64,000 bases of DNA from Stakelama sediminis (GTDB lineage Bacteria > Pseudomonadota > Alphaproteobacteria > Sphingomonadales > Sphingomonadaceae): assembly GCF_014199335.1 (NCBI RefSeq), contig NZ_JACIJI010000006.1, forward strand, positions 1 to 64,000, written 5' to 3'. This document shows positions 1-64,000 of this stretch, one piece after another. The notes under the pieces were generated by a model. That model had not been told where the DNA came from. It did not search any database and worked only from the letters and a program-made list of their open reading frames with translations. The position numbers and the translations under genes are program-made. The first letter of the stretch is position 1. Every line of letters starts with the position of its first letter.

Positions 1-833
1 AGAAGATCAGAGGTCGCCATGCCGCCCTCGGGCAGGATGTCGCCGCGCCAGACGTCGAACTGCTTGGCGTAATAGGCGATGAGTGCGCCTGCCGCTGCAA
101 GCAGCAGGATGACCGAAGCAAGGCTCCACAACAGAGTGCCGGTGGTTGGGCTATTGCCCACCAGGGGTTCGTGCGGCCAGTTGCTGGTATAAGTGATGGT
201 CTGGTCCGGACGATCGGTGGTCGCCCCCCAGGCCGTCCAGAAATAGAAGGCGGTAAGCTGCCGGGCTTCCGCGGCCGACAGCTCGCCATAGACCGGGAAG
301 GCATAGTCGCGGCGGAGCTTTAGCGAGGCAGGATCGCCGCCATCGTACAGGCTTACGAAATGCTGCTGCACCTGCCGAATTGCGCGCGCGCGGGTGTCGC
401 TGACCGTGATGGCGCCGGACGCGGGGTCATAGCTGTTCCTGCGCATTTCCTCTTGCAGCGCGGCCTTTCGCATCGCTTCCGCCTGCGTGGGGGACACGCC
501 CGCGGGGAGCGGAGTGGCCGATAGGGCGAGCAGTGCCTCCGCCTCGCGGTGCAGCCAGTCGGCGCTCCAGTCGGGCGCCAGATAGCTGCCATGGCCCCAG
601 ATCGAGCCCTGCTCCATGCCGCCGATCGACTGCCAGATATTCTGGCCGGTCTCGATGTCCGCGCGCGTGAACAATGTCTCGCCGCTTTGGGACTTCACTG
701 CTTCGGGAATGGGCGGCGCCTGCTGGTAGATCTGCTGCCCGAGCAACAGTAGGATTCCGAACATGACCACCATGCCGACCGACAGGATGATCCACAGCCT
801 TTTGATGCTGAATGTCGTTTGATAGCTCTTCAT
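1..833 (-). CDS. norB: Nitric oxide reductase, quinol type, large subunit (partial, N-terminal part)
   Basis: The product should reduce NO to N2O at the cytoplasmic membrane with electrons from quinol. Translating the minus strand from the ATG at 833 gives a long reading frame that leaves the window at base 1. After one N-terminal membrane segment (residues about 12-33) comes the periplasmic domain typical of quinol-dependent NorB, with IETGQNIWQSIGG and GSIWGHGSYLAPDWSADWLH. The catalytic haem/FeB core lies outside the window. The start is 18 bases after the CopD-like gene, so it is probably the last or a late gene of the minus-strand NO-response operon. Family assignment is firm; the rest of the gene cannot be seen. 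Confidence 0.9.
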   Translation of the reverse strand, partial: MKSYQTTFSIKRLWIILSVGMVVMFGILLLLGQQIYQQAPPIPEAVKSQSGETLFTRADIETGQNIWQSIGGMEQGSIWGHGSYLAPDWSADWLHREAEALLALSATPLPAGVSPTQAEAMRKAALQEEMRRNSYDPASGAITVSDTRARAIRQVQQHFVSLYDGGDPASLKLRRDYAFPVYGELSAAEARQLTAFYFWTAWGATTDRPDQTITYTSNWPHEPLVGNSPTTGTLLWSLASVILLLAAAGALIAYYAKQFDVWRGDILPEGGMATSDL

Positions 834-851
834 GCCCCAAACCCCCTCTGT

Positions 852-1334
852 TCAGAATAGTCCGTGACTACCGCCTACCGCGCCCAAAATTGTTATGATG
901 CTGACTGCAAGTAATAACTGATGCAGCCGGATCATTCGAGCGAAATCCGCCTCGGGTGACTGTGTATTGGCGAGACGACGATGGAGATGCAGCGGCTCGA
1001 TGACGAACAACATCAGCGCAAACACGGTCCAGAGCGCGACCATCAGGTGCATCCACCAGAACCGGCCGTCGAGGAAGCGGCTCCACAGATCGGCGCGCGC
1101 CACCAGCCACAGGCCACTTGCGCCGGCAAGTAGAACCCACACGCGTGCCTGCCAGGCAAAGCGCGCCTCCATCTGCTGAAAACGGCGCAAGCGATCCTGC
1201 GGCAGTTCCGTTGCCTTAAGCGTCGGCATCAGCACCCAGGTGACGAAACCGACGCCGCCTATCCAGAACAGGACCGCGATGACATGCACCGTGCGAGCAA
1301 GGGCGAAGTCATCCACGGTCCGCGTCTTCGACAA
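852..1334 (-). CDS. CopD-like integral membrane protein
   Basis: A 160-residue membrane protein with four hydrophobic segments (about residues 12-33, 62-80, 92-112, 136-155) and several conserved-looking His residues (TVHVIAVLFWIGG, WWMHLMVALW, EPLHLHRR). This pattern resembles small CopD-type membrane proteins, some of which sit beside NO reductase genes. It overlaps the upstream DUF1971 gene by 26 bases and precedes norB by 18 bases, so it is co-transcribed with them. A role in haem or metal supply to NorB, or in NO tolerance, is inference from position only. Confidence 0.75.
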   Translation of the reverse strand: MSKTRTVDDFALARTVHVIAVLFWIGGVGFVTWVLMPTLKATELPQDRLRRFQQMEARFAWQARVWVLLAGASGLWLVARADLWSRFLDGRFWWMHLMVALWTVFALMLFVIEPLHLHRRLANTQSPEADFARMIRLHQLLLAVSIITILGAVGGSHGLF

Positions 1335-1602
1335 GCTCTGGGCGTTCCCGGTAGAACTCGACCTGCATCGTCATGGGGCCGAGCGGAACGACATGATGGG
1401 TTGCCTGCGGCGGGATGATCGCGGGCCTGTCGGGCGTCACGAGCTGCTCGCTCGGCGGATCGACGAAAACGAGCCGCACTTCACCCTCCAGCATCCGCAG
1501 GAGGCCCCAGGTGCCTGCTTTGGTGCGATGATCGTTGCGCAGCGCGTCGGGTAGGCTTTGCTCATCGAAGATCGGCGATGCGCCGTAGGGGACCGGTGTC
1601 AC
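1309..1602 (-). CDS. DUF1971 domain protein (small cupin-like)
   Basis: A 97-residue soluble protein. The pattern SLPDALRNDHRTKAGTWGLLRMLEGEVRL and the end PPQATHHVVPLGPMTMQVEFYRE match the DUF1971 family, a cupin-like domain also found at the N terminus of some tellurite-resistance TehB proteins. Its biochemical role is unknown. Its ATG overlaps the stop of the truncated haemoglobin gene (4-base overlap), which indicates translational coupling in a NO-response operon. Confidence 0.8.
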   Translation of the reverse strand: MTPVPYGASPIFDEQSLPDALRNDHRTKAGTWGLLRMLEGEVRLVFVDPPSEQLVTPDRPAIIPPQATHHVVPLGPMTMQVEFYRERPELVEDADRG

Positions 1603-2051
1603 GACGCGGCCCTCGCGGAAATGGCGGCCAGACCGCCCCGGTCGATCTTGATGCCGGTCAGCAAGCTCTCGCCAATGCGTTGCGCCGCTTCGCCAAACCG
1701 GTCCGCGACCGCTGCGTTCGGCGCGATCCGGTCAAGCGTCTGGTCCCAAAGCGACTGCCAGCGCGCGAAATGCGCCTCATCAAGCTCGCCGATCGCGATA
1801 TGCTTGCGCATCGGATTGCCGCTGAACCGACCGGATTCGAGCATAATCGAGGCCCAGAAATCCTTCATCCGCGTCAAATGATGCGGCCAGTCGCCGATGC
1901 GTTCAGCAAAGATCGGACCGAGCATGTCGTCCTGCCGGACGGTGTCGTAGAACCTCTCCACGAGCCGCGAGATGAAAGCATCATCGATCCCGCAGGCGAG
2001 CGCATCCGCCATCTTGCGCGCCCGCGCCTGCTCGGCATGGTTCGACGTCAT
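1599..2051 (-). CDS. Group III truncated haemoglobin
   Basis: A 150-residue globin. The block DDAFISRLVERFYDTVRQDDMLGPIF followed by WPHHLTRMKDFWASIML is typical of group III truncated haemoglobins, which bind haem and are linked to NO and oxygen chemistry. An upstream ATG at 2090 would add 13 residues. I prefer the ATG at 2051 because the family normally starts near here and because an NsrR-like site (2071-2093) would otherwise lie inside the gene. It is the first gene of a minus-strand operon (globin, DUF1971, CopD-like, norB) and diverges from nsrR, which fits NO-induced expression. Confidence 0.88.
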   Translation of the reverse strand: MTSNHAEQARARKMADALACGIDDAFISRLVERFYDTVRQDDMLGPIFAERIGDWPHHLTRMKDFWASIMLESGRFSGNPMRKHIAIGELDEAHFARWQSLWDQTLDRIAPNAAVADRFGEAAQRIGESLLTGIKIDRGGLAAISARAAS

Positions 2052-2070
2052 TGCCTGCCTCGACTCGATT

Positions 2071-2093
2071 AAGATGAATTTCCTATGCATGGT
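2071..2093 (+). promoter_or_regulatory. NsrR-like operator, globin-proximal
   Basis: The sequence starts AAGATGAATTT and continues after one base as CTATGCATGGT. Against the enterobacterial NsrR consensus (AAGATGYATTT, one base, inverted copy) the first half matches at 10 of 11 positions and the second at 7 of 11. It lies 20 bases upstream of the globin start at 2051. Binding is not shown; the match is by eye. Confidence 0.55.
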
Positions 2094-2113
2094 TTACGCG
2101 CCTTGGCGGATAA

Positions 2114-2136
2114 AACCAATATATGATATGCATCTT
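2114..2136 (-). promoter_or_regulatory. NsrR-like operator, nsrR-proximal
   Basis: Read on the minus strand this begins AAGATGCATAT, 10 of 11 to the NsrR half-site consensus, with a weaker second half. It ends two bases before the nsrR ATG, so it would allow autoregulation. Together with the site at 2071-2093 it forms two operators in opposite orientation across the divergent promoter region. Confidence 0.5.
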
Positions 2137-2138
2137 TT

Positions 2139-2588
2139 ATGAGATTGTCCGTCCAGACCGACTATGCCCTTCGCACATTGATGTTCCTGGCCGTGAAGGA
2201 CGGCCACCATTCGATCGCCGAGATCGCACACGCATATGGCATCTCGAAGAACCATCTGATGAAAGTGGCGCAGCGACTGGCCGCGGAGGGATTTGTCGAG
2301 GGTGTGCGGGGCCGGAGCGGGGGCCTCAAGCTCACACGGCCCGCCAATGCCCTGAACGTCGGTTCGATCATGCGCATCATGGAAGACACCGGGACATTCG
2401 TCGAATGCTTCGACGCGGCGACCAACAGCTGCGTCGTGACGCCCGCATGCGGCTTGCGCCATGCCTTGGCAGGCGCGCTGGAAGCTTTCGCGCGACACCT
2501 CGATCAGTTCACCATCGCCGATCTCGTACCGGATTCCAAAAGCTACGGGTGGCAGCTCGACGCGCAAGCGGCCACTGCTTCGATGTAA
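2139..2588 (+). CDS. nsrR: NsrR, Rrf2-family NO-sensing repressor
   Basis: A 149-residue Rrf2-family regulator. It begins MRLSVQTDYALRTLMFLA, the usual start of this family, followed by a winged helix (IAEIAHAYGISKNHLMKVAQRL). Three Cys residues arranged C-x7-C-x5-C (ECFDAATNSCVVTPAC, about residues 89-103) would hold the Fe-S cluster that NO destroys. The divergent neighbours (globin, norB) are standard NsrR targets, which separates it from IscR. The start is fixed by the family N terminus although it leaves almost no room for a Shine-Dalgarno sequence. Confidence 0.88.
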   Translation: MRLSVQTDYALRTLMFLAVKDGHHSIAEIAHAYGISKNHLMKVAQRLAAEGFVEGVRGRSGGLKLTRPANALNVGSIMRIMEDTGTFVECFDAATNSCVVTPACGLRHALAGALEAFARHLDQFTIADLVPDSKSYGWQLDAQAATASM

Positions 2589-2632
2589 CGGAGAACCCGG
2601 CGCTTCTGACCTGATCCTTCTCGGAAGCCCGC

Positions 2633-2673
2633 AACATCTGTAATGAGTTATTACGCCACCTGGCGCAGATGTT
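2633..2673. repeat. Perfect three-way-junction palindrome
   Basis: An outer inverted repeat AACATCTG/CAGATGTT (2633-2640, 2666-2673) encloses two adjacent inner hairpins with no unpaired bases between them: TAAT-gagtt-ATTA (2641-2653) and CGCCA-cc-TGGCG (2654-2665). It lies between nsrR and the IS1182 element. It could be an extruded DNA site, part of a recombination or transposition end, or the structured 3' end of the nsrR transcript. I cannot tell which. Confidence 0.6.
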
Positions 2674-2688
2674 CAAAGCCAATAACAA

Positions 2689-4226
2689 GCTTTTACTCAT
2701 GAACCTGTCAGTGTAGAATCCAATTATCTTCCCATCTTCCGCGCCGGGGTGTGCATGAGTTTTATTGAGGGACTCGCGCGAGATCAGGTCAGCCTGCTTC
2801 CTCCTTGTGTTGATGACTATGTTTCCCCGGACGCATTGGTCCGAGTCGTCGATGCTTTTGTTACCAGCTTGAACTTGGCTGAGCTTGGCTTCGGTCGCGC
2901 TATCGCTGCGGTCACCGGCCGCCCTGGATACCATCCAGGCGATATGCTCCGGCTGTACATCTGGGGCTATCTCAACCAGGTTCGGTCCTCACGCCAATTG
3001 GAACGAGCGTGTGTCCGCGACCTCGAAGCGCTTTGGCTAATGCGCCGGCTCGCGCCGGATTACCGAACGATCGCCTCCTTTCGTCATGACAATCCGGAAG
3101 CCATTGTCGGCGCCAGCGCTGCATTCATCCAGTTCTGCCGCGAAACCGGCTTGATCAGCGGTCGATTGGTCGCGCTAGACGGGACGAAGATGCGCGCGGT
3201 CGCGAGCTCAAAGAACATCGCTGGCGCCGACCGGCTCGCCCGTGACGTTGCGCACACCGAAAAGGAGATCGCCTACTACCTTGAGCGGCTCGACATCATA
3301 GATGAGGCAGTGGCCCAGGGGTTCGACGATCAGCCCAAACATCGGGAGGCGTTCACCACTGCGATCGAGACCCTCGGGCGCCGCAAGGACAGGCTCGTGC
3401 GCCGGCAGGACATCCTGAAGGATCGCGACGAGACGGCTTTGGTCTTTGGCGAGTCCGACGCGCGGCCGATGGGCTATGGACGTTCTCCCAAGACACCCTG
3501 CTACAACATGCAAAGCGTGGTCGATGTAGATAGCGGCCTGATCATACATCACGACGTGACCAACGAGGCAAACGACAGCCAGCTCCTGCATCCAATGTCG
3601 ATGGCGACGATGGAAGTGCTTGAGGTTGACGAGCTCAAAGTCCTGGCCGACGGCGGTTACTCCAACGCCCAGGCGGTCGCGCAATGCGAGCGCGACCATA
3701 TTGAGGTCGCGGCGCCGATCAAACGCGGTGCCATGAGCACCGATTTTTTCCGGCCAGCGCAGTTCGTGTATGATGAGGGGACCGACACAATCCGGTGCCC
3801 CGCCGGCAAGACGTTGAGACCATCCGGCAAACATACCCGCAACCGTGCGATCCGATATAGAACGTCCGCATGCAAAGACTGTCGGCTGAAGAGCCGATGC
3901 ACGTCCGGCGCCCAACGGACCATCCATCGGTTGTTCGACCAGGCGGCGCTGGATCGTATGGAGGCCAGAATCTACGCGGATCCGAGCTTGATGGTGACCC
4001 GCCGATGTACTGTAGAGCACCCCTTCGGCACGATTAAACGGATGTCCGGCGGCGGAAGGTTCCTCACGCGAGGTCTCAGAGCGGTAAAGGCCGAAGCGGC
4101 TCTCTCGATTGTCGCCTTCAACATCCTCCATGCAGTAAATGCCTTCGGTGCCGAGCGACTGACGCCAGCGGGGTGAGACGCGCGTCGCGGTGCTGGCGGC
4201 GGCGGATTAGACGAATGAGTTTTTGC
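2689..4226 (+). mobile_element. IS1182-family insertion sequence (ends estimated)
   Basis: It carries one complete transposase gene. The ends are uncertain. The best candidate inverted ends are GC-TTTT-ACTCAT at 2689-2700 and the inverted match at 4215-4226 (8 of 12 positions). No convincing target duplication is visible. The element separates the NO-response locus from the ICE leading region and may mark or obscure the left boundary of that region. Confidence 0.5.
2755..4176 (+). CDS. IS1182-family transposase
   Basis: A 473-residue transposase of normal length. The start MSFIEGLARDQVSLLPPCVDDYV, the N-terminal DUF772-type region (GRPGYHPGDMLRLYIWGYLNQVRSSRQLERAC), the VALDGTKM block carrying the first catalytic Asp (about residue 143), the LADGGYSN block with the second, and the C-terminal VEHPFGTIKR with the Glu are all present. 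A GTG at 2749 is in frame, but the ATG at 2755 gives the usual family N terminus. No stop or frameshift is seen, so it may be active. It cuts DNA at the element ends. Confidence 0.92.
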   Translation: MSFIEGLARDQVSLLPPCVDDYVSPDALVRVVDAFVTSLNLAELGFGRAIAAVTGRPGYHPGDMLRLYIWGYLNQVRSSRQLERACVRDLEALWLMRRLAPDYRTIASFRHDNPEAIVGASAAFIQFCRETGLISGRLVALDGTKMRAVASSKNIAGADRLARDVAHTEKEIAYYLERLDIIDEAVAQGFDDQPKHREAFTTAIETLGRRKDRLVRRQDILKDRDETALVFGESDARPMGYGRSPKTPCYNMQSVVDVDSGLIIHHDVTNEANDSQLLHPMSMATMEVLEVDELKVLADGGYSNAQAVAQCERDHIEVAAPIKRGAMSTDFFRPAQFVYDEGTDTIRCPAGKTLRPSGKHTRNRAIRYRTSACKDCRLKSRCTSGAQRTIHRLFDQAALDRMEARIYADPSLMVTRRCTVEHPFGTIKRMSGGGRFLTRGLRAVKAEAALSIVAFNILHAVNAFGAERLTPAG

Positions 4227-4251
4227 ACAGCCTGCCCCGCAACGCCCCCTG

Positions 4252-4326
4252 TAGAGTGAGAGTGCGGACGGGTTTTCCGTGACGGGTTGAGGACCGGAAG
4301 AGAGTCTTCCGGCGCCCGTCGCGGAG
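4252..4326 (+). ncRNA. Structured leader RNA, copy 1 (radC-motif-like)
   Basis: Upstream of ardC. After a purine-rich stretch the outer stem GACGGG (4281-4286) pairs with CCCGTC (4315-4320). It encloses the hairpin CCGGAAG-agagt-CTTCCGG (4294-4312). The Shine-Dalgarno GGAG follows the stem directly, 8-9 bases before the ATG. The same architecture occurs upstream of 6611 and 8943 and, altered, upstream of 10779. It resembles the published radC RNA motif, which precedes antirestriction and mobile-element genes. That identification is from memory. Confidence 0.7.
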
Positions 4327-4333
4327 AACCGCG

Positions 4334-5287
4334 ATGTCCAGATATGACCGCACCCCTCGCACCGGCGCTGACCGGGCGAACCTCTATGACGAAATCACCG
4401 ACAAGATCATTGCCGAGCTGGAAGCCGGCCGCGTGCCGTGGGTCCAGCCCTGGGGCACCTCGGCGGCGAAGGCTCCGCTCGGCTTGCCGCGAAACGCCAC
4501 GACCTCGCGCAGCTATAGCGGCATCAATGTCCTGATCCTCTGGGGCGCCGTCATCGAACATGGTTTCCCCGGCCAGGACTGGCTCACCTTTCGCCAAGCG
4601 CTGTCGCTCGGCGGCCATGTCCGCAAGGGCGAACGCGGCACCACCGTCGTCTATGCCGACCGCTTCACGCCGGAGGACGAGAAGCGCCGCGCCTTCAAGG
4701 CCGGCGAGGAAGCGCAGGCGATTCCGTTTCTGAAACGCTTCACGGTCTTCAACACGGCGCAATGCGACGACCTGCCCGAAGACATCGAGGCGGCGGTGCC
4801 TCCTCCGCCGCCCGGCATGATCGAGCCCCAGGTCGAGGCGCTCATCAAGGCGACTAGCATCGACTTCCGCATCGGCGGCAACAGGGCGTTCTACGTGCCG
4901 TCGCTCGACTATGTGCAGGTGCCGCCGCCGGCCGCCTACTTCGAGCCAGTCAACTGGCATCGGACGGCGCTCCATGAACTCGGTCACGCCAGCGGCGCAG
5001 CGCACCGGCTGAACCGAAACCTCTCCGGCTCCTTCGGCTCGAAGCTCTATTCGGTCGAGGAAATCACGGCCGAGCTGATCTCGGCCTTTTGCTGCGCCTC
5101 GCTCGGAATCGTCCCGACCGTGCGCCATGCTGATTATATCGGCTCCTGGCTGGAGGTGCTGCGCGAGGACAATCGCGCCATCGTCCGCGCCGCCTCGCAG
5201 GCCAGCAAGGCGGCGGACTGGCTCCTGTCCTTCCTGCCGGACGCCGACAGCCCTCCCGATGCCGACGACATGTGGAGGGCCGCGTGA
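4334..5287 (+). CDS. ArdC-like antirestriction protein (ssDNA-binding domain plus zincin metallopeptidase)
   Basis: A 317-residue protein. Residues about 14-150 match the ArdC N-terminal ssDNA-binding domain (LYDEITDKIIAELEAGRVPWVQPW, SYSGINVLILW). Residues about 205-290 are the zincin-like peptidase domain with the zinc motif HELGH (214-218) and a downstream Glu in YSVEEITAELISAF. ArdC proteins protect incoming single-stranded conjugative DNA against host restriction. The gene heads the leading region and is preceded by leader RNA copy 1. The next gene overlaps its stop (TGATG). Confidence 0.9.
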   Translation: MSRYDRTPRTGADRANLYDEITDKIIAELEAGRVPWVQPWGTSAAKAPLGLPRNATTSRSYSGINVLILWGAVIEHGFPGQDWLTFRQALSLGGHVRKGERGTTVVYADRFTPEDEKRRAFKAGEEAQAIPFLKRFTVFNTAQCDDLPEDIEAAVPPPPPGMIEPQVEALIKATSIDFRIGGNRAFYVPSLDYVQVPPPAAYFEPVNWHRTALHELGHASGAAHRLNRNLSGSFGSKLYSVEEITAELISAFCCASLGIVPTVRHADYIGSWLEVLREDNRAIVRAASQASKAADWLLSFLPDADSPPDADDMWRAA

Positions 5288-6060
5288 TGCGCTTCGGCCG
5301 TTGGCATCGCCCCGAACCCTATCGCGATACCTCACGCAAGCGCGCGGCGTTCCACCGCAAGCAGCGGCTCGAACGCGAGGCCCTGCCGCTCTTTGCCGAC
5401 GACATCGCCGCCACGCAGCATGGCGCCGACGAGGAAATGGCTCGCCGCACCATCTGGTGGGACGAGTACGAACGCGACCGTCGCGATCAGCGCGCTGCCT
5501 GGTGGCGGAAAGGTCGTGCCCGGCTCTTTACGCTGCCCGACGCCCTGCGCGCTCGCGTCCGCGAGATCTGGCGGACCTGCCCATATCCTGCCGATCCGGC
5601 GAGCTTCGCCGATTTCCTGCATCAGATCGCCGTCGGCAAGCTCGATCCCGACCGGCCGCCATGGGTCTTCCATCAGGAGCGTTCGGCTCGCATCACCCGC
5701 GACCCTTCGAGCTTCCACGACGCCTTCCGCCAGATCGGCAAGCGCAAGATCGCGGGCGGTCCGAACAGGGCCGAAAGCGACGAGCGGCTGTTCTGCGGCA
5801 ATCTCGGATCGGGCATTCTGTTTCTCAACGAGCGAGTGCATCCCATTGATCGGAATGCAGGATTCCACGCCGCGTCCGACCATCGCCTGCGCGATTCCCA
5901 TCTTCGCCACGCCGATCATCGCGTTGAGATCGAGGTGCGCGGCCAATGTTCGGATGCCGATGTGGCGTTGATCGAGCAGCTCGCGCAGGCCGCCGAGACG
6001 CGGCCCGTCACCGTCCAGCGGATCATCCCCGTCACTATCGCCGGAGGTGCCCGGCCATGA
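5287..6060 (+). CDS. Conserved ICE protein of unknown function
   Basis: A 257-residue soluble protein, rich in Arg and Trp, that I do not recognise as a named family. The ATG at 5287 overlaps the ardC stop, so translation is probably coupled. An upstream in-frame start at 5272 is less likely. The N terminus is very basic (RFGRWHRPEPYRDTSRKRAAFHRKQRLERE). The middle holds the motif PPWVFHQERSARITRDPSSFHDAF. There is no signal peptide or membrane segment. Position between ardC and a small Cys protein suggests a leading-region function during DNA entry (inference). Confidence 0.75.
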   Translation: MRFGRWHRPEPYRDTSRKRAAFHRKQRLEREALPLFADDIAATQHGADEEMARRTIWWDEYERDRRDQRAAWWRKGRARLFTLPDALRARVREIWRTCPYPADPASFADFLHQIAVGKLDPDRPPWVFHQERSARITRDPSSFHDAFRQIGKRKIAGGPNRAESDERLFCGNLGSGILFLNERVHPIDRNAGFHAASDHRLRDSHLRHADHRVEIEVRGQCSDADVALIEQLAQAAETRPVTVQRIIPVTIAGGARP

Positions 6061-6479
6061 GCACGCCCGGATCAGGTCACAACGGCGGGCCGCCGCTAGA
6101 TCCGCCCGTTCGCCACGAACGCGGCCAGTGCAAGAACTGCATCCACTGGCACGCTCCGTCCGACAACGAGCAGCGCGCCTACGAGATGTTCCGGCTCGAC
6201 CTTTCGCGCAAGCGCGTCAAGCGGCTGTCCGGCACATGCGACCGTGTGCTTCTGGATGGCCGGTCCTCCACCGCCTTCTCGGCGACGACGGCCGAGTTCG
6301 GTTGCCGGAATTTCGAGGCGAAACCCCGACCGGCGCGCCCTGTCGGCGGCGGCCTCCTCACGATCTGGCGGAACGGCCGCATCGCCTGGCAGGGGCCGGA
6401 GGAGAAAACGCCTTCGCGTTATCTTCAGGAAACGCTCGATCTCGAAGACGGCGAGACGCCGGAAACCGGGGGAGGATGA
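6057..6479 (+). CDS. Small four-cysteine protein of unknown function
   Basis: A 140-residue protein. The ATG at 6057 overlaps the stop of the previous gene (ATGA), which decides the start over an upstream one at 5946. Four Cys in two pairs (GQCKNCIHW, then GTCDR and FGCRNF) could bind zinc or a metal cluster. It ends with an acidic tail (LDLEDGETPETGGG). No family is recognised. It closes the ardC transcription unit. Confidence 0.75.
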   Translation: MSTPGSGHNGGPPLDPPVRHERGQCKNCIHWHAPSDNEQRAYEMFRLDLSRKRVKRLSGTCDRVLLDGRSSTAFSATTAEFGCRNFEAKPRPARPVGGGLLTIWRNGRIAWQGPEEKTPSRYLQETLDLEDGETPETGGG

Positions 6480-6527
6480 GGCGCAGCCGTGCGCTCTGCC
6501 GGTTGGCGCCCCGCCAGCCGCACCGCC

Positions 6528-6605
6528 GATAGAGGGAGAGAGGGGACGGGATTTCATGACGGGTTAGGCCCGAGAGAGAGGCTCTCGGCGCCCGTCGTGG
6601 AGTAA
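6528..6605 (+). ncRNA. Structured leader RNA, copy 2 (radC-motif-like)
   Basis: Upstream of the ParB-like gene. The outer stem is GACGGG (6558-6563) with CCCGTC (6591-6596). The inner hairpin is CCGAGAG-agagg-CTCTCGG (6570-6588). It is preceded by a purine-rich run and GGGACGGGATTTCATGAC, and followed directly by the Shine-Dalgarno GGAG. The inner stem differs in sequence from copy 1 but keeps pairing (CCGGAAG/CTTCCGG versus CCGAGAG/CTCTCGG), which is compensatory change in support of a real RNA structure. Confidence 0.7.
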
Positions 6606-6610
6606 AGACC

Positions 6611-8788
6611 ATGGCTAAAGCCGCCCGCAAGAAGAACCCCGCCGTCGCGATGATCGAGTTTTCCCGCACGCGCGACATTCCGTTCAACCGTATCCGGCTG
6701 TCGGACAGCAATGTCCGCGAGATCGACGTCGAAGACGGCCTCGACGAGCTGACCCAGGACATCGATCGCCGCGAAGACCTCGTGATGGGTCTCAATGTCC
6801 GTGCCGTCCTCGACGATGCCGGCACCGAGACCGGCGACTTCGAGACCCCGGCAGGCGGCCGGCGCTACCGTGCTATCGCCCGCCTGGTCGTGGCGGGTCG
6901 TTTCCCGGCTGACGGTCTCGTTCCCTGCCTCGTCAAGAAGGCCAATGCTAAGACCTCGGCCGTCGACGATTCCTACGCCGAGAACGTCATCCGGCTGGCG
7001 CTGCATCCGCTCGACCAGTTCAAGGCGTTCAAGCGCATGGTTGACGGCGGCATGTCGAAGGAGGAAGTCGCCGACGCATATCGCACCACGCCGCGCTATA
7101 TCGCCCAGCGTCTGCGCCTTGCTCGTGTGGCGCCGTCCCTCATGGACGCCTATGCGCGCAGCGAGATGACGCTGGCGATGCTGGAGGCGTTCACCGTCAA
7201 CCCCGATCATGCCCGTCAGGAGCAGGTCTGGGAGGCGATCCAGCGTTCTCACAACCGCCAACCCTGGTATGCTCGTGATCTGCTGACCGAGACGACGGTG
7301 CCGACCAATGACAAGCGCGCGCAGTTCATCGGCGTCGAAGCCTACGAACAGGCCGGCGGCGTGATGCTGCGCGATCTCTTCTCCGACGAGGACGAAGGCT
7401 GGCTGGAAAATCCCGAGCTGCTCGACCGGCTGGTCTCGGACAAGCTGAAGGGCATCGTCGATGAAGTCGCGGCCGAGGGCTGGAAGTGGATCGAGGTCGA
7501 TACCGATCTGCCCTACGGCCATGATCGCGGCCTTCGCGTCCTGACTGCCACGTTCCCCGATCTGACCGAGGACGAGCGCGCCACCCGCGAGGCGCTGCGC
7601 GAGGAATATGAGCGGCTCGAGGCGGAACACGCCGACTATGACGAGCTGCCCGATGACATCGACGCGCGCCTCGGTGAGATCGAGGCCGCGCTGAGCGCCT
7701 TCGAGAAACGTCCGGCGATCTACGACGTTGCCGAGATCGGCCGGGCGGGCGTCTTCATCAGCATCGACCGGGCCGGCGAACTTGTCGTTGCCCGCGGCTA
7801 CGTCCGTCCGGGGGACGAGGCGCCAGTCACCGTCGACGGCGAGGACGATGCCGGTGATGGCGAGTCTGATGCCGAAGGTGGCGCGGTCGCGGCCCAGCCC
7901 GGCGTGCAGCGCGCCGTCATCACCATCGGCGGCGAGTCGGCGGATGCGGAGGACGACGAGGATGACGGCATCAAGCCGCTTCCCGAACGGCTGGTGATCG
8001 AACTCACCGCCCATCGCACGCTCGCGCTTCATGACGCGCTCGCCAACAACCCGCATGTCGCGATGACGGCGCTCCTGCACCGCCTGGTCATGCAGCGTTA
8101 TCACTACTCGGCGCCGACCGGCTGCATGGAGATCTCCGTGCGCCAGCAGCATTTCGGTGTGCAGGGCGGTGATCTCAGCGAGACGCCCTCGGCCAAGGCC
8201 ATCGACGAACGCTTCGCCGCCTGGAAGGCCGACGTTCCTTCCGACGAAGGCGCGCTCTGGGATTGGATCGCCGCGCTCGACGAGGCGAGCCGGATGGCGC
8301 TGCTGGCCCATTGCGTCAGCTACGGCGTCAACGCCCTCTACGAGCGGCCGAACCCCCACAGCGGTTCCGGTGTCTCGCAGTTCGGCCTTGATCGTCGCCT
8401 CTCCGGTGCAGACCGTATCGCCCGCGCCACCGGCTTCGACATGGTGGCCGATGGCGGCTGGAGGCCCACGGTCGACAACTATCTCGGCCGCGTCACCAAG
8501 CCCCGTATCCTCGAAGCCGTCCGCGAAGGTGCGGGCGAGCGCGCCGCTCAGCTCATCAGCCATCTGAAGAAGGGCGACATGGCGAAGGAAGCCGAGCGCC
8601 TGCTGGCGGAGACCGGCTGGCTGCCCGAGCCGCTGCGCCTGATCGAACTCGACGGTGACGCCGCGGACGCTGGCGATGCCGGTGACGGTGACGGCGAGGC
8701 CCTGCCGGACTTCCTGGCAGGCGATGGCGACGAGGACGAAGCCACCGAAGCCGAAGACGAGCACGTCGTTCTCGTGGCGGCCGAGTGA
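6611..8788 (+). CDS. Large ParB/RepB/Spo0J-type DNA-binding protein
   Basis: A 725-residue protein. The ParB-type N domain covers about residues 20-135 and has GGRRYRA (82-88) and ENVIR (124-128). A helix-turn-helix follows (MSKEEVADAYRTTPRYIAQRLRLAR, 148-172). The remaining 500 residues are a long C-terminal extension with an acidic linker (about 405-450) and a very acidic tail. Such giant ParB-like proteins are common in the leading regions of alphaproteobacterial ICEs; their task is not established (partition or DNA binding on the entering strand). It is a single-gene unit between leader copy 2 and a strong terminator. Confidence 0.88.
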   Translation: MAKAARKKNPAVAMIEFSRTRDIPFNRIRLSDSNVREIDVEDGLDELTQDIDRREDLVMGLNVRAVLDDAGTETGDFETPAGGRRYRAIARLVVAGRFPADGLVPCLVKKANAKTSAVDDSYAENVIRLALHPLDQFKAFKRMVDGGMSKEEVADAYRTTPRYIAQRLRLARVAPSLMDAYARSEMTLAMLEAFTVNPDHARQEQVWEAIQRSHNRQPWYARDLLTETTVPTNDKRAQFIGVEAYEQAGGVMLRDLFSDEDEGWLENPELLDRLVSDKLKGIVDEVAAEGWKWIEVDTDLPYGHDRGLRVLTATFPDLTEDERATREALREEYERLEAEHADYDELPDDIDARLGEIEAALSAFEKRPAIYDVAEIGRAGVFISIDRAGELVVARGYVRPGDEAPVTVDGEDDAGDGESDAEGGAVAAQPGVQRAVITIGGESADAEDDEDDGIKPLPERLVIELTAHRTLALHDALANNPHVAMTALLHRLVMQRYHYSAPTGCMEISVRQQHFGVQGGDLSETPSAKAIDERFAAWKADVPSDEGALWDWIAALDEASRMALLAHCVSYGVNALYERPNPHSGSGVSQFGLDRRLSGADRIARATGFDMVADGGWRPTVDNYLGRVTKPRILEAVREGAGERAAQLISHLKKGDMAKEAERLLAETGWLPEPLRLIELDGDAADAGDAGDGDGEALPDFLAGDGDEDEATEAEDEHVVLVAAE

Positions 8789-8795
8789 TCGAAAC

Positions 8796-8828
8796 ATGCG
8801 CCCCATCATCCGGTGGGGCGCATTTTTC
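8796..8828 (+). terminator. Rho-independent terminator after the ParB-like gene
   Basis: Stem ATGCGCCCCA (8796-8805) with TGGGGCGCAT (8814-8823), an 8-base loop, then a run of five T (TTTTT, 8823-8827). It starts 7 bases after the stop codon. Confidence 0.88.
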
Positions 8829-8851
8829 ATGCTCGCCACGGTCGCCTTCCA

Positions 8852-8936
8852 AGAGTGGAGAGAGGCAGAGGCCGGACGGCCTGGCCGTGACGGGTTACGA
8901 GGTAGAGGAGAGTCTTCCGCCGCCCGTCGCGGAGTA
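8852..8936 (+). ncRNA. Structured leader RNA, copy 3 (radC-motif-like)
   Basis: Upstream of 8943. Outer stem GACGGG (8889-8894) with CCCGTC (8923-8928). The inner hairpin GAGG-agagt-CTTC is shorter and has one G-T pair. The Shine-Dalgarno GGAG follows the stem. A purine-rich run (GAGTGGAGAGAGG) precedes it, as in the other copies. Confidence 0.68.
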
Positions 8937-8942
8937 GATCCC

Positions 8943-9497
8943 ATGACCCTTTCCGGCCAATCCCGCGTCGTCCCGATCGGCGCCATTCTCGCACATCATG
9001 TCCTGCCGACCCTGCAGCGCGCGCAGAAATTCCCGCTGCGGATCTCCTGCATCGGCACCGCCAGCTACGACGGCATGGATGCCGATGGCTTCGACCATAT
9101 CGTCACCATCGGCGAATGCCCGTCGCCCGAAGAGGCCATGTCCGTCGCCAGCCGCCGCATCGCAGGCGGCGACGTCCGCGTCGGGACCGACCACATGCTG
9201 CGTTTCCGCCCGCGCATCGTGGTCATTCAGGACTGCGATCAGGACCTGGTTCTCGTCGGAACGATCCGGGCCGGGATCATCCTCTGGCAGCAGCCGGTCG
9301 CATCCGACGCCGAAGCCCGCCAGATCGTGACCGAGGCCAGCAAGTTGCGCGGCGCGGCCTTCGCCGCGTCCGGTCGCGGCGAGCACGGCCCGGCTCGCGA
9401 CTATCGCTACCGCGCCAGCCAGCTTGAGGCGCGGCTGGTCGATGCGCTCTGGCGCGAGACGGCCACCGAACTTCTGCGATTGCCGCTCGCCGCCTGA
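8943..9497 (+). CDS. Conserved ICE protein of unknown function
   Basis: A 184-residue soluble protein. The ATG at 8943 follows leader copy 3 and its GGAG. The sequence shows an N-terminal strand-rich region (RVVPIGAILAHHVLPTLQRAQKFPLRISCIGTASYDGMD), a middle with RFRPRIVVIQDCDQDLVLVGTI and a helical, charged C terminus. No named family is recognised. It begins a transcription unit that probably includes the two following genes. Its position among antirestriction and DNA-processing genes suggests a leading-region role. Confidence 0.75.
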   Translation: MTLSGQSRVVPIGAILAHHVLPTLQRAQKFPLRISCIGTASYDGMDADGFDHIVTIGECPSPEEAMSVASRRIAGGDVRVGTDHMLRFRPRIVVIQDCDQDLVLVGTIRAGIILWQQPVASDAEARQIVTEASKLRGAAFAASGRGEHGPARDYRYRASQLEARLVDALWRETATELLRLPLAA

Positions 9498-9525
9498 CTT
9501 TCCGCCACGCTCTTTCGTTCATTCG

Positions 9526-9544
9526 ACCCGGCCATGCGCCGGGT
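9526..9544 (+). terminator. Short GC hairpin, attenuator- or terminator-like
   Basis: Stem ACCCGGC (9526-9532) with GCCGGGT (9538-9544), loop CATGC, followed by TTCG but no long T run. It lies between the genes at 8943 and 9567 and could reduce read-through. Confidence 0.5.
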
Positions 9545-9566
9545 TTCGTCGTTTCAGGAGCCAGTC

Positions 9567-9983
9567 ATGGCCGAGTATTTCACCCGCTTTTCCTGCCTGC
9601 TCGACGTGGGCACCCCCGACAATGCCGCTCGTGCGCTCGATCTCTACAACACGCTCGCCGCCGAGAACGCCGTCGAAGACCCGCCATCGGAAGGCTTCCT
9701 CCTGTCGATCGAACCCGAGCATGGCGGCACCCAGCTCTGGATGCGCGATGACACCACCGGCGATCCCGCGCATGTCATCCGGTTCGTCCAGCGGTGCGCG
9801 ACGGCGTTCGGTCTCTCCGGCCGCTGGGGCTTCCAATATGCCAACACCTGTTCGCGGCCGCGCCCCGACGGCTTCGGCGGCGGCGCGCATGTCCTTGATC
9901 TCGCCACCGGCGAGACCGTCGCCTGGACCTATACCCACGGCTGGCTTGCCCAGGTTCTCGACGGAGGCGATCCCGATGCCTGA
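9567..9983 (+). CDS. Conserved ICE protein of unknown function
   Basis: A 138-residue acidic protein. The ATG at 9567 has a good Shine-Dalgarno (CAGGAG) 6-7 bases upstream; an in-frame ATG at 9534 lacks one. Visible features are FLLSIEPEHGGTQLWMRDDTTGDPAHVIRFVQ and a C-terminal segment GWLAQVLDGGDPDA. No catalytic motif, signal peptide or membrane segment is seen. It overlaps the next gene by 8 bases, so the two are co-translated. Confidence 0.72.
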   Translation: MAEYFTRFSCLLDVGTPDNAARALDLYNTLAAENAVEDPPSEGFLLSIEPEHGGTQLWMRDDTTGDPAHVIRFVQRCATAFGLSGRWGFQYANTCSRPRPDGFGGGAHVLDLATGETVAWTYTHGWLAQVLDGGDPDA

Positions 9984-10620
9984 GATTATCGAAACCACGG
10001 TCTATCGGCTCGACGAGCTTTCCGACGCCGCCAAGGACAACGCTCGGGCCTGGTATCGTGAAGGCGGCTTCGACTACGAATGGTATGATTCCGTCTTCGA
10101 GGACTTCCAGCGCATTGCGGAAATCCTCGGCATCTGCCTCAAAACCCGGCCCGTCCGCCTCATGGGCGGCGGCACCCGTCAGGAGCCGCAGATCGCGTTC
10201 ACCGGCTTCTGGTCGCAGGGCGACGGCGCCAGCTATCAGGCGTTCTACGCCTTTCGGAAAAACGCCACCCGCGAAATTCGCGCGCACGCGCCGCAGGACA
10301 CGCGCCTGCACGCGATCGCCGATGATCTGCTCGCGATCCAGCGCCGCAACTTCTATCAGCTCCGCGCCGATGTCAGCCATCGTGGCCGCTACTCTCATGA
10401 GTATTGCATGGCGATCTCGGTCGAGCGCGATAGCCCGACCTGGCAGGACATGACAGCGGATGCGGAAGACGCCGTGATCGAGGCGCTGCGCGATCTCGCC
10501 AGCTGGCTCTACCGGCAGCTCGAACGCGAATACGAATATCTCAGTTCGGGCGAGGCCGTGGACGAGACGATCACCGCCAACCAATACACATTCACCGAAA
10601 CCGGACGCCGGTTCGGCTGA
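9976..10620 (+). CDS. Conserved ICE protein, sometimes labelled antitoxin-like
   Basis: A 214-residue protein beginning MPEIIETTVYRLDELSDAAKDNARAWYREG. Homologues in related elements are, as I recall, annotated as antitoxin of a toxin-antitoxin stability system, but I see no toxin partner and no DNA-binding motif that would prove this. The C-terminal part has SHEYCMAISVERDSP and LYRQLEREYEYLSSGE. It overlaps the previous gene by 8 bases and is followed by a strong terminator, so it closes that unit. Function unknown. Confidence 0.7.
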   Translation: MPEIIETTVYRLDELSDAAKDNARAWYREGGFDYEWYDSVFEDFQRIAEILGICLKTRPVRLMGGGTRQEPQIAFTGFWSQGDGASYQAFYAFRKNATREIRAHAPQDTRLHAIADDLLAIQRRNFYQLRADVSHRGRYSHEYCMAISVERDSPTWQDMTADAEDAVIEALRDLASWLYRQLEREYEYLSSGEAVDETITANQYTFTETGRRFG

Positions 10621-10625
10621 CTTTC

Positions 10626-10660
10626 ACAAGCGCCCGGCCGTACGGCCGGGCGCTTGTTTC
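10626..10660 (+). terminator. Strong Rho-independent terminator
   Basis: Almost perfect inverted repeat ACAAGCGCCCGGCCG (10626-10640) and CGGCCGGGCGCTTGT (10643-10657), followed by TTTC. It ends the unit before the strawberry-notch operon. Confidence 0.85.
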
Positions 10661-10679
10661 ATGTCGGCTATGGCCACGG

Positions 10680-10765
10680 TTTGAGAGGGAGAGAGTGGCC
10701 GGGACGGGTCGAGCCCGTCCGGTCCGAGAGAGAGCGTCGGCGGGCTTGCCTGTTTCCGCTCTCCC
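10680..10765 (+). ncRNA. Structured leader, divergent copy 4 of the shared leader
   Basis: Upstream of the strawberry-notch gene. It starts with the same purine-rich run as the other copies (GAGAGGGAGAGAG) followed by GGGACGGG. Here GGACGGG (10702-10708) pairs with a nearby CCCGTCC (10714-10720) to make a compact hairpin. The standard distal CGCCCGTC is missing. It may be a remodelled member of the family; this is tentative. Confidence 0.4.
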
Positions 10766-10778
10766 GAGGACTTCCACG

Positions 10779-13700
10779 ATGAACGCTCTGCTTCCCCTTG
10801 CCGATACGCTGCCGGCGACGCCGCTCGCCGCATCCGGCAATTCCGCTGCCGTCCACGCTGCCGCCCTCCTGATCCTGCCGCATCTCGAACGCGGTGCGCG
10901 TGTCGATGCCCTCGCCCTGCGCGGCGCGATGGAAACGGCCTTCGGCGGTTCCGACGCCCACGGCCTCTGGGACTGGAAAACCGCCTATGAGGCGTCCGAG
11001 GTCGCAACCGTACTCTTCCTGCGCAAATACGGAAAGGCGCTTTTCCGCAAAGCCGGTTCTCCGGTCGCGGCACTCCCGCTGCTCGGCAAGATCGTCGGAC
11101 TTCTGCCGACGCACACCCGCCGTTCGCAGGAAAGCCAGGCCCTCCAGCAATTTTCGACGCCGATCCCACTCGGCCTGGTCGCCGCGACCGCGGCCGCGAT
11201 CACGCCCGCCGACCGTGTGCTGGAGCCCTCGGCCGGGACCGGGCTGCTGGCGATCCTCGCCGAGATCGCCGGCGGCTCGCTCGTGCTGAACGAGTTGGCC
11301 GACACGCGCGCCGCGCTGCTCTCCTCTCTCTTTCCGGCCATTCTCGTGACCCGCTTCGACGCGGCCCAGATCGACGATCATCTCGACGCCGCCGCCGTGC
11401 CCTCCGTCGTGCTGATGAACCCGCCGTTCTCGGCCATGGTTCATGTCGAGGGCCGCGTGGCTGACGCCGCGTTCCGTCATGTCGTCTCGGCGCTGGCGCG
11501 CCTGGCGCCCGGCGGCCGTCTCGTGACGATCACCGGCGCGAATTTCGGCCCGGAAGCCTCAGCCTGGACCGCCGCCTTCACGCGCTTGCAGGAACGCTGT
11601 CGGGTCGTGTTCTCCGCCGGGATCGACGGCGCGGTCTATGCCAAGCATGGCACGACCTTCGCCACGCGGCTCACCGTGATCGACAAGCTGCCCGCCGACG
11701 ATCCCACGGTTTTCTCCGCCTCGCCGGGCACCGCGCCGGACGTCGCGACCCTCATGGATTGGATCGGCGCGCATCTTCCGCCGCGCCTGCCGGTCGATCC
11801 GTCCGTCATCGTGCAGGCCGCTGCGCCCGCCGCCGCGCGCAGCGTGCGCGGCTATCTCAGCCGCGCCGCCAGGACCGCGCCGGCCACGCCGATGACCGAG
11901 CCTGATTGCGCCGCGCTCGACTATGAGATTATCGAGCCCGAGGCCGGGGCCAACGACGATAGCCGCATCTCGGACGCCATCTATGAAGAATACGGATTGC
12001 AGGCGATCCGTATTTCCGGGTCTCAGGCGCACCCGACCAAGCTCGTCCAGTCGGCGGCGATGGCGAGCGTCGCGCCGCCCAAGCCCAGCTATCGCCCGCA
12101 ACTCCCCGCCAACATCCGCGAGCTTCTGTCCGACGCGCAGCTCGAAACGCTGGTCTATGCCGGCGAGGCCCATTCGGACTATCTCGCCGGCGCATGGACG
12201 GTGGACGAGACGTTCGATCTCGTCTCCGCCGCGCGTGACGATGCCGAGAAGGCCGTGCGCTTCCGGCGCGGCTTCTTCATCGGGGATGGCACGGGCGTCG
12301 GCAAAGGCCGCCAGTCCGCCGCGATCATCCTCGACAATTGGCTGCAAGGCCGGCGCAAGGCGGTGTGGATTTCCAAATCCGACAAGCTGCTGGAGGATGC
12401 GCAACGCGACTGGTCCGCGCTCGGCATGGAACGCCTGCTGGTCACGCCTCTGTCCCGCTTCCCGCAAGGACAGCCGATCACGCTGCACGAAAGCGTCCTA
12501 TTTACAACCTACGCCACGCTGCGCTCCGACGACCGCGGCGAGAAGCTATCGCGCGTCAAGCAGATCGTTGAATGGTTGGGCCCCGATTTCGATGGAGCCA
12601 TCATTTTCGACGAGGCGCACGCGATGCAGAATGCCGCCGGCGGCAAGGGTGAACGGGGCGATGTCGCCGCGTCCCAACAGGGACGCGCCGGGCTTCGCCT
12701 CCAGCACGCGCTCCCGAACGCCCGCGTCACCTATGTCTCGGCGACCGGCGCCACCTCCGTCCACAATCTCGCCTATGCCCAGCGGCTCGGCCTCTGGGGC
12801 GGCGAGGATTTCCCGTTCTCGACCAGGGCCGAATTTGTCGAGGCGATCGAGGCCGGCGGCGTCGCGGCAATGGAAGTGCTGGCTCGCGACCTGCGCGCGC
12901 TCGGCCTCTACACCGCCCGCTCGCTCTCCTTCGACGGTGTGGAATACGAGCTCGTCGAGCACGCGCTGACGCCGGAGCAGACCCGCATCTACGACACCTA
13001 TGCCGGCGCTTTCGCCATCATTCACAACAATCTCGACGCGGCGATGGAGGCCGCCAACATCACCGGATCGTCCGGCACGCTGAACAAGCAGGCCAAGTCC
13101 GCCGCCCGCTCGGCCTTCGAGTCCGCCAAGCAGCGTTTCTTCGGCCATCTGCTCACCAGCATGAAAACGCCGACGCTGATTCGGTCGATCACAGCCGATC
13201 TCGAAGACGGCCATTCCGCCGTCATCCAGATCGTCTCGACCGGCGAGGCGCTGACCGAACGGCGTCTGGCGGACATCCCGACCGAGGAATGGAACGATAT
13301 TCGGGCGGACATCACGCCGCGCGAATATGTCCTGTCCTACCTCGAAACCAGCTTCCCCGTTCAGCTCTACGAGCCCTTCACCGACAGCGACGGCAAGGCC
13401 TCGTCCCGCCCGGTCATGCGTGACGGCCAGCCTGTCGAAAGCCGCGAGGCCGTCGCCCGCCGCACCGCGCTGATCGAAAAACTGGCGAGCCTGCCGGCCG
13501 TTCCCGGCGCGCTCGATCAGATCGTCCAGCACTTCGGCACCGACATGGTGGCCGAGGTGACGGGCCGCTCGCGCCGGATCGTCCGCAAGGGCCAGCGGCT
13601 CGTGGTCGAGAACCGCGCCGCGTCCGCCAATCTCGCCGAGACGCAAGGCTTCATGGACGACGCCAAGCGCGTCCTGATCTTCTCCGACGCCGGCGGCACC

Positions 13701-15104
13701 GGGCGTAGCTACCATGCCGAACTCTCGGCGCGGAACACGCGGCTGCGTGTCCATTACCTCCTCGAACCGGGCTGGAAGGCCGACGCCGCCATCCAGGGCC
13801 TCGGTCGCACACACCGCACCAATCAGGCGCAGCCGCCGCTCTTCCGCCCGATCGCGACGGACGTGAAGGCCGAGAAGCGTTTCCTCTCGACCATCGCCCG
13901 TCGCCTCGACACGCTCGGCGCCATCACGCGCGGCCAGCGCCAGACCGGCGGACAAGGTCTGTTCCGCCCCGAGGACAATCTGGAAAGCCCCTATGCGCGC
14001 GATGCGCTGCGCCAGCTCTACATGCTGCTGGTGCGGGGCAAGGTCGAGGGCTGCTCGCTCGACCGCTTCGAGTCCGCCACGGGCCTGAAGCTGATGGACT
14101 CGACCGGCATCAAGGACGCGCTGCCGCCGATCACCACCTTCCTCAATCGGTTGCTGGCGCTGACCATCGAGCTTCAGGGCGTCCTCTTCACCGCCTTCGA
14201 GCAATTGCTGACGGCCCGCATCGAGGGCGCCATCGCCAGCGGCACCTATGACGCCGGGCTGGAGACGCTGACCGCCGAGCGGTTCATCGTCACCGACCGC
14301 AAGACAATCTATGTCCATCCGGGCACCGGCGCCGAGACGCGGTTGCTCGCCATCACCCAGCGCGAGCGCAATCGTCCGCTGACGCTGGCCGCCGCGCTCG
14401 GCCATCTCGATGACCGGCGCGCGAAGCTGCTCGTCAACGAGCGTTCCGGCCGCGCCGCCGTGCAGGTGCCAACCACCAGCATCATGCTCGACGACGGTGA
14501 GATCGAGCGCCGCGTGCGTCTGCTGCGCCCGATGGAGGGGCATAACATTCCCCTCAAGGCCATGGGCGAAACGCACTGGATCGAAGCCGATCAGGATGCG
14601 TTCGCCGCCGCCTGGACCGCCGAGATCGCCGAGGTGCCGGAGTTTGCCGACAGCACGATCCATGTCGTCACCGGCCTGCTGCTTCCGATCTGGAAGCGCC
14701 TGCCGAACGAGTCGACGCGCGTGTATCGCCTCCAGACCGATGACGGCGAGCGCATCATCGGGCGCAAGGTCTCCCCGGCCTGGGCCGCCAATGCGACCAC
14801 GACCGGCACGACCGCGCTCACGCCCGATGACGCCTTCATGGCGCTGATGGACGGCCGCACGATCCTCGATCTTGCCGAGGGCCTCCAGCTTCGGCGCGCT
14901 CGCGTCATGGGCGCGAACCGCATCGAACTCAGCGGTTTCACCGACACCATGCGCGAGCGGCTGTCGGCCTATGGTCTGTTCCACGAAATCATCTCGTGGA
15001 AGCTCAGGATGTTCGTGCCGGTCGACGCCAACGGGCCGGTCGTGCTCGCAAAGCTGCTCGAACGCTGGCCGGTCGAGCGCATCGGCGAACGGGAGGCGGC
15101 ATAA
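10779..15104 (+). CDS. Strawberry-notch-type methyltransferase/helicase fusion
   Basis: A 1441-residue protein. Residues about 125-330 form a class I SAM-dependent methyltransferase fold with EPSAGTG (149-155) and the adenine-methylase-type motif NPPF (214-217). Residues about 450-900 are the SNO-type helicase half with Walker A GDGTGVGKG (about 503-511) and DEAH (about 611-614). Helicase motif VI-like GLGRTHRTNQ follows near residue 1010. Such fusions are common in plasmid and ICE leading regions. Modifying or remodelling incoming DNA is a reasonable role but unproven. The start was chosen at 10779 after the leader. The next gene begins at the base after the stop. Confidence 0.9.
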   Translation: MNALLPLADTLPATPLAASGNSAAVHAAALLILPHLERGARVDALALRGAMETAFGGSDAHGLWDWKTAYEASEVATVLFLRKYGKALFRKAGSPVAALPLLGKIVGLLPTHTRRSQESQALQQFSTPIPLGLVAATAAAITPADRVLEPSAGTGLLAILAEIAGGSLVLNELADTRAALLSSLFPAILVTRFDAAQIDDHLDAAAVPSVVLMNPPFSAMVHVEGRVADAAFRHVVSALARLAPGGRLVTITGANFGPEASAWTAAFTRLQERCRVVFSAGIDGAVYAKHGTTFATRLTVIDKLPADDPTVFSASPGTAPDVATLMDWIGAHLPPRLPVDPSVIVQAAAPAAARSVRGYLSRAARTAPATPMTEPDCAALDYEIIEPEAGANDDSRISDAIYEEYGLQAIRISGSQAHPTKLVQSAAMASVAPPKPSYRPQLPANIRELLSDAQLETLVYAGEAHSDYLAGAWTVDETFDLVSAARDDAEKAVRFRRGFFIGDGTGVGKGRQSAAIILDNWLQGRRKAVWISKSDKLLEDAQRDWSALGMERLLVTPLSRFPQGQPITLHESVLFTTYATLRSDDRGEKLSRVKQIVEWLGPDFDGAIIFDEAHAMQNAAGGKGERGDVAASQQGRAGLRLQHALPNARVTYVSATGATSVHNLAYAQRLGLWGGEDFPFSTRAEFVEAIEAGGVAAMEVLARDLRALGLYTARSLSFDGVEYELVEHALTPEQTRIYDTYAGAFAIIHNNLDAAMEAANITGSSGTLNKQAKSAARSAFESAKQRFFGHLLTSMKTPTLIRSITADLEDGHSAVIQIVSTGEALTERRLADIPTEEWNDIRADITPREYVLSYLETSFPVQLYEPFTDSDGKASSRPVMRDGQPVESREAVARRTALIEKLASLPAVPGALDQIVQHFGTDMVAEVTGRSRRIVRKGQRLVVENRAASANLAETQGFMDDAKRVLIFSDAGGTGRSYHAELSARNTRLRVHYLLEPGWKADAAIQGLGRTHRTNQAQPPLFRPIATDVKAEKRFLSTIARRLDTLGAITRGQRQTGGQGLFRPEDNLESPYARDALRQLYMLLVRGKVEGCSLDRFESATGLKLMDSTGIKDALPPITTFLNRLLALTIELQGVLFTAFEQLLTARIEGAIASGTYDAGLETLTAERFIVTDRKTIYVHPGTGAETRLLAITQRERNRPLTLAAALGHLDDRRAKLLVNERSGRAAVQVPTTSIMLDDGEIERRVRLLRPMEGHNIPLKAMGETHWIEADQDAFAAAWTAEIAEVPEFADSTIHVVTGLLLPIWKRLPNESTRVYRLQTDDGERIIGRKVSPAWAANATTTGTTALTPDDAFMALMDGRTILDLAEGLQLRRARVMGANRIELSGFTDTMRERLSAYGLFHEIISWKLRMFVPVDANGPVVLAKLLERWPVERIGEREAA

Positions 15105-16166
15105 ATGGCTCGCCCCGACGCTGGCGAACTCGCAATCCGTCTCGGCCGGAAGGCCGAGGCGGTTTGCCGTCATTATCTCTCCTCCGGCCACCGCGCCGGA
15201 CGATACTGGCAGGTCGGCGACGTCCGCAACACGCCGGGCCGGTCCATGTTCGTCCGGCTGACCGGGCCGGAAACCGGCAAGGGCGCAGCCGGCAAATGGA
15301 CCGATTCCGCCACTGGCGAGCATGGCGATCTTCTCGATGTCATCCGCGAAAGCTGCGGGCTGATCGACTTCAAGGACATTGCCGACGAGGCCCGGTCCTT
15401 CCTGGCCTTGCCGCATCCTGAACCCGAACCCGGTGATCGTGACTGGCGACCGGCATCGGTGCCGACAGGATCGCCCGAAGCCTCACGGCGGCTCCTTGCC
15501 ATGGCGAGGCCCATCGGGCGGACGCTCGTGGAAACGTATTTGCGGGGTCGCGCCATTACGGCTTTGCACGAAACCGGAGCCCTGCACTTCCACCCGCGCT
15601 GCTACTATCGAGCCGACGAGAACGCGCCGACCGAGACATGGCCCGCGATGGTCGCCGCCGTCACCGACCCCGCCGGCACTATTACGGGCGCGCACCGCAC
15701 CTGGCTCGATCCCGACGGCTTCAGCGAGGCGCGTCTTGGCCGTGCGCCGATCGAGACGCCCCGGCGTGCAATGGGTGATCTCCTTGGGAACGCCGTCAGG
15801 TTCGGCATGGGCAGCGAGGTGATGACGGCCGGCGAGGGCATCGAAACGGTGCTGTCCGTCCGTTCGGTTCTGCCCAGGATGCCGGCACAGGCGGCGCTCT
15901 CGGCGGCCCATCTCAGCGCCATCCTGTTCCCGACGACGCTGCGGCGGCTCTACATCGCCCGCGACAACGATCCGGCCGGTGACGGGGCGATGGCGACCCT
16001 GACAGAGCGTGCGAGCGCGGTCGGGATCGAGACGGTCGTGCTCACCCCACGCCTCGGCGACTTCAACGAAGATCTCAGGCTCCTCGGCCACGACGCATTG
16101 GCGGCACGGCTACGGGACCAGATCGTCTCGCAGGACATAGCCCGCTTCATGTTGCTGGCGGCCTGA
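15105..16166 (+). CDS. Toprim domain protein (DUF7146/primase-like)
   Basis: A 353-residue protein. The N-terminal 100 residues resemble the zinc-binding or nucleic-acid-binding half of plasmid primase-helicase proteins. The C-terminal half is a toprim domain with the conserved Glu in TAGEGIETVLSV (about residue 244) and the acidic motif IARDNDPAG (about 283-291). Toprim proteins of this group are found with conjugative elements and may prime or process single-stranded DNA. It abuts the strawberry-notch gene with no gap, indicating one operon. Confidence 0.87.
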   Translation: MARPDAGELAIRLGRKAEAVCRHYLSSGHRAGRYWQVGDVRNTPGRSMFVRLTGPETGKGAAGKWTDSATGEHGDLLDVIRESCGLIDFKDIADEARSFLALPHPEPEPGDRDWRPASVPTGSPEASRRLLAMARPIGRTLVETYLRGRAITALHETGALHFHPRCYYRADENAPTETWPAMVAAVTDPAGTITGAHRTWLDPDGFSEARLGRAPIETPRRAMGDLLGNAVRFGMGSEVMTAGEGIETVLSVRSVLPRMPAQAALSAAHLSAILFPTTLRRLYIARDNDPAGDGAMATLTERASAVGIETVVLTPRLGDFNEDLRLLGHDALAARLRDQIVSQDIARFMLLAA

Positions 16167-16495
16167 TCGGTCACGATCAGGTGGTAGCGGCAACGTGGGA
16201 TCGCGGGGCCGGTTCAGCCATGGCGATCTGCCTCCGGCGCGGAGAGGCCACACCCACGGCCTTCTGAGAGGGCGATCGGGGCGTCAGCCGGGCCGGACAG
16301 GCAATGCCGGTTGCCAACGATTTTCCGCCGCGTCCTGCGGACGCTTTGCATCGCGAAGCAAAATCGCCGGCCCCCGTCATCCTCCTCTGCGTTTCGGCCT
16401 CTCGCTGCGCTCCCGGTGCAGGTCCGTCCCGCCCGCCGCCTTTCGTCGCCACGAAGGCCGCGATGGGCGCGGCCACGAGCCGGAGGCAGACCACC
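16167..16495. other. 329-bp gap without a supported gene
   Basis: No reading frame here looks coded; the long frames are by-products of high G+C. There is a hairpin-prone GC-rich stretch (AGCCGGGCCGGACAGGCAATGCCGG, split here as AGCCGGGCCGGACAGG then CAATGCCGG) and a Shine-Dalgarno-like GGAGG at about 16482-16486 for the next gene. A promoter for that gene probably lies here, but no clear -35/-10 pair stands out. Confidence 0.5.
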
Positions 16496-17425
16496 ATGAC
16501 CGAACACCACGACACCGACTACGAGCCGCACCACGCATCCTCCCCGACCGATCACGTCCTTCAGGAACTGACGCTCTACGGCTACCGTCCCTTCGAGGAT
16601 GAACCCGACCCGAGGCCGCTCCCCGAGGGCAATGTCGTGGCCGGCAGCATCGCCGACATCTTCGACGCCCTCGTGGTGGCGCTTTCGGACACCCGCCTCG
16701 AACCCGACCTAGAAGAACTGCTCTGGGGCACGGTCAACCTCTTCCAGCGCGCAGGCGACCGGATCGCACGCGAGCTGGACGACAACGAAGTGGCGCAACG
16801 CCGCCTTCAGCGGGAACAGGACGGCTCCGAGGTGAAATCCGTCGAACTGGAGCGCCTGACGGCAGAGGGGCAGACCCTTCTCGAACGGCGCGACGCCTTC
16901 GAGCTGATGCGCGACCAGGCCGCCGATCACTTCGAGCGCCATACTCACTCGATCTGGCGGCCGCGCACGGGCTCCATGGTCAACCATCGCAACCTGACCG
17001 CCGCGATGATCGACAGCCGCGACTTCCTCGCCGCGAAGAAGCACGCCGAGAACGAGGTGCTCCTTCCGCCCGGCCCGAAAGTGGCCTTCACCGGCGGTCT
17101 CGACTACAACGACCATCGCCTGATCTGGGCCAAGCTCGATCAGGTTCACGCCAAGCACCCCGACATGGTGCTGCTGCACGGTGGAAGCCCGAAGGGCGCC
17201 GAACTCATCGCCGCGAAATGGGCCAGCAACCGCAAGGTCACGCAAATCCCCTTCAAGCCCGACTGGACGAAGCACGCCAAGGCGGCGCCGTTCAAGCGCA
17301 ACGATGCGATGCTCGACACCATGCCGATCGGAGTCATCCACTTCCCCGGAACCGGGATTCAGGACAACCTTGCGGACAAGGCCCGCAAGCTCGGCATCCC
17401 GGTCATGAAGCACGGCGGCGCGTAA
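16496..17425 (+). CDS. DUF2493 (SLOG/Rossmann-like) domain protein
   Basis: A 309-residue protein. The C-terminal 130 residues match DUF2493, a SLOG-superfamily nucleotide-binding fold: VAFTGGLDYNDHRLIWAKLDQ, VLLHGGSPKGAELIAAKWA and the end GIPVMKHGGA. The N-terminal half is helical and charged, with LFQRAGDRIARELDDNE. The ATG at 16496 follows GGAGG; earlier in-frame starts would add low-complexity sequence. DUF2493 proteins are frequent on alphaproteobacterial ICEs and plasmids, and some SLOG proteins sense nucleotides in defence or counter-defence. Exact role unknown. A GC hairpin (GCGGCGC-gtaa-GCGCCGC) spans the stop codon. Confidence 0.85.
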   Translation: MTEHHDTDYEPHHASSPTDHVLQELTLYGYRPFEDEPDPRPLPEGNVVAGSIADIFDALVVALSDTRLEPDLEELLWGTVNLFQRAGDRIARELDDNEVAQRRLQREQDGSEVKSVELERLTAEGQTLLERRDAFELMRDQAADHFERHTHSIWRPRTGSMVNHRNLTAAMIDSRDFLAAKKHAENEVLLPPGPKVAFTGGLDYNDHRLIWAKLDQVHAKHPDMVLLHGGSPKGAELIAAKWASNRKVTQIPFKPDWTKHAKAAPFKRNDAMLDTMPIGVIHFPGTGIQDNLADKARKLGIPVMKHGGA

Positions 17426-17589
17426 GCGCCGCCGCAAGGCGGCTGTGACGGCCGCCAATACTTGATGGCGCAAAAGTTTGAAGGCTCTTATGATGTTTTC
17501 TTGCAGAACCGGCGAAGCAGCATAGTCGCAGGCGGAGCGTATCCGAAGTCAGCCTGTCGTGATCCTCAACTGTTCATCTGGAGGTTTCC

Positions 17590-18006
17590 ATGACGCTGAT
17601 CCTTCTCGCCATTTCGCTCACCATCACCTTCTGCGTGATCGCCTGGCATCTCGCCATCTATGCGCTGCCGGTGATGACGGGCATCACCACGTTCCAATAT
17701 GTCTATGCGACTGGCTCGGGCTTCTGGCTTTCCGCCCTTGCTGCCATCGGTGCGGCCATCGGCTCCATCGTGCTCGTCATCGGCGTCCTCGGCTTTGCCA
17801 AGAACCCGGCCTTGCGCCTGATCGCACTCGCCATCTTCGCCATTCCGGCCGTCATCGCGGGCTTCGCGCTGGTTCATGGCGTGACCAAGCACATGATCGA
17901 CTCGACCGTCGCCATCAATATCCTCGGCGGGATCGGTGGCATCGTCATCGGCATCGCTGCGGTGCTAAACCTCAATGCGGTCGGAACGGCTGCGCTTTCA
18001 CGCTGA
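17590..18006 (+). CDS. Conserved ICE membrane protein
   Basis: A 138-residue hydrophobic protein with four predicted membrane helices (about residues 2-24, 44-68, 75-97, 108-132) and almost no soluble part. The ATG at 17590 has a good Shine-Dalgarno (TGGAGG) 6-8 bases upstream. No named family is recognised. It stands alone, with 160 bp before it and 830 bp of apparently non-coding DNA after it. Its role in the element is unknown; a membrane partner for the transfer machinery or entry exclusion are possibilities only. Confidence 0.75.
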   Translation: MTLILLAISLTITFCVIAWHLAIYALPVMTGITTFQYVYATGSGFWLSALAAIGAAIGSIVLVIGVLGFAKNPALRLIALAIFAIPAVIAGFALVHGVTKHMIDSTVAINILGGIGGIVIGIAAVLNLNAVGTAALSR

Positions 18007-18168
18007 CATTGTTGTTTCGGTGATGCTGGCGGCATGGGCCTGAAAGGATGGGTGTCGCCCTTCGGGCCGCTCATTCGGCTGCGCCGGAACCACGCCTGCG
18101 GCGCGTTTCCGCCATTCGGCTTCAATCGCTGACACGGGGCGGCGGCGATCCATCATTCCCACATCCGT

Positions 18169-18211
18169 CCCGGCAGCTTTCGCCGCCGGGTCTCTGGCCG
18201 TCCGATCAGAA
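18169..18211 (-). repeat. Inverted copy of the ssb terminator region
   Basis: The minus strand of this 43-bp stretch matches 19236-19278 at 41 of 43 positions. The shared part contains TTCTGA (end of a gene), CGGACGGCCAGAGACCC and the hairpin CCCGGCGGC-GAAA-GCYGCCGGG. The two copies are about 1.1 kb apart in opposite orientation and bracket ssb. Confidence 0.75.
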
Positions 18212-18788
18212 CAGAGTGTCATCGCCGTCGCTGAGCGCGCCATCGCCGTGTCGGTCGCGCCGTCCGGCCCGGTGCGTCGGCACCGGGCGGGATCTACGAG
18301 CGCGGCGGCCGGAGCGGTGCTGATCGGCTCATGGGATTGTGCGACGAGCCGCCCCGCGAACACCTTCATGCTTTTCCTGCAATGCACTGGATCGAATCTC
18401 ATACCGTGGAACGATGATCCCGCCGTCGGTGCGGACAACCCGGCAGGCGTCTCATTCTCGCGGAAGCCCTCGCTTGCCTGCGAAGCCAAGGCGCGGATCG
18501 GCAGGCGAATGGGGCCGTGGCCGGTGCGCCTACGAGGCGATGCGTCTGGCCCTGTCGTCATCTGCCGCCAGCAAGGATGCGGTTCTGGCTCCGGTCTCCA
18601 TCGGGCTTACGGAAGCACCAATCCCTCCGACTGACTGATCCCCTAAGTCCGTTCTGTTTCCTTCCGGCAACCCCCGCGGTTTCCGGCCGTGTTGCCGCGC
18701 GGGGCGCGGCTGCCCGCTCCACCCGGACCTTGGGGGTCAAGCCGCCGCCGAAGGCGACGATGCAGGAGTCTCCAGACGGCCTTTGCCG

Positions 18789-18832
18789 GGTCTCGTCGGA
18801 GGGAATGGTTCCTCCGAGAAGCAACGGAGACC
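18789..18832 (+). promoter_or_regulatory. ssb leader stem-loop covering the ribosome binding site
   Basis: GGTCTC (18789-18794) can pair with GAGACC (18827-18832). The second strand contains the Shine-Dalgarno GGAG (18826-18829). Inside sits a hairpin TCGGAGG (18796-18802) with CCTCCGA (18811-18817), loop GAATGGTT. The outer pairing would hide the ribosome binding site of ssb, so translation may be controlled by structure. Similar hairpins with a (A)ATGG or GCGG loop occur at 19660 and 25841. Confidence 0.5.
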
Positions 18833-18836
18833 TACC

Positions 18837-19241
18837 ATGCAGAACATCGTCATCCTCGCTGGCAACATCGGCCAGGACCCGGAAACCCGCACCACCCAGG
18901 GCGGCACCAGGATCACCCACTTCACCCTCGCGACCTCGCGCCCCCGCTACTCTGAAGGCAAGGTGGTCCGCGACGACAAGGGCTACCGGGTGCAGGACAC
19001 CGAATGGCACCGGATCACGGCCTTCAACGGCCTCGGCAAGACGATCGAGGAGCATTGCGAGAAGGGCATGAAGGTTCTGGTTCGCGGCCGCATCCACTAC
19101 ACCAAATGGACCGACCAGCAGGGCAATGACCGCTACGGCAGCGAAATCATCGCCGAGACCGTCGATTTCCTGAGCCGGGCGAAGCAGACCGAGAACGGCG
19201 GCGACGACCAGCGCGACATGGATGACGACATCCCATTCTGA
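18837..19241 (+). CDS. ssb: Single-stranded DNA-binding protein, element-encoded
   Basis: A 134-residue SSB. The OB fold covers residues 1-112 (MQNIVILAGNIGQDPETRTT, FTLATSRPRYSEGK, HRITAFNGLGKTIEEHCEKGMKVLVRGRI). The C terminus DMDDDIPF carries the acidic tail that binds partner proteins. Element-borne SSBs coat DNA entering by conjugation. The start at 18837 is fixed by the OB fold and by the leader. It is a single-gene unit with its own structured leader and a strong terminator overlapping the stop region. Confidence 0.93.
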   Translation: MQNIVILAGNIGQDPETRTTQGGTRITHFTLATSRPRYSEGKVVRDDKGYRVQDTEWHRITAFNGLGKTIEEHCEKGMKVLVRGRIHYTKWTDQQGNDRYGSEIIAETVDFLSRAKQTENGGDDQRDMDDDIPF

Positions 19242-19278
19242 CCGGACGGCCAGAGACCCGGCGGCGAAAGCCGCCGGG
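19236..19278 (+). repeat. ssb stop/terminator copy of the inverted repeat
   Basis: Partner of 18169-18211 (41 of 43 identical in inverted orientation). It includes the last codon and stop of ssb. Confidence 0.75.
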
Positions 19279-19287
19279 ATTTCTTAT
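19256..19287 (+). terminator. Rho-independent terminator of ssb
   Basis: Stem ACCCGGCGGC with GCCGCCGGG closed by a GAAA tetraloop (about 19256-19278), followed by ATTTCTT. Stable nine-pair stem with a preferred tetraloop. Confidence 0.85.
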
Positions 19288-19659
19288 GTTCGCGCCGGAT
19301 CGCCGCCCCACTTGCATCCCCCGCCACGCTGGCGCTGCGCACAGTCTCACGCGCGGGGATCGGAACAACCGGGCGTGCGTCAGGCGCATATTCGGCGGCG
19401 GGCATCACGCACGTCACGAACGGCGCGGGACGGATCGCGACCATCAGACGGCGAGCTAGGGGCAGCACCGGCAATGGCAATGCAGGGACAACCGGCTCCG
19501 GCAGGCGGAAACCACCCCGCTCTTATGGCTTAACCTTGGTTCCGGTCCCGGCCTTCCAGGGTCAACCCTCATGGGGTCCGCTACGCAAAGCGTGCGGTCG
19601 CTTCGTCTTCGCCTGCGCGATGACCCGGCCGAGCCCAAAACACTTCGGGCGCCCGTCGA
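19288..19659. other. 370-bp gap without a supported gene
   Basis: No frame shows a recognisable protein or a good start signal. The stretch is GC-rich and contains GGCTTAACCTTGGTTCC and other short repeats. It is the leader and promoter region of the small protein gene at 19697; nothing more can be said. Confidence 0.4.
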
Positions 19660-19677
19660 GCGGGGAATGGTCCCCGC
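19660..19677 (+). promoter_or_regulatory. Leader hairpin with AATGGT loop
   Basis: GCGGGG (19660-19665) pairs with CCCCGC (19672-19677); the loop is AATGGT. It precedes the small gene at 19697 and resembles the hairpin in the ssb leader (loop GAATGGTT). Confidence 0.45.
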
Positions 19678-19696
19678 CAAAATCGGGAGCCGGACA

Positions 19697-19861
19697 ATGA
19701 CCCTCGCAACTGCCAACGCCTACGCCGCCAGTCTCGCCTCCACCCTGATGGTCGCCATCATCATCTTCCGCGCCGGCGACGGCACCATGAGCGTGATGCC
19801 CGCCACCGAATATGACGGCGACGATGACACCATCGTCTCCGAGATCGATCCCTTCGCGTGA
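19697..19861 (+). CDS. Small membrane-associated protein of unknown function
   Basis: A 54-residue protein: one hydrophobic segment (SLASTLMVAIIIFRAG, about residues 12-28) followed by an acidic tail (EYDGDDDTIVSEIDPF). The start at 19697 has a Shine-Dalgarno-like GGGAG upstream and the gene is followed by a clear terminator, which supports it as a real transcription unit. No family is recognised. Its C terminus SEIDPF is faintly like an SSB-type acidic tip. Role unknown. Confidence 0.6.
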   Translation: MTLATANAYAASLASTLMVAIIIFRAGDGTMSVMPATEYDGDDDTIVSEIDPFA

Positions 19862-19864
19862 AAC

Positions 19865-19895
19865 GGGGCGGATCATCCGCCCCTCCATCTTTTTC
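19865..19895 (+). terminator. Rho-independent terminator
   Basis: GGGGCGGA (19865-19872) pairs with TCCGCCCC (19876-19883) around a TCA loop, followed by TCCATCTTTTTC. It starts 4 bases after the small gene. Confidence 0.85.
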
Positions 19896-20098
19896 AGACG
19901 CCGCCCGCCCAACGCTGTCGTCGGCGCACGGCGGACCGGGGGCCGCCTTGCAGGCTCCCCGATACCCCACGGCCCTGCGAATCGATGCACGGGGAGCCAC
20001 GTCATCGCAGGTCCCTTGCAGCACCTTTGGGCTGGAAAAAGGAAGCAAAAACGACTAAAATAGCCGTAGTTCTGGAATGCGCGTAGGTCCGGATGGGA

Positions 20099-20118
20099 GG
20101 TGATCATGCATGATCACC
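20099..20118. promoter_or_regulatory. 20-bp perfect palindrome over the start of the HTH gene
   Basis: GGTGATCATG followed by its exact inverted copy CATGATCACC. It covers the Shine-Dalgarno region and the ATG at 20110 (another ATG at 20106 lies inside it). This is the expected form of an operator for autoregulation by the small HTH protein it precedes. A shorter palindrome with the same TGATCA core (CGGCTGATCAGCCG, 20724-20737) overlaps the end of the following gene. Confidence 0.65.
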
Positions 20119-20376
20119 GCCCGACAATCACGGGCCGCACGCGCGTTGCTGGGTTGGACACAGGAGACGCTCGCTGACAAGGCCCGCATATCGCTGACCG
20201 CGCTCAAACGCCTCGAATCCGAAAGCGGACTCGATGTGTACGAGACAACGCGCGATCAGGTGCGCAGGGCTTTGGAAGCTGCCGGCATCGTCTTCCTGTC
20301 CACCGATAAAGGGCAAGGAGTGTTGCTGGTCGATGATCGCGGAAATAAGTCCAATCCATCCACCGTCGCGCGCTGA
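20110..20376 (+). CDS. XRE-family regulator, QseC-like
   Basis: An 88-residue DNA-binding protein. The helix-turn-helix is RAARALLGWTQETLADKARISLTALKRLESE (about residues 8-39), then a short strand-rich C terminus. In ICEMlSym of Mesorhizobium a small HTH repressor (QseC) controls the antiactivator gene qseM. Here the HTH gene lies directly before a QseM-like gene, and a perfect palindrome covers its start. QseC-like function is inferred from order and size. Start is taken at 20110; 20106 is out of frame. Confidence 0.8.
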   Translation: MITARQSRAARALLGWTQETLADKARISLTALKRLESESGLDVYETTRDQVRRALEAAGIVFLSTDKGQGVLLVDDRGNKSNPSTVAR

Positions 20377-20377
20377 T

Positions 20378-20399
20378 CGGTGGGCAAAGCCCGCCGATG
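20378..20399 (+). terminator. Hairpin after the HTH gene
   Basis: ATCGGTGGGC and GCCCGCCGAT pair around AAA (about 20378-20399, one G-T pair). No T run follows, so it may act as an attenuator between the HTH gene and the QseM-like gene, not as a full terminator. Confidence 0.4.
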
Positions 20400-20469
20400 C
20401 CTGTTACCGCTCCATTTTGGACCAAGTTTGGTTAAGATGCAGCAGATGCATAGTAACCGAGCCTGCACC

Positions 20470-20730
20470 ATGATCGAGACATTCGACGATACCGCGCCGG
20501 CAGGACAGGAACTCACCGCCTACGACAAGGCGCACGTCAAGCTCTACGCGCGCTTGCTGGACGCGGATGCCGACGGCGCCGATTGGGCAGAGGCGGTTCA
20601 AATCTTGTTCGGACTCGATCCCACACACGACCCCGAACGCTGTCGACGCATCCACGATAGTCATCTCGCTCGCGCTCGCTGGATGACGCATACCGGCTAT
20701 CGGCATCTTCTGCGCCAGTCCCACGGCTGA
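20470..20730 (+). CDS. Small DUF2285-like protein, QseM-like antiactivator candidate
   Basis: An 86-residue helical protein: ELTAYDKAHVKLYARLLDADADGADWAEAVQILFGLDP, then RCRRIHDSHLARARWMTHTGYRHLLRQ. Small proteins of this type are annotated as DUF2285 and include QseM of ICEMlSym, which binds and blocks the activator FseA. The position between the HTH gene and the frame-split fseA-like gene supports the same role. The start at 20470 gives the usual N terminus, but there is no strong Shine-Dalgarno; in-frame ATGs at 20437 and 20446 are alternatives. Confidence 0.72.
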   Translation: MIETFDDTAPAGQELTAYDKAHVKLYARLLDADADGADWAEAVQILFGLDPTHDPERCRRIHDSHLARARWMTHTGYRHLLRQSHG

Positions 20731-20858
20731 TCAGCCGCTGTTCGTCGCGATGCTTTTTGCGCATCACGCAATGTCCTCTCCCGGCCTTCCACCACCTGTG
20801 ATGAAATAGGAAAACTGAGCGTTCGACTTGTGCGCGCAATCTGCGAGGAGTTGACGCT

Positions 20859-21083
20859 ATGAGGCCAGATACAAGCGACTGGCGGGACGACAGCCGTTAC
20901 GACTATTTCGATAGATTGCCGGTCGAAGGTCTCGCTTGGGAATGTCTTCGCCGATACGTTCCTTATCAGGAACTCTACAGCGGTCTTGTGAACGCTGCCG
21001 CCGAAGCCGCACCGCTTCCAAAAGATGCACAACAACTCTGGGGGCTGCGATTTCGCCGCCAGGCCGGGCTTGTCCGCGCTTGA
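20859..21083 (+). CDS. N-terminal part of a frameshifted FseA-like activator (DUF6499)
   Basis: A 74-residue zero-frame product: MRPDTSDWRDDSRYDYFDRLPVEGLAWECLRRYVPYQELYSGLV is the DUF6499 domain that normally starts a longer transcriptional activator. The ATG has a GAGGAG Shine-Dalgarno. The frame stops at 21081-21083 while the rest of the protein continues in the +1 frame. In ICEMlSym the homologous pair msi172/msi171 is joined by programmed +1 ribosomal frameshifting to make FseA, activator of excision. The same arrangement here is probably functional, not decay, but a plain frameshift mutation cannot be excluded from sequence alone. Confidence 0.75.
   Translation: MRPDTSDWRDDSRYDYFDRLPVEGLAWECLRRYVPYQELYSGLVNAAAEAAPLPKDAQQLWGLRFRRQAGLVRA
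20992..21083 (+). other. Window in which the +1 ribosomal frameshift must occur
   Basis: The +1 frame opens after a TGA at 20989-20991 and the zero frame closes at the TGA 21081-21083, so the shift must lie between. Two candidate points: TTT-C-GCC at 21051-21057, where skipping one C joins LWGLRF to AARPGLSALDQ, the best fit to the family; and GCT-TGA-C at the zero-frame stop, similar in kind to the stop-codon shift of prfB. I cannot choose between them. Confidence 0.55.
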
Positions 21084-21621
21084 CCAAGATGTTGTGTGGT
21101 CGCCCTCATGCGATGGTGCCGTTCTTCTGCTGACACGCAGACCGGAGTTTCTGCCTCCTGCCTCCGCTGTATCTCCCGACCCGTTTGTCGTAGGGCGTGA
21201 CGCCCCAGAAGGCGCCTATGCGTCCTTCTCCGAACACGACATCCGGGTTCTTTTCCTTTCCGACACTGTTCCAGACGACCAGCTCGCCGCGCTGGTTCCG
21301 TTCGACAGCGAGGTCTTCGACCGCATCGATGCCCTGACGCGCATGGCGCGCATCTGGCTCGGCCGCCCGCCGCCGCGCGATACGCGCATGACCACCGAGC
21401 AACGGCGGCGCTTCCGGCTCAAGCTCCGCGCCGCCGACGGTCATATGAACGGCGCAAGCTATCGCGAGATCGCCATCGCGATCTACGGCGCGGCGCGCGT
21501 CGACACCGAGCCCTGGAAGACATCGCCGCTGCGCGATGCCGTCATCGCCTTCGTCGAAGGCGGTCTTTCCCTCATTGACGGCAATTATCTGCAACTGCTG
21601 CGCCATCGCCGCCGCTCCTAG
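21025..21621 (+). CDS. C-terminal part of the FseA-like activator (DUF2285), +1 frame
   Basis: The +1 frame encodes PGLSALDQDVVWSP, SPDPFVVGRDAPEGAYASFSEHDIRVLFLSD, a helical middle (FDRIDALTRMARIWLGR) and the C-terminal DUF2285 DNA-binding domain (MTTEQRRRFRLKLRAADGHMNGASYREIAIAIYG ... GGLSLIDGNYLQLLR). An ATG at 21025 exists, but it is not at a domain start and lacks a clear ribosome site; the segment more likely comes from frameshifting out of 20859. The reading frame is intact over 600 bases, which argues against random decay. The expected target is the promoter of the RdfS-like gene downstream. Confidence 0.78.
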   Translation: MHNNSGGCDFAARPGLSALDQDVVWSPSCDGAVLLLTRRPEFLPPASAVSPDPFVVGRDAPEGAYASFSEHDIRVLFLSDTVPDDQLAALVPFDSEVFDRIDALTRMARIWLGRPPPRDTRMTTEQRRRFRLKLRAADGHMNGASYREIAIAIYGAARVDTEPWKTSPLRDAVIAFVEGGLSLIDGNYLQLLRHRRRS

Positions 21622-21763
21622 TCGCCGCGCCTCCATGGCATCCGGGTGGAGATTTTAGCCACCTCAAGTTCCCCATCCATCCCACCGACGGTTCTCCGCC
21701 ACCGTGGTCGTTGTCAGCCGCTGATCGCCAGCGGCCCCCAGCAACCCCACGGAGGCCCGCCCC

Positions 21764-22045
21764 ATGCGACCCGAAACCGCCGCGCTCCCGCCCCGCTACC
21801 TGCGGACCAAGGAAGCCGCTGAATTTCTCAGCCTGTCCGCCCGCACCCTCGAAAAACACCGGACCTACGGCACCGGCCCGGCCTACCGCAAACTCGGCGG
21901 GCGCGTCGTCTATGCCGTCGACGATCTCGAAACGTGGGCCGAACGCGGGGCGGTGACGTCGACGTCCGATCCGCGCGGCTCCGTACTTCCCGCAAAGCGC
22001 CAGACGCTGCCGACCGGCCAGAGCGCCGGCCGCTACGCGCGCTGA
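21764..22045 (+). CDS. AlpA/MerR-type HTH protein, RdfS-like excisionase/activator
   Basis: A 93-residue protein with the HTH_17 pattern RYLRTKEAAEFLSLSARTLEKHRTYGTGPAYRKLGGRVVYAVDDLETWAE (about residues 11-59). Small proteins of this type act as recombination directionality factors; in ICEMlSym RdfS drives excision and also activates the transfer operon, and its gene follows fseA as here. A 142-bp gap before it would hold the FseA-dependent promoter. The genes from here to the lytic transglycosylase are closely packed and may form one transfer operon. Confidence 0.82.
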   Translation: MRPETAALPPRYLRTKEAAEFLSLSARTLEKHRTYGTGPAYRKLGGRVVYAVDDLETWAERGAVTSTSDPRGSVLPAKRQTLPTGQSAGRYAR

Positions 22046-22063
22046 TCCTGGCCAGTCCCTTTC

Positions 22064-23197
22064 ATGGTGGTGCGGCGTCGTGACCCTTCGGAGCGTGGGC
22101 AGCTTGATTTGTTTCGCGCGCTCCCCGGCGACTTCGCGCCACGAGATGCGCAGGATCTCATGGCCTATCCTTTTTTCTCCCTCTCCAAATCCCATCGCGT
22201 CGCCCCGATCGACTTCGCGGCCGGCGACATCACGATCCGCGTCGAGGCCGTTCCAGATCATGGCATGGCCACGATCTGGGATGCCGACATCCTGATCTGG
22301 GCTGCCAGCCAGATCGTCGAAGCCCGCGACAACGGGCTTCGCACGTCCAGGCTGATGGCCGCGACGCCCTATGAAATCCTCACCTATGTCGGACGCGGCA
22401 CATCGCTGCGCGACTATCAGCGCCTCAAGGCGGCGCTGGACCGGCTGCAATCGACCACCATCTCGACCTCGATCCGCCAGCCCACCGAGGGCCGCCGCCA
22501 CCGTTTTTCATGGATCAACGAATGGCAGGAGCGCACCGACCGCAATGGACGGCCGGACGGTATCGAACTCATCGTCCCCGACTGGTTCTACAAAGCCGTC
22601 CTCGATGACGCGCTCATCCTCACCATCGACCCGGCCTATTTCTATCTGACCGGCGGTCTCGACCGCTGGCTCTACCGCATCGTGCGCAAGCACGGCGGCC
22701 GCCAGCGCAACGGCTGGCGTTTCGACCTGCGCCACCTCCACGTCAAATCCGGCAGTCTGTCGCCGTTCAAACGCTTCGCGTTCGAGCTACGCGACATCGT
22801 GCGGCGCCAGCCGCTGCCCGGCTACGTCCTGTCGCTGGAGGTGGAAATCGGCGGGCGCACGCTGCTCGCTTTCGAGCCGCTCCCGGCCTGTGGAAAACCT
22901 GTGGACGGCTTCGTGCTATCGGGAACCCGGACTATCGTGCCATCGGGAACCCAAGGCTCGTGCTATCAGGAACCCAAACCAGCCTTAACGTCCGGGAATC
23001 GCAGGCGGATTCGCGCCCTTAACTTAGAGTCTAACCAAGAATCTAACCTTGAAGAGCGCGCGCGCGATGTGGAACACCTCATCCGCGACGCCGCCAGAAA
23101 CCTCAGCGTAGCCGCGAAAAAGCGCGTCCCGACCGCACAGGTCGGCGATCCCGAAGCGCCCTGGCTTCCCCTCGATCCGCCGGGGGAACGCCGATGA
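22064..23197 (+). CDS. repA: Replication initiator protein RepA
   Basis: A 377-residue replication initiator A-type protein: YPFFSLSKSHRVAPIDFAAGDITIRVEAVPDHGMATIWDADILIWAASQI, YVGRGTSLRDYQRLKAALDRLQSTTI, GGLDRWLYRIVRKHGG. It has the double winged-helix layout of iteron-binding initiators. Its 3' end carries iterons and a DnaA box inside the coding sequence, which matches in-gene origins. It would replicate the excised circular form. The start is at an ATG 18 bases after the RdfS-like gene, and the stop overlaps parA by 4 bases. Confidence 0.9.
   Translation: MVVRRRDPSERGQLDLFRALPGDFAPRDAQDLMAYPFFSLSKSHRVAPIDFAAGDITIRVEAVPDHGMATIWDADILIWAASQIVEARDNGLRTSRLMAATPYEILTYVGRGTSLRDYQRLKAALDRLQSTTISTSIRQPTEGRRHRFSWINEWQERTDRNGRPDGIELIVPDWFYKAVLDDALILTIDPAYFYLTGGLDRWLYRIVRKHGGRQRNGWRFDLRHLHVKSGSLSPFKRFAFELRDIVRRQPLPGYVLSLEVEIGGRTLLAFEPLPACGKPVDGFVLSGTRTIVPSGTQGSCYQEPKPALTSGNRRRIRALNLESNQESNLEERARDVEHLIRDAARNLSVAAKKRVPTAQVGDPEAPWLPLDPPGERR
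22889..22975 (+). other. Putative origin: DnaA box and three iterons inside repA
   Basis: TGTGGAAAA at 22889-22897 is, on the minus strand, TTTTCCACA and fits the DnaA-box consensus TTWTNCACA. Three 17-bp direct repeats follow: CGTGCTATCGGGAACCC (22912-22928), CGTGCCATCGGGAACCC (22936-22952) and CGTGCTATCAGGAACCC (22959-22975). Start-to-start spacing is 24 and 23 bases, about two helical turns, as in iteron origins. Confidence 0.65.
23018..23053 (+). other. A+T-richer stretch with tandem 12-mers, possible unwinding element
   Basis: Just after the iterons the sequence becomes A+T-richer and repeats AGTCTAACCAAG / AATCTAACCTTG in tandem (12-bp period). This is the form of a DNA unwinding element. 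It is still inside repA (residues NLESNQESNLEE). Confidence 0.45.
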
Positions 23198-23847
23198 TCG
23201 TCGCGCTTCTCAATCAGAAAGGCGGTGTCGGGAAGACGACGCTCGCCCTCCATCTCGCCGGTGAACTCGCCGGGCGCGGGCGCCGTGTCACGCTGATCGA
23301 TGCGGACCCACAGGGTTCGGCGCTCGACTGGTCCGAGCAGCGCAGTCGTGAGGGCCTGCCGCGCGCGTTCGGTGTCGTCGGCCTGGCGCGCGATACGCTC
23401 CACCGCGAAGTACCCGAGCTGGCGCGCGATGTCGATCACATCGTCATCGACGGCCCGCCGCGTGTCGCCGGCCTCATGCGGTCGGCCTTGCTCGCCGCCG
23501 ACCTCGTGCTGATCCCGGTGCAGCCATCGCCGCTCGACGGCTGGGCCTCGGCCGAAATGCTATCGCTCCTGTCAGAAGCGCGCATCTACCGGCCGCAGCT
23601 CGTCGCCCGCTTCGTTCTCAATCGCTGCGCCGCACGTACCGTCATCGCGCGCGAGACGGCCGAGACGCTGGCCGATCACGATCCGCCAGTGCTCGCCACG
23701 ACCGTCGGCCAGCGCATCGTCTTCGCCGACGCCGCGCAGTCCGGGCGGCTCGCCTCGGAGATCGACAGCCGCTCGTCCGCCGGACGCGAGATCACCGCGC
23801 TCGCATCCGAGATCGGGCGGCTGCGCATCGGGAGGGACGGTTCATGA
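23194..23847 (+). CDS. parA: ParA-family partition ATPase
   Basis: A 217-residue ParA/MinD-type ATPase. The deviant Walker A QKGGVGKTTLALHLA is at residues 8-22, Walker A' LIDADPQGSALDW at 36-48 and Walker B HIVIDGPPR near 84. It lacks an N-terminal DNA-binding domain, so it is the short type. It overlaps repA and the methyltransferase gene by 4 bases each. It should stabilise the circular form of the element. A classical ParB is not adjacent; the 61-residue protein two genes on may be the partner. Confidence 0.92.
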   Translation: MIVALLNQKGGVGKTTLALHLAGELAGRGRRVTLIDADPQGSALDWSEQRSREGLPRAFGVVGLARDTLHREVPELARDVDHIVIDGPPRVAGLMRSALLAADLVLIPVQPSPLDGWASAEMLSLLSEARIYRPQLVARFVLNRCAARTVIARETAETLADHDPPVLATTVGQRIVFADAAQSGRLASEIDSRSSAGREITALASEIGRLRIGRDGS

Positions 23848-24587
23848 TCGTCCTCACCGGCGACTGCCGCGAACTCATGCCGGCGCGCGGCCCGTTCGAC
23901 ATGATCCTCGCCGATCCGCCCTATGGCGACACCTCGCTTGCCTGGGATCGGCGCGTCGAGGGCTGGCTGGCGCTGGCGCGCGCCGCGCTCAAGCCCAGCG
24001 GGTCGATCTGGGTCTTCGGCTCGCTGCGCAGCATCATGGCGACCGCCACCCGTTTTGCGGACGCTGGATTGCGCATCGCGCAGGAGATCGTCTGGGAGAA
24101 GCAGAACGGCTCCAGTTTTCATGCCGACCGCTTCAAGCGCGTGCATGAGCTGGCGGTGCAGTTCTATGCGGCCGAGACGGCCTGGCGCGACATCTACAAC
24201 GACGTCCAGACCACGCCAGATGCGACGGCCCGCACAGTCCGCCGCAAGCAGCGTCCTCCCCATACCGGCCAGATCGACGCCGGCCATTACGTCAGCCAGG
24301 ACGGCGGGCCGCGCATCATGCGGTCGGTCATCTACCTGCGCAACTGCCACGGCCGCGCGATCCATCCGACCGAAAAGCCGTCGGTGCTGCTCGAAATCCT
24401 GATCCGCACGAGCTGCCCGCAAGGCGGGTTGCTCGGCGACTGGTTCGCAGGGTCGGGCGCGGCCGGCGAAGCCTGCCGGCTGTCCGCCCGCCGCTATATC
24501 GGCTGCGAGATCGATCCCGTCATGGCCGAGCGCGCCCGTTCACGGCTCGCCTCGCTTTTGCCCTTCGGCGACGGAGGCGCGTCATGA
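23844..24587 (+). CDS. DNA adenine methyltransferase, beta class (CcrM/DAM-type fold)
   Basis: A 247-residue DNA methylase. The catalytic DPPYGD is at residues 24-29. The SAM-binding motif I (DWFAGSGAAGEAC) lies near residue 200, so motif IV precedes motif I, the beta-class order, and IHPTEKPSVLLEILI marks the link. Target sequence cannot be read from sequence. With no restriction partner nearby it is probably an orphan methylase that protects the element or times its replication. It overlaps parA and the next gene by 4 bases. Confidence 0.9.
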   Translation: MIVLTGDCRELMPARGPFDMILADPPYGDTSLAWDRRVEGWLALARAALKPSGSIWVFGSLRSIMATATRFADAGLRIAQEIVWEKQNGSSFHADRFKRVHELAVQFYAAETAWRDIYNDVQTTPDATARTVRRKQRPPHTGQIDAGHYVSQDGGPRIMRSVIYLRNCHGRAIHPTEKPSVLLEILIRTSCPQGGLLGDWFAGSGAAGEACRLSARRYIGCEIDPVMAERARSRLASLLPFGDGGAS

Positions 24588-24769
24588 CGGCCCGCGCCGA
24601 AAAGCGCGGCTTCGCCAAGCGCCCCGCCGATCCCGAGCAATGGATCAAGACGGCCGAGAGTCCACCGTGCGCATCCGAGGCGACCGCCTACTCGGCGCGG
24701 CTCACCATCGACGTGACGCCCGAGCTGCGCGGCCGCGAATTTCCCCCGACCCCAGGAGACCCCACATGA
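24584..24769 (+). CDS. Small protein, possibly a truncated ribbon-helix-helix partition partner
   Basis: A 61-residue protein held in the operon by 4-base overlaps on both sides. The segment ARLTIDVTPELRGR looks like the strand and first helix of a ribbon-helix-helix protein. In proteins of related ICEs, as I recall them, about 20 further residues of helix precede the C-terminal REFP; here RGR is followed at once by EFPP. This suggests an in-frame internal deletion. DNA binding may be lost. Confidence in the gene is higher than in the interpretation. Confidence 0.6.
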   Translation: MTARAEKRGFAKRPADPEQWIKTAESPPCASEATAYSARLTIDVTPELRGREFPPTPGDPT

Positions 24770-25287
24770 CCGGCACCGCGGCCCCCCGCGTGCGCGGCGG
24801 CCCGATGCCGTCCGCGCTCTCCCATGATCGCATGACCCGCGTCGAACTGACGTGGATCGAGAAGAAGATCGAATACTGGATCAGGTTTGGCCAGGCGGCG
24901 AACGAACAGATCGTCGACCGTCGCCAGCGCATTCTCTCTTTCCGGCCGAACACCGTCTTCGCCTTCGTGCGATGGGCGGCGAACGACTTCGGAACGATCA
25001 TCTCGCGCATCGACATTGTGCGTGCGGTCGAGCCGGGCGAGGCTTACCAGACGCTGCCTTTCGTGCGGCCGGGCGGCGAAATCCTACTGAAGATCGAAGG
25101 CTGGCCAAAGGTCGAGGACGTGCTGCGCCACGTCGATGCGATCGAGGCGATCGGCATCGATGCGGACGCCGTTTCGCCGGAGCACTGGCGGCACGTCCAC
25201 AACCGGATGGCCGCCGCCCATCAGCCGCGCGCCTATACGCTCGAACAGCATCGCGCCTTCCTCCTGCGCAGGAAGGTGCAGCCATGA
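24766..25287 (+). CDS. DUF2840 domain protein
   Basis: A 173-residue protein. VELTWIEKKIEYWIRFGQAANEQIVDRRQRILSFRPNTVFAFVRWAANDFGT and the C terminus match DUF2840, found next to traF in alphaproteobacterial conjugation loci. No catalytic motif is visible and its job is unknown. The ATG at 24766 overlaps the previous stop (ATGA) and its own stop overlaps traF, so it is translationally coupled in the operon. Confidence 0.85.
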   Translation: MTGTAAPRVRGGPMPSALSHDRMTRVELTWIEKKIEYWIRFGQAANEQIVDRRQRILSFRPNTVFAFVRWAANDFGTIISRIDIVRAVEPGEAYQTLPFVRPGGEILLKIEGWPKVEDVLRHVDAIEAIGIDADAVSPEHWRHVHNRMAAAHQPRAYTLEQHRAFLLRRKVQP

Positions 25288-25829
25288 CGCGCACCAGCCT
25301 CCTCCTCGTCATGGCGCTCGCCACGATGGGCATCGGCTATCCGGCGCTCACGCCGATGCCGATCAAGCTGATGTGGAACGCCTCGGCCAGCGCGCCCATC
25401 GGCCTCTACACGATCGACTTCGACGGCCCGTTCGACGTCACCGATCTGGTCGCGGTCGACGCACCCAAACCGCTCTCCGCCTTCATGGCCGAGCGCGGCT
25501 ATCTGCCCAAGGGCGTGCCGCTGCTCAAGCGCGTTCTCGGCGTTTCCGGGCAGATCGTTTGCCGCATCGGCCGCACGATCACCGTGGACGGGATCGAAAT
25601 GGGCGCGGCGCTGGAGCGCGACCGCATCGGGCGGGAACTGCCGGTCTGGCAGGGCTGCCGCCGCATCCAGACCGGCGAAGTCTTCCTCATGAACTGGCAG
25701 GTCCGCGACAGCCTCGACGGCCGCTACTTCGGCCTGACTTCCACCGACCAGATCATCGGCCACGCGGCCCCGCTTTGGACCGACGAAGACGGCACCGGCC
25801 GCTTTGAATGGCGTGCTCCGACCCGGTGA
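25284..25829 (+). CDS. traF: TraF, S26-family signal peptidase of conjugation
   Basis: A 181-residue serine protease with an N-terminal membrane anchor (residues 4-22). The catalytic Ser is in NASASAPIGLY (Ser36) and the Lys in PLLKRVLG (Lys82). TraF of the Trb/IncP systems cyclises or matures the TrbC pilin; the trbC gene is present at 32622. The start overlaps the DUF2840 stop (ATGA). Length is normal for the family. Confidence 0.9.
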   Translation: MTRTSLLLVMALATMGIGYPALTPMPIKLMWNASASAPIGLYTIDFDGPFDVTDLVAVDAPKPLSAFMAERGYLPKGVPLLKRVLGVSGQIVCRIGRTITVDGIEMGAALERDRIGRELPVWQGCRRIQTGEVFLMNWQVRDSLDGRYFGLTSTDQIIGHAAPLWTDEDGTGRFEWRAPTR

Positions 25830-25840
25830 ACGCCTGGCCA

Positions 25841-25863
25841 TCGGCGGGAGCGGTGCCCGCCGA
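25841..25863 (+). promoter_or_regulatory. Leader hairpin with AGCGGTG loop
   Basis: TCGGCGGG (25841-25848) pairs perfectly with CCCGCCGA (25856-25863). It sits 34 bases before the DUF736 start and resembles the leader hairpins at 18796 and 19660 in stem length and GG-containing loop. It might be a transcription attenuator or a translation control element. Confidence 0.4.
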
Positions 25864-25896
25864 CGGCTTTCCCAACGCACCGCAAAGGAAGCAATC

Positions 25897-26244
25897 ATGC
25901 CTCAGATTGGTACATTCACACGCGAAGAGACCGGCTTCATCGGCAATCTTCTGACGCTGCTGCTCGTTCAGGACATCATCATCGTCCCGGCTGAGCCGTC
26001 AGACGCCGAAAACGCGCCCGATTATCGCGTTCACGTCTTCGATGCCATGAGCAACGAGACCACCGCCGAGATCGGCGCGGGGTGGAAGCGCATCGGCGAG
26101 AAGGCCGGCGAATATGTCGCCCTGTTGATCGACGATCCCACATTCATGCAGCCGATCCGCGCCAACCTGTTCCGCGACGACGATGCCGGAAAAGACTGGT
26201 CGCTGCACTGGTCGCGTCCGCGCGACCGCGCCGAGAAGGACTGA
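25897..26244 (+). CDS. DUF736 family protein
   Basis: A 115-residue protein. The start MPQIGTFTREETGFIGNLLTLLL and the C-terminal DPTFMQPIRANLFRDDDAGKDWSLHWSRPRDR are typical of DUF736, a small soluble family found on alphaproteobacterial plasmids and ICEs. Its function is not known. The ATG at 25897 follows AAAGGAAG, a good ribosome site, and 67 bases separate it from traF, with a hairpin between. Confidence 0.87.
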   Translation: MPQIGTFTREETGFIGNLLTLLLVQDIIIVPAEPSDAENAPDYRVHVFDAMSNETTAEIGAGWKRIGEKAGEYVALLIDDPTFMQPIRANLFRDDDAGKDWSLHWSRPRDRAEKD

Positions 26245-26247
26245 CCG

Positions 26248-27027
26248 ATGCCCGCTCGCCGTCCATCGACGAGCCATCGGAGTGCGCACGGGCGGCATCA
26301 CGCCGCCCGGCGCATGGCTCTCTTTCTCCTTTCCGGCCTGATCCTCGCAGCGAGCGCGACCGGCGCCGCTCATGCGCAATCCGCCCCCATCGCCCGTCCG
26401 GCCGCCGTCGATCCCTTTGCCGCCCACATTACCGAGGCGGCGCAGCGGTTCGGCATCCCCGGACGCTGGATTCGCGCCGTGCTGCGCGCCGAGAGCGCGG
26501 GCGACGTGCGCGCCATCTCGTCGGCGGGTGCATTGGGACTGATGCAGGTCATGCCTGACACATGGGCTGGCTTGCGCGTCCGCTACCGTCTCGGCCGCGA
26601 CCCTTTTGATCCGCGCGACAACATCATGGCGGGAGCGGCCTATCTGCGCGAAATGTGGGACCGCTATGGCGATGTCGGTGCGATGCTCGCGGCCTACAAC
26701 GCCGGTCCCGGCCGCTATGACGACCATCGCTCGACCGGCCGCGCGTTGCCGCCCGAAACACGGACCTATGTCGCCGCGCTCGTGCCGGTTCTCGGCGGCG
26801 CGGCGGCACCCGAAACGTCAATTCAGCGAGCCGATCCGCCACCCGACTGGCGCGAGGCGGCGATCTTCGTCGTGCGTTCCGCCGACGCTCGCTCCGCAGC
26901 GCCACGGTCGGCCAATGAGCGTTCGGACGACAGCCGATCCCCCGTCACGGCGAGGCCATCCGATCCGGCCGCAACATCGGATTCGCCCCTTGTCGTCGCA
27001 CGCTCCACTCCAGGAGATCGCCCATGA
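26248..27027 (+). CDS. VirB1-like lytic transglycosylase
   Basis: A 259-residue secreted enzyme. A signal peptide ends near AAHAQ (about residue 44). The SLT domain covers about residues 60-170, with the catalytic Glu in VLRAESAGDVRA and the motifs GALGLMQVMPDTW and AAYNAGPG. It would open peptidoglycan for assembly of the mating channel. The C-terminal 60 residues are Arg/Ser/Asp-rich and probably disordered. It is the last gene before the candidate oriT and the relaxase. Confidence 0.92.
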   Translation: MPARRPSTSHRSAHGRHHAARRMALFLLSGLILAASATGAAHAQSAPIARPAAVDPFAAHITEAAQRFGIPGRWIRAVLRAESAGDVRAISSAGALGLMQVMPDTWAGLRVRYRLGRDPFDPRDNIMAGAAYLREMWDRYGDVGAMLAAYNAGPGRYDDHRSTGRALPPETRTYVAALVPVLGGAAAPETSIQRADPPPDWREAAIFVVRSADARSAAPRSANERSDDSRSPVTARPSDPAATSDSPLVVARSTPGDRP

Positions 27028-27128
27028 GCGTGCGGGCCGCCATTCGCATCCTCTCGTGTTCCGGCGTGTCATGGAGGGCGCAAGGGGCAGAGGCAGGCAC
27101 AACAACCGGACGATGGCGAGATAAAAAG

Positions 27129-27260
27129 GCGCACGGTGCGCTTCGGTCGGTCGGTTGTTTTTGCTTGTTTTTTCGGCGCGTTCCGCACCGTGTCGTGCTT
27201 TCGCGCACCGTGCGACCCGCACCCATCTTCCTGATTTTCCTGTTCCTTTTGTACCGTGCG
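27129..27260. other. Candidate oriT / operator cluster before the relaxase
   Basis: The 243 bp between the transglycosylase and the relaxase carry four copies of a GCACCGTGC-like motif: the palindrome GCGCAC-g-GTGCGC (27129-27141), CCGCACCGTGTCG (27183-27195), CGCAC-c-GTGCG (27204-27214) and GTACCGTGCGG (27251-27261). Between them are T-rich runs unlike the surrounding DNA. Relaxase genes of this type usually lie beside oriT. No nick site can be assigned. An 85-codon frame (27024-27281) crosses this region but has no family signature. Confidence 0.5.
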
Positions 27261-27270
27261 GAGTTCCGCC

Positions 27271-29010
27271 ATGGCCGATGACAGCGAAATCCGCATCCGG
27301 CCTGGGCGCATCCGCTCGACCCGCGCACAGCAGGCCCGGCCCTTCATTTCGCAGGCGCTCGCCGCCGCGCAGAAGGCTGGGGGCCGCGTCTCCCGTTCCG
27401 GCAAGATCACGACGAGCAACCGCTCACGGTTCGGACGCGGCCAGCGCGCCAGCATTCAGGCCAACCGCCTGCTGACCGGCCGCTCGCGCATCGTCGTCAT
27501 CAAGACCCGCGTGGTGCGCCATAGCGCGCGCGCCGCGCCGCTGGCTGCGCATCTGACCTATCTGCGCCGCGACGGCGTGACCCGAGACGGGGAGAAGGCG
27601 AGGCTGTTCGGCCCCGAAGGCGACAACGTGGACGCGCGCGACTTCGCGGCGCGCTGCGAGGACGACCGGCACCATTTCCGCTTCATCGTCTCGCCCGAGG
27701 ACGCCGTGGATATGGCCGACCTCAAGGAACACGCCCGCGAACTGATGGGACAGATGGAAAAGGATCTCGGCACCAAGCTCGATTGGGTCGGTGTCGATCA
27801 CTGGAACACCGACAACCCCCATATCCATATCATCCTGCGCGGCCGCACCGACGACGGCCAGGACCTCGTGATCTCCCGCGATTACATCAAGGAGGGAATG
27901 CGCGCCCGCGCGCAGGATCTCGTCACCCAGGAGCTCGGCCAGCGCACCGATCTGGAGATCAACCGCAATCTGGAGCGGCAGGTCGAGGCCGAACGCTGGA
28001 CGCAGCTCGACCGGCAACTTGTCCGCGAGGCCGGCAAGTCGGGCATCATCGACCTCGCGCCGCAGCCCGGCCAGCAGCCGGACGAATTTCATGCGCTGAA
28101 GGTCGGCAGGCTGCGCACCCTCGAAATCCGTGGGCTGGCCGGACAGGTCGGACACCAGCAATGGTTCATCAAGGCCGAGGCCGAATCCGCGCTTCGCGAA
28201 CTCGGCGAGCGCGGCGACATTATCAAACGGATGCACCGCGCGCTGACCGAACGCTGCATCGAGCGCGGCTCGGGGAGCTATGTCCTCGCCGGCGAGAGCC
28301 TCGATGTTCCCGTCATCGGCCGCCTGGTCGAGCGCGGCCTTGACGACGAGCTGAAGGGAACGGCCTACGCCGTGGTCGACGGCGTGGACGGCCGCACCCA
28401 TCACATCAGGCTGCCGCATCTCGACGCCACCGGCGACAGCCCGCCGGGATCGATCGTCGAGCTGCGCGCTTACGAGGACGCGAAGGGCGATCGCCGTGTC
28501 GCGCTCGCCGTCCGCTCCGATCTCGATCTCCAGCATCAGGTGAGCGCCACCGGCGCGACCTGGCTCGACCGGCAATCCATCGCCCGCGAACCCGTCGCCA
28601 TGTCGGACGGCGGCTTCGGCGCCGAAGTGCGGGACGCGATGCGGCAACGCGCGGAGCATCTGGTCGGCGAAGGTCTCGCCGAGCAGCAAGGGCGCCGCGT
28701 CATCTTCAACCGCAACCTGATCGAGACGCTCCGCCGCCGCGAACTAGATGCCATGGCCAGCAGGCTCGCAAAGGAGACCGGCCAGCCATTCAAACCGGCC
28801 GAAAGCGGCGAATATGTTGCCGGCACATATCGCCAGCGTCTGACGCTCGCCTCCGGCCGCTTCGCCATGGTCGACGACGGCCTCGGCTTCCAGCTCGTGC
28901 CCTGGTCGCCATCCCTCGACAGGCAGCTCGGCCGCCACGTCTCCGGCGTCGCCCGCGACGGCGGCGGCGTCGATTGGGATTTCGGCCGTAAGCGCGGGCT
29001 CGGCCTCTAG
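27271..29010 (+). CDS. Relaxase/mobilization nuclease with DUF3363 (RlxS-like)
   Basis: A 579-residue relaxase. The HUH metal-binding motif is DHWNTDNPHIHIILRG (His177, His184, His186). A nucleophilic Tyr is expected in the N-terminal half (AHLTYLRRDG, about residue 92). The C-terminal half is DUF3363 (YAVVDGVDGRTHHIRLP). It nicks oriT and pilots the strand into the recipient. The type corresponds to RlxS of ICEMlSym. An in-frame GTG at 27256 is possible; the ATG at 27271 was chosen because the GGAG at about 27260-27263 serves it. The basic N terminus (RIRPGRIRSTRAQQARP) is usual. Confidence 0.92.
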   Translation: MADDSEIRIRPGRIRSTRAQQARPFISQALAAAQKAGGRVSRSGKITTSNRSRFGRGQRASIQANRLLTGRSRIVVIKTRVVRHSARAAPLAAHLTYLRRDGVTRDGEKARLFGPEGDNVDARDFAARCEDDRHHFRFIVSPEDAVDMADLKEHARELMGQMEKDLGTKLDWVGVDHWNTDNPHIHIILRGRTDDGQDLVISRDYIKEGMRARAQDLVTQELGQRTDLEINRNLERQVEAERWTQLDRQLVREAGKSGIIDLAPQPGQQPDEFHALKVGRLRTLEIRGLAGQVGHQQWFIKAEAESALRELGERGDIIKRMHRALTERCIERGSGSYVLAGESLDVPVIGRLVERGLDDELKGTAYAVVDGVDGRTHHIRLPHLDATGDSPPGSIVELRAYEDAKGDRRVALAVRSDLDLQHQVSATGATWLDRQSIAREPVAMSDGGFGAEVRDAMRQRAEHLVGEGLAEQQGRRVIFNRNLIETLRRRELDAMASRLAKETGQPFKPAESGEYVAGTYRQRLTLASGRFAMVDDGLGFQLVPWSPSLDRQLGRHVSGVARDGGGVDWDFGRKRGLGL

Positions 29011-29034
29011 CTTCAACAGACAAGGAACATCGCA

Positions 29035-31020
29035 ATGTCCGCGACCAAAATCCTCTGGGGACAGATTCTGATCGTCTTCCTCATCGTCCTCTCTACCACC
29101 TGGGGCGCGACCGAATATGTCGCCTGGAGGCTCGGGTTCCAGGCGCAGCTTGGGCCGCCCTGGTTCGTCCTGTTCGGCTGGCCGATCTATCATCCGCCCA
29201 GCTTCTTCTGGTGGTGGTTTTCCTACGACGCCTATGCGTCCGAGATATTCACCGAGGGCGCGTTCGTCGCCGCGTCAGGCGGCTTCATCGCGATCGCCGT
29301 CGCGATCGGCATGTCGGTCTGGCGGGCGCGCGAAGCCAGGGACGCCGCGACCTATGGCTCGGCACGCTGGGCCGAGAAGGAAGAGGTGAAGGCCGCGGGG
29401 CTGCTCGATCCCGATGGCGTCGTGCTCGGCCGCTACGAAAGAGAGTATCTGCGCCATGACGGGCCGGAGCATGTGCTGTGCTTCGCGCCGACGCGATCGG
29501 GCAAAGGCGTCGGCCTTGTCGTGCCCTCGCTCCTGACCTGGCCGGGCTCGGCCATCGTCCACGACATCAAGGGCGAGAACTGGACGCTGACATCCGGTTT
29601 CCGCGCGCACCACGGCCGCGTGCTGCTGTTCGATCCGACCAATCCGAAATCCTCGGCCTACAATCCCTTGCTCGAGGTGCGGCGCGGCGAGTGGGAAGTG
29701 CGCGACGTGCAAAACATCGCCGATATTCTGGTCGATCCCGAAGGGAGCCTCGACAAGCGCAACCACTGGGAAAAGACCTCCCATTCGCTGCTCGTCGGCG
29801 CGATCCTCCATGTCCTCTACGCCGAGCCGGAAAAGACGCTCGCCGGTGTCGCCAACTTCCTCTCCGATCCGAAACGCCCCGTCGAATCCACGCTGCGCGC
29901 CATGATGAAGACCGCCCATCTCGGCGAGGACGGCCCGCATCCTGTCGTTGCCAGCGCGGCGCGCGAGCTGCTGAACAAATCCGACAACGAACGCTCCGGC
30001 GTCCTGTCCACGGCCATGTCGTTCCTCGGCCTCTACCGCGATCCTGTCGTCGCCGAGGTGACGCGGCGCTGTGACTGGCGCATCAGCGACGTCGTGGGCG
30101 GCGAGCGCCCGACGACGCTTTACCTCGTCGTGCCGCCGTCCGACATCAATCGCACCAAGCCGCTGATCCGGTTGCTGCTGAACCAGATCGGCCGCCGTCT
30201 GACCGAGGATCTGCAGGCAAAGGGCGACCGTCACCGCCTGCTCTTGATGCTCGACGAGTTTCCGGCGTTGGGGCGGCTCGACTTTTTCGAGAGCGCACTG
30301 GCTTTCATGGCGGGCTATGGCCTCAAAGCCTTCCTGATCGCGCAGTCGCTCAACCAGATCGAAAAGGCATACGGCCCCAACAACTCCATTCTCGACAACT
30401 GCCACGTCAGGGTCAGCTTCGCCACGAACGACGAGCGCACCGCCAAGCGTGTGTCCGATGCGCTGGGCACCGCAACCGAAATGAAGGCGATGAAGAACTA
30501 TGCCGGGCATCGACTGTCGCCCTGGCTCGGCCATCTGATGGTCTCGCGCTCGGAGACCGCCCGCCAGTTGCTGACGCCCGGCGAGATCATGCAGCTCCCG
30601 CCGAGCGAGGAAATCGTCATGGTCGCCGGCACCCCGCCGATCCGGACGAAGAAGGCGCGCTACTACGAGGACGCCCGTTTCCGCGAGCGCCTGCTGTCAC
30701 CGCCCGAACTGAAACGTCCCGACAAGCCTCGCCCCGACGACTGGAGCAGCCTGCCGATCCCGGCGCGGCCGGAGGCGCTGGGCGCGCAGGCACCCGGCGG
30801 ATCGGACGACGAAGACACCACCGATTCCGAGCGCCGGCTGCAACCCGAACTCAGCCGCGCCAAGCCGGTAGAAAAGAAAGAACCCATCGCCAACGAGTTC
30901 GAGATCGAGCTTCCCGACGACACCGACGAGGACGCCACGCGCAATCGACGGATGATCCGCCAGGTTCAGGGCATCGCGCGCCAGGTGGCGCTCGACCCCA
31001 ATGACGGCATGGACCTGTAA
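29035..31020 (+). CDS. traG: TraG/VirD4-family conjugative coupling protein
   Basis: A 661-residue membrane ATPase. Two N-terminal membrane helices (about residues 6-27 and 75-97) anchor it. Walker A APTRSGKGVG is at about 151-160 and Walker B LLLMLDEFPALG near 402-413. The C terminus is acidic and probably disordered. It couples the relaxase-DNA complex to the Trb channel. It starts 24 bases after the relaxase and is followed after 5 bases by a ribbon-helix-helix gene, so the three are probably co-transcribed. Confidence 0.95.
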   Translation: MSATKILWGQILIVFLIVLSTTWGATEYVAWRLGFQAQLGPPWFVLFGWPIYHPPSFFWWWFSYDAYASEIFTEGAFVAASGGFIAIAVAIGMSVWRAREARDAATYGSARWAEKEEVKAAGLLDPDGVVLGRYEREYLRHDGPEHVLCFAPTRSGKGVGLVVPSLLTWPGSAIVHDIKGENWTLTSGFRAHHGRVLLFDPTNPKSSAYNPLLEVRRGEWEVRDVQNIADILVDPEGSLDKRNHWEKTSHSLLVGAILHVLYAEPEKTLAGVANFLSDPKRPVESTLRAMMKTAHLGEDGPHPVVASAARELLNKSDNERSGVLSTAMSFLGLYRDPVVAEVTRRCDWRISDVVGGERPTTLYLVVPPSDINRTKPLIRLLLNQIGRRLTEDLQAKGDRHRLLLMLDEFPALGRLDFFESALAFMAGYGLKAFLIAQSLNQIEKAYGPNNSILDNCHVRVSFATNDERTAKRVSDALGTATEMKAMKNYAGHRLSPWLGHLMVSRSETARQLLTPGEIMQLPPSEEIVMVAGTPPIRTKKARYYEDARFRERLLSPPELKRPDKPRPDDWSSLPIPARPEALGAQAPGGSDDEDTTDSERRLQPELSRAKPVEKKEPIANEFEIELPDDTDEDATRNRRMIRQVQGIARQVALDPNDGMDL

Positions 31021-31025
31021 GCGCC

Positions 31026-31454
31026 ATGGCCAGCCATCGGAAAAAGTCGAAGTTCACGGTCTATCTGGACCCCGACGTGACACAGGCGCTGGCGGATTTC
31101 GCCGCGCGCCGGGATCAATCGCAATCCATGGTCGCCGAGGCCGCCATCGCATCGTTCCTGTCGCCGGACGACGCCCAGCGACGCGAGGCTGTCGTCGCCA
31201 AGCGCCTTGACCAGATCGACCGCCGCATGACCCGCATGGAGCGGGACATCGGCATCGCCGTCGAAACGCTGGCGGTGTTCATCCGCTTCTGGATCACGAC
31301 CACGCCAGCCTTGCCGGAGCCTGCCGCGCAGGCGGCACGCGCCAAGTCGGCCGAACGGTATGAGGCTTTCATCACCGCGCTCGGCCGGCGTCTCGTCAAG
31401 GGTCCGAAGCTGCGACAGGAGATCCCCGAAGACGTCTCCGAGTCGGAGCCGTGA
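31026..31454 (+). CDS. Ribbon-helix-helix (CopG-like) protein
   Basis: A 142-residue protein. The N terminus KSKFTVYLDPDVTQALADFAARRDQSQSMVAEAAIASFL is a ribbon-helix-helix domain (residues 6-46). The rest has a coiled-coil-like stretch (QIDRRMTRMERDIGIAVETLAVFIRFW). RHH proteins beside traG often act as relaxosome accessory proteins or repressors of the transfer genes. The 187-bp gap after it is the likely promoter region of the trb operon and one of its possible targets. Confidence 0.85.
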   Translation: MASHRKKSKFTVYLDPDVTQALADFAARRDQSQSMVAEAAIASFLSPDDAQRREAVVAKRLDQIDRRMTRMERDIGIAVETLAVFIRFWITTTPALPEPAAQAARAKSAERYEAFITALGRRLVKGPKLRQEIPEDVSESEP

Positions 31455-31641
31455 CGATCTCGCGCGTCATCTGGTGAGCCGGCGACGACATCAAGATCGA
31501 GGCTCCACCGCCGTTCTCCTGTATTTGCACGCCACGCTACTACTACGACCGATACTTGTTGAACCGGCCCGATTTCGGGCTCTTTTAATCGACCCCATTC
31601 CGGGGACTGTCTGTTGCGCCTCGTGAGGAAACGGGGCCGAT

Positions 31642-32625
31642 ATGACCACTTCATACCAGAAACCAGAGGCGATCCAACGCGGCGCAAGGATGCTGCGCAC
31701 GGCGCTTGGCCCGGCCATCGCACGCTTTCTGGAAGACCCCGCCGTCGTCGAGGTGATGCTGAATCCTGATGGGCGCATCTGGATCGATCGCCTGTCCGAA
31801 GGGCTGGCCGATACGGGCGAGAGACTGTCGGTCGCGGATGGCGAACGCATCGTGCGCCTGGTCGCGCACCATGTCGGCGCGGAGGTTCATGATCGATCCC
31901 CGCGCGTCTCGGCCGAGCTGCCCGAGAGCGGCGAGCGGTTCGAAGGCCTGCTTCCGCCCGTCGTCGCTGCGCCCGCATTCGCGATCCGCAAGCCCGCCGT
32001 CGCGGTCTTCACGCTCGACGATTATGTGGCTGCCGGCATCATGACCGCCGATCAGGCCGCAACCTTGCGCGAAGCCGTCGCGGCGCGCGCCAACATCCTC
32101 GTCGCGGGCGGCACCTCGACCGGCAAGACCACCTTGACCAATGCGCTGCTCGCCGAAGTCGCCAAGACCGCCGATCGCGTCGTCATCATCGAGGACACGC
32201 TCGAACTGCAATGCACAGCGTCCAACCTCGTCGCCATGCGCACCAAGGACGGCGTCGCCACGCTCTCGGATCTCGTCCGGTCCTCACTGCGCCTGCGGCC
32301 CGACCGCATCCCCATCGGCGAGGTGCGCGGCGCTGAAGCGCTCGACCTTCTCAAAGCCTGGGGCACCGGACACCCCGGCGGCATCGGCACCATTCATGCC
32401 GGCACCGGCATCGGCGCGCTGCGCCGTCTCGAACAGCTCATCCAGGAAGCCGTCGTCACCGTCCCGCGCGCGCTGATCGCCGAGACGATCGATCTCGTCG
32501 CCGTCCTGTCAGGCCGCGGGTCCGCGCGCCGGCTCGCCGAACTCGCCCGTGTCGAAGGGCTCGGCCCGGACGGGGATTACCGCATCAGCCCTGCAACCCC
32601 CATCAACGCTGGAGACCATTCATGA
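31642..32625 (+). CDS. trbB: TrbB, VirB11-type ATPase
   Basis: A 327-residue hexameric ATPase of the type IV secretion system. Walker [13 protein letters not shown] is at about residues 155-166, the Asp box [11 protein letters not shown] near 182-192 and the His box [13 protein letters not shown] near 247-259. It supplies energy for pilus assembly and substrate transfer on the cytoplasmic side. First gene of the trb operon; 4-base overlap with trbC. Confidence 0.95.
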
Positions 32626-32954
32626 TCCGCATCCCCATGCGCGTCCGTCGCACCGTCGCGACGGTCGCCGCCGTCACCTACGTCAATCTCGTCCTCGCTC
32701 CCGCCGCCCACGCCTCCGGCTCCTCCATGCCGTGGGAAGCGCCGCTCCAGAAAATCCTTCAGTCGATCGAAGGCCCGGTCGCAAAGATCGTCGCAGTCAT
32801 CATCATCATCGCGACGGGTCTGGCGCTCGCCTTCGGCGACACGTCTGGCGGCTTCCGCAAGCTGATCCAGATCGTGTTCGGCCTGTCGATCGCCTTCGCG
32901 GCGTCGAGCTTCTTCCTGTCGTTCTTCTCGTTTGGCGGCGGGGCGCTCGTCTGA
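32622..32954 (+). CDS. trbC: TrbC, VirB2-type pilin precursor
   Basis: A 110-residue pilin precursor with a long leader (cleavage likely near PAAHASG, residue about 27) and two hydrophobic segments (about 45-67 and 79-101). TrbC is matured by TraF, encoded at 25284. The ATG overlaps trbB and its stop overlaps trbD by one base. Confidence 0.92.
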   Translation: MIRIPMRVRRTVATVAAVTYVNLVLAPAAHASGSSMPWEAPLQKILQSIEGPVAKIVAVIIIIATGLALAFGDTSGGFRKLIQIVFGLSIAFAASSFFLSFFSFGGGALV

Positions 32955-33232
32955 TGGCCGTCGCCTTCGAGCAACTGGATGTGCCGGGATTCACCGTCCC
33001 GGTTCACCGCGCACTGACCGAGCACATCCTGCTCGGCGGTGCGCCGCGCTCCATCGCGATCCTCAACGGGACGCTAGCCGGAGCCGTGGGCCTCGGCCTG
33101 CGCCTCTGGCTGGTCGGCATCGCCATCTGGGCCATCGGCCATGTCGCTGCCGTGTGGGCCGCCAAGCGCGATCCCCAATTCGTCGAGGTCGGCCGACGCC
33201 ATCTGCGCGTCCCAGCTTTTCTCGCGGCCTGA
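32954..33232 (+). CDS. trbD: TrbD, VirB3-like protein
   Basis: A 92-residue protein beginning MAVAFEQLDVPGFTVPVHRALTEHILLGGAPRSIAILNGTLAGAVGLGL. One hydrophobic region (about residues 36-68) would anchor it in the inner membrane, where it works with the TrbE ATPase. The start overlaps the trbC stop (TGATG). Confidence 0.92.
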   Translation: MAVAFEQLDVPGFTVPVHRALTEHILLGGAPRSIAILNGTLAGAVGLGLRLWLVGIAIWAIGHVAAVWAAKRDPQFVEVGRRHLRVPAFLAA

Positions 33233-33246
33233 AGGGGACGCCCGCC

Positions 33247-35691
33247 ATGATGAACCTCTCCGAATATCGCCGCACCGCAGCCCGCCTTGCCGATTTCCTG
33301 CCCTGGGCCGCCTTGGTCGGCCCCGGCGTCGTCGTGAACAAGGACGGCTCTTTCCAGCGCACGGCGCGCTTTCGCGGCCCCGATCTTGATAGCGCCGTCG
33401 CCGCCGAACTGGTGGCCGTCGCAGGCCGCATCAACAACGCCTTCCGCCGTCTCGGCTCGGGCTGGAGCATCTTCGTCGAGGCGCAGCGAAGCGAAGCCGC
33501 GACCTATCCCGACAGCAGCTTTCCCGATCCGGCATCCGGCCTGGTGGACGAGGAACGCAAGGCCGATTTCGAGGAAGCCGGCAGCCATTTCGTGTCGGAC
33601 TACTATCTGACCTTCCTCTATCTGCCGCCCGCCGAGGACGCCGCCCGGGCCGAGACATGGCTGTACGAGGGCCGCGAGCAATCCGGCGTCGATCCCCATG
33701 AGGTGATGCGTGGGTTCATCGACCGCACCGACCGGGTGCTCGCGCTGCTCGATGGCTTCATGCCCGAATGCGGCTGGCTCGATGACTCGGAAACGCTGAC
33801 CTATCTGCATTCGACCGTTTCGACGAAACGCCACCGCGTCCGCGTTCCCGAAACCCCAGTCTATCTCGATGCGCTGCTTGTCGATCAGCCGCTGACCGGC
33901 GGCCTGGAGCCGCGCCTTGGCGACCAGCATCTGCGCGTCCTCACCGTCATCGGCTTTCCGACCGCGACGACGCCGGGGCTGCTCGACGAGCTCAACCGGC
34001 TCGCTTTCCCGTATCGCTGGTCCACTCGCGCGATCCTGCTCGACAAGACCGACGCGACCAAACTGCTGACCAAAATCCGCCGCCAGTGGTTCGCCAAGCG
34101 CAAGTCGATCGCCGCGATCCTCAAGGAAGTCCTGACCAACGAGGCGTCGGCGCTGGTCGACACCGATGCGTCCAACAAGGCCGCCGACGCCGACATGGCC
34201 TTGCAGGAACTCGGCGCCGATGTCGCCGGCATGGCCTATGTCACGGCCACCATCACGGTCTGGGATGCCGACCCGCGCATCGCCGACGAGAAGTTGCGCC
34301 TGGTCGAGAAGGTCATTCAGGGCCGCGACTTCACGCCCATGACCGAGACGGTGAATGCGGTCGATGCCTGGCTCGGCAGCTTGCCCGGCCACGCCTACGC
34401 CAATGTCCGCCAGCCTCCCATCAGCACTTTGAATCTCGCCCACATGATCCCCCTGAGTGCCGTGTGGGCGGGGCCGGAACGGGACGAGCATTTCGGTGCG
34501 CCCCCCTTGCTTTACGGCAAGACCGAAGGCTCGACCCCGTTCCGGTTATCCCTCCATGTCGGCGACGTCGGCCATACGCTCGTCGTCGGCCCGACCGGCG
34601 CGGGCAAGTCCGTGCTGCTCGCGCTCATGGCCTTGCAGTTCCGGCGCTATAGCGATGCCCAGGTCTTCGCCTTCGATTTCGGCGGCTCGATCCGCGCCGC
34701 GGCACTCGCCATGGGCGGCGACTGGCACGATCTTGGCGGCGGCCTCACCGAAGGCTCCGACGCATCCGTCTCGCTTCAGCCGCTCGCCCGCATCCACGAC
34801 ACCTATGAGCGTGCCTGGGCGGCAGACTGGATCGTCGCAATCCTGATGCGCGAGGCGATCCAGATCACGCCGGACGTGAAGGAGCATATCTGGACGGCGC
34901 TTACCTCGCTCGCGTCCGCGCCGGTCGAAGAACGCACAATCACCGGCCTGTCGGTGCTGCTCCAGTCTAACGACATCAAACAGGCGCTCCGGCCCTATTG
35001 CGTAGGCGGCGCCTATGGCCGGCTGCTCGACGCCGAGGCCGAACATCTGGGCTCCGCCGCCGTGCAGGCGTTCGAGATCGAGGGGCTGGTCGGCACCGGC
35101 GCGGCGCCCGCCGTGCTCGCCCATCTCTTCCACCGCATCGGCGACCGGCTCGACGGCCGACCGACGCTGCTCATCATCGACGAAGGCTGGCTCGCGCTCG
35201 ACGATGAAGGCTTTGCCGGCCAGCTCCGCGAATGGCTGAAGACGCTGCGCAAGAAGAACGCATCGGTCATCTTCGCCACGCAGTCGCTCAGCGACATCGA
35301 CAATTCGAGCATCGCGCCCGCCATCATCGAAAGCTGCCCGACGCGGCTGCTCCTCCCGAACGAACGCGCAATCGAGCCGCAGATCACGGCGATCTATCGC
35401 CGCTTCGGCCTCAATGATCGCCAGATCGAGATCCTGGCACGGGCGACGCCCAAGCGCGACTACTACTGCCAGTCTCGACGCGGAAACCGCCTGTTCGAGC
35501 TGAGCCTGTCCGAAGTCGGCCTTGCGCTCTGCGCCGCATCCTCAAAATCCGACCAGACCCTGATCGCCAACCTCGTCGCCGAACATGGCCGCGAAGGTTT
35601 CCTTGCGGCCTGGCTTCGCGCCCGCGACGCCGGCTGGGCCGTCGATCTCATCCCGACTTTTCCGTCCCCCCAAGCAGCAAAGGAGTCCTGA
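33247..35691 (+). CDS. trbE: TrbE, VirB4-type ATPase
   Basis: An 814-residue ATPase, the largest energy component of the channel. Walker A GPTGAGKSVLLALMA is near residues 447-461, Walker B TLLIIDEGWLAL near 640-651, and the C-terminal IFATQSLSDIDNSSIAPAIIESCPTRLLLPN is typical of VirB4. Adjacent ATG codons at 33247 and 33250 are both possible starts; AAGGGG upstream serves either. It ends 2 bases before trbJ. Confidence 0.95.
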   Translation: MMNLSEYRRTAARLADFLPWAALVGPGVVVNKDGSFQRTARFRGPDLDSAVAAELVAVAGRINNAFRRLGSGWSIFVEAQRSEAATYPDSSFPDPASGLVDEERKADFEEAGSHFVSDYYLTFLYLPPAEDAARAETWLYEGREQSGVDPHEVMRGFIDRTDRVLALLDGFMPECGWLDDSETLTYLHSTVSTKRHRVRVPETPVYLDALLVDQPLTGGLEPRLGDQHLRVLTVIGFPTATTPGLLDELNRLAFPYRWSTRAILLDKTDATKLLTKIRRQWFAKRKSIAAILKEVLTNEASALVDTDASNKAADADMALQELGADVAGMAYVTATITVWDADPRIADEKLRLVEKVIQGRDFTPMTETVNAVDAWLGSLPGHAYANVRQPPISTLNLAHMIPLSAVWAGPERDEHFGAPPLLYGKTEGSTPFRLSLHVGDVGHTLVVGPTGAGKSVLLALMALQFRRYSDAQVFAFDFGGSIRAAALAMGGDWHDLGGGLTEGSDASVSLQPLARIHDTYERAWAADWIVAILMREAIQITPDVKEHIWTALTSLASAPVEERTITGLSVLLQSNDIKQALRPYCVGGAYGRLLDAEAEHLGSAAVQAFEIEGLVGTGAAPAVLAHLFHRIGDRLDGRPTLLIIDEGWLALDDEGFAGQLREWLKTLRKKNASVIFATQSLSDIDNSSIAPAIIESCPTRLLLPNERAIEPQITAIYRRFGLNDRQIEILARATPKRDYYCQSRRGNRLFELSLSEVGLALCAASSKSDQTLIANLVAEHGREGFLAAWLRARDAGWAVDLIPTFPSPQAAKES

Positions 35692-35693
35692 CC

Positions 35694-36458
35694 ATGATTA
35701 CCCGTTTCCGCTCGCGCGCCATGGCGCTCGCCGCAGCCATGCTGGCGGCCGCGCCGCTCGCGCTCTCGCCGATGGTGGCGACGCCCGCGCACGCCATCAT
35801 CGTCTTCGATCCCTCCAATTACGCGCAAAACGTCCTGACCGCTGCGCGCACACTGGAGCAGATCACCCATCAGATCACCTCGCTTCAGAACGAAGCGCAG
35901 ATGCTCATCAATCAGGCGAAAAACCTGGCGAGCCTGCCTTACTCCGCGCTCCAGACCTTGCAGCAGAACGTGCAGCGCACCCAGCAGCTTCTCCAGCAGG
36001 CGCAGGGCATCGCGTTCAACGTCCAGCAGATCGACCAGATGTTCACCCAGAAATATGGGAACGTCTCGATGTCGACGACCGACAAGCAGATGGTCGCCGA
36101 CGCCCGCTCGCGCTGGCAGAACACCGTCGGCGGCTTGCAGGACGCGATGCGCGTGCAGGCCGGCGTCGTCGCGAACATCGACACAAACCGCACGCAGATG
36201 TCGGCGCTGGTCAGCCAGAGCCAGGGCGCGAGCGGCGCGCTTCAGGCGACCCAGGCCGGCAATCAGATCCTCGCGCTCCAGTCGCAACAGCTCTCCGATC
36301 TCGTCGCGCTGCTCGCCTCCAATGGCCGCGCCAATGCGCTCACCGAGGCCGAACGCACCGCGGCCGCCGAACAGGGCCGCGAACAGCGCCGCCGCTTCCT
36401 GACGCCGGGCTCGGGCTACCAGCCCGGCAACGCCCAGATGTTCAACAGCGGCAAATAA
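35694..36458 (+). CDS. trbJ: TrbJ, VirB5-like pilus component
   Basis: A 254-residue exported protein. The signal peptide ends near TPAHA (about residue 31). Most of the rest is helical coiled coil (ARTLEQITHQITSLQNEAQMLINQAKNLASLPYSALQTLQQNV). It is a minor pilus component placed between trbE and trbK as in IncP plasmids. The ATG overlaps the region just after the trbE stop and has AAGGAG upstream. Confidence 0.93.
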   Translation: MITRFRSRAMALAAAMLAAAPLALSPMVATPAHAIIVFDPSNYAQNVLTAARTLEQITHQITSLQNEAQMLINQAKNLASLPYSALQTLQQNVQRTQQLLQQAQGIAFNVQQIDQMFTQKYGNVSMSTTDKQMVADARSRWQNTVGGLQDAMRVQAGVVANIDTNRTQMSALVSQSQGASGALQATQAGNQILALQSQQLSDLVALLASNGRANALTEAERTAAAEQGREQRRRFLTPGSGYQPGNAQMFNSGK

Positions 36459-36479
36459 ACGCCGGAAAGGAGAAGGCTC

Positions 36480-36776
36480 ATGGACGGCAAGTTGCTGGCC
36501 CGGCTGGGCGCTATCGTATTCGTCGCGGTCGCCGTCACGGCGACGGCGATCGAAATGACTCGCAAGCAGGACGCGCCGGCATCGCCGTCGGCGCGTCAGC
36601 TCCAGCCCGAACGCGATCCGCTGCGCGAGAGCCAGCGCCGGTGCCAGCAACTTGGTCAACAGGCCGCAAGCGACCCGGAATGCCTCCGCGTCTGGGCTGA
36701 AACCCGCGACCGCTTCCTCGGCAACGCGCCCATGCCGGTCGCACCGGCAGCGCCCGCCACAGCGGAAGGGCGGTGA
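36480..36776 (+). CDS. trbK: TrbK-like putative entry-exclusion protein
   Basis: A 98-residue protein with an N-terminal membrane segment (residues 5-25) and two Cys in the pattern RRCQQLGQQAASDPECLRVWAETRDRF, which matches the alternative TrbK family of alphaproteobacterial ICEs. TrbK proteins stop a host from receiving a second copy. GAAAGGAGAAGG precedes the ATG. Function by family and place only. Confidence 0.8.
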   Translation: MDGKLLARLGAIVFVAVAVTATAIEMTRKQDAPASPSARQLQPERDPLRESQRRCQQLGQQAASDPECLRVWAETRDRFLGNAPMPVAPAAPATAEGR

Positions 36777-36779
36777 GCC

Positions 36780-38147
36780 ATGGGCGGCGCAGGCGTCATC
36801 GACAATTTCCTCGGCGTATTCACCAAATACATCGACTCGGGCTTCGGCCTTCTCTCCGGCGAAGTGGCGTTCATCGCAACCACGTTGATCGTGATCGACG
36901 TGACACTGGCGGCCCTGTTCTGGAGCTGGGCCGGCGATGACGACATCATCGCGCGCCTGGTCAAGAAGACCTTGTTCGTCGGCGTGTTCGCCTATCTCAT
37001 CGGCAACTGGAACAACCTTGCGAAGATCGTCTTCGACAGCTTCGCGGGGCTTGGCCTGAAGGCGAGCGGCACGGGCTTTTCGGCCGCCGACCTGATGCGC
37101 CCCGGCAAGGTCGCGCAGACCGGCCTCGATGCCGCCCGGCCGTTGCTTGAAGCGATCTCGCCGCTGATGGGCTGGATCTCGGTATTCGAGAACCTGATCC
37201 AGATCATGTGCCTGCTGTTTGCCTGGGCGCTCGTGATCCTTGCCTTCTTCATCCTTGCGATCCAGCTCTTCGTCACCCTGATCGAGTTCAAGCTGGCGAC
37301 ACTCGCCGGATTCGTCCTCATTCCGTTCGGCCTCTTCGGCAAGACCGCCTTCATGGCCGAGCGTGTGCTTGGCAACGTCATTTCCAGCGGCATCAAGGTT
37401 CTGGTGCTGGCCGTCATCATCGGCATCGGCTCGACGCTCTTCGGCGAGTTCACCAAGGGCTTCGGCGGCACGACGCCGACCGTCGATGACGCCATGGCGA
37501 TCGTGCTCGCCGCTCTCTCGTTGCTCGGTCTCGGCATCTTCGGTCCCGGCATCGCCAACGGACTCGTCTCGGGCGGTCCCCAGCTCGGCGCGGGCGCGGC
37601 TGTGGGCACTGGCCTTGCCGTCGGCGGCGCAGCCCTTGCGGCAGGTGGTGCGGCAGGTCTCGCCATCAAAGGCGGATCGGCGGCGCTCTCCGGTGGCGCT
37701 GCCGTGGCACGCGGCGGCGCGACGGCGGCAGGTGCGGCATCTGCCGCCTATTCGCTCGCCTCTGTAGGGCAGTCCGGTGCGGCCGGCGTCGCCTCCGGCA
37801 TGGGCGGTGTTGCCCACGCCGCAGGCTCCGCAGCCGTCTCGCCGCTGAAGCGTGCCGTGGCACGCGCCTCCGAAAGCATGAAATCCAGCTTCTCGGATGG
37901 TGCGAAGGTCGGCTTCGAGGCGACCGGCGGCTCCTCGACCATGGGCACGGTCGGCGGTGGTCTGCAAGGAACCGAGGCCGCGTCCACGCCGACAGCCCCG
38001 GCGGGCGGCGCCCCCGATTGGGCCAAGCGCATGAAGCGCGGTCAGCATCTTTCACACGGCGTCAGCGCCGCCGCCCACGCCGTCCGTTCCGGCGACAGTC
38101 ACGGCTCCGGTTCTTCCGTCAACCTCTCTGAAAGCGACCGCTCATGA
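36780..38147 (+). CDS. trbL: TrbL, VirB6-type polytopic membrane protein
   Basis: A 455-residue protein. Five to six membrane helices lie between about residues 30 and 270 (for example FIATTLIVIDVTLAALFWSWA and LFAWALVILAFFILAIQLFVTLIEF). The C-terminal 190 residues are Gly/Ala-rich and hydrophilic, as usual for TrbL. It forms part of the inner-membrane pore. A 4-base overlap joins it to trbF. Confidence 0.93.
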   Translation: MGGAGVIDNFLGVFTKYIDSGFGLLSGEVAFIATTLIVIDVTLAALFWSWAGDDDIIARLVKKTLFVGVFAYLIGNWNNLAKIVFDSFAGLGLKASGTGFSAADLMRPGKVAQTGLDAARPLLEAISPLMGWISVFENLIQIMCLLFAWALVILAFFILAIQLFVTLIEFKLATLAGFVLIPFGLFGKTAFMAERVLGNVISSGIKVLVLAVIIGIGSTLFGEFTKGFGGTTPTVDDAMAIVLAALSLLGLGIFGPGIANGLVSGGPQLGAGAAVGTGLAVGGAALAAGGAAGLAIKGGSAALSGGAAVARGGATAAGAASAAYSLASVGQSGAAGVASGMGGVAHAAGSAAVSPLKRAVARASESMKSSFSDGAKVGFEATGGSSTMGTVGGGLQGTEAASTPTAPAGGAPDWAKRMKRGQHLSHGVSAAAHAVRSGDSHGSGSSVNLSESDRS

Positions 38148-38833
38148 ATATCTTCAAGCGACCCGCCGTGCATTACGGCAAGACGCCCGAACCCGAGACG
38201 CCTTACCAGAAGGCCGCCCAGGTCTGGGACGAACGCATCGGCTCGGCCCGCGTCCAGGCCAAGAACTGGCGATACATGGCCTTCGGATCGTTGATCCTCT
38301 CGGCGGGTTTCGCCGGCGCGCTGGTCATTCAGTCCGCGCGCGGGACCGTCGTGCCCTGGGTGGTGCAGGTCGACAAGCTCGGCCAAGCGCAGAGCATCGC
38401 ACCGGCCACCGCCGACTATCGCCCGACCGATCCGCAGATCGCCTGGCATCTGGCCCGCTTCATCGAGCAGGTCCGCTCGATTCCGGCCGATCCGATCATC
38501 GTCCGGCAGAACTGGCTTCGCGCCTATGAGTGGACGACCGATCGCGGCGCGGGCGCGCTCAACGACTATGCCCGCACCAACGATCCCTTCACCAAGGTCG
38601 GCAAGCAGCAGATCGCCGTCGACGTCTCCAGCGTCATCCGCGCATCGCCCGACAGCTTCCGCGTCTCCTGGACGGAGCGGCGGTTCGAAAACGGCGCACT
38701 CGCGGCGACGGAGCGATGGACGGCGATCTTGACCATCGCCGTCCAACCGCCCCGAGACGCTGAACGGCTGAAAGCCAATCCGCTCGGCATCTACGTCAAC
38801 GCTATTAGCTGGTCGCGGGAGATGGGCCAATGA
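38144..38833 (+). CDS. trbF: TrbF, VirB8-like protein
   Basis: A 229-residue inner-membrane protein: short cytoplasmic N terminus, one membrane helix (MAFGSLILSAGFAGALVIQ, about residues 44-62) and a periplasmic VirB8-like domain with PWVVQVDKLGQA and WTERRFENGALAATERWTAILTIAV. It nucleates channel assembly. Overlaps trbL and trbG by 4 bases. Confidence 0.94.
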   Translation: MNIFKRPAVHYGKTPEPETPYQKAAQVWDERIGSARVQAKNWRYMAFGSLILSAGFAGALVIQSARGTVVPWVVQVDKLGQAQSIAPATADYRPTDPQIAWHLARFIEQVRSIPADPIIVRQNWLRAYEWTTDRGAGALNDYARTNDPFTKVGKQQIAVDVSSVIRASPDSFRVSWTERRFENGALAATERWTAILTIAVQPPRDAERLKANPLGIYVNAISWSREMGQ

Positions 38834-39789
38834 TCCCGGCAATCCGCAAATCCGCAGCCATGGCGCTGATGCTGTCCGCGACCGCCCTGGCGGGCTGCGC
38901 CAGCATGACGAAGCCTCCTGCGATCAGCTACGACGCCACCGTGTCGCCTTTGCCGACCATTCCCGCCGCCGTCACCGATGACCGGCCGAAGCCGGTGCTG
39001 ATCCCGCCGGCCTGGACGGTCGCACGCGGCGGCGAAACCGCCGGCACGCCCACCGGCCGCGTCGAGAACGCCAATGCCGCCGCCCGCGTACAGCCGCGCC
39101 GCGAAGGCTACTACAACGCCATCCAGGTCTATCCGTGGTCGGAAGGCGCGCTCTATCAGGTATATGCCGTTCCCGGCCAGATCACCGACATCGCGCTGGA
39201 ACCCGGCGAAAGCCTGACCGGCGCGGGACCGATCGCGGCCGGCGACACGGCGCGCTGGATCATCGGCGACACGGAATCCGGCTCCGGCGTCACACGCCGC
39301 GTCCATATCCTCGTCAAGCCGAGCCGGCCCGACATCGCCACCAACCTGATCGTGACGACCGACCGGCGCACCTACATGCTGGAGCTGCGCTCCGGCGAGA
39401 AACCCTACATGCCGTCGGTCGCCTGGTCCTATCCGCAACCGCCGGCCAGCCAGCGCCAAAGCGTCCCAGCCACGCCGGTCATTCCGGCCGTGGCCGCGCG
39501 CAACTACCGCTACGCCCTGACCGCCACCGGCAATCCGCCGTGGAAGCCGATCGCCGTCTATGACGATGGCCGGCATGTCTATGTCGAGTTCCCGGCCGGC
39601 ATCGTCCAGGGCGAAATGCCGCCACTCTTCGTCATCGGCCCCGAAGGCGAAGCCCAGATCGCCAACAGCCGCATCTATCAACACATCCTGATCGTCGATC
39701 GTCTGTTCGGCGCGGCCGAGCTGCGCCTTGGCGCTGGCGACAAGCAGCAGACCGTCAGGATCGTCCGCACCGACGGGAGGCCGTCATAA
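38830..39789 (+). CDS. trbG: TrbG, VirB9-like outer-membrane channel lipoprotein
   Basis: A 319-residue exported protein. The N-terminal LSATALAGCAS is a lipobox (Cys about residue 22). Next comes a Pro-rich linker, then a VirB9-like beta domain (YYNAIQVYPWSEGALYQVYAVPGQITDIALEPGE; YRYALTATGNPPWKPIAVYDDGRHVYVEFP). It makes the outer-membrane part of the channel with TrbI. Its stop overlaps the trbI start by one base. Confidence 0.94.
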   Translation: MIPAIRKSAAMALMLSATALAGCASMTKPPAISYDATVSPLPTIPAAVTDDRPKPVLIPPAWTVARGGETAGTPTGRVENANAAARVQPRREGYYNAIQVYPWSEGALYQVYAVPGQITDIALEPGESLTGAGPIAAGDTARWIIGDTESGSGVTRRVHILVKPSRPDIATNLIVTTDRRTYMLELRSGEKPYMPSVAWSYPQPPASQRQSVPATPVIPAVAARNYRYALTATGNPPWKPIAVYDDGRHVYVEFPAGIVQGEMPPLFVIGPEGEAQIANSRIYQHILIVDRLFGAAELRLGAGDKQQTVRIVRTDGRPS

Positions 39790-40952
39790 TGACCGATACC
39801 GCAACCAATACCGAAACCAGCACCCCCGTCGCGCCGATGCGGCTTCGTGCCGAACCGCCACGCGTCACCCGCCTGTCGCGCAAGATGCTCGCGAGTGTCG
39901 CCGCCGTCGCCCTGGTCGGCATCGGCGGATCGCTGATCTATGCCCTTCAGACGCGCGGGCCGGATGATGGCGGGGCCGAACTCTATTCCACCAACGACCG
40001 CCAGACCGCCGATGGCCTGGCCGGACTGCCGAAGGACTATACCGGCCCGGTCCTCGGCCCGGCGCTGCCCGGCGATCTCGGCCGTCCCATCCTCGACGCT
40101 CATAACAACCGCCAGCCCATCGCGACGCCCGCGGTTCCGACGCCCGGCGTCAGCGAGGCCGAGCAGCGCCGCCGCGCCGAGGAAGAGGCCGCGCGCCTCA
40201 GCACCGTCTTCTTCCAGTCGCGGCAGGGATCAACGGCCACCAGCACGGCGAGCGCAATGCCCGGCCTTGCCGGCCTCGATCTGTCTGGCGCCGGCGGACA
40301 GGCCGCGACGGGACAAGACAAGCAGCTCGCCTTCCTCAACGCGGCGGCCGACCGGCGCACCGTCACGCCCGATCGCGTGACCCCGCCGGCATCGCCCTTC
40401 GTGCTTCAGGTCGGCGCCGTTATCTCGGGCGCGCTCATTACCGGCATCCGCTCCGATCTTCCCGGTCAGATCATCGCCCAGGTGACGGAGCCGATCTATG
40501 ACAGCCCCACGGGGCGCATCCTGCTCGTGCCTCAGGGGACGCGGATCATCGGCCAGTACGACAACAACGTGCAGTTCGGCCAGCGCCGGGTCCTACTCGT
40601 CTGGAACCGGCTCATCATGCCCAACGGCCGCTCGATCGTTCTCGAACGCCAGCCTGGGACCGACACACAAGGCTATGCCGGGCTGGAGGATGGGGTCGAC
40701 TATCACTGGTGGGATCTCGCCAAGGCCGCCGGCCTCTCGACGCTGCTTTCGGTGGGAGCCGAACTTGCCGTCGACGATCAGGACCGGCTCCTGCGCGCCA
40801 TCCGCAACGGCGGCCAGGACACGATCAACGACGCCGGACAGCAGATCGTTCGCCGCCAGCTCAACGTCGCGCCGACGCTGATCATCCGGCCGGGCTTCCC
40901 GGTCAGGATCGTCGTGACGCGCGATCTTGTCCTCGAACCCTTTAGGTACTGA
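39789..40952 (+). CDS. trbI: TrbI, VirB10-like channel protein
   Basis: A 387-residue protein: cytoplasmic N terminus, one membrane helix (ASVAAVALVGIGGSLIYAL, about residues 36-54), a Pro-rich periplasmic linker and the C-terminal VirB10 domain (VLQVGAVISGALITGIRSDLPGQIIAQVTEPIYDSPTGRILLVPQGTRIIGQY). It bridges both membranes. It is followed by the DUF2274 gene after 2 bases. Confidence 0.94.
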   Translation: MTDTATNTETSTPVAPMRLRAEPPRVTRLSRKMLASVAAVALVGIGGSLIYALQTRGPDDGGAELYSTNDRQTADGLAGLPKDYTGPVLGPALPGDLGRPILDAHNNRQPIATPAVPTPGVSEAEQRRRAEEEAARLSTVFFQSRQGSTATSTASAMPGLAGLDLSGAGGQAATGQDKQLAFLNAAADRRTVTPDRVTPPASPFVLQVGAVISGALITGIRSDLPGQIIAQVTEPIYDSPTGRILLVPQGTRIIGQYDNNVQFGQRRVLLVWNRLIMPNGRSIVLERQPGTDTQGYAGLEDGVDYHWWDLAKAAGLSTLLSVGAELAVDDQDRLLRAIRNGGQDTINDAGQQIVRRQLNVAPTLIIRPGFPVRIVVTRDLVLEPFRY

Positions 40953-40954
40953 CC

Positions 40955-41182
40955 ATGACCAAGCTGAAACTCGGCCCCATCGCCGACGATAAACCCGTCA
41001 AGGTCACGGTGGAACTGCCAGCGAGCGTCCACCGTGACCTCATCGCCTATGCCGAGATCCTCGGCCGCGAGTCAGGACAGACATCGGCCGATCCGGTCCG
41101 TCTCATTGTGCCTATGCTGGAGCGCTTCATAGCCACGGATCGGGGATTTGCGAAAGCGAGGAAGTCAAAAGCATCGCAGTAA
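40955..41182 (+). CDS. DUF2274 protein, end of the trb operon
   Basis: A 75-residue protein beginning MTKLKLGPIADDKPVKVTVELPASVHRDLIAYAEILGRESG, the DUF2274 family that regularly follows trbI. The pattern (strand, then helix-helix) resembles a ribbon-helix-helix DNA-binding protein. The last 56 bases overlap the 3' end of the convergent LysR gene, which suggests that cargo was joined here very close to the end of the conjugation operon. Confidence 0.85.
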   Translation: MTKLKLGPIADDKPVKVTVELPASVHRDLIAYAEILGRESGQTSADPVRLIVPMLERFIATDRGFAKARKSKASQ

Positions 41183-42074
41183 TGATTGTTGCTCTTGTTG
41201 ATCGGGATAATGCGCGGGCGAGGCTGAGCAATCGACGGCAGGCCGGATTATCGTTCCGGGGCGACCACACTGCGCTGAAGGGCAGCACTTCATTCGTGAT
41301 CGGTCGATAGGTGATCCCTGGGAACTGTGCGAGCGTGGTCGCTTCGCTCGTCAGCGTTAGACCTCGACCGACCGCTACAAGCGAGAGAAGGTTGTCTCGT
41401 CCGACATACTGTGTGTGAACTTCTGGATGGCGCCCGAGATCAGCGAGGCGCTGTACCAAGTAGTCGTAAATCTCCGGTCCAGGCGCACCATCGCTTACAA
41501 TGAACCGCTCGCCGACGAGATCGCACCAATCGAGTTCCGCCTTGCCGCAGAGCGGATGGTTAGCGGGAAGGACGACAAATACCCGCTCTGACCAAAGCTG
41601 ATCGACTTCGCAATCGGGCCACTGCGACGTACCGGTGATGAACGCTACGTCAAGTCGCAGCTGACGAATCGCCGAAACATGATTCGCCGGATCGCCGTCT
41701 ATCAGTTCGATTCGAACCTGCGCGTGACCCTTGTCATAAGCACGCAGCAACTCCGACAGGAAGCCCGAGGCGAGCGAGGAGAATATCCCGATCTTGATCC
41801 GACCGTCTTCGGAGCGTCCGATCGTGGCGACGTCCCTTGCCCCATACTCGATCTGCCGAAGTGCCTTTCGCGCGTGCCGCACGAAGCGCTGGCCGGCCAG
41901 GGTCAGATTGACCCCGCCATTGTGCCGCTGAAAGAGCGAGGCGCCCAAGTGATCCTCAAGATCGCGGATTCTACGACTGACTGCTGATTCTTGGATGCCA
42001 AGCGCCGACGCAGCCTTGCGAAAACTGCCATGTTCCGCTGCGGAAACAAAATATCGGAGGTGGCGTAGTTCCAC
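41127..42074 (-). CDS. LysR-family transcriptional regulator
   Basis: A 315-residue LTTR. The N-terminal HTH is MELRHLRYFVSAAEHGSFRKAASALGIQESAVSRRIRDLEDHLGASLFQR; the rest is a periplasmic-binding-protein-like effector domain (RIKIGIFSSLASGFLSELLRAY). No ligand can be predicted. LTTRs usually regulate a divergent neighbour; here the divergent gene is the TetR gene of the efflux operon, 211 bp away, which has its own operator, so the LysR may be an orphan. It converges on and overlaps the end of the DUF2274 gene. Confidence 0.9.
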   Translation of the reverse strand: MELRHLRYFVSAAEHGSFRKAASALGIQESAVSRRIRDLEDHLGASLFQRHNGGVNLTLAGQRFVRHARKALRQIEYGARDVATIGRSEDGRIKIGIFSSLASGFLSELLRAYDKGHAQVRIELIDGDPANHVSAIRQLRLDVAFITGTSQWPDCEVDQLWSERVFVVLPANHPLCGKAELDWCDLVGERFIVSDGAPGPEIYDYLVQRLADLGRHPEVHTQYVGRDNLLSLVAVGRGLTLTSEATTLAQFPGITYRPITNEVLPFSAVWSPRNDNPACRRLLSLARALSRSTRATIITAMLLTSSLSQIPDPWL

Positions 42075-42223
42075 TTATATTCCGGTGAGTTCATGATGTA
42101 TCGGGCTTCTCCCCTGGAGGGAGGACAGGCGCCTACCGTTCCATTCACGTGGGATCGACCGATACTGGTCGACCGGGATAACGGTCTTGCTGTCGATCAC
42201 GATTACCCCCTCGTGGTTTCCTC

Positions 42224-42269
42224 TTGCGGTGAGCAACTACAATGGATAGATAGTAATAGATTACTTTCT
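42224..42269 (+). promoter_or_regulatory. Promoter and operator of the TetR-efflux operon
   Basis: A candidate promoter TTGCGG (42224-42229), 17-base spacer, TAGATA (42247-42252). Overlapping the -10 is a palindrome AGTAAT-AG-ATTACT (42252-42265) inside a 22-bp block 42248-42269. An exact inverted copy of that block lies at 50590-50611. A palindrome over the -10 of an autoregulated TetR gene is the usual operator arrangement. Confidence 0.65.
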
Positions 42270-42285
42270 TATGTGAGAGCAAGCC

Positions 42286-42894
42286 ATGAGTGGGCATCCC
42301 AAGCATCTTCCCGCTGACGAGCGACGGGCGGCGACCGTAGAGGCGGTGGTCGGCCTGGCCGGGGAACAGAATCCAAGCGACATCACGACGACGGCCATCG
42401 CGCAGCGAATGGGACTGACCCAGGGGGCGCTGTTCCGCCACTTCCCAAGCAAGGATGCCATCTTAGAGGCGGTCATGTCCTGGGTGGCCGAGCGCTTGCT
42501 CGCCCGCGTGGATGAGGCTGCAGAAGGAGCCACGTCTCCGATCGCAGCCCTTGAGGCGGTTTTCATGACGCATATCGATTTCGTGTCTGACCATCCGGGA
42601 GTACCGAGAATGCTTTTCGGGGAGTTGCAACGACCGGGTGAGACTCTTCCGAAACGCATGGCCCAGACGCTGATCCGCCACTATGGCGAACGGCTGCGTT
42701 GCTTGCTCGAAGCGGGAAAGGCACAGGGCGAGTTGCGTGCGGGCCTCGACCTAGATGCCGCAGCCACCCTGTTCATCGGCACGATCCAGGGCCTCGTCAT
42801 GCAATCCATGCTGGCGGGTGACGTCGCCCGCATTCGTAGCGATGCGCCCGGCGTGTTTGCCATCTATCTGCGCGGTATCGGAACGGTGCAATGA
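42286..42894 (+). CDS. TetR-family repressor of the efflux operon
   Basis: A 202-residue regulator. The N-terminal HTH is DITTTAIAQRMGLTQGALFRHFPSKDAILEAVMSW (about residues 32-66); the C-terminal half is a helical ligand pocket. It resembles the CecR/YbiH regulators that sit at the head of ybhGFSR-type transporter operons. The gene overlaps the membrane-fusion protein gene by 4 bases, and a palindromic operator covers its promoter, so it should repress its own operon until an inducer binds. Confidence 0.9.
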   Translation: MSGHPKHLPADERRAATVEAVVGLAGEQNPSDITTTAIAQRMGLTQGALFRHFPSKDAILEAVMSWVAERLLARVDEAAEGATSPIAALEAVFMTHIDFVSDHPGVPRMLFGELQRPGETLPKRMAQTLIRHYGERLRCLLEAGKAQGELRAGLDLDAAATLFIGTIQGLVMQSMLAGDVARIRSDAPGVFAIYLRGIGTVQ

Positions 42895-43922
42895 AGAGCA
42901 TCCGTCTATCCAGCACTACAAAGCGGGTCATCGTTGTTGCCGCCGTCATTGCGATAGTTGGTGCTGGATGGCTGTGGATGCAGCGTGGCAGCCACGGCGA
43001 CGACGCACTGCGCTTGTACGGCAATGTCGACATCCGGGAGGTCCAATTGGCCTTCCGTCAGTCCGGCCGTGTGGCGCAGATGAACTTCGATGAAGGTGAT
43101 CACGTCGAAACGGGCGAGCGCATGGCAGCCCTCGACGCTCAGCCGTTCAGAGAAGCGCTCGCGGCGGCCGATGCGACCGTAGCCGTGGCTCAAGCGGACC
43201 TCGACAAATTGCATCGCGGCCTACGTCCACAAGAGATTGTCCAGGCCCAGGAGGCCCTCAATCAGGCATTGGCCGTCGCCAAGGATGCGGAGCGCAATTT
43301 CAATCGGCAGAGCCAGTTGATCACGTCGGGAGCCACCAGCCAAAAAGCGGCCGATGCCGCGCGTGCCGCGCGCGATCAGGCAACTGCCCGAGTCAACGCC
43401 GCCCGGGCCGCGTATTCGCAGGCCGCGGAAGGTTTCCGCAAGGAAGATATCGCCGCGGGGCAAGCCCGCCTGGCCGCCGCGCAAGCCGCACGGGCACAGG
43501 CGGCCACGGCCCTTGCAGACACAGTATTGGCTGCGCCAAGTACCGGCACGATCATCGCACGGGTACGCGAACCCGGCAGCATGGTTGTCAGTCAGAGTCC
43601 AATCTATAGCCTCAGCCTTGATGCGCCGGTTTATGTACGTGCATATGTCAGCGAACCGGATCTTGGCCGCATCGCGCCCGGAATGCAGGTGCGCGTTCGC
43701 AGCGACTCGTCCGACAAGGTCTATCAAGGTCAGATCGGGTTCATTTCACCGCGCGCCGAGTTCACGCCAAAAACGGTAGAGACCACGGATCTGCGCACGG
43801 ATCTGGTCTATCGCCTGCGGATCGTGGTCACCAATGCAGATGCCGCGCTGCGCCAAGGCATGCCGGTGACCATCGACGTCGATGCCGGGCAAGCCCCCAA
43901 CGCGCACGCCAAAGGCCGTTGA
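42891..43922 (+). CDS. HlyD/YbhG-like membrane fusion protein
   Basis: A 343-residue periplasmic adaptor with an N-terminal membrane anchor (RVIVVAAVIAIVGAGWLWM, about residues 12-30). The lipoyl halves flank a long coiled coil (about residues 85-205: ALNQALAVAKDAERNFNRQSQLITSGATSQKAADAAR). It links the ABC permeases to the outer-membrane channel encoded at the end of the operon. Its end overlaps the ATPase gene by up to 41 bases, depending on that start. Confidence 0.9.
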   Translation: MKSIRLSSTTKRVIVVAAVIAIVGAGWLWMQRGSHGDDALRLYGNVDIREVQLAFRQSGRVAQMNFDEGDHVETGERMAALDAQPFREALAAADATVAVAQADLDKLHRGLRPQEIVQAQEALNQALAVAKDAERNFNRQSQLITSGATSQKAADAARAARDQATARVNAARAAYSQAAEGFRKEDIAAGQARLAAAQAARAQAATALADTVLAAPSTGTIIARVREPGSMVVSQSPIYSLSLDAPVYVRAYVSEPDLGRIAPGMQVRVRSDSSDKVYQGQIGFISPRAEFTPKTVETTDLRTDLVYRLRIVVTNADAALRQGMPVTIDVDAGQAPNAHAKGR

Positions 43923-45708
43923 GGTGGAGCCCGGTAGCGCAACATCCGGCCCGCCACGCGACACGGATAGTGAGGTCGCGGTCGTCATCAACGGGGTGAA
44001 CAAGCATTTTGGCAGCGTGCATGCATTGCAGGGCTTGAACGCACGCATCCGGTACGGCCGTCTTACCGGGCTGGTTGGACCGGACGGCGCGGGCAAAACA
44101 ACCTTGATGCGCATCCTGACAGGTCTGCTGGCGCCGAACAGTGGCCACGCCGTGGTGGCGGGCTTTGACGTGGTGGACGACAATAACGCGATCCACGTCG
44201 CGACCGGCTACATGCCGCAGCGCTTTGGCCTCTACGAAGACTTGTCGGTCATGGAGAACATGCGCCTCTATGCGCAATTGCGCGGTATGGATGCCGACAG
44301 GAACGCTGACCTTTTTGCGGAATTGCTCGACTTCACGCGTCTTGCCCCCTTTACCGAACGCCTAGCGGGCAAGCTCTCCGGCGGCATGAAGCAGAAGCTG
44401 GGGCTGGCCTGCGCGTTGATGGCCCGGCCTGCCGTATTGTTGCTTGATGAACCGGGCGTCGGCGTCGACCCGGTCAGCCGTCAGGACCTGTGGCGCATGG
44501 TGCAGGCGCTGACCGACGAAGGGATGGCCGTAGTCTGGTCGACCGCTTACCTCGACGAAGCCGAACGCTGCGACAGCGTGCTGCTGCTCAACGAAGGTCA
44601 GCTCGCTTATGACGGGCCACCCGGAGAGCTGACCGCGCGCCTTACAAACCGGAGCTTTCGTCTGGAACAGGTTGGCGATCAGCGGCGGGCCGTGCTTGCC
44701 GAGGCATTGGATCTGGAAAGCGTCAGCGATGGGGTGATCCAGGGTGCAGGCGTACGCGTGGTGCTGCGCGCTCATGCGGGAACCGAACAGATAGCAGCGT
44801 TCGCCGGGCGGGCCGATGCGCAGCTCAGGGCGGTACCCGCCCGTTTCGAAGACGCCTTCATTGATCTTCTGGGTGGTGGTCCGGGCGGCACATCAGCACT
44901 CGCCGAGGGGTTGTCGCCGGTCGAACTTGCCTCAGACGTTGCGGTTTCCTGCCGAGATCTGACGAAGCGCTTTGGCGATTTCACAGCCACTGACACTGTA
45001 AGCTTTGAGGTCCGCAAAGGCGAAATCTTTGGCCTGCTCGGACCGAATGGCGCCGGCAAATCGACTACGTTCAAAATGCTGTGTGGCCTGCTCAAACCCA
45101 CCAGCGGCGAGGCTCATGTGGTGGGACTGGACCTGCGCCGGGCGACCGGCGCGGCCAAAGGCCAGCTTGGCTATATGGCGCAGAAGTTTTCGCTCTATGG
45201 TTTGCTGTCCGTGCGACAAAACCTGGAGTTCTCCGCGGGCGTATATGGCCTGGAAGGCGCCGCGCGGCAGGCGCGAATCGAGGAGATGGTCGACATCTTC
45301 GGTCTGCAACCCTGGCTCTCGGCAGCGCCGGACTCATTGCCGCTTGGATATAAGCAACGCCTGGCGCTGGCCTGCGCGGTGATGCATCGCCCGCCCGTGC
45401 TGTTCTTGGATGAGCCGACTTCAGGTGTCGACCCCATCACCAGGCGCGAATTCTGGACCCATATTAACGGCCTTGCCCGCAAGGGCGTGACGGTGATGGT
45501 CACCACCCATTTCATGGACGAAGCAGAATATTGCGATCGGGTAGCGATGCTTTATCGCGCCCGGCTGATCGCGCTTGACACGCCGGACGCTCTCAAGCGC
45601 GGCGCGGTCAGCGATACCCGGCCCGACCCGACCATGGAAGACGCGTTCATTCATCTGGTCGAAGCCGAAGATCTCGCTGACGAAGCCCGCAGCGGGGCGG
45701 CGGCATGA
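43882..45708 (+). CDS. Tandem ABC ATPase, YbhF-like
   Basis: A 608-residue protein with two nucleotide-binding domains. Domain 1: Walker A GPDGAGKTT (about 68-76; Asp where Asn is usual), signature KLSGGMKQKLGLA, Walker B LLLDEPGVGVDP. Domain 2: Walker A GPNGAGKST (about 387-395), a degenerate signature LPLGYKQRLALA, Walker B LFLDEPTSGVDP. It powers the two permeases that follow. A GTG at 43924, just after the stop of the upstream gene, is an alternative start that would remove the overlap. Confidence 0.9.
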   Translation: MPGKPPTRTPKAVEVEPGSATSGPPRDTDSEVAVVINGVNKHFGSVHALQGLNARIRYGRLTGLVGPDGAGKTTLMRILTGLLAPNSGHAVVAGFDVVDDNNAIHVATGYMPQRFGLYEDLSVMENMRLYAQLRGMDADRNADLFAELLDFTRLAPFTERLAGKLSGGMKQKLGLACALMARPAVLLLDEPGVGVDPVSRQDLWRMVQALTDEGMAVVWSTAYLDEAERCDSVLLLNEGQLAYDGPPGELTARLTNRSFRLEQVGDQRRAVLAEALDLESVSDGVIQGAGVRVVLRAHAGTEQIAAFAGRADAQLRAVPARFEDAFIDLLGGGPGGTSALAEGLSPVELASDVAVSCRDLTKRFGDFTATDTVSFEVRKGEIFGLLGPNGAGKSTTFKMLCGLLKPTSGEAHVVGLDLRRATGAAKGQLGYMAQKFSLYGLLSVRQNLEFSAGVYGLEGAARQARIEEMVDIFGLQPWLSAAPDSLPLGYKQRLALACAVMHRPPVLFLDEPTSGVDPITRREFWTHINGLARKGVTVMVTTHFMDEAEYCDRVAMLYRARLIALDTPDALKRGAVSDTRPDPTMEDAFIHLVEAEDLADEARSGAAA

Positions 45709-46874
45709 ACAGCACGAACGGACCGCGCCCGGATCACCGGGTGCCACTTGAGGCCGTGCGCCGCTTCGATCCAAAGCGTCTTTGGGCTCTGGTGCTCAAA
45801 GAAAGCCTGCAGGCGATGCGCGATCCGTCCACGCTACTGATCGCCTTCGTTCTCCCGGTCGTATTATTATTTCTGTTTGCCTATGCCGTGTCGCTGGACG
45901 TGCGTGCGGTGCGCATCGGCGTGGTGCAGGAATCCGAATCCGCGTCAGCACACTCACTGGCCGCCGCATTCGCCGGCACGCGCTATCTGGATGTAACCTT
46001 CGCCCATGACCGGCGCGAGGTCGCCGACCGGGTCGTCTCCGGCAGCTTGCGCGGCTTTGTCGTGATTCCGCAGGATTTCGAGCAACGCCTGGCCAACCGT
46101 GGGGCTCAGCCTCTCGTGCAAATCATCACCGATGGTTCACAGCCCAATACCGCCAACTATGTCACGAACTATGCGCAGGGCGTCGTGCAGACTTGGCGCG
46201 ACGGCCTCGGTGTCGAGGCATCCCGGGCAGGCGTAACACTGGAACCCCGTTACTGGTTCAACGCCGAGTTGGAAAGCCGTCGTTCGCTCGTACCCGGCGC
46301 CATCGCCATCGTCATGACCATCATCGGCACCATGCTGACCGCCCTGGTGGTCGCGCGCGAATGGGAACGCGGCACGATGGAGGCGGTGCTTTCAACGCCT
46401 GCTTCTGTCGCTGAAATCCTGATCGGAAAGCTCCTGCCCTATTTTGCGCTTGGCATGTTGTCCACGCTTGGCGCTACAGCACTAGCAGTCTTTATATTCG
46501 ACGTGCCGCTGCGCGGATCGCTGGCTGCTCTTCTTTTGCTTTCGGCCACGTTCATGGTGCCTGCGCTGGGCCAGGGGCTGCTGATCTCCTCCGTTACCCG
46601 CAATCAATTTCTGGCTGCACAGATTGCATTGTTCTCCGGTTTTCTGCCGGCATTCATGCTGTCGGGCTTTCTCTATGAGATCGATGCCATGCCCGCGCCG
46701 ATCCGGGCCATCACCTGGCTGATCCCGGCACGCTATTTTGTCTCTTCGCTGAAGACCATTTTTCTGGCCGGAGACATCTGGCCGGTCTTCGTGCCGAACC
46801 TGCTGGCGATGGCTGGAATCGGCATCCTGTTTTTCCTCCTGGCAAAGCGCGTCACGCGCAAGAATCTGGAGTGA
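45705..46874 (+). CDS. ABC-2 type permease, YbhS-like
   Basis: A 389-residue ABC-2 permease: one membrane helix near the N terminus (STLLIAFVLPVVLLFLFAYAVS), a large extracytoplasmic domain, then five helices in the C-terminal half, with the family motif EWERGTMEAVLSTPASVAEILIGKLLPYF. It pairs with the next gene to form the exporter. A 4-base overlap joins it to the ATPase gene. Confidence 0.92.
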   Translation: MNSTNGPRPDHRVPLEAVRRFDPKRLWALVLKESLQAMRDPSTLLIAFVLPVVLLFLFAYAVSLDVRAVRIGVVQESESASAHSLAAAFAGTRYLDVTFAHDRREVADRVVSGSLRGFVVIPQDFEQRLANRGAQPLVQIITDGSQPNTANYVTNYAQGVVQTWRDGLGVEASRAGVTLEPRYWFNAELESRRSLVPGAIAIVMTIIGTMLTALVVAREWERGTMEAVLSTPASVAEILIGKLLPYFALGMLSTLGATALAVFIFDVPLRGSLAALLLLSATFMVPALGQGLLISSVTRNQFLAAQIALFSGFLPAFMLSGFLYEIDAMPAPIRAITWLIPARYFVSSLKTIFLAGDIWPVFVPNLLAMAGIGILFFLLAKRVTRKNLE

Positions 46875-46880
46875 GCGGCC

Positions 46881-48005
46881 ATGGCGCAACACAATAGCTA
46901 TTTCACTTTCACCCGCCTGCGAGCCCAGTTCATCAAGGAAGTGCTGAGCATTCTGCGCGATCCGCGCAGCCGCATGGTCGTGTTCGTGCCGCCACTGCTG
47001 CAACTGCTGGTGTTTGCCTTTGCCGCAACGTTGGAAGTGCGCAATGTCGATATCGCCGTGCACAATCAGGATGCGGGCCGCTGGTCGTATGAACTGATCA
47101 CGCGGCTGGACCGGGCCGACTTCATTACTCAGGTCTATCGCGTGACCGACAGCCGGGAGCTGCGCCATCTTATCGACCAGGGCAAGGTGATCGCGGCGCT
47201 CGATATCCAGCCAGACTTTTCGCGCTCCATTGCTGCCGGCGACAATGGTCGCATCCAGTTGCTGATCGATGGCCGGCGGAGCAACTCAGGGCAGATCACA
47301 GCCAGCTATCTCTCCGCCATCGCTGCCGAGGTTGGTGCGGAGGCCAATGCCGACGCCAAGCCCGCGACGCCGGCAGCGGTGCGCAACTGGTTCAATCCCA
47401 ATCTGACGTACCGCTGGTTTATCGTGCCCGGCCTCTCCGGTATATTGGCCTTCTTCAGCGCGCTGCTCATCACGTCGCTGTCGATCGCCCGTGAACGCGA
47501 ATTGGGAACGTTCGACCAGTTGCTGGTGTCGCCAACCTCCACGCCGGAAATCATTATATCCAAATCCCTACCGGCGCTGGTCATCGGCACCATACTCGGA
47601 CTTCTGATGATGGCGGCGGCCGCGGGACCATTCCGGATTCCGTTCAACGGATCGTTTGGGCTACTATTTGTCAGTCTGGTTCTGTTTATCCTGTCGGTGG
47701 TGGGCATCGGCCTGATGATTTCCGCGATCAGCGCGACTCAGCAGCAGGCCATCCTTGGCGCCTTCGCCATTGGCGTGCCTGCCGTTCTGATGTCGGGCTT
47801 CGCCACGCCGGTCGAGAATATGCCCACGCTGCTGCAATGGCTGGCTCAGGCGATTCCACTCACCCATTTTCTGATCATCGTGGAAGGCAGCTTTCTGAAA
47901 GCAATGTCGCCCGGCGACATCCTTGCAAGCCTTTGGCCGCTGGCGCTGATCGCCCTGGTGTCGCTCACCATGGCCACCATCTTCGTTCGAGGACGTCTGC
48001 AATGA
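46881..48005 (+). CDS. ABC-2 type permease, YbhR-like
   Basis: A 374-residue ABC-2 permease, paralogous to the previous one: IKEVLSILRDPRSRMVVFVPPLLQLLVFAFAATLEV, an extracytoplasmic domain, and C-terminal helices with ERELGTFDQLLVSPTSTPEIIISKSLPAL. It starts 6 bases after the previous stop and overlaps the outer-membrane gene by 4 bases. Substrate unknown; YbhFSR-type pumps export drugs and cations in other bacteria. Confidence 0.92.
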   Translation: MAQHNSYFTFTRLRAQFIKEVLSILRDPRSRMVVFVPPLLQLLVFAFAATLEVRNVDIAVHNQDAGRWSYELITRLDRADFITQVYRVTDSRELRHLIDQGKVIAALDIQPDFSRSIAAGDNGRIQLLIDGRRSNSGQITASYLSAIAAEVGAEANADAKPATPAAVRNWFNPNLTYRWFIVPGLSGILAFFSALLITSLSIARERELGTFDQLLVSPTSTPEIIISKSLPALVIGTILGLLMMAAAAGPFRIPFNGSFGLLFVSLVLFILSVVGIGLMISAISATQQQAILGAFAIGVPAVLMSGFATPVENMPTLLQWLAQAIPLTHFLIIVEGSFLKAMSPGDILASLWPLALIALVSLTMATIFVRGRLQ

Positions 48006-49501
48006 GATTGACCCACCATCGCGAATCAGCAGTCTTGTCGGATTCGAGCGGACGCTCTCGGCGATGGTCGCGCGCCGCAATATTGATATCTGGCTGCACC
48101 TCGTTGACTGCCTGTGTCGTCGGTCCCGACTATCACGCGCCACCTACCGTTGATACGGGCAGCGGCTGGACCAGACCGGTCGCGGGGGCGTCTGTGCCAA
48201 CGGACCTTACCCGCTGGTGGTCAACACTTGGCGACCCTGAACTGGAGAGATTGGTCGACACCGCACTGGCTCAGAACCTTGATATCCGCCAAGCCACCGC
48301 GCGGATCGACGAAGCGCGCGCACTGCGGGATCGAGCTGCTGGTCAACAACTTCCCACGGCTTCCGCCGGCGCCAGCGTGAATCGGCGCAGGCAAAGCGAG
48401 AATGGCCCGCTGCCCATTGGCTCCATTCCCGGCCTTGAAGCGTCCCAGACAATCTACGACGCCGGCTTCGACGCAGCCTGGGAACTTGATCTGTTCGGTG
48501 CCAATCGGCGAGGGTTAGAAGGCGCTAGCGCCAGGCTGCAGGCAACCGAAGCCGAAGCGCAGGGCGTGCGCATGCGGATCGCGGCCGAGGTCGCCCGCAC
48601 ATGGTTCGAGGCGACCGGCGCCAGAGAGGAATTGCGTACGCAGCAGGCGATGGTCGCGACGTTGCAACAGACGTTGGACCTAATGCGCAGCCGAGCCGCT
48701 CTCGGCGACGTTTCTGAGGCCGACGTGGAGGCCGCTTATGAACGCTTGGCTGCGGCCAGTGCCGCGCTACCGGACATCGAGGCTCGACAGCGCGGGGCGG
48801 TGCTCAGTATCGGTGTCCTGCTCGGCTCACCGCCGGAGCGGGAACTGAAGCTGCTCAATAGCGCTGCGTCGACCCTCACGCTGCCGACGCTGCCGGTAGG
48901 GGAGCGTGCCGACATTTTGCGTCGTCGCCCCGATGTTTTGGCTGCTGAACGGCGACTCGCTGCCAGCACCGCTGATATTGGCGTTGCAACCGCAGAGCTG
49001 TTTCCCAAGCTGTCCATTGGCGCTGGTGGCGGATTTCAGGCGCTCAGTCCGGGCGACTGGTTCGACTCATCCAGCACTCGCTTCTCCATCCTGCCGCTCA
49101 TTTCCTGGCGGCTGTTCGACGGCGGCCGCGTGCGCGCGGAGATCCGCGCCCGGGAGGCCGCACAAAGGCAGGCGGCGCTCGGCTATGAACAGGCGGTGCT
49201 GGCGGCTCTCGGCGATGCGGAGCGCAGTTTGAGCGATTATGACGCCGGGCTTGCCACATTGGCGCGGCGGCAGGCGGCGCTCGATGCTGCACGCCGGAGC
49301 GCCGGTCATGCCGAGGCGCGATATGCCGCCGGCGACATCACACGGATCGAGTTGCTTGCGGTCCAGCGCCTGCTGCACGAGGCCGAAACTGCAAATGCGC
49401 ACGCGCAGACGACAGCTGCTGTGCAACTGGTAGCACTGTATAAAGCGATCGGAGGTGGTTGGGGGGCGTCCGAAGTAGCCTCATCCACTCCTGTTTCGTG
49501 A
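48002..49501 (+). CDS. NodT-family outer-membrane efflux lipoprotein
   Basis: A 499-residue TolC-like channel. The N-terminal leader ends with the lipobox LTAC (Cys38). Two outer-membrane efflux repeats follow, with RQATARIDEARALRDRAAGQQLPTASAG and ERADILRRRPDVLAAERRLAASTADIGVATAELFPKLSIG. It completes a tripartite exporter from cytoplasm to outside. The start at 48002 overlaps the upstream stop (ATGA); a much longer in-frame extension has no leader peptide. Confidence 0.92.
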   Translation: MRLTHHRESAVLSDSSGRSRRWSRAAILISGCTSLTACVVGPDYHAPPTVDTGSGWTRPVAGASVPTDLTRWWSTLGDPELERLVDTALAQNLDIRQATARIDEARALRDRAAGQQLPTASAGASVNRRRQSENGPLPIGSIPGLEASQTIYDAGFDAAWELDLFGANRRGLEGASARLQATEAEAQGVRMRIAAEVARTWFEATGAREELRTQQAMVATLQQTLDLMRSRAALGDVSEADVEAAYERLAAASAALPDIEARQRGAVLSIGVLLGSPPERELKLLNSAASTLTLPTLPVGERADILRRRPDVLAAERRLAASTADIGVATAELFPKLSIGAGGGFQALSPGDWFDSSSTRFSILPLISWRLFDGGRVRAEIRAREAAQRQAALGYEQAVLAALGDAERSLSDYDAGLATLARRQAALDAARRSAGHAEARYAAGDITRIELLAVQRLLHEAETANAHAQTTAAVQLVALYKAIGGGWGASEVASSTPVS

Positions 49502-49545
49502 CCAGATCAGTAGTCGACTTATCGGTTGCGCTATGTTTTCTTTAC

Positions 49546-50034
49546 TTACAGTATATTGTCGTTGCCGTGGCGTGGCATCTCCGTCCCGATATGATCGGAG
49601 TCATTTGGTCTCAAATCAGTTTCCGCAACTGGCGAAGTTGAATAAGCATTGCGCGCGAACAATGCGACAATGCTCACGCTACACCAAAATGCGGTTCGCA
49701 GGCTCATGGCAATGAGAGTTCTCATTTCGTAAGCGCGACCTTGGAATATCCACACTCCAAAGCCAGAAAAGACAATGACAGTGACAATAGCTACGGTGAC
49801 CGCGAATGCAGGCGCCCATCTACTTCGCAAAATCAAACCGATCCCGGTGATGATGTATGCAAATCCAGCAAGAAAATTAAAATACAGGACGAATGATACA
49901 ATTTCCTCGCTATATTTACGTATCCCGTAAAGATTAAGAATCGCGTTTCCACCCGAAACGACCGTAGCTATTCCAAATAGAATTGCCGCTACACCGGAAG
50001 CTTTTATAGTAAAATTTAGTCTATATTTAGACAT
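49546..50034 (-). CDS. Four-helix membrane protein of unknown function
   Basis: A 162-residue membrane protein with four hydrophobic segments (about residues 9-30, 45-68, 73-95, 105-127) and a polar C terminus. No family is recognised. Its base composition is clearly lower in G+C than the surrounding genes, a sign of separate origin. It lies 34 bases downstream of the exported protein gene on the same strand, so the two form a minus-strand unit converging on the efflux operon. Confidence 0.7.
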   Translation of the reverse strand: MSKYRLNFTIKASGVAAILFGIATVVSGGNAILNLYGIRKYSEEIVSFVLYFNFLAGFAYIITGIGLILRSRWAPAFAVTVAIVTVIVFSGFGVWIFQGRAYEMRTLIAMSLRTAFWCSVSIVALFARNAYSTSPVAETDLRPNDSDHIGTEMPRHGNDNIL

Positions 50035-50068
50035 CGACCTCGTCCCATTCGCTCTTGTGAAACGTAGC

Positions 50069-50458
50069 CTATCGTTCCAACTTGAAGAGCTGCTCGCCAG
50101 CCCTCATGCCGACGTATCCATTGTTGGATCGCACCAATTGCACGCACCGCTCGGAAAGCAGGAGGCCGGGTTTGAGGCACAGGCCATCTGGCGTCGGTCT
50201 CCATTTCGGGGACAATTTCACAGGCCCGCCGGTCATCTTGCCTTTGCCGTTCTCAAAAAGGACAAGAGTGGTAACGCGGCCATCTTCCGTGGTCATCTTC
50301 CAGGGACGGCCGTCTGCAACATAGTGGGCAATTGGCACTTGCTCTGCCCTTACCGGGGAAACCGGATACCCGACTGAAAATATCGCGAATGCTAAAACCG
50401 GCAATTCCAAGCGCCTTATGTGGTTACTTTTGCGATGATTATTTGGAAAACTCTTCAT
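50069..50458 (-). CDS. Small exported protein of unknown function
   Basis: A 129-residue protein with a basic N terminus and a signal peptide (LPVLAFAIFSVGYPVSPVRA, cleavage about residue 38). The mature part (IAHYVADGRPWKMTTEDGRVTTLVLFENGKGKMTGGPVKLSPKWRPTPDGLCL) looks like a small beta-rich periplasmic domain with two Cys. The family is not recognised. An exact inverted copy of the TetR operator block lies 132-153 bases upstream of its start, so it may be induced together with the efflux pump. Confidence 0.7.
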   Translation of the reverse strand: MKSFPNNHRKSNHIRRLELPVLAFAIFSVGYPVSPVRAEQVPIAHYVADGRPWKMTTEDGRVTTLVLFENGKGKMTGGPVKLSPKWRPTPDGLCLKPGLLLSERCVQLVRSNNGYVGMRAGEQLFKLER

Positions 50459-50589
50459 CTATACCCACTCCCGGAGTTGCAAAGACACATCGTCAACATG
50501 AGGCCAATGCACTCACGCCGACCCAAGACTCCTTGGTCTCCCTCAGCCGTATGGCGATAGCCTCGGTCGAGAGGTCATACACTTCTGAG

Positions 50590-50611
50590 AGAAAGTAATC
50601 TATTACTATCT
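50590..50611 (-). promoter_or_regulatory. Second copy of the TetR operator block
   Basis: Exact 22-of-22 match, in inverted orientation, to 42248-42269 in the TetR promoter, including the palindrome AGTAAT-CT-ATTACT. It lies in the upstream region of the minus-strand gene starting at 50458 and just before the truncated recombinase. Confidence 0.7.
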
Positions 50612-50932
50612 TTTGTGTCTTAGTTTTTCAGGTCATTCCGGATTGGTAAGTCTGATGCGGCCCGGCTTTCTATGGCTGCTGCAAGAGAGGATCAGCGACA
50701 GCACGACGCCGGACGCGCTCTTCGACAAATACCGGATGACGGTAGAGATCGTTCGGCAGCTGGCGCTCACCGGATGCCACCGGTCTGAGATCGTGGGGCT
50801 TCGTTGGGACAACGTCGACATTGCATCAAGCTGTTTGCGCCTGGCCGACAGCAAGGAGGGAGCGTCCGTCCGGCCGATTGGTTTGTCCGTGATGGAATAC
50901 CTTGAGTGACCTGCCCCCCGCTGGTCCCGCGG

Positions 50933-51787
50933 TCATAACGAGAGTCTGCCGGTTTGATATTCGTGCTGCTCCACCGGCACAAGCGCGTCGGGTGTGAGGC
51001 TTCCATCATGCAGGAACGCCCGACGCGCTTGTGCCGGTGTCCGGTTCCCCAAGGATGAGTGCGGCCGGACGTTGTTGTAGTCGTAGCGCCAGACGGCCAG
51101 CTTGCGCCGGGCGTCAGCCAGGCTGTCGAACAGCTCCTCGTTCAGGAACTCGTCGCGCAGCGACCCATTGAACGATTCAATGAACGCATTCTGCTGCGGC
51201 TTGCCGGGATCGATGTAGTGCCACTCGACCCGGTTTTCGCTAGCCCACTTCAGGATCGCCCGGCTGGTGAACTCGGTCCCGTTATCGCTGACGATGCAAG
51301 CCGGTTTGCCATAGAGCCGCACCAGCGTGTCCAACTCGCGTGCCACCCTCACGCCCGAGATGCTGGTATCGCCCAGCAGGCACAGGTTTTCGCGGCAGGC
51401 ATCATCATTGATCGCCAGGATACGCAGCCGACGGGAGGCGCCGAAGGTGTCGGCCACGAAGTCCATCGACCAGCGATCGTTTGGCCGCAGCGGCACCGGC
51501 ATCGGCGTGCGACTGCCGCGAGCACGCTTGCGCCCCCGTCGCCGGCGCACCGACAGACCCTCCTCCCGGTATAGCCGGTAGAGCTTCTTGTGGTTCATGA
51601 TGTGCCCCTTGCGTTCGAGCATGACGCCGACCCGCCGGTAGCCGAACCGGCGGCGCAGGCCGGCGATCTCGCGCATCGCCTCGCGGATCACAGCATGGTC
51701 AGGCGGACGTTCTCGCCGGACCGTTTTCGGATCGACGCCGATCAGCACGCAGGCTCGGCGCTGCGAGACCTGGTAATCCCGCATCAC
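50933..51787 (-). CDS. IS407-group transposase OrfB
   Basis: A 284-residue DDE integrase-core transposase: MDFVADTF carries the first Asp (about 113-116), [11 protein letters not shown] the second, and [15 protein letters not shown] the Glu; the N terminus has the HTH_21 segment. As in other IS3 elements, the active protein is probably an OrfAB fusion made by frameshifting from orfA. It ends 26 bases from the left end of the element. Confidence 0.92.
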
Positions 51788-51822
51788 GCCGAGCGCTGCG
51801 TCCCGTCGCTGGCCTGGCGTCG

Positions 51823-52086
51823 TCAGCCTTTTCCCAACAGGTCTTTCAGGATCGCGTTGTCCAGCACGCTCTCGGCCAGAAGCCGCTTGAGCTTGCCGTT
51901 CTCGTCCTCAAGTTGCCGCAGACGCCGGGCATCGGACACTTCCAGCCCGCCGTACTTCGCCTTCAGCTTGTAGAACGTTGCCGGGCTGAGGCCATGCTTG
52001 CGGCAAACCTCCACCGTTGGCAGGCCCGCCTCCTGCTCCTTGATCATCCCGATTATCTGTTCCTCGGTGAAACGGCTCTTCTTCAT
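51823..52086 (-). CDS. IS407-group OrfA
   Basis: An 87-residue protein with the transposase_8 HTH ([46 protein letters not shown]) and a C-terminal leucine-zipper-like helix ([29 protein letters not shown]). It binds the element ends and regulates transposition. Start 64 bases inside the right end. Confidence 0.92.
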
Positions 52087-52627
52087 TCGTCTGCTCCTTC
52101 GTTGGGGCAGACTCTACATCAGATCGAGGGAGCCAGCGGGGGGCAGGTCATGAGGAGTGTAGATCGAAGGTTTCGAAGACCTACGTGTTCCCCGGCGGCG
52201 GGGAGGACAACCCCTTCGGCAGCTTTCCCAATCACTGGGAGAAAATTTTCCAGAATACAGCTTTGGCGGATGTGACGCCGCATGTCCTTCGTCATAGTTT
52301 TGCGAGTGTGGCGAATGACCTGGGCTTTACGGAGACAACGATCGCAGCTTTGATCGGGCACTCTCGGGGCACCGTCACGAGCAAATATATTCACTCGCTG
52401 GACGCGGCGTTGATCATGGCCGCGGACACGATCTCCGGTTATATTGGAGGACTTCTGGACGGCGTGGAATTTAAGCAGACGTCCTACGCGCTCGACCGCG
52501 GCGCCAGGAAGGCTACTCTGACCCGCTTCCTGAAGAGGATGTGCAGCCCACCCGACGATGGGCTGATCCCCGAGGAGCATTTGGCGGCTTGACGCAGGAT
52601 CGACACTCCCATCCCGAACCTCATCTG

Positions 52628-52744
52628 CGTCTTGGCAGCATGCTGGCTGAACACAGCCGCCGCATCGGGCTAACCAACGAAGACGTTGAGGCCCTCGAGC
52701 AGACCCGAGACAGGACGCCCGCTGAGCCTCACTCAATCGAGTGA
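52628..52744 (+). pseudogene. Remnant of a FitA/VapB-type antitoxin
   Basis: One frame here reads LGSMLAEHSRRIGLTNEDVEALEQTRDRTPAEPHSIE and stops. This resembles the C terminus of FitA/VapB antitoxins (which commonly end in a pattern like RDKTPARPVSFE). No ribbon-helix-helix N terminus and no PIN toxin is present, so it would be a fragment. The match is from memory and short. Confidence 0.35.
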
Positions 52745-52807
52745 GTGTGTTCTGATAGAGCAATTTCGGCTGCATTCCTCCTGCGAACAAAAATGGAACA
52801 AAGGACT

Positions 52808-52826
52808 TGTAAAGCGACTCTTTACA
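52808..52826. promoter_or_regulatory. Inverted repeat upstream of the HigA-like gene
   Basis: TGTAAAG-cgact-CTTTACA, perfect 7-bp arms, 42 bases upstream of the ATG. Probably the operator for autoregulation by the HigA-like protein and thus a control point for the restriction-modification operon that follows. Confidence 0.6.
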
Positions 52827-52867
52827 GGGCACAGTCCATAAAGTCGCAAAGGTAGGGAGGCGGCCAC

Positions 52868-53197
52868 ATGCGAGCTGCAGTCCGGACAACAGAGCCTGGC
52901 CATCCTGGCGAGTTCGTCAAAAGCGAAATTGTCGAGGCCAATGGTCTATCGGTGACGGATGCCGCACAGGTACTAGGCGTGACCCGGCCGGCGCTTTCGG
53001 CCCTGCTTAACGGCCGCTCGGATTTGACGCCCCAAATGGCGGTTCGCATAGAGAAAGCCTTTGGCGTGTCTATCGAACAGTTGATGGAGATGCAGACCAG
53101 CTTTGACATCGCGGAAGTCCGGAAGCGGGCGAGCGAAATCAAGGTGGCGCCTTACAAGCCGAAGACGGCTAAAGCGCGGGATGGGGGGAAGAGATGA
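52868..53197 (+). CDS. HigA-family HTH protein, probable controller of the restriction-modification operon
   Basis: A 109-residue protein: HPGEFVKSEIVEANGLSVTDAAQVLGVTRPALSALLNGRSDLTPQMAVRIEKAFG is the HigA-type XRE domain (residues about 11-65). The C-terminal tail is basic (KVAPYKPKTAKARDGGKR). No HigB toxin gene precedes it. It overlaps the methylase gene by 4 bases, so it could act like the C (controller) proteins of type II systems, delaying restriction until methylation is established. That role is inference. Confidence 0.85.
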   Translation: MRAAVRTTEPGHPGEFVKSEIVEANGLSVTDAAQVLGVTRPALSALLNGRSDLTPQMAVRIEKAFGVSIEQLMEMQTSFDIAEVRKRASEIKVAPYKPKTAKARDGGKR

Positions 53198-54993
53198 CAA
53201 ATTCTAGATCGACCGCACGCTTGGAAAGCCCAGCGATAGCCGACGCGGCCGTTGCCATAGACTCCAAGCGCGTCGAATTGGCGCGCGCCCGCGTCATGGC
53301 AAGGGCTTGGGCAGAAACGATTCCGGAGACGCGCCGCACCAGCCAAGCCGCCCTTTTCGCAAGGGCAGCAATAGAGGCATTTGCCGCGTGTGTGGCTCCT
53401 CGGCTGACCCTCAGCCCGCCCTTTGTGGCTGTCCGCGGAAAGCTCGACGCGACCGCGCGCCAGCTCGCCACATCTATTGGGCGTGAGGCGGCGATACTGC
53501 CTATCCTAGAAGGCGGCCACTTCTTGACTAGCCTCTATACGACCTTATTGCCGGGGAGAGAGCGCAGCGCCCTCGGCGCATTTTACACGCCTCCGGCGTT
53601 GACACAGCGCCTGCTCGATCTCGCCGATGAAGGCGGCGTTGACTGGTCAACTGCACGAGTGCTCGACCCGGCGAGCGGCGGTGGCGCCTTCCTTTTGGAA
53701 GTCGCCGCGCGCATGCGCCTAGCACTTGAAGGCAGCGAGCCGGCTTTTGTCCTTGCCCAGCTAGGCACCCGTCTTTCGGGCCTCGAGCTTGATCCGCATG
53801 CGGCGTCCCTCTCACAGGCCGCGCTCGAAATCTTCCTATCCGATCTCAGCATGGCGAGCGGTCGCACTACACCAGTCTTTGTGAAAGTCTGTGACACGCT
53901 CGAAGAGACGCCCGTGGCGCAATATGACCTGGTGATCGGCAATCCACCCTACGGGCGCGTGACCCTCTCGGCTGCGCAACGCGCCCGCTATGCACGCAGT
54001 CTGTACGGCCATGCCAACCTCTATGGCGTGTTCACTGACGTTGCGCTGAGATGGACACGGCCGGGAGGCGTCATTGCCTACCTCACGCCCACGAGCGTTC
54101 TAGGTGGACAGTATTACACTGCTTTGCGCCGGCTTCTCGCGGACCAGGCTCCACCCATCGCGATTGATTTTGTCCATGCCCGCCGTGGCGTCTTCGAGGA
54201 TGTCCTGCAGGAGACCCTACTTGCGCTCTATCGCAAGGGCGGAAAGCGGGATCGTTTCCAAGTTCATTATCTCAATGTCGATAACGAGCGCGAAGCGCGG
54301 CTAACTAAGAACGGCAAAGTTGGTCTTCCGCTCGACGCCAGCGCACCGTGGCTTGCGCCCCGCGAGCCGGGCCATGTGGGGTTGATCAAGTCGGCCGAAG
54401 GCATGGCCGCCCGCCTGTCGGATTGGGGATATGGCGTTTCGACTGGGCCGCTTGTGTGGAATAGGTTCAAGCCTCAGATGCGCACCCGCGCGGCGCACGG
54501 ACTGCACCCCCTAATTTGGGCGGAGGCCGTAACGGCTGATGGGCGCTTTGTATTCCGAGCACAGAAGAAGAACCATGCTCCCTACTTCAAGACGGAAGCG
54601 GGCGACGAATGGCTTGTCGTAGAGCAAGGGTGCGTCCTGGTGCAGCGCACGACTGCCAAGGAGCAACTGCGCCGCCTGATAGCGGCTGAATTGCCGCAGA
54701 CCTTCATCGACGCGCATGGTGGTGTCATCGTCGAAAACCACCTGAACATGGTGCGCGCTATCGGAAAGCCGAAAGTGACCCCGGCTACCGTTGCCGCCGT
54801 GCTCAACAGCGACGTGGTCGATCAGGTGTTCCGTTGCATCAGCGGGAGTGTCGCCGTGTCGGCGTTTGAATTGGAGGCCATTCCGCTGCCGCCTGCCTCG
54901 GCCATGGTGCAAATCGAGCGGCTTGTCGCGAAGGACTCTCCGCGTGCGGTCATCGAAAAGGCCTTGCGCAGCCTCTATGGCCTCAAAGCATGA
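53194..54993 (+). CDS. Type II adenine-specific DNA methyltransferase (M.PstI/BsuBI-like)
   Basis: A 599-residue methylase. SAM motif I VLDPASGGGAFLLEVA is at about 156-171 and the catalytic NPPY (LVIGNPPYGRV) near 249-252, the gamma-class order. SALGAFYTPPALTQRLL precedes motif I, as in Eco57I/PstI-type enzymes; the C-terminal half is a target-recognition region. Paired with a BsuBI/PstI-type endonuclease it would methylate adenine in CTGCAG or a related site. It overlaps both neighbours by 4 bases. Confidence 0.9.
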   Translation: MTNSRSTARLESPAIADAAVAIDSKRVELARARVMARAWAETIPETRRTSQAALFARAAIEAFAACVAPRLTLSPPFVAVRGKLDATARQLATSIGREAAILPILEGGHFLTSLYTTLLPGRERSALGAFYTPPALTQRLLDLADEGGVDWSTARVLDPASGGGAFLLEVAARMRLALEGSEPAFVLAQLGTRLSGLELDPHAASLSQAALEIFLSDLSMASGRTTPVFVKVCDTLEETPVAQYDLVIGNPPYGRVTLSAAQRARYARSLYGHANLYGVFTDVALRWTRPGGVIAYLTPTSVLGGQYYTALRRLLADQAPPIAIDFVHARRGVFEDVLQETLLALYRKGGKRDRFQVHYLNVDNEREARLTKNGKVGLPLDASAPWLAPREPGHVGLIKSAEGMAARLSDWGYGVSTGPLVWNRFKPQMRTRAAHGLHPLIWAEAVTADGRFVFRAQKKNHAPYFKTEAGDEWLVVEQGCVLVQRTTAKEQLRRLIAAELPQTFIDAHGGVIVENHLNMVRAIGKPKVTPATVAAVLNSDVVDQVFRCISGSVAVSAFELEAIPLPPASAMVQIERLVAKDSPRAVIEKALRSLYGLKA

Positions 54994-56054
54994 CGCTCCC
55001 CCAGGTCCTATCGTGGAAGGACATCCACGCACGTTTGCCGGAAATATTCCCAGAAGGCCTACAGAACCGCGAGCATTCAATCTGGGAAATCGCGGCCAAG
55101 ACGATCTTTGTCATGCTCTACGCGGGCGCGGTCGAAGGCGCAGACCGATGGATTCGCCCTGACCAGGTCACGCGCATGACCGACGAGCAAGCAGCTCTGT
55201 CGGATGACGATGCACGCCATGCATGGGCGAAGGCTTCCATCACGCCAAGCAAGGCGGACGTCCCTGGCCGCTGGTACGCGGTGAATACACGGGAATCTAT
55301 CCGCGATGACACGATCCGATATGCCCTAATCCAAAATAGCGCTGTGATCGAGCGCCCCGGCCTTTCTACTACGTCGCCGGCCGGCCGCTATGCTCTGCAG
55401 GCCGACTTCGCGGGTCTCCTGTCGCCCAAACTTGATGAAGCCACGTTCATTGCGAAAGCGGCCGCTTGGCGAGAGAAGCATCTCAACGCGGGCGCGCTCG
55501 CGCGAATTGCGATCGTTCGCAGGGGCGCGGCCGGTGGCGGCGCTTATGAACTTGTGACTTTTCCTAACGGCGAAACTCGGCGCATGACAACCGGACCGAG
55601 CGCTGACATTTCCAAGGCGGTGATCGAAGTTTTCGCGCCGAAGTTCCTGCAAAAGCCGGGGGTCATCACCCTGAGCGAGAGTGGCAATAAGGTAGTGGCG
55701 CGCGATGACGAACTGGCCAAGGCGATCGGTCTGACAATCCCAACGGATAGAAGCCTGCCCGACATCGTGCTGGTCGACCTCGGCCCGGCGCACCCGTTGC
55801 TCATTTTCATCGAGGTCGTGCACACGGACGGTCCCGTCAACGATGCGCGCAAGACGGCACTCCTGCAAATTGCAGAAGGGGCTGGGTTTGCGCCACAGCA
55901 CGTGGCGTTCGTGACCGCTTATCTTGATCGAGCTTCACCGACATTCCGCAAAACTGTCAGCAGTCTAGCTTGGGGTAGCTATGCCTGGTTCGCATCTGAG
56001 CCTGACAATCTCATGGTGTTCAGCGGCAAGCCACTGCAGATCGAGGGAGGCTGA
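54990..56054 (+). CDS. BsuBI/PstI-family restriction endonuclease
   Basis: A 354-residue protein. The N-terminal half resembles the helical domain of BsuBI/PstI (REHSIWEIAAKTIFVMLYAGAVEGADRWIRPDQVTRMTDEQA). The C-terminal catalytic part has LPDIVLVDLGPAHPLLIFIEVVHTDGPVNDARKTALLQIA and TAYLDRASPTFRKTVSSLAWGSYAWFASEPDN, characteristic of this family. PstI and BsuBI cut CTGCAG; the same specificity is expected but not certain. It overlaps the methylase gene by 4 bases. Confidence 0.9.
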   Translation: MTLPQVLSWKDIHARLPEIFPEGLQNREHSIWEIAAKTIFVMLYAGAVEGADRWIRPDQVTRMTDEQAALSDDDARHAWAKASITPSKADVPGRWYAVNTRESIRDDTIRYALIQNSAVIERPGLSTTSPAGRYALQADFAGLLSPKLDEATFIAKAAAWREKHLNAGALARIAIVRRGAAGGGAYELVTFPNGETRRMTTGPSADISKAVIEVFAPKFLQKPGVITLSESGNKVVARDDELAKAIGLTIPTDRSLPDIVLVDLGPAHPLLIFIEVVHTDGPVNDARKTALLQIAEGAGFAPQHVAFVTAYLDRASPTFRKTVSSLAWGSYAWFASEPDNLMVFSGKPLQIEGG

Positions 56055-56058
56055 CAGC

Positions 56059-56265
56059 ATGGTTCGCGTGCGTCTTATCGCTGGCAGGGGCGGCACGCAG
56101 GAATGCCTGCCGCATGAGACCGACACCACCCGAGAAGCATTCGCCCCGTGTACAGTAAGGAAGGTGCTTTCCTTCACCGCGACCTCCCACGTCGCCGCGA
56201 AGGCGATCGGAGGGCGCGGGGCCAATATCGATCTCACAGCCAGCGCAATTGAGTACGTGAACTGA
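56059..56265 (+). CDS. Small protein of unknown function
   Basis: A 68-residue protein with AGGGAGG as ribosome site and an ATG at 56059, 4 bases after the endonuclease stop. The sequence (VRVRLIAGRGGTQECLPHETDTTREAFAPCTVRKVLSFTATSHVAAKAIGGRGANIDLTASAIEYVN) has no motif I recognise. Position suggests the end of the restriction operon or the start of the following module. It may be a spurious frame. Confidence 0.45.
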   Translation: MVRVRLIAGRGGTQECLPHETDTTREAFAPCTVRKVLSFTATSHVAAKAIGGRGANIDLTASAIEYVN

Positions 56266-56280
56266 CCGAGCGCTGGCTTT

Positions 56281-57405
56281 ATGATAAGAACCTTCCTGCA
56301 CAGCTTTGACCCCCCAACCGCCAATCCCGTCAGCGGCCCCACCGTCGACCTAGATGTAGTGGCCATCGAGGACGCAGGTATTCGGGAAGTGCTACAAACG
56401 CCGGGTGCAGCTTATGGCGCATGGTCCATTCTGGATGCGCTGCTCACCCCTACCGGTTCTGGGACGCCCTTCATCTTTAAGGAGCCGCTAGGTCAGGCCC
56501 GCGAGGTGAAGGTGGCCTTATCTGGTCTGTTCGGGCGTTTTATCGCGCGCGCCTATCTCGAACGGTATTTCAACCTTTCGATCTTCGCGCATCTCGGTAA
56601 TCGCGTAGTAGATCTCGACGGGCGCAGAAGGGTGAAGATCAAGCGCTTGTCCCGAGGCGATCTGCCTGACTGGATCGCTTGCGCCTCCGACCTGTCCTCC
56701 CTGACCGTCGCGGAGGCCAAGGGCTGCCATGATGCAGGAGGACCGGCAGCGGCATTGGCCCGCGCCTGGAAGCAGGCCGCGCGGATTGATGTGACGGCCC
56801 GAAGCCGCAAGGTCACCGTGAAGCGTATCGCCATCGCGACACGTTGGGGCATGGCTGCTTCAGGCCCCGCGGATGCTCATCTCTCGGTCAAGGACCCCGA
56901 GGACGAGGGCGAGCCCATCAAGCCAGAGGAAAAAGACGCACTCTTCATCGGGCTGCTCCGCCTCCACATCGCCAATCTAATCCGGCCACTTGGGCATGCC
57001 GAACTGTCCGATGTCCTAAAGAGGATGACCCATCAGTCATTTGCCAACCGGCTCCGGGCGGATATCCAAACGGCACGATCGCTACTTGATTCCGCCCCGG
57101 TGGGTGAGGTTGGGAAGACAGGCTCGATCGGCGGGCTTGTCGGTGGAATCGTCACCCGCGCCGGACCTGTAAACGATGCCGATATCTCCGGCACCGATCA
57201 GGAAGTGCTCGCTCGCCTTAATCTCCGGCCGATCTTCGTCGGGATTGACCGGGATCTCATCCGCGCCGCCATCGATGCCGAGCCTGAGGCAGTGCGGGGC
57301 CGGTTGACCGAGACCACGCAGCCAGATGACTTTGCACGGTCGGACCGCGCGGGCGGATGGATCGTGCCGCTGGGGCAAGAACGCCGCATCATCGGGGGAG
57401 TATGA
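56281..57405 (+). CDS. Putative PD-(D/E)xK nuclease-like protein
   Basis: A 374-residue protein without a named family. The segment DLPDWIACASDLSSLTVAEAKG (split here: DLPDWIACASDL, then SSLTVAEAKG) has the spacing of a PD-(D/E)xK active site: Pro129-Asp130 and Glu145-x-Lys147 after a hydrophobic strand. Glu94 in GRFIARAYLERYF could be the helix residue. After the site comes ARAWKQAARIDV, as in many nuclease folds. It begins the module that continues with an ATPase and a HEPN-like protein. Nuclease function is a motif-based inference. Confidence 0.65.
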   Translation: MIRTFLHSFDPPTANPVSGPTVDLDVVAIEDAGIREVLQTPGAAYGAWSILDALLTPTGSGTPFIFKEPLGQAREVKVALSGLFGRFIARAYLERYFNLSIFAHLGNRVVDLDGRRRVKIKRLSRGDLPDWIACASDLSSLTVAEAKGCHDAGGPAAALARAWKQAARIDVTARSRKVTVKRIAIATRWGMAASGPADAHLSVKDPEDEGEPIKPEEKDALFIGLLRLHIANLIRPLGHAELSDVLKRMTHQSFANRLRADIQTARSLLDSAPVGEVGKTGSIGGLVGGIVTRAGPVNDADISGTDQEVLARLNLRPIFVGIDRDLIRAAIDAEPEAVRGRLTETTQPDDFARSDRAGGWIVPLGQERRIIGGV

Positions 57406-57471
57406 GATGCTGATGGCAAGAACCGAAGGCGGAAGTTGAGTCTTTGGGGGCAGTAAAGGTCAGGGGGAATC

Positions 57472-60096
57472 ATGGACGGACAGGACGGCGATCTTTCTAA
57501 CGAAGCAGCAGCTCTTGCCGACATTCTCAAATGGTCGGCGGATTTGCCGGCTTGGCAGCGCGATGCGCTGCGGCGGCTGTGTAGTCAGCCCAAGCTTGAA
57601 AGCGCCGATATCACGACACTTGTCGGCATCTGCAAAGCCACCGAACAGGCAGCTCCCCTCGACGCCAGCCACGTCCGGGACCCGGCGGCCAGCCACGCCG
57701 TCGTCAGCCTTGGTGCCCTTCACGGCCTATCGCATGTCAACGCCCTCGCGTCCGGCGAGCGGCTATCCTTCGGAAAAGTCGGTCTCACGGTCATCTATGG
57801 TGACAATGGCGCAGGGAAATCTGGCTACGCCCGCGTTCTCAAACAGCTCTGCCGTGCGCGTTCGCCGAAAGGCGACGCGATCCTGCCCAACATCTATGCG
57901 GCTAGTCCCGGCACTCCCGCCGCCAGTGTCGACTTCTTTATCGGCGGACAGAATCGAAGCGCGTCGTGGACCCAAGGTACCGCACCGGATGCCATGCTTT
58001 CCGCCGTCAGCGTATTCGATTCCCGGACTGCCAATGTCCATGTCGAGAACACCAACGATCTCGCCTACACGCCGCTTCCGCTCCGAATTCTCGCCGGCCT
58101 CGCGCAGGCCTGTCAGGATGTAAAGGCCAAGCTGACCGCCGAGATAAAGGTGCTCCAGGAGCAGACCCCGGCTGTCCTTTCCAAACCTGAATGCAAGCAG
58201 GACACCGCAGTCGGCAAGCTGATCGCCGAACTGTCTGGCGAGACCAAACCCGACGCCATTGAGAAGCTCGCCGGCCTATCGTCCGACGAGGACGCACGCT
58301 TGCAGACACTCACAACCGATCTCTCAAGTGATCCGATCCGGACCGTTCGTCAGCTCCAGGGCCAGGAAAACCGCATCAATGCCATCGTCAGTCAGCTCGA
58401 GCGGTTGGCAGCGACCGCCACGGATGACGTGTGGACCGCCCTCAGCGAAGCCCGCAGGCATTTGTCCAACGCGCGCTCCGCCGCAGCAGCCGCATCCGCA
58501 AATCTCTTTGCCGATCAGCCGCTACCCGACATCGGTTCTGACGTCTGGAAGGTCTTGTGGGAGGCCGCCCGCAATTATTCGCGCGCATCAGCCTACCCAG
58601 ATCGGCCGTTTCCGGTAACGGAAAGCGACGCTCATTGTGTCCTCTGCCAACAGCCGCTCAGCGAGGACGCCGCGCGGCGGCTCCGCACTTTCGAGACCTT
58701 TGTGCAGGACGAGAGCAAGCGTCGCGAGCAGGAAGCTGCTGTCGCCTATAATGAGCAGTGCGCGGAGGTCTCGTCGAAAGCCATCTCGATGACGGACCTG
58801 CTGGCAATCGTCGCCCTGATACGGGATGACATCGGCCAGGAAGAACTGGCGGCCGCTCTTCGCCGTGAAACCCTGCAACTGACTTGGCGGCTGCGATCGC
58901 TTCTGAGAACGCACCACTTGGCGGCAATGCCGGCCCTTCCGTCCGCAGCGGTCCCTTCCATTGCCCCTTTGCGCACGGTGCTCGATGATATCGCCGCTCG
59001 TATTACGGGTCTCCAGGCTGAGGCCAATTCTCCGCAGCGGATAGCGCTCATCGAGGAGCGTGATGGCCTCGCCGACCGCAAATGGCTCGGTATGGTGAAA
59101 GCCGATGTGCTGGCCCAGATCGAACGCCTTAAGGCGATCGAGGCGATCGAGAAGGCCAACAAAGATACGACGACAAACAAGATCACGACCCAGAGCGCCC
59201 GTATCGCTCAGGCGCTCGTCACCAACCGCTTGCGTGGTCAGTTCGCGATCGAGGTAAATAAACTCGGCGTTGCCGGTCTTGCCATCGAGCTTCAGCAGAC
59301 GAAAACCAGCGCGGGCGTTCCCTTCTTCCAGGTCCGGCTCATCAACAAACCGAGCGAGCCGGTCGCTAAAGTTCTCAGCGAAGGTGAGCACCGTTGCGTG
59401 GCACTCGCCGCTTTCATGGCGGAGCTTTCAACCATCGACGCCCAGTCGGCGATCGTGTTCGACGACCCGGTCTCCTCGCTCGATCATCTACACCGTGACA
59501 AGGTTGCCGCTCGACTGGCGGAGGCCGGGCTGACCCGCCAGGTGATTGTATTCACCCACGACATGGCCTTCCTGCTTCTTCTTGATGAAGCCTGCCGGGC
59601 GACTAAAGACCGGGAAGCAACGCCGGTGGCATATCGGCTGATCAGCCGCGGCGCCGACAACGCCGGCTATTGTCACCAGGAGCCGCCGGCCAGCGTCATG
59701 CCGCTCGACAAGGTGATCGAGGGGATGAAGGCGCATCTCGCAAACGTGAAAATCCATCACGAGCGCGGCGATCAGGCAAAATGGCTTCGCGAGGTGACGT
59801 CCTTCCAGGATCAACTTCGCACCACATGGGAACGCGCCGTCGAGGAAGTGGTGGGGCCCGTAATCCGCCGCTTGTCGCGCAAGGTCGACACGACGGGGCT
59901 CATCAAACTGACGGTGCTTACCGACGCTGATTGCATGGTGATGCGACAGGCCTTTGGGCGCTGTTCGGCGCTCCTCCATAGCCAGCCCGGTGAGATTAAT
60001 CCGCGCTTGCCGGCCCCCGCGCTCATTGGGGACGAGATCGATGTCCTAGAAAAATGGATCGCCGACGTGCGGACCCGTCAGGATAAAGCGGCATGA
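57472..60096 (+). CDS. ABC/SMC-type ATPase with a zinc-hook motif (AAA_13-like)
   Basis: An 874-residue ATPase. Walker A YGDNGAGKS is at 109-117. About 500 residues of helical, coiled-coil-type sequence follow, with a CxxC hook (HCVLCQQPL, Cys389 and Cys392) near the middle. Then come the signature VLSEGEHRCVALAAF (634-648), Walker B IVFDDPVSSLD (661-671) and the switch His in VFTHD. The layout is that of RloC/PrrC-like and other defence ATPases. The C-terminal 170 residues could carry an effector but match nothing I know. Overlaps the next gene by 4 bases. Confidence 0.85.
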   Translation: MDGQDGDLSNEAAALADILKWSADLPAWQRDALRRLCSQPKLESADITTLVGICKATEQAAPLDASHVRDPAASHAVVSLGALHGLSHVNALASGERLSFGKVGLTVIYGDNGAGKSGYARVLKQLCRARSPKGDAILPNIYAASPGTPAASVDFFIGGQNRSASWTQGTAPDAMLSAVSVFDSRTANVHVENTNDLAYTPLPLRILAGLAQACQDVKAKLTAEIKVLQEQTPAVLSKPECKQDTAVGKLIAELSGETKPDAIEKLAGLSSDEDARLQTLTTDLSSDPIRTVRQLQGQENRINAIVSQLERLAATATDDVWTALSEARRHLSNARSAAAAASANLFADQPLPDIGSDVWKVLWEAARNYSRASAYPDRPFPVTESDAHCVLCQQPLSEDAARRLRTFETFVQDESKRREQEAAVAYNEQCAEVSSKAISMTDLLAIVALIRDDIGQEELAAALRRETLQLTWRLRSLLRTHHLAAMPALPSAAVPSIAPLRTVLDDIAARITGLQAEANSPQRIALIEERDGLADRKWLGMVKADVLAQIERLKAIEAIEKANKDTTTNKITTQSARIAQALVTNRLRGQFAIEVNKLGVAGLAIELQQTKTSAGVPFFQVRLINKPSEPVAKVLSEGEHRCVALAAFMAELSTIDAQSAIVFDDPVSSLDHLHRDKVAARLAEAGLTRQVIVFTHDMAFLLLLDEACRATKDREATPVAYRLISRGADNAGYCHQEPPASVMPLDKVIEGMKAHLANVKIHHERGDQAKWLREVTSFQDQLRTTWERAVEEVVGPVIRRLSRKVDTTGLIKLTVLTDADCMVMRQAFGRCSALLHSQPGEINPRLPAPALIGDEIDVLEKWIADVRTRQDKAA

Positions 60097-61160
60097 AATG
60101 GTCCGAGCTAAAGCGGGCGTCTGATACTATCCTCGCCGTCTGGCCCAATTACCGCCCGCTGCACGAACGCTGGTTCATGCAGGAACTTGTCGACAAAGGT
60201 GAACTCGCTCCTATTTGGCGCGAGCGCATGGTGCCGGGGGACAATGACGCGGTTTTTGCCGACCATTATCCTGATCGCGACACCGCCATCGCGGCCGCCG
60301 ACGCGCTCAATCCCACCTTACGAGCAGCTCTCTCCGGTCGCGCGATGGACTCGGTCGCCAAGCGATCCCTCCAATTGAAGGTCGAAAAAGCCCTCCAATC
60401 CAAGCAGCGCTTGCAGGACGAAGAGGCACTAATGCTCGCCGAAGCCCTGCGTCGTCATGTAGGCGACGAGCAGCCGAGCGCTGATGCGCTGAAGCTCTCA
60501 CCAGAGGCCGAGCGTTATCGTGCCGATCTCGCGGAACAGCTTGCGGCTATGCCCTATCTCAAAGTTGCCAAAGTCGGTCGATCGAACAACCGTTGGACAC
60601 ATTACCTGCTGTTCCTCGGGCACGACGGCATCTGGTCGAAGCCTTATCTCGCTGGTGAAAAGGCAGCTTTGACCGCCGAACGTGCAAAAATCGCGAATGG
60701 CTTCGATCTCAGCGCGACCATGCATTGGGGCAAAACGAAAGCCAGGATCAGACAAATCCTGCTGCCCCGCGCCAATCAATTGCTCCAGCTTGCAAGCGTG
60801 CAGCGCCTCCTCGCCGAAGCGCTCGCGAGAGGAGAACGCGTCCTGGTTTCGAATGGCATCGTCTTTTGGTACGAGGCCGACGGGGGCATTGGCTGGCAGG
60901 TGAAGGAGACTTCTTCAACGCGCAAAGCCGAAGGGGAGACGGTTTGGAAGGAGGGCACAATTCTCTCCACCAACCACGGCCGGTTAGTCGTGCTTCCCTA
61001 CATAAAGGAGAATGGCGAGCACATCCGCGGCCATACCAAGAATGGCCCGAATGACGGGCGCGCTCTTCCGCGCCATCCCGACCACTATGTCGAGATTCCA
61101 TTTTCTCTGTACGATGGTGATCTCATGATCGGGCTGTTCGGAGAGTTGCCCTACGAATGA
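60093..61160 (+). CDS. Protein of unknown family, coupled to the zinc-hook ATPase
   Basis: A 355-residue soluble protein whose start overlaps the ATPase stop (ATGA). The N terminus (MKWSELKRASDTILAVWPNYRPLHERWFMQELVDKGELAPIWRER) is rich in aromatic and charged residues. The middle is helical and ends with KVAKVGRSNNRWTHYLLFLGHDGIWSKPYLAGEKAAL. The C-terminal part is strand-rich (GERVLVSNGIVFWYEADGGIGWQVKE; TNHGRLVVLPYIKENGEHIRGHTKNGPNDGRALPRHPDHYVEIPF). There is no recognised catalytic motif. The coupling suggests a partner or effector of the ATPase. Confidence 0.75.
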   Translation: MKWSELKRASDTILAVWPNYRPLHERWFMQELVDKGELAPIWRERMVPGDNDAVFADHYPDRDTAIAAADALNPTLRAALSGRAMDSVAKRSLQLKVEKALQSKQRLQDEEALMLAEALRRHVGDEQPSADALKLSPEAERYRADLAEQLAAMPYLKVAKVGRSNNRWTHYLLFLGHDGIWSKPYLAGEKAALTAERAKIANGFDLSATMHWGKTKARIRQILLPRANQLLQLASVQRLLAEALARGERVLVSNGIVFWYEADGGIGWQVKETSSTRKAEGETVWKEGTILSTNHGRLVVLPYIKENGEHIRGHTKNGPNDGRALPRHPDHYVEIPFSLYDGDLMIGLFGELPYE

Positions 61161-61238
61161 GAGTGAATTTTCCCAGCGCCCGATCGTCGTTTTGTCAACT
61201 GGTCGTGGGTTGCGAAACGAGTGCGAGAAGGAAGGTCG

Positions 61239-61769
61239 ATGTCACCTGTTGAGGCATGGCTCAACGCCAATACCGAAGGCTATGCTCACCTTGCGCCCGA
61301 AGAGCGCCAAGCAATCCACGAGTTCTCCCTGCTGTGGAGCTTCTTCGAAGCACGAGTGATGGCAAACAATGCCAGCATTGGCGGTTTCCGTGCGCGCGTC
61401 GCCCAGGCCGCGAATCATGGATCTGGTCTGGATGTTGAGCCTTTTCAGGAGGCTCTTGCGTTCTTCGCCGCGCGTTACCGCGACGGTAGTGGCTTCAACC
61501 ATCGCTTCCAGGCGTTACGCTTCCACCCAGGCCCGAACGGCGGGCGTGCCGAGGTCGAGGCTGTTTTAAGTGAAGCTCAAACGGGCGCCGCAGAGACCAT
61601 TCTGGCCTTGCTCATCATCGTCTACCGCCTGCGGAACAACCTCTTCCATGGCGAAAAGTGGAACTATTATTTCAAGGATCAGCTCGGAAACTTCACTCAT
61701 GCGAGCGCCATCCTCATGCGCACGGTCGAGCTGTTTGCCGTCAAGGGATTGCTCACCTCTCCTGAATGA
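61239..61769 (+). CDS. HEPN-like protein, possible RNase effector
   Basis: A 176-residue helical protein. VYRLRNNLFHGEKW (residues 129-141) contains Arg132-x4-His137, the RxxxxH motif of HEPN ribonucleases, in the position after a long helix where HEPN proteins carry it. The N-terminal helix LLWSFFEARVMANNAS is also typical of the fold. The start at 61239 has AAGGAAGG upstream; an in-frame GTG at 61221 is less likely. It is 78 bases after the previous gene on the same strand. Many HEPN proteins are effectors of defence or toxin systems. Confidence 0.7.
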   Translation: MSPVEAWLNANTEGYAHLAPEERQAIHEFSLLWSFFEARVMANNASIGGFRARVAQAANHGSGLDVEPFQEALAFFAARYRDGSGFNHRFQALRFHPGPNGGRAEVEAVLSEAQTGAAETILALLIIVYRLRNNLFHGEKWNYYFKDQLGNFTHASAILMRTVELFAVKGLLTSPE

Positions 61770-61889
61770 ATGCGCACCGCGATTATCGAGCGGTGTCCCC
61801 AAGGAGTGAGAGCCTCCCGCCACGAGCCTCCGTCTCGGCCGACTCCTTCTGCGGGGAAACTCCTCAACACCCCATGAGAATGAGAATCC

Positions 61890-61912
61890 GGAAGGGATTT
61901 CGTGACGGGTTG
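61890..61912 (+). ncRNA. Truncated copy of the shared leader RNA
   Basis: GGAAGGGATTTCGTGACGGG followed by TTG closely matches the first half of leader copy 2 (GGGACGGGATTTCATGACGGG, split: GGGACGGGATTTC, ATGACGGG). The second half, with CGCCCGTC and the ribosome site, is missing and no gene follows before the tRNA. It looks like the stump of a fifth leader after a deletion at the right end. Confidence 0.5.
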
Positions 61913-61965
61913 TTCAAGAGTGATGGGGAGCAACCGCTCGACCCTAAGCCGAGCCAGGAGGGAGA

Positions 61966-62042
61966 TGGCGCACCCATCAGGATTCGAACCTGAGGCCTCT
62001 ACCTTCGGAGGGTAGCGCTCTATCCAGCTGAGCTATGGGTGC
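61966..62042 (-). tRNA. tRNA-Arg (anticodon CCG)
   Basis: Minus strand: acceptor GCACCCA pairs with TGGGTGC; D arm GCTC/GAGC; anticodon stem CTACC/GGTAG with loop CTCCGAA, anticodon CCG (reads CGG, Arg); T arm with GGTTCGAATCC; CCA is encoded (61966-61968). All arms are intact. It lies at the edge of the defence island, a standard integration site. Confidence 0.95.
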
Positions 62043-62290
62043 ATTTATCTTCAGATAGTGTCCGAGGTCGACCAGGGTCAATCTCGATTCCAACTTTCAA
62101 ACGATCGCAAACGGTGCGCGCTGGAAGCACTGCCGATTATAGTCGTTCGTACTCTACAGCTTCCTTCAATTTGCTTCCGCGGCGCTTCCACGACCACGGA
62201 AGCAGTTTCTCTGCTTCCTTCGAGTTCCGCCAATCGCTTGGCTTTCCTCAACTTTTTCAACCATCACTCACAGCGCGCTTGACTTAGCCT
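62043..62290. other. attP-like stretch between two tRNA-Arg copies
   Basis: Non-coding DNA, less G+C-rich than its surroundings, bracketed by 41-bp direct repeats of the tRNA 5' half (62002-62042 and 62293-62333, 39 of 41 identical, 291 bp apart). It contains six GCTTCC/GGAAGC hexamers within 96 bp (62123, 62159, 62173, 62184, 62198, 62213), like arm-type integrase sites. It could be the remains of an integrated element or of a tandem attachment site. Confidence 0.5.
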
Positions 62291-62333
<43 letters not shown>

Positions 62334-62394
62334 GTGGGAAGTGGCGCGTAGCAGAGGAAGTCGGGTTATGCCAGCCGTTTGTGCGTTCGCCCGA

Positions 62395-63066
62395 TCAGGC
62401 GTTTTGCTTCTTTCCGCTGGCTTTCGCCGCCGGTTCGGCCGTCTTGGGTTTATAGCGGCACAGATCGGCGACGATACAGCGCCAGCATTCGGGTTTGCGC
62501 GCCTTGCAGACATAGCGGCCGTGCAGGATCAGCCAGTGATGCGCGTGCAGGCGGAACGGCTGGGGCGTTGCCTTGTCCAGTTTTTTCTCCACCGCCAGCG
62601 GAGTCTTGCCGGGGGCCAGGCCGGTACGGTTGCAGATGCGAAAGATATGGGTGTCGACCGCAAAGGTTTCCTGCTGAAACGCGACATTCATCACGACATT
62701 GGCGGTCTTGCGCCCTACGCCGGGCAGCTTTTCCAGTGCATCGCGGTCTGCGGGCACCTGACTGCCATGTTCCGCGATCAACGCCTGTGACAGCGCAATG
62801 ACGTTCTTCGCCTTCGAATTGAACAAACCAATCGTCTTGATATGCTGTTTCAGGCCATCCTCGCCCAGTGCGACCATCTTTTCGGGCGTATCTACCGTGG
62901 CAAACAGCGCGCGGGTCGCCCGGTTGACGCCCGCATCGGTCGCCTGTGCCGACAGCACCACGGCGACGAGCAGCGTATAGTCGTTGACCGACTCCAGCTC
63001 GGTTTCGGGGTGCGGGTTTTCCTCGGCCAGCCGCGAATAGAATTCGACGATATCTCCCTTTTTCAA
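62395..63066 (-). CDS. nth: Endonuclease III
   Basis: A 223-residue DNA glycosylase/AP lyase for oxidised pyrimidines. Helix-hairpin-helix LPGVGRKTANVVMNVAFQQETFAVDTHIFR with the catalytic Asp; the catalytic Lys is in TIGLFNSKAKNVI; the 4Fe-4S loop is CKARKPECWRCIVADLC (C-x6-C-x2-C-x5-C). I choose the TTG at 63066 because it overlaps the dapB stop (TTGA) and gives the normal N terminus; a frame extension to 63120 would run into dapB. Confidence 0.94.
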   Translation of the reverse strand: MKKGDIVEFYSRLAEENPHPETELESVNDYTLLVAVVLSAQATDAGVNRATRALFATVDTPEKMVALGEDGLKQHIKTIGLFNSKAKNVIALSQALIAEHGSQVPADRDALEKLPGVGRKTANVVMNVAFQQETFAVDTHIFRICNRTGLAPGKTPLAVEKKLDKATPQPFRLHAHHWLILHGRYVCKARKPECWRCIVADLCRYKPKTAEPAAKASGKKQNA

Positions 63067-63791
63067 AGCCCCAGCACCTGATCCATCGTGTAACGGCCGG
63101 GATCGCGTCCCGCGAGCCATAGCGCCGCTTTCACCGCACCGCGCGCGAAAATCGCCCGATCCTCGGCATGATGGGACAGTTCGATCCGTTCCCCGTCGCC
63201 GGCAAACAAAACGCTGTGATCGCCCGCCACCGTACCGCCGCGCAGGCTGGCGAACCCGATCGTACCGGCAACCCGGTCGCCTGTCAGCCCGGCGCGACCG
63301 ATCACACTGGTTTCAGGAAGCGTCGTGCCGCGTCCTTCAGCGGCCGCCTCGCCCAGCATCAGCGCGGTGCCGGAAGGCGCATCGACCTTTCGCCGATGAT
63401 GTGTTTCGACGATTTCGATGTCCCATTCCTCGCCAAGCCGCGATGCGGCCTGCCGCACCAGCGCCGACAGCATGGCGATGCCAAGCGAGGTATTGCCGGT
63501 TTGCAGAACCGCAATCCGCTCCGCCGCCTTGTCGATCGCGGCATGATGCTGCCCGGACAGGCCGGTGGTGCCGATCACGATCGGCGTGCCTGCGGCGATG
63601 GCCGCGTTCAAATGGCCTTCAAGCGCGGCGGGCGCGGAAAAATCGACCAGCACGTCGCTTGCCTGCGCCAGTGCCTCGACATCGCCGCCCAGATCGACAC
63701 CGCCCGCATCACGCGCGCCCAGTTCGGACAGCACCTCGGCAATTGCCAGTCCCATGCGTCCCTGACTGCCCAGGATTCCGATGCCGGTCAT
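63063..63791 (-). CDS. dapB: 4-hydroxy-tetrahydrodipicolinate reductase
   Basis: A 242-residue enzyme of lysine and diaminopimelate synthesis. The NAD(P)H-binding start is TGIGILGSQGRMGLAIAEV; the catalytic motif is EIVETHHRRKVDAPSGTAL with the conserved His pair and Lys; FARGAVKAALWLAGRDPGRYTMDQVLGL is the usual C terminus. It is a core chromosomal gene and marks the end of the mobile region. Confidence 0.95.
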   Translation of the reverse strand: MTGIGILGSQGRMGLAIAEVLSELGARDAGGVDLGGDVEALAQASDVLVDFSAPAALEGHLNAAIAAGTPIVIGTTGLSGQHHAAIDKAAERIAVLQTGNTSLGIAMLSALVRQAASRLGEEWDIEIVETHHRRKVDAPSGTALMLGEAAAEGRGTTLPETSVIGRAGLTGDRVAGTIGFASLRGGTVAGDHSVLFAGDGERIELSHHAEDRAIFARGAVKAALWLAGRDPGRYTMDQVLGL

Positions 63792-63888
63792 GCTGTCCTC
63801 TCTACCCGTCGCTACAGCCCTGCTTTGACAGAAAAGCCGCGCGCGGGACAGACCTTCCCTGCGTGCCGGCGCGCGCTATGCTGAAGCG

Positions 63889-64000
63889 ATGGATAAGATC
63901 GGCAATATCGTGGTGCTGACCGGCGCCGGAATTTCAGCGGAAAGCGGGGTGGCGACATTTCGCGGCCCCGGCGGCCTTTGGGAAGGACACCGGGTTGAGG
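63889..64000 (+). CDS. Sir2-family NAD-dependent deacylase (partial, N terminus)
   Basis: The first 37 codons read [33 protein letters not shown], with the sirtuin NAD-binding motif GAGISAESG and FRGPGGLW. The gene runs out of the window. It diverges from dapB. Confidence 0.92.

Follow-up and report, generated by a model that had tools for sequence, protein, structure and literature searches.

The closest described relative of the gene analyzed here is fseA (msi172-msi171) of ICEMlSymR7A in Mesorhizobium japonicum R7A, which consists of overlapping open reading frames (ORFs) for a DUF6499 and a DUF2285 part that are joined by +1 frameshifting, with UGGGGG already reported at the Trp-Gly-Leu (WGL) codons (excerpts of PMC10359603). 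The same excerpts describe FseA as binding two inverted hexamers with a 15- to 16-bp spacer upstream of rdfS, state that QseM binds its DUF6499 part, count ~61% of 4,709 curated FseA homologs as needing a +1 shift, and name RovC of Yersinia (PDB 6xz5) as a distant structural relative. For rihF1 of Azorhizobium, frameshifting is stated to be absent on the grounds that each of the two ORFs possesses its own start and stop (excerpt of PMC9601964). FseA of ICEMlSymR7A works with QseM, RdfS, TraF, and RlxS (excerpts of PMC10359603, PMC11963761, and PMC5882170), which have gene counterparts in the 64,000-nt stretch of Stakelama sediminis DNA that we analyzed (the window). The fseA-type gene of the window shares the two domains, the overlapping ORFs, the predicted +1 frameshift, and UGGGGG at WGL.

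Another +1 shift, in prfB (release factor 2), resembles that of fseA in having an internal Shine-Dalgarno (SD)-like G-run upstream. In prfB, the shifting codon is CUU, a UGA stop follows it, and the SD spacing is 3 nt. The fseA site differs in being a stop-free UUU-C with a spacing of 6 nt, one codon further than in prfB. Influenza A virus PA-X likewise shifts +1 on UUU followed by C, at UCC_UUU_CGU, and the codon before UUU matters there; in bacteria, UUU_Ynn is especially +1-prone, and weaker E-site pairing favors the +1 shift (excerpts of PMC5009743). PA-X, however, is encoded by a virus of eukaryotes and has no evident stimulator, whereas fseA prefers CGA before UUU.

The fseA locus of the window

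We read positions 20859 to 21621 as one fseA gene whose 253-aa product would be made by programmed +1 frameshifting at UUU-C, and we put the probability of this reading at roughly 0.93. The gene and its neighbors are as follows.

20110 to 20376, + strand: small HTH regulator in the qseC place (HTH_3, E 1.7e-5; qseC role suggested by position)
20470 to 20730, + strand: QseM-like lone DUF2285 protein, candidate antiactivator (PF10074, E 3.9e-5, 24.6 bits; cutoff, 26.4)
20859 to 21083, + strand: frame-0 part of fseA, DUF6499 (PF20109, E 1.3e-18), 74 aa if no shift occurs
20992 to 21621, + strand: +1 open frame of fseA, middle part and DUF2285 (PF10074, E 2.1e-32), 209 codons
21764 to 22045, + strand: RdfS-like excisionase, HTH_17 (PF12728, E 1.1e-10; TIGR01764, 20 bits; cutoff, 28.8)
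22064 to 23847, + strand: replication initiator RPA (22064 to 23197) and ParA (23194 to 23847) (PF10134, E 1.2e-89; NF041546, 270 bits)
24852 to 31020, + strand: TraF-like S26 peptidase, DUF736, SLT, RlxS-like relaxase (DUF3363), and TraG-type coupling protein (Pfam)
31642 to 40952, + strand: Trb mating-pair genes T2SSE/TrbB, TrbC, CagE_TrbE_VirB, CagX/TrbG, and TrbI (Pfam)

By translation, frame 0 of fseA runs from the ATG at 20859 to the TGA at 21081 to 21083, and the +1 frame, bounded on its 5' side by a TGA at 20989 to 20991, is open from 20992 to 21621; the +1 frame is expected to be read from 21055. The PF20109 (formerly DUF6499) and PF10074 (formerly DUF2285, now RovC_DNA-bd) matches were both above the Pfam cutoff, whereas RovC matched the joined protein nonsignificantly by sequence (E 0.84). 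An earlier, sequence-only reading of the window had claimed that the DUF6499 part ends at 21083 with DUF2285 open in the +1 frame, which translation and Pfam confirmed, and that the frames overlap at 20992 to 21083, which translation bore out as well. It was also right in placing fseA between a QseM-like and an RdfS-like gene but not in likening this order to that of ICEMlSym, where msi172-msi171 follow traI2 and rdfS-traF-msi107 form a separate operon (excerpts of PMC5882170). A further difference from ICEMlSymR7A is that the sole LuxI-type gene of the window's genome lies on another contig (C7).

The neighboring genes have counterparts on plasmid pMC4 of Sphingopyxis indica. The HTH protein encoded at 20110 to 20376 shares 89% identity over 80 aa with its positional counterpart on pMC4, the small, intact QseM-like ORF encodes a protein with 70% identity over 82 aa to the DUF2285 protein WP_112830896 encoded in the same place, and the RdfS-like protein is 85% identical over 78 aa to a pMC4 gene product. 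Conjugative plasmids of both S. indica and Haematobacter massiliensis carry the annotated order HTH-DUF2285-DUF6499-DUF2285-HTH-RPA. In the window, a DNA methylase gene follows RPA and ParA and precedes the S26 peptidase gene. The rdfS, traF, rlxS, and trb genes of ICEMlSym type were all matched by Pfam, with roles assigned by family and gene order; on these grounds the S26 peptidase and the relaxase probably act as TraF and RlxS.

Beside the trb genes lies a consecutive set of efflux cargo genes at 42286 to 49501 (TetR, HlyD, an ABC ATPase, two ABC-2 permeases, and an outer membrane efflux protein). Further downstream of trb is a restriction-modification pair at 53194 to 56054, an N6 methylase of Eco57I type followed by a BsuBI/PstI-type endonuclease, and beyond the cargo genes is a tRNA-Arg (CCG) gene at 61966 to 62042, a possible integration site.

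Homolog frames and the slip site

Homologs were collected as DUF6499 matches from whole-genome searches and as DUF2285 relatives from named genome contigs and plasmids, with 140 further stretches fetched; the fseA gene of ICEMlSymR7A itself lay outside the loci fetched. Two profiles were built and run over 300 sequences (299 loci and the window), yielding 301 DUF6499 matches, 286 of which had a DUF2285 part at most 800 nt downstream. Duplicates included, 237 of these 286 paired homologs were split in the +1 sense, 48 had one ORF with both parts in the same frame, and 1 was split in the +2 sense; since the collections were sampled and these are counts among the matches listed, 237:48 is not a prevalence. 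None of the 286 had a same-frame DUF2285 part behind a stop. After removal of duplicates, there were 221 +1 split genes, 48 one-frame genes, 1 +2 gene, and 15 without a DUF2285 part.

A split gene in a single assembly can always result from a sequencing error or a recent inactivating indel, with fseA being really one frame or dead, and 3 of 12 odd homologs examined do seem broken for other reasons: L063, the sole +2 homolog, has the usual slip site and apparently a second indel, and L060 and L260 also look damaged. Random indels, however, would produce +1 and +2 splits alike, as opposed to the 237 to 1 observed. Moreover, the 16 nearest homologs in the tree, which come from separate genomes (13 named contigs) and include genomes or metagenome-assembled genomes of Pseudolabrys, Devosia, Camelimonas, Shinella, Kaistia, and Methylobacterium, are all split in the same way and at the same site as the window, so the close one-frame relatives that the sequence-only reading had named as counterevidence to itself were not found. 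In addition, dN was lower than dS in both fseA parts for the window versus 15 of these 16, the remaining one (L151) giving no dS estimate for its short frame-0 part. An error or indel is thus already largely refuted and keeps a vanishingly small probability; judged by these comparisons, the split is not due to chance.

The programmed shift that we prefer was located by using the Trp of the conserved W-G-L as an anchor, which made 218 of the 221 distinct split genes readable (L046, L056, and L260 could not be anchored).

21051 to 21054, + strand: slip site TTT-C, invariant across the window and the 16 relatives nearest to it

A frame-0 TTT was present 4 to 6 codons after the Trp in 211 of the 221 distinct split genes (W+4 in 205, W+5 in 5, and W+6 in 1). 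Elsewhere in the same genes, TTT makes up 27% of the Phe codons. In these 211 core genes, the next base was C in 204 and T in 7 and was never A or G, whereas the base after other in-frame TTT codons of the same genes was C in 135 cases, G in 82, T in 22, and A in 5. The one-frame homologs carry the same two domains in one frame and have no need to shift; of the 41 that were anchored, 3 had a TTT close to the site, followed by G in L016 (W+5) and by C in L052 (W+5) and L265 (W+4). Among the split genes outside the core, L047, L049, L244, and L250 do have a frame-0 TTT with C or T as the next base, their anchor or first TTT having been set wrongly, and L161 remained ambiguous; the real exceptions were L037 (TGT-C) and L104 (AGT-C), which may be decayed genes or may use another slip route. 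A looser fallback rule, under which a frame-0 TTT in the vicinity also counted if C or T came next, gave 220 rows, with L037 wrongly included, or 218 when only TTT before the stop was considered, but the C/T condition is circular for these extra rows, so the 211 anchored rows were used.

The association was also followed on a tree of 269 proteins from which the W-G-L-x-F region had been left out. At least 11 changes between split and one frame were found on this tree, and in 8 well-supported independent pairs, scored with the looser TTT trait (fallback rows included), TTT accompanied the split in an average of 7.5, with none reversed (median P = 0.008).

Amino acid conservation, measured as information content in 80 cluster representatives, moves out of frame 0 and into the +1 frame past 21053. 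Before the slip, the Trp, Gly, and Leu of frame 0 carry 4.2, 4.3, and 4.0 bits, versus 4.2, 3.1, and 2.2 bits at the same positions in the +1 frame, where the 4.2 bits at Trp arise because the bases of this codon are fixed in either frame. After the slip, the Asp and Pro of the +1 frame carry 2.5 and 3.7 bits, versus 1.6 and 2.3 bits in frame 0. The representatives were picked with TTT at W+4, so the constant TTT at that position reflects this selection. Comparison across homologs thus shows the split, its sense, the slip site, and the frame switch of fseA.

Across the window and these 16 relatives, the block TGGGGG-YTK-CGA-TTTC (Y, C or T; K, G or T) is invariant, while the frame-0 stop lies 30, 117, 147, or 252 nt past TTT (30 nt in the window); over 218 split genes the distance ranges from 6 to 1,521 nt, the longest possibly being clipped by the end of the locus. 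Because the stop moves and the TTTC block is fixed, the stop has no visible part in the slip. This bears on a +1 slip at the frame-0 stop itself (GCT-TGA-C), for which prfB is a precedent and the TGA 30 nt past TTT in the window a candidate; with the stop elsewhere in many of the nearest relatives and so variable a distance overall, we give such a slip almost no credence. Of the two sites offered by the sequence-only reading, TTT-C-GCC at 21051 to 21057 was therefore upheld and GCT-TGA-C was rejected; likewise, its proposed alignment check returned a +1 split that is kept in the 16 nearest relatives and a zero-frame stop whose position is not. Its central proposal, a programmed +1 frameshift giving an FseA-like protein, is strongly supported by the homolog comparison, and conservation of the mechanism in this FseA/ICE family holds as well but had already been published (excerpts of PMC10359603).

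Synthesis of two proteins, with DUF2285 produced from an internal +1-frame start by reinitiation or coupling, would fit the ATG at 21025 in the +1 frame of the window and the annotation of plasmid relatives as two proteins. This ATG, however, is absent from 10 of the 16 nearest relatives; among 218 split genes, no +1-frame ATG or GTG position between -60 and +150 nt is common to more than 32, and only 39 have any +1-frame start with an SD-like motif in front of it ahead of DUF2285. An internal start also leaves unexplained why TTT is followed by C or T only and why the domains are joined in one-frame genes, and in R7A it is the joined polypeptide that is described as FseA (excerpts of PMC10359603). 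We consider separate synthesis of two proteins very unlikely.

With TGGGGGCTGCGATTTC at 21039 to 21054, the window matches the conserved +1 site with UGGGGG at WGL. Among 249 genomes of the window's family, GGGGTTGCGATTTC occurred 25 times, and 24 of these occurrences lay where a DUF6499 match ends; the window's version, GGGGCTGCGATTTC, had 17 matches, 6 in DUF6499 matches and 11 elsewhere (occurrences were matched to the DUF6499 list by eye); the TTG form is thus nearly private to fseA-type genes, whereas the CTG form is not. A looser pattern, GGGGNTNCGATTTC, had many occurrences outside DUF6499 genes. Another formal +1 re-pairing site in the overlap, AAA-G at 21021 to 21024, was rejected as nonconserved, AAA being present in 9 of the 17 nearest rows.

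Codon biases around the slip codon

Two elements flank the slip codon on its upstream side.

21039 to 21044, + strand: TGGGGG (codons W-G), SD-like, with 6 nt between it and the slip codon downstream; the window and the 16 relatives nearest to it are identical here
21048 to 21050, + strand: CGA codon before the slip codon, occupying the E site once UUU has entered the P site

Of the 211 core split genes, 163 use GGG for the Gly of W-G-L, versus a GGG share of 15% among the Gly codons elsewhere in the same genes, and the excess persisted when sequences were cluster-weighted at 60, 50, and 45% identity (57.7 of 80, 34.1 of 50, and 21.1 of 33, respectively). GGG was found in 12 of 41 one-frame genes, but its association with the split on independent pairs was not significant (2.3 for, 0.7 against). 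The codon after Gly starts with T in 109 of 161 genes with GGG, versus 14 of 44 without, and this T would lengthen the pairing with the anti-SD (GGGGGU with ACCUCC). When profiled over every second split row (109 of 218), the energy of the anti-SD duplex was lowest just upstream of the slip codon, with a mean of -8.2 kcal/mol versus approximately -3.4 to +0.6 outside; since one-frame genes also reach -5.9 kcal/mol at this peak, part of the pairing is due to coding.

The five-G run just upstream of the site could alternatively induce transcriptional slippage, in which case the frames would be joined in the mRNA rather than by the ribosome. Loss of a G would turn Leu-Arg into Cys-Asp, yet the Leu is kept in 76 of 80 representatives and is written by different Leu codons; furthermore, 48 of the 211 core split genes lack the GGG codon at W-G-L, and the conserved point is TTT-C. 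Transcriptional slippage appears extremely unlikely.

For ribosomal slipping, the codon before TTT may matter as well. Where this codon encodes Arg, 87 of 93 split rows use CGA, compared to a CGA share of 8.9% among the Arg codons elsewhere in the same genes, and cluster weighting at 60, 50, and 45% identity gave 36.4 of 39, 20.4 of 22, and 12.4 of 14. This bias fits weak E-site pairing favoring the +1 slip (excerpts of PMC5009743). On the other side of the slip codon, CGN follows UUU, as in PA-X, in the window and in 111 of the 211 core split genes. No downstream RNA structure was detected in 90 representatives (mean z scores of -0.17 and -0.01) or in the window (z, 0.77).

GGGGG and CGA would thus be the stimulators of the slip. 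Tentatively, and at somewhat less than even odds, the fseA site may be a small cassette (UGGGGG-(U/C)UG-CGA-UUU-C) whose three cis elements work jointly, with neither a stop nor a downstream structure, representing a distinct class of SD-assisted +1 sites kept as a unit on conjugative elements. In such a cassette, the internal SD, at initiation spacing and one codon beyond that of prfB, would pause the ribosome rather than pull it, CGA would leave the E site weakly held, and UUU-C would allow re-pairing.

The predicted excision switch

According to the frameshift model, the ribosome would decode frame 0 through W-G-L-R-F until UUU occupies the P site, at which point tRNA-Phe would slip one base forward to UUC (21052 to 21054), and translation would resume at GCC (21055) in the +1 frame and continue via DUF2285 to 21621. 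Pairing of the internal GGGGG with the anti-SD of 16S rRNA probably holds the ribosome at the slip site, and CGA, through weak pairing in the E site, probably favors the slip. Ribosomes that do not slip would end at 21083 and release DUF6499 alone. Slipping in this host, its rate, its stimulators, and the function of FseA are what we infer. By analogy, FseA probably activates rdfS and hence excision and transfer of the element, and the QseM-like protein encoded just upstream probably restrains FseA.

The region upstream of rdfS was scanned for FseA boxes in 81 nonredundant regions, out of 114 with an rdfS-like motif, with start codons guessed by script.

21648 to 21674, + strand: candidate FseA box GGAGAT-N15-TTCCCC upstream of rdfS, weak in the window (4 of 6 positions complementary)

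Inverted hexamers with a spacer of 15 to 16 nt located 85 to 89 nt upstream of the rdfS start were found 31 times versus 5.5 expected, and a hexamer pair was present at 84 to 90 nt in 32 of the 81 regions. The hexamers come in several versions that covary on both arms (for example, TGTCGA/TCGACA, GGCGAA/TTCGCC, and GGGGAT/TTCCCC). The published FseA box logo places one hexamer at 62 to 67 nt upstream of rdfS (excerpts of PMC10359603), and because our distance of 85 to 89 nt differs from this, we treat the box as a candidate.

Between fseA and rdfS, at 21717 to 21735, there is a dyad, GCCGCTGATCGCCAGCGGC, with perfect 7-base arms that is distinct from the FseA box candidate. Among 89 regions upstream of rdfS, 33 contain the pattern GCCG-N11-CGGC, versus 1.7 expected.

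Some FseA boxes read TGCGAT, which raised the question of whether the slip block, TTGCGATTTC, doubles as an embedded half-site for FseA. The similarity of the slip block to the box of its own locus was no better than that of permuted pairings (195 of 500 permutations gave values at least as high as observed in 40 loci), and because the slip block varies little while FseA boxes vary much, the half-site idea was rejected.

The window's genome contains four DUF6499 matches, one in the window and three on contigs C9, C12, and C14.

C9, 19772 to 20928: FseA-type gene, split at TGG-GGC-CTG-AGC-TTT-C, with a lone DUF2285 (QseM-like) match upstream
C12, 24732 to 25524: FseA-type gene, split at TGG-GGA-CTC-ACC-TTT-C
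C14, 1417 to 2118: FseA-type gene, one frame

With two split copies and one one-frame copy in addition to the window's gene, this genome offers a natural comparison within one translation machinery.

The +1 mechanism is already known from FseA; this analysis contributes the exact position of the site, the test on the tree, and the biases in codon choice. As a consequence of the +1 split, many records annotate fseA as two fragments. Since the exact four bases and the biases of the flanking codons are named, the mechanism becomes testable by single-codon changes. Taken together, these results indicate that in the window's element, as in ICEMlSymR7A, the excision switch is gated by ribosomal slipping at a precise point.
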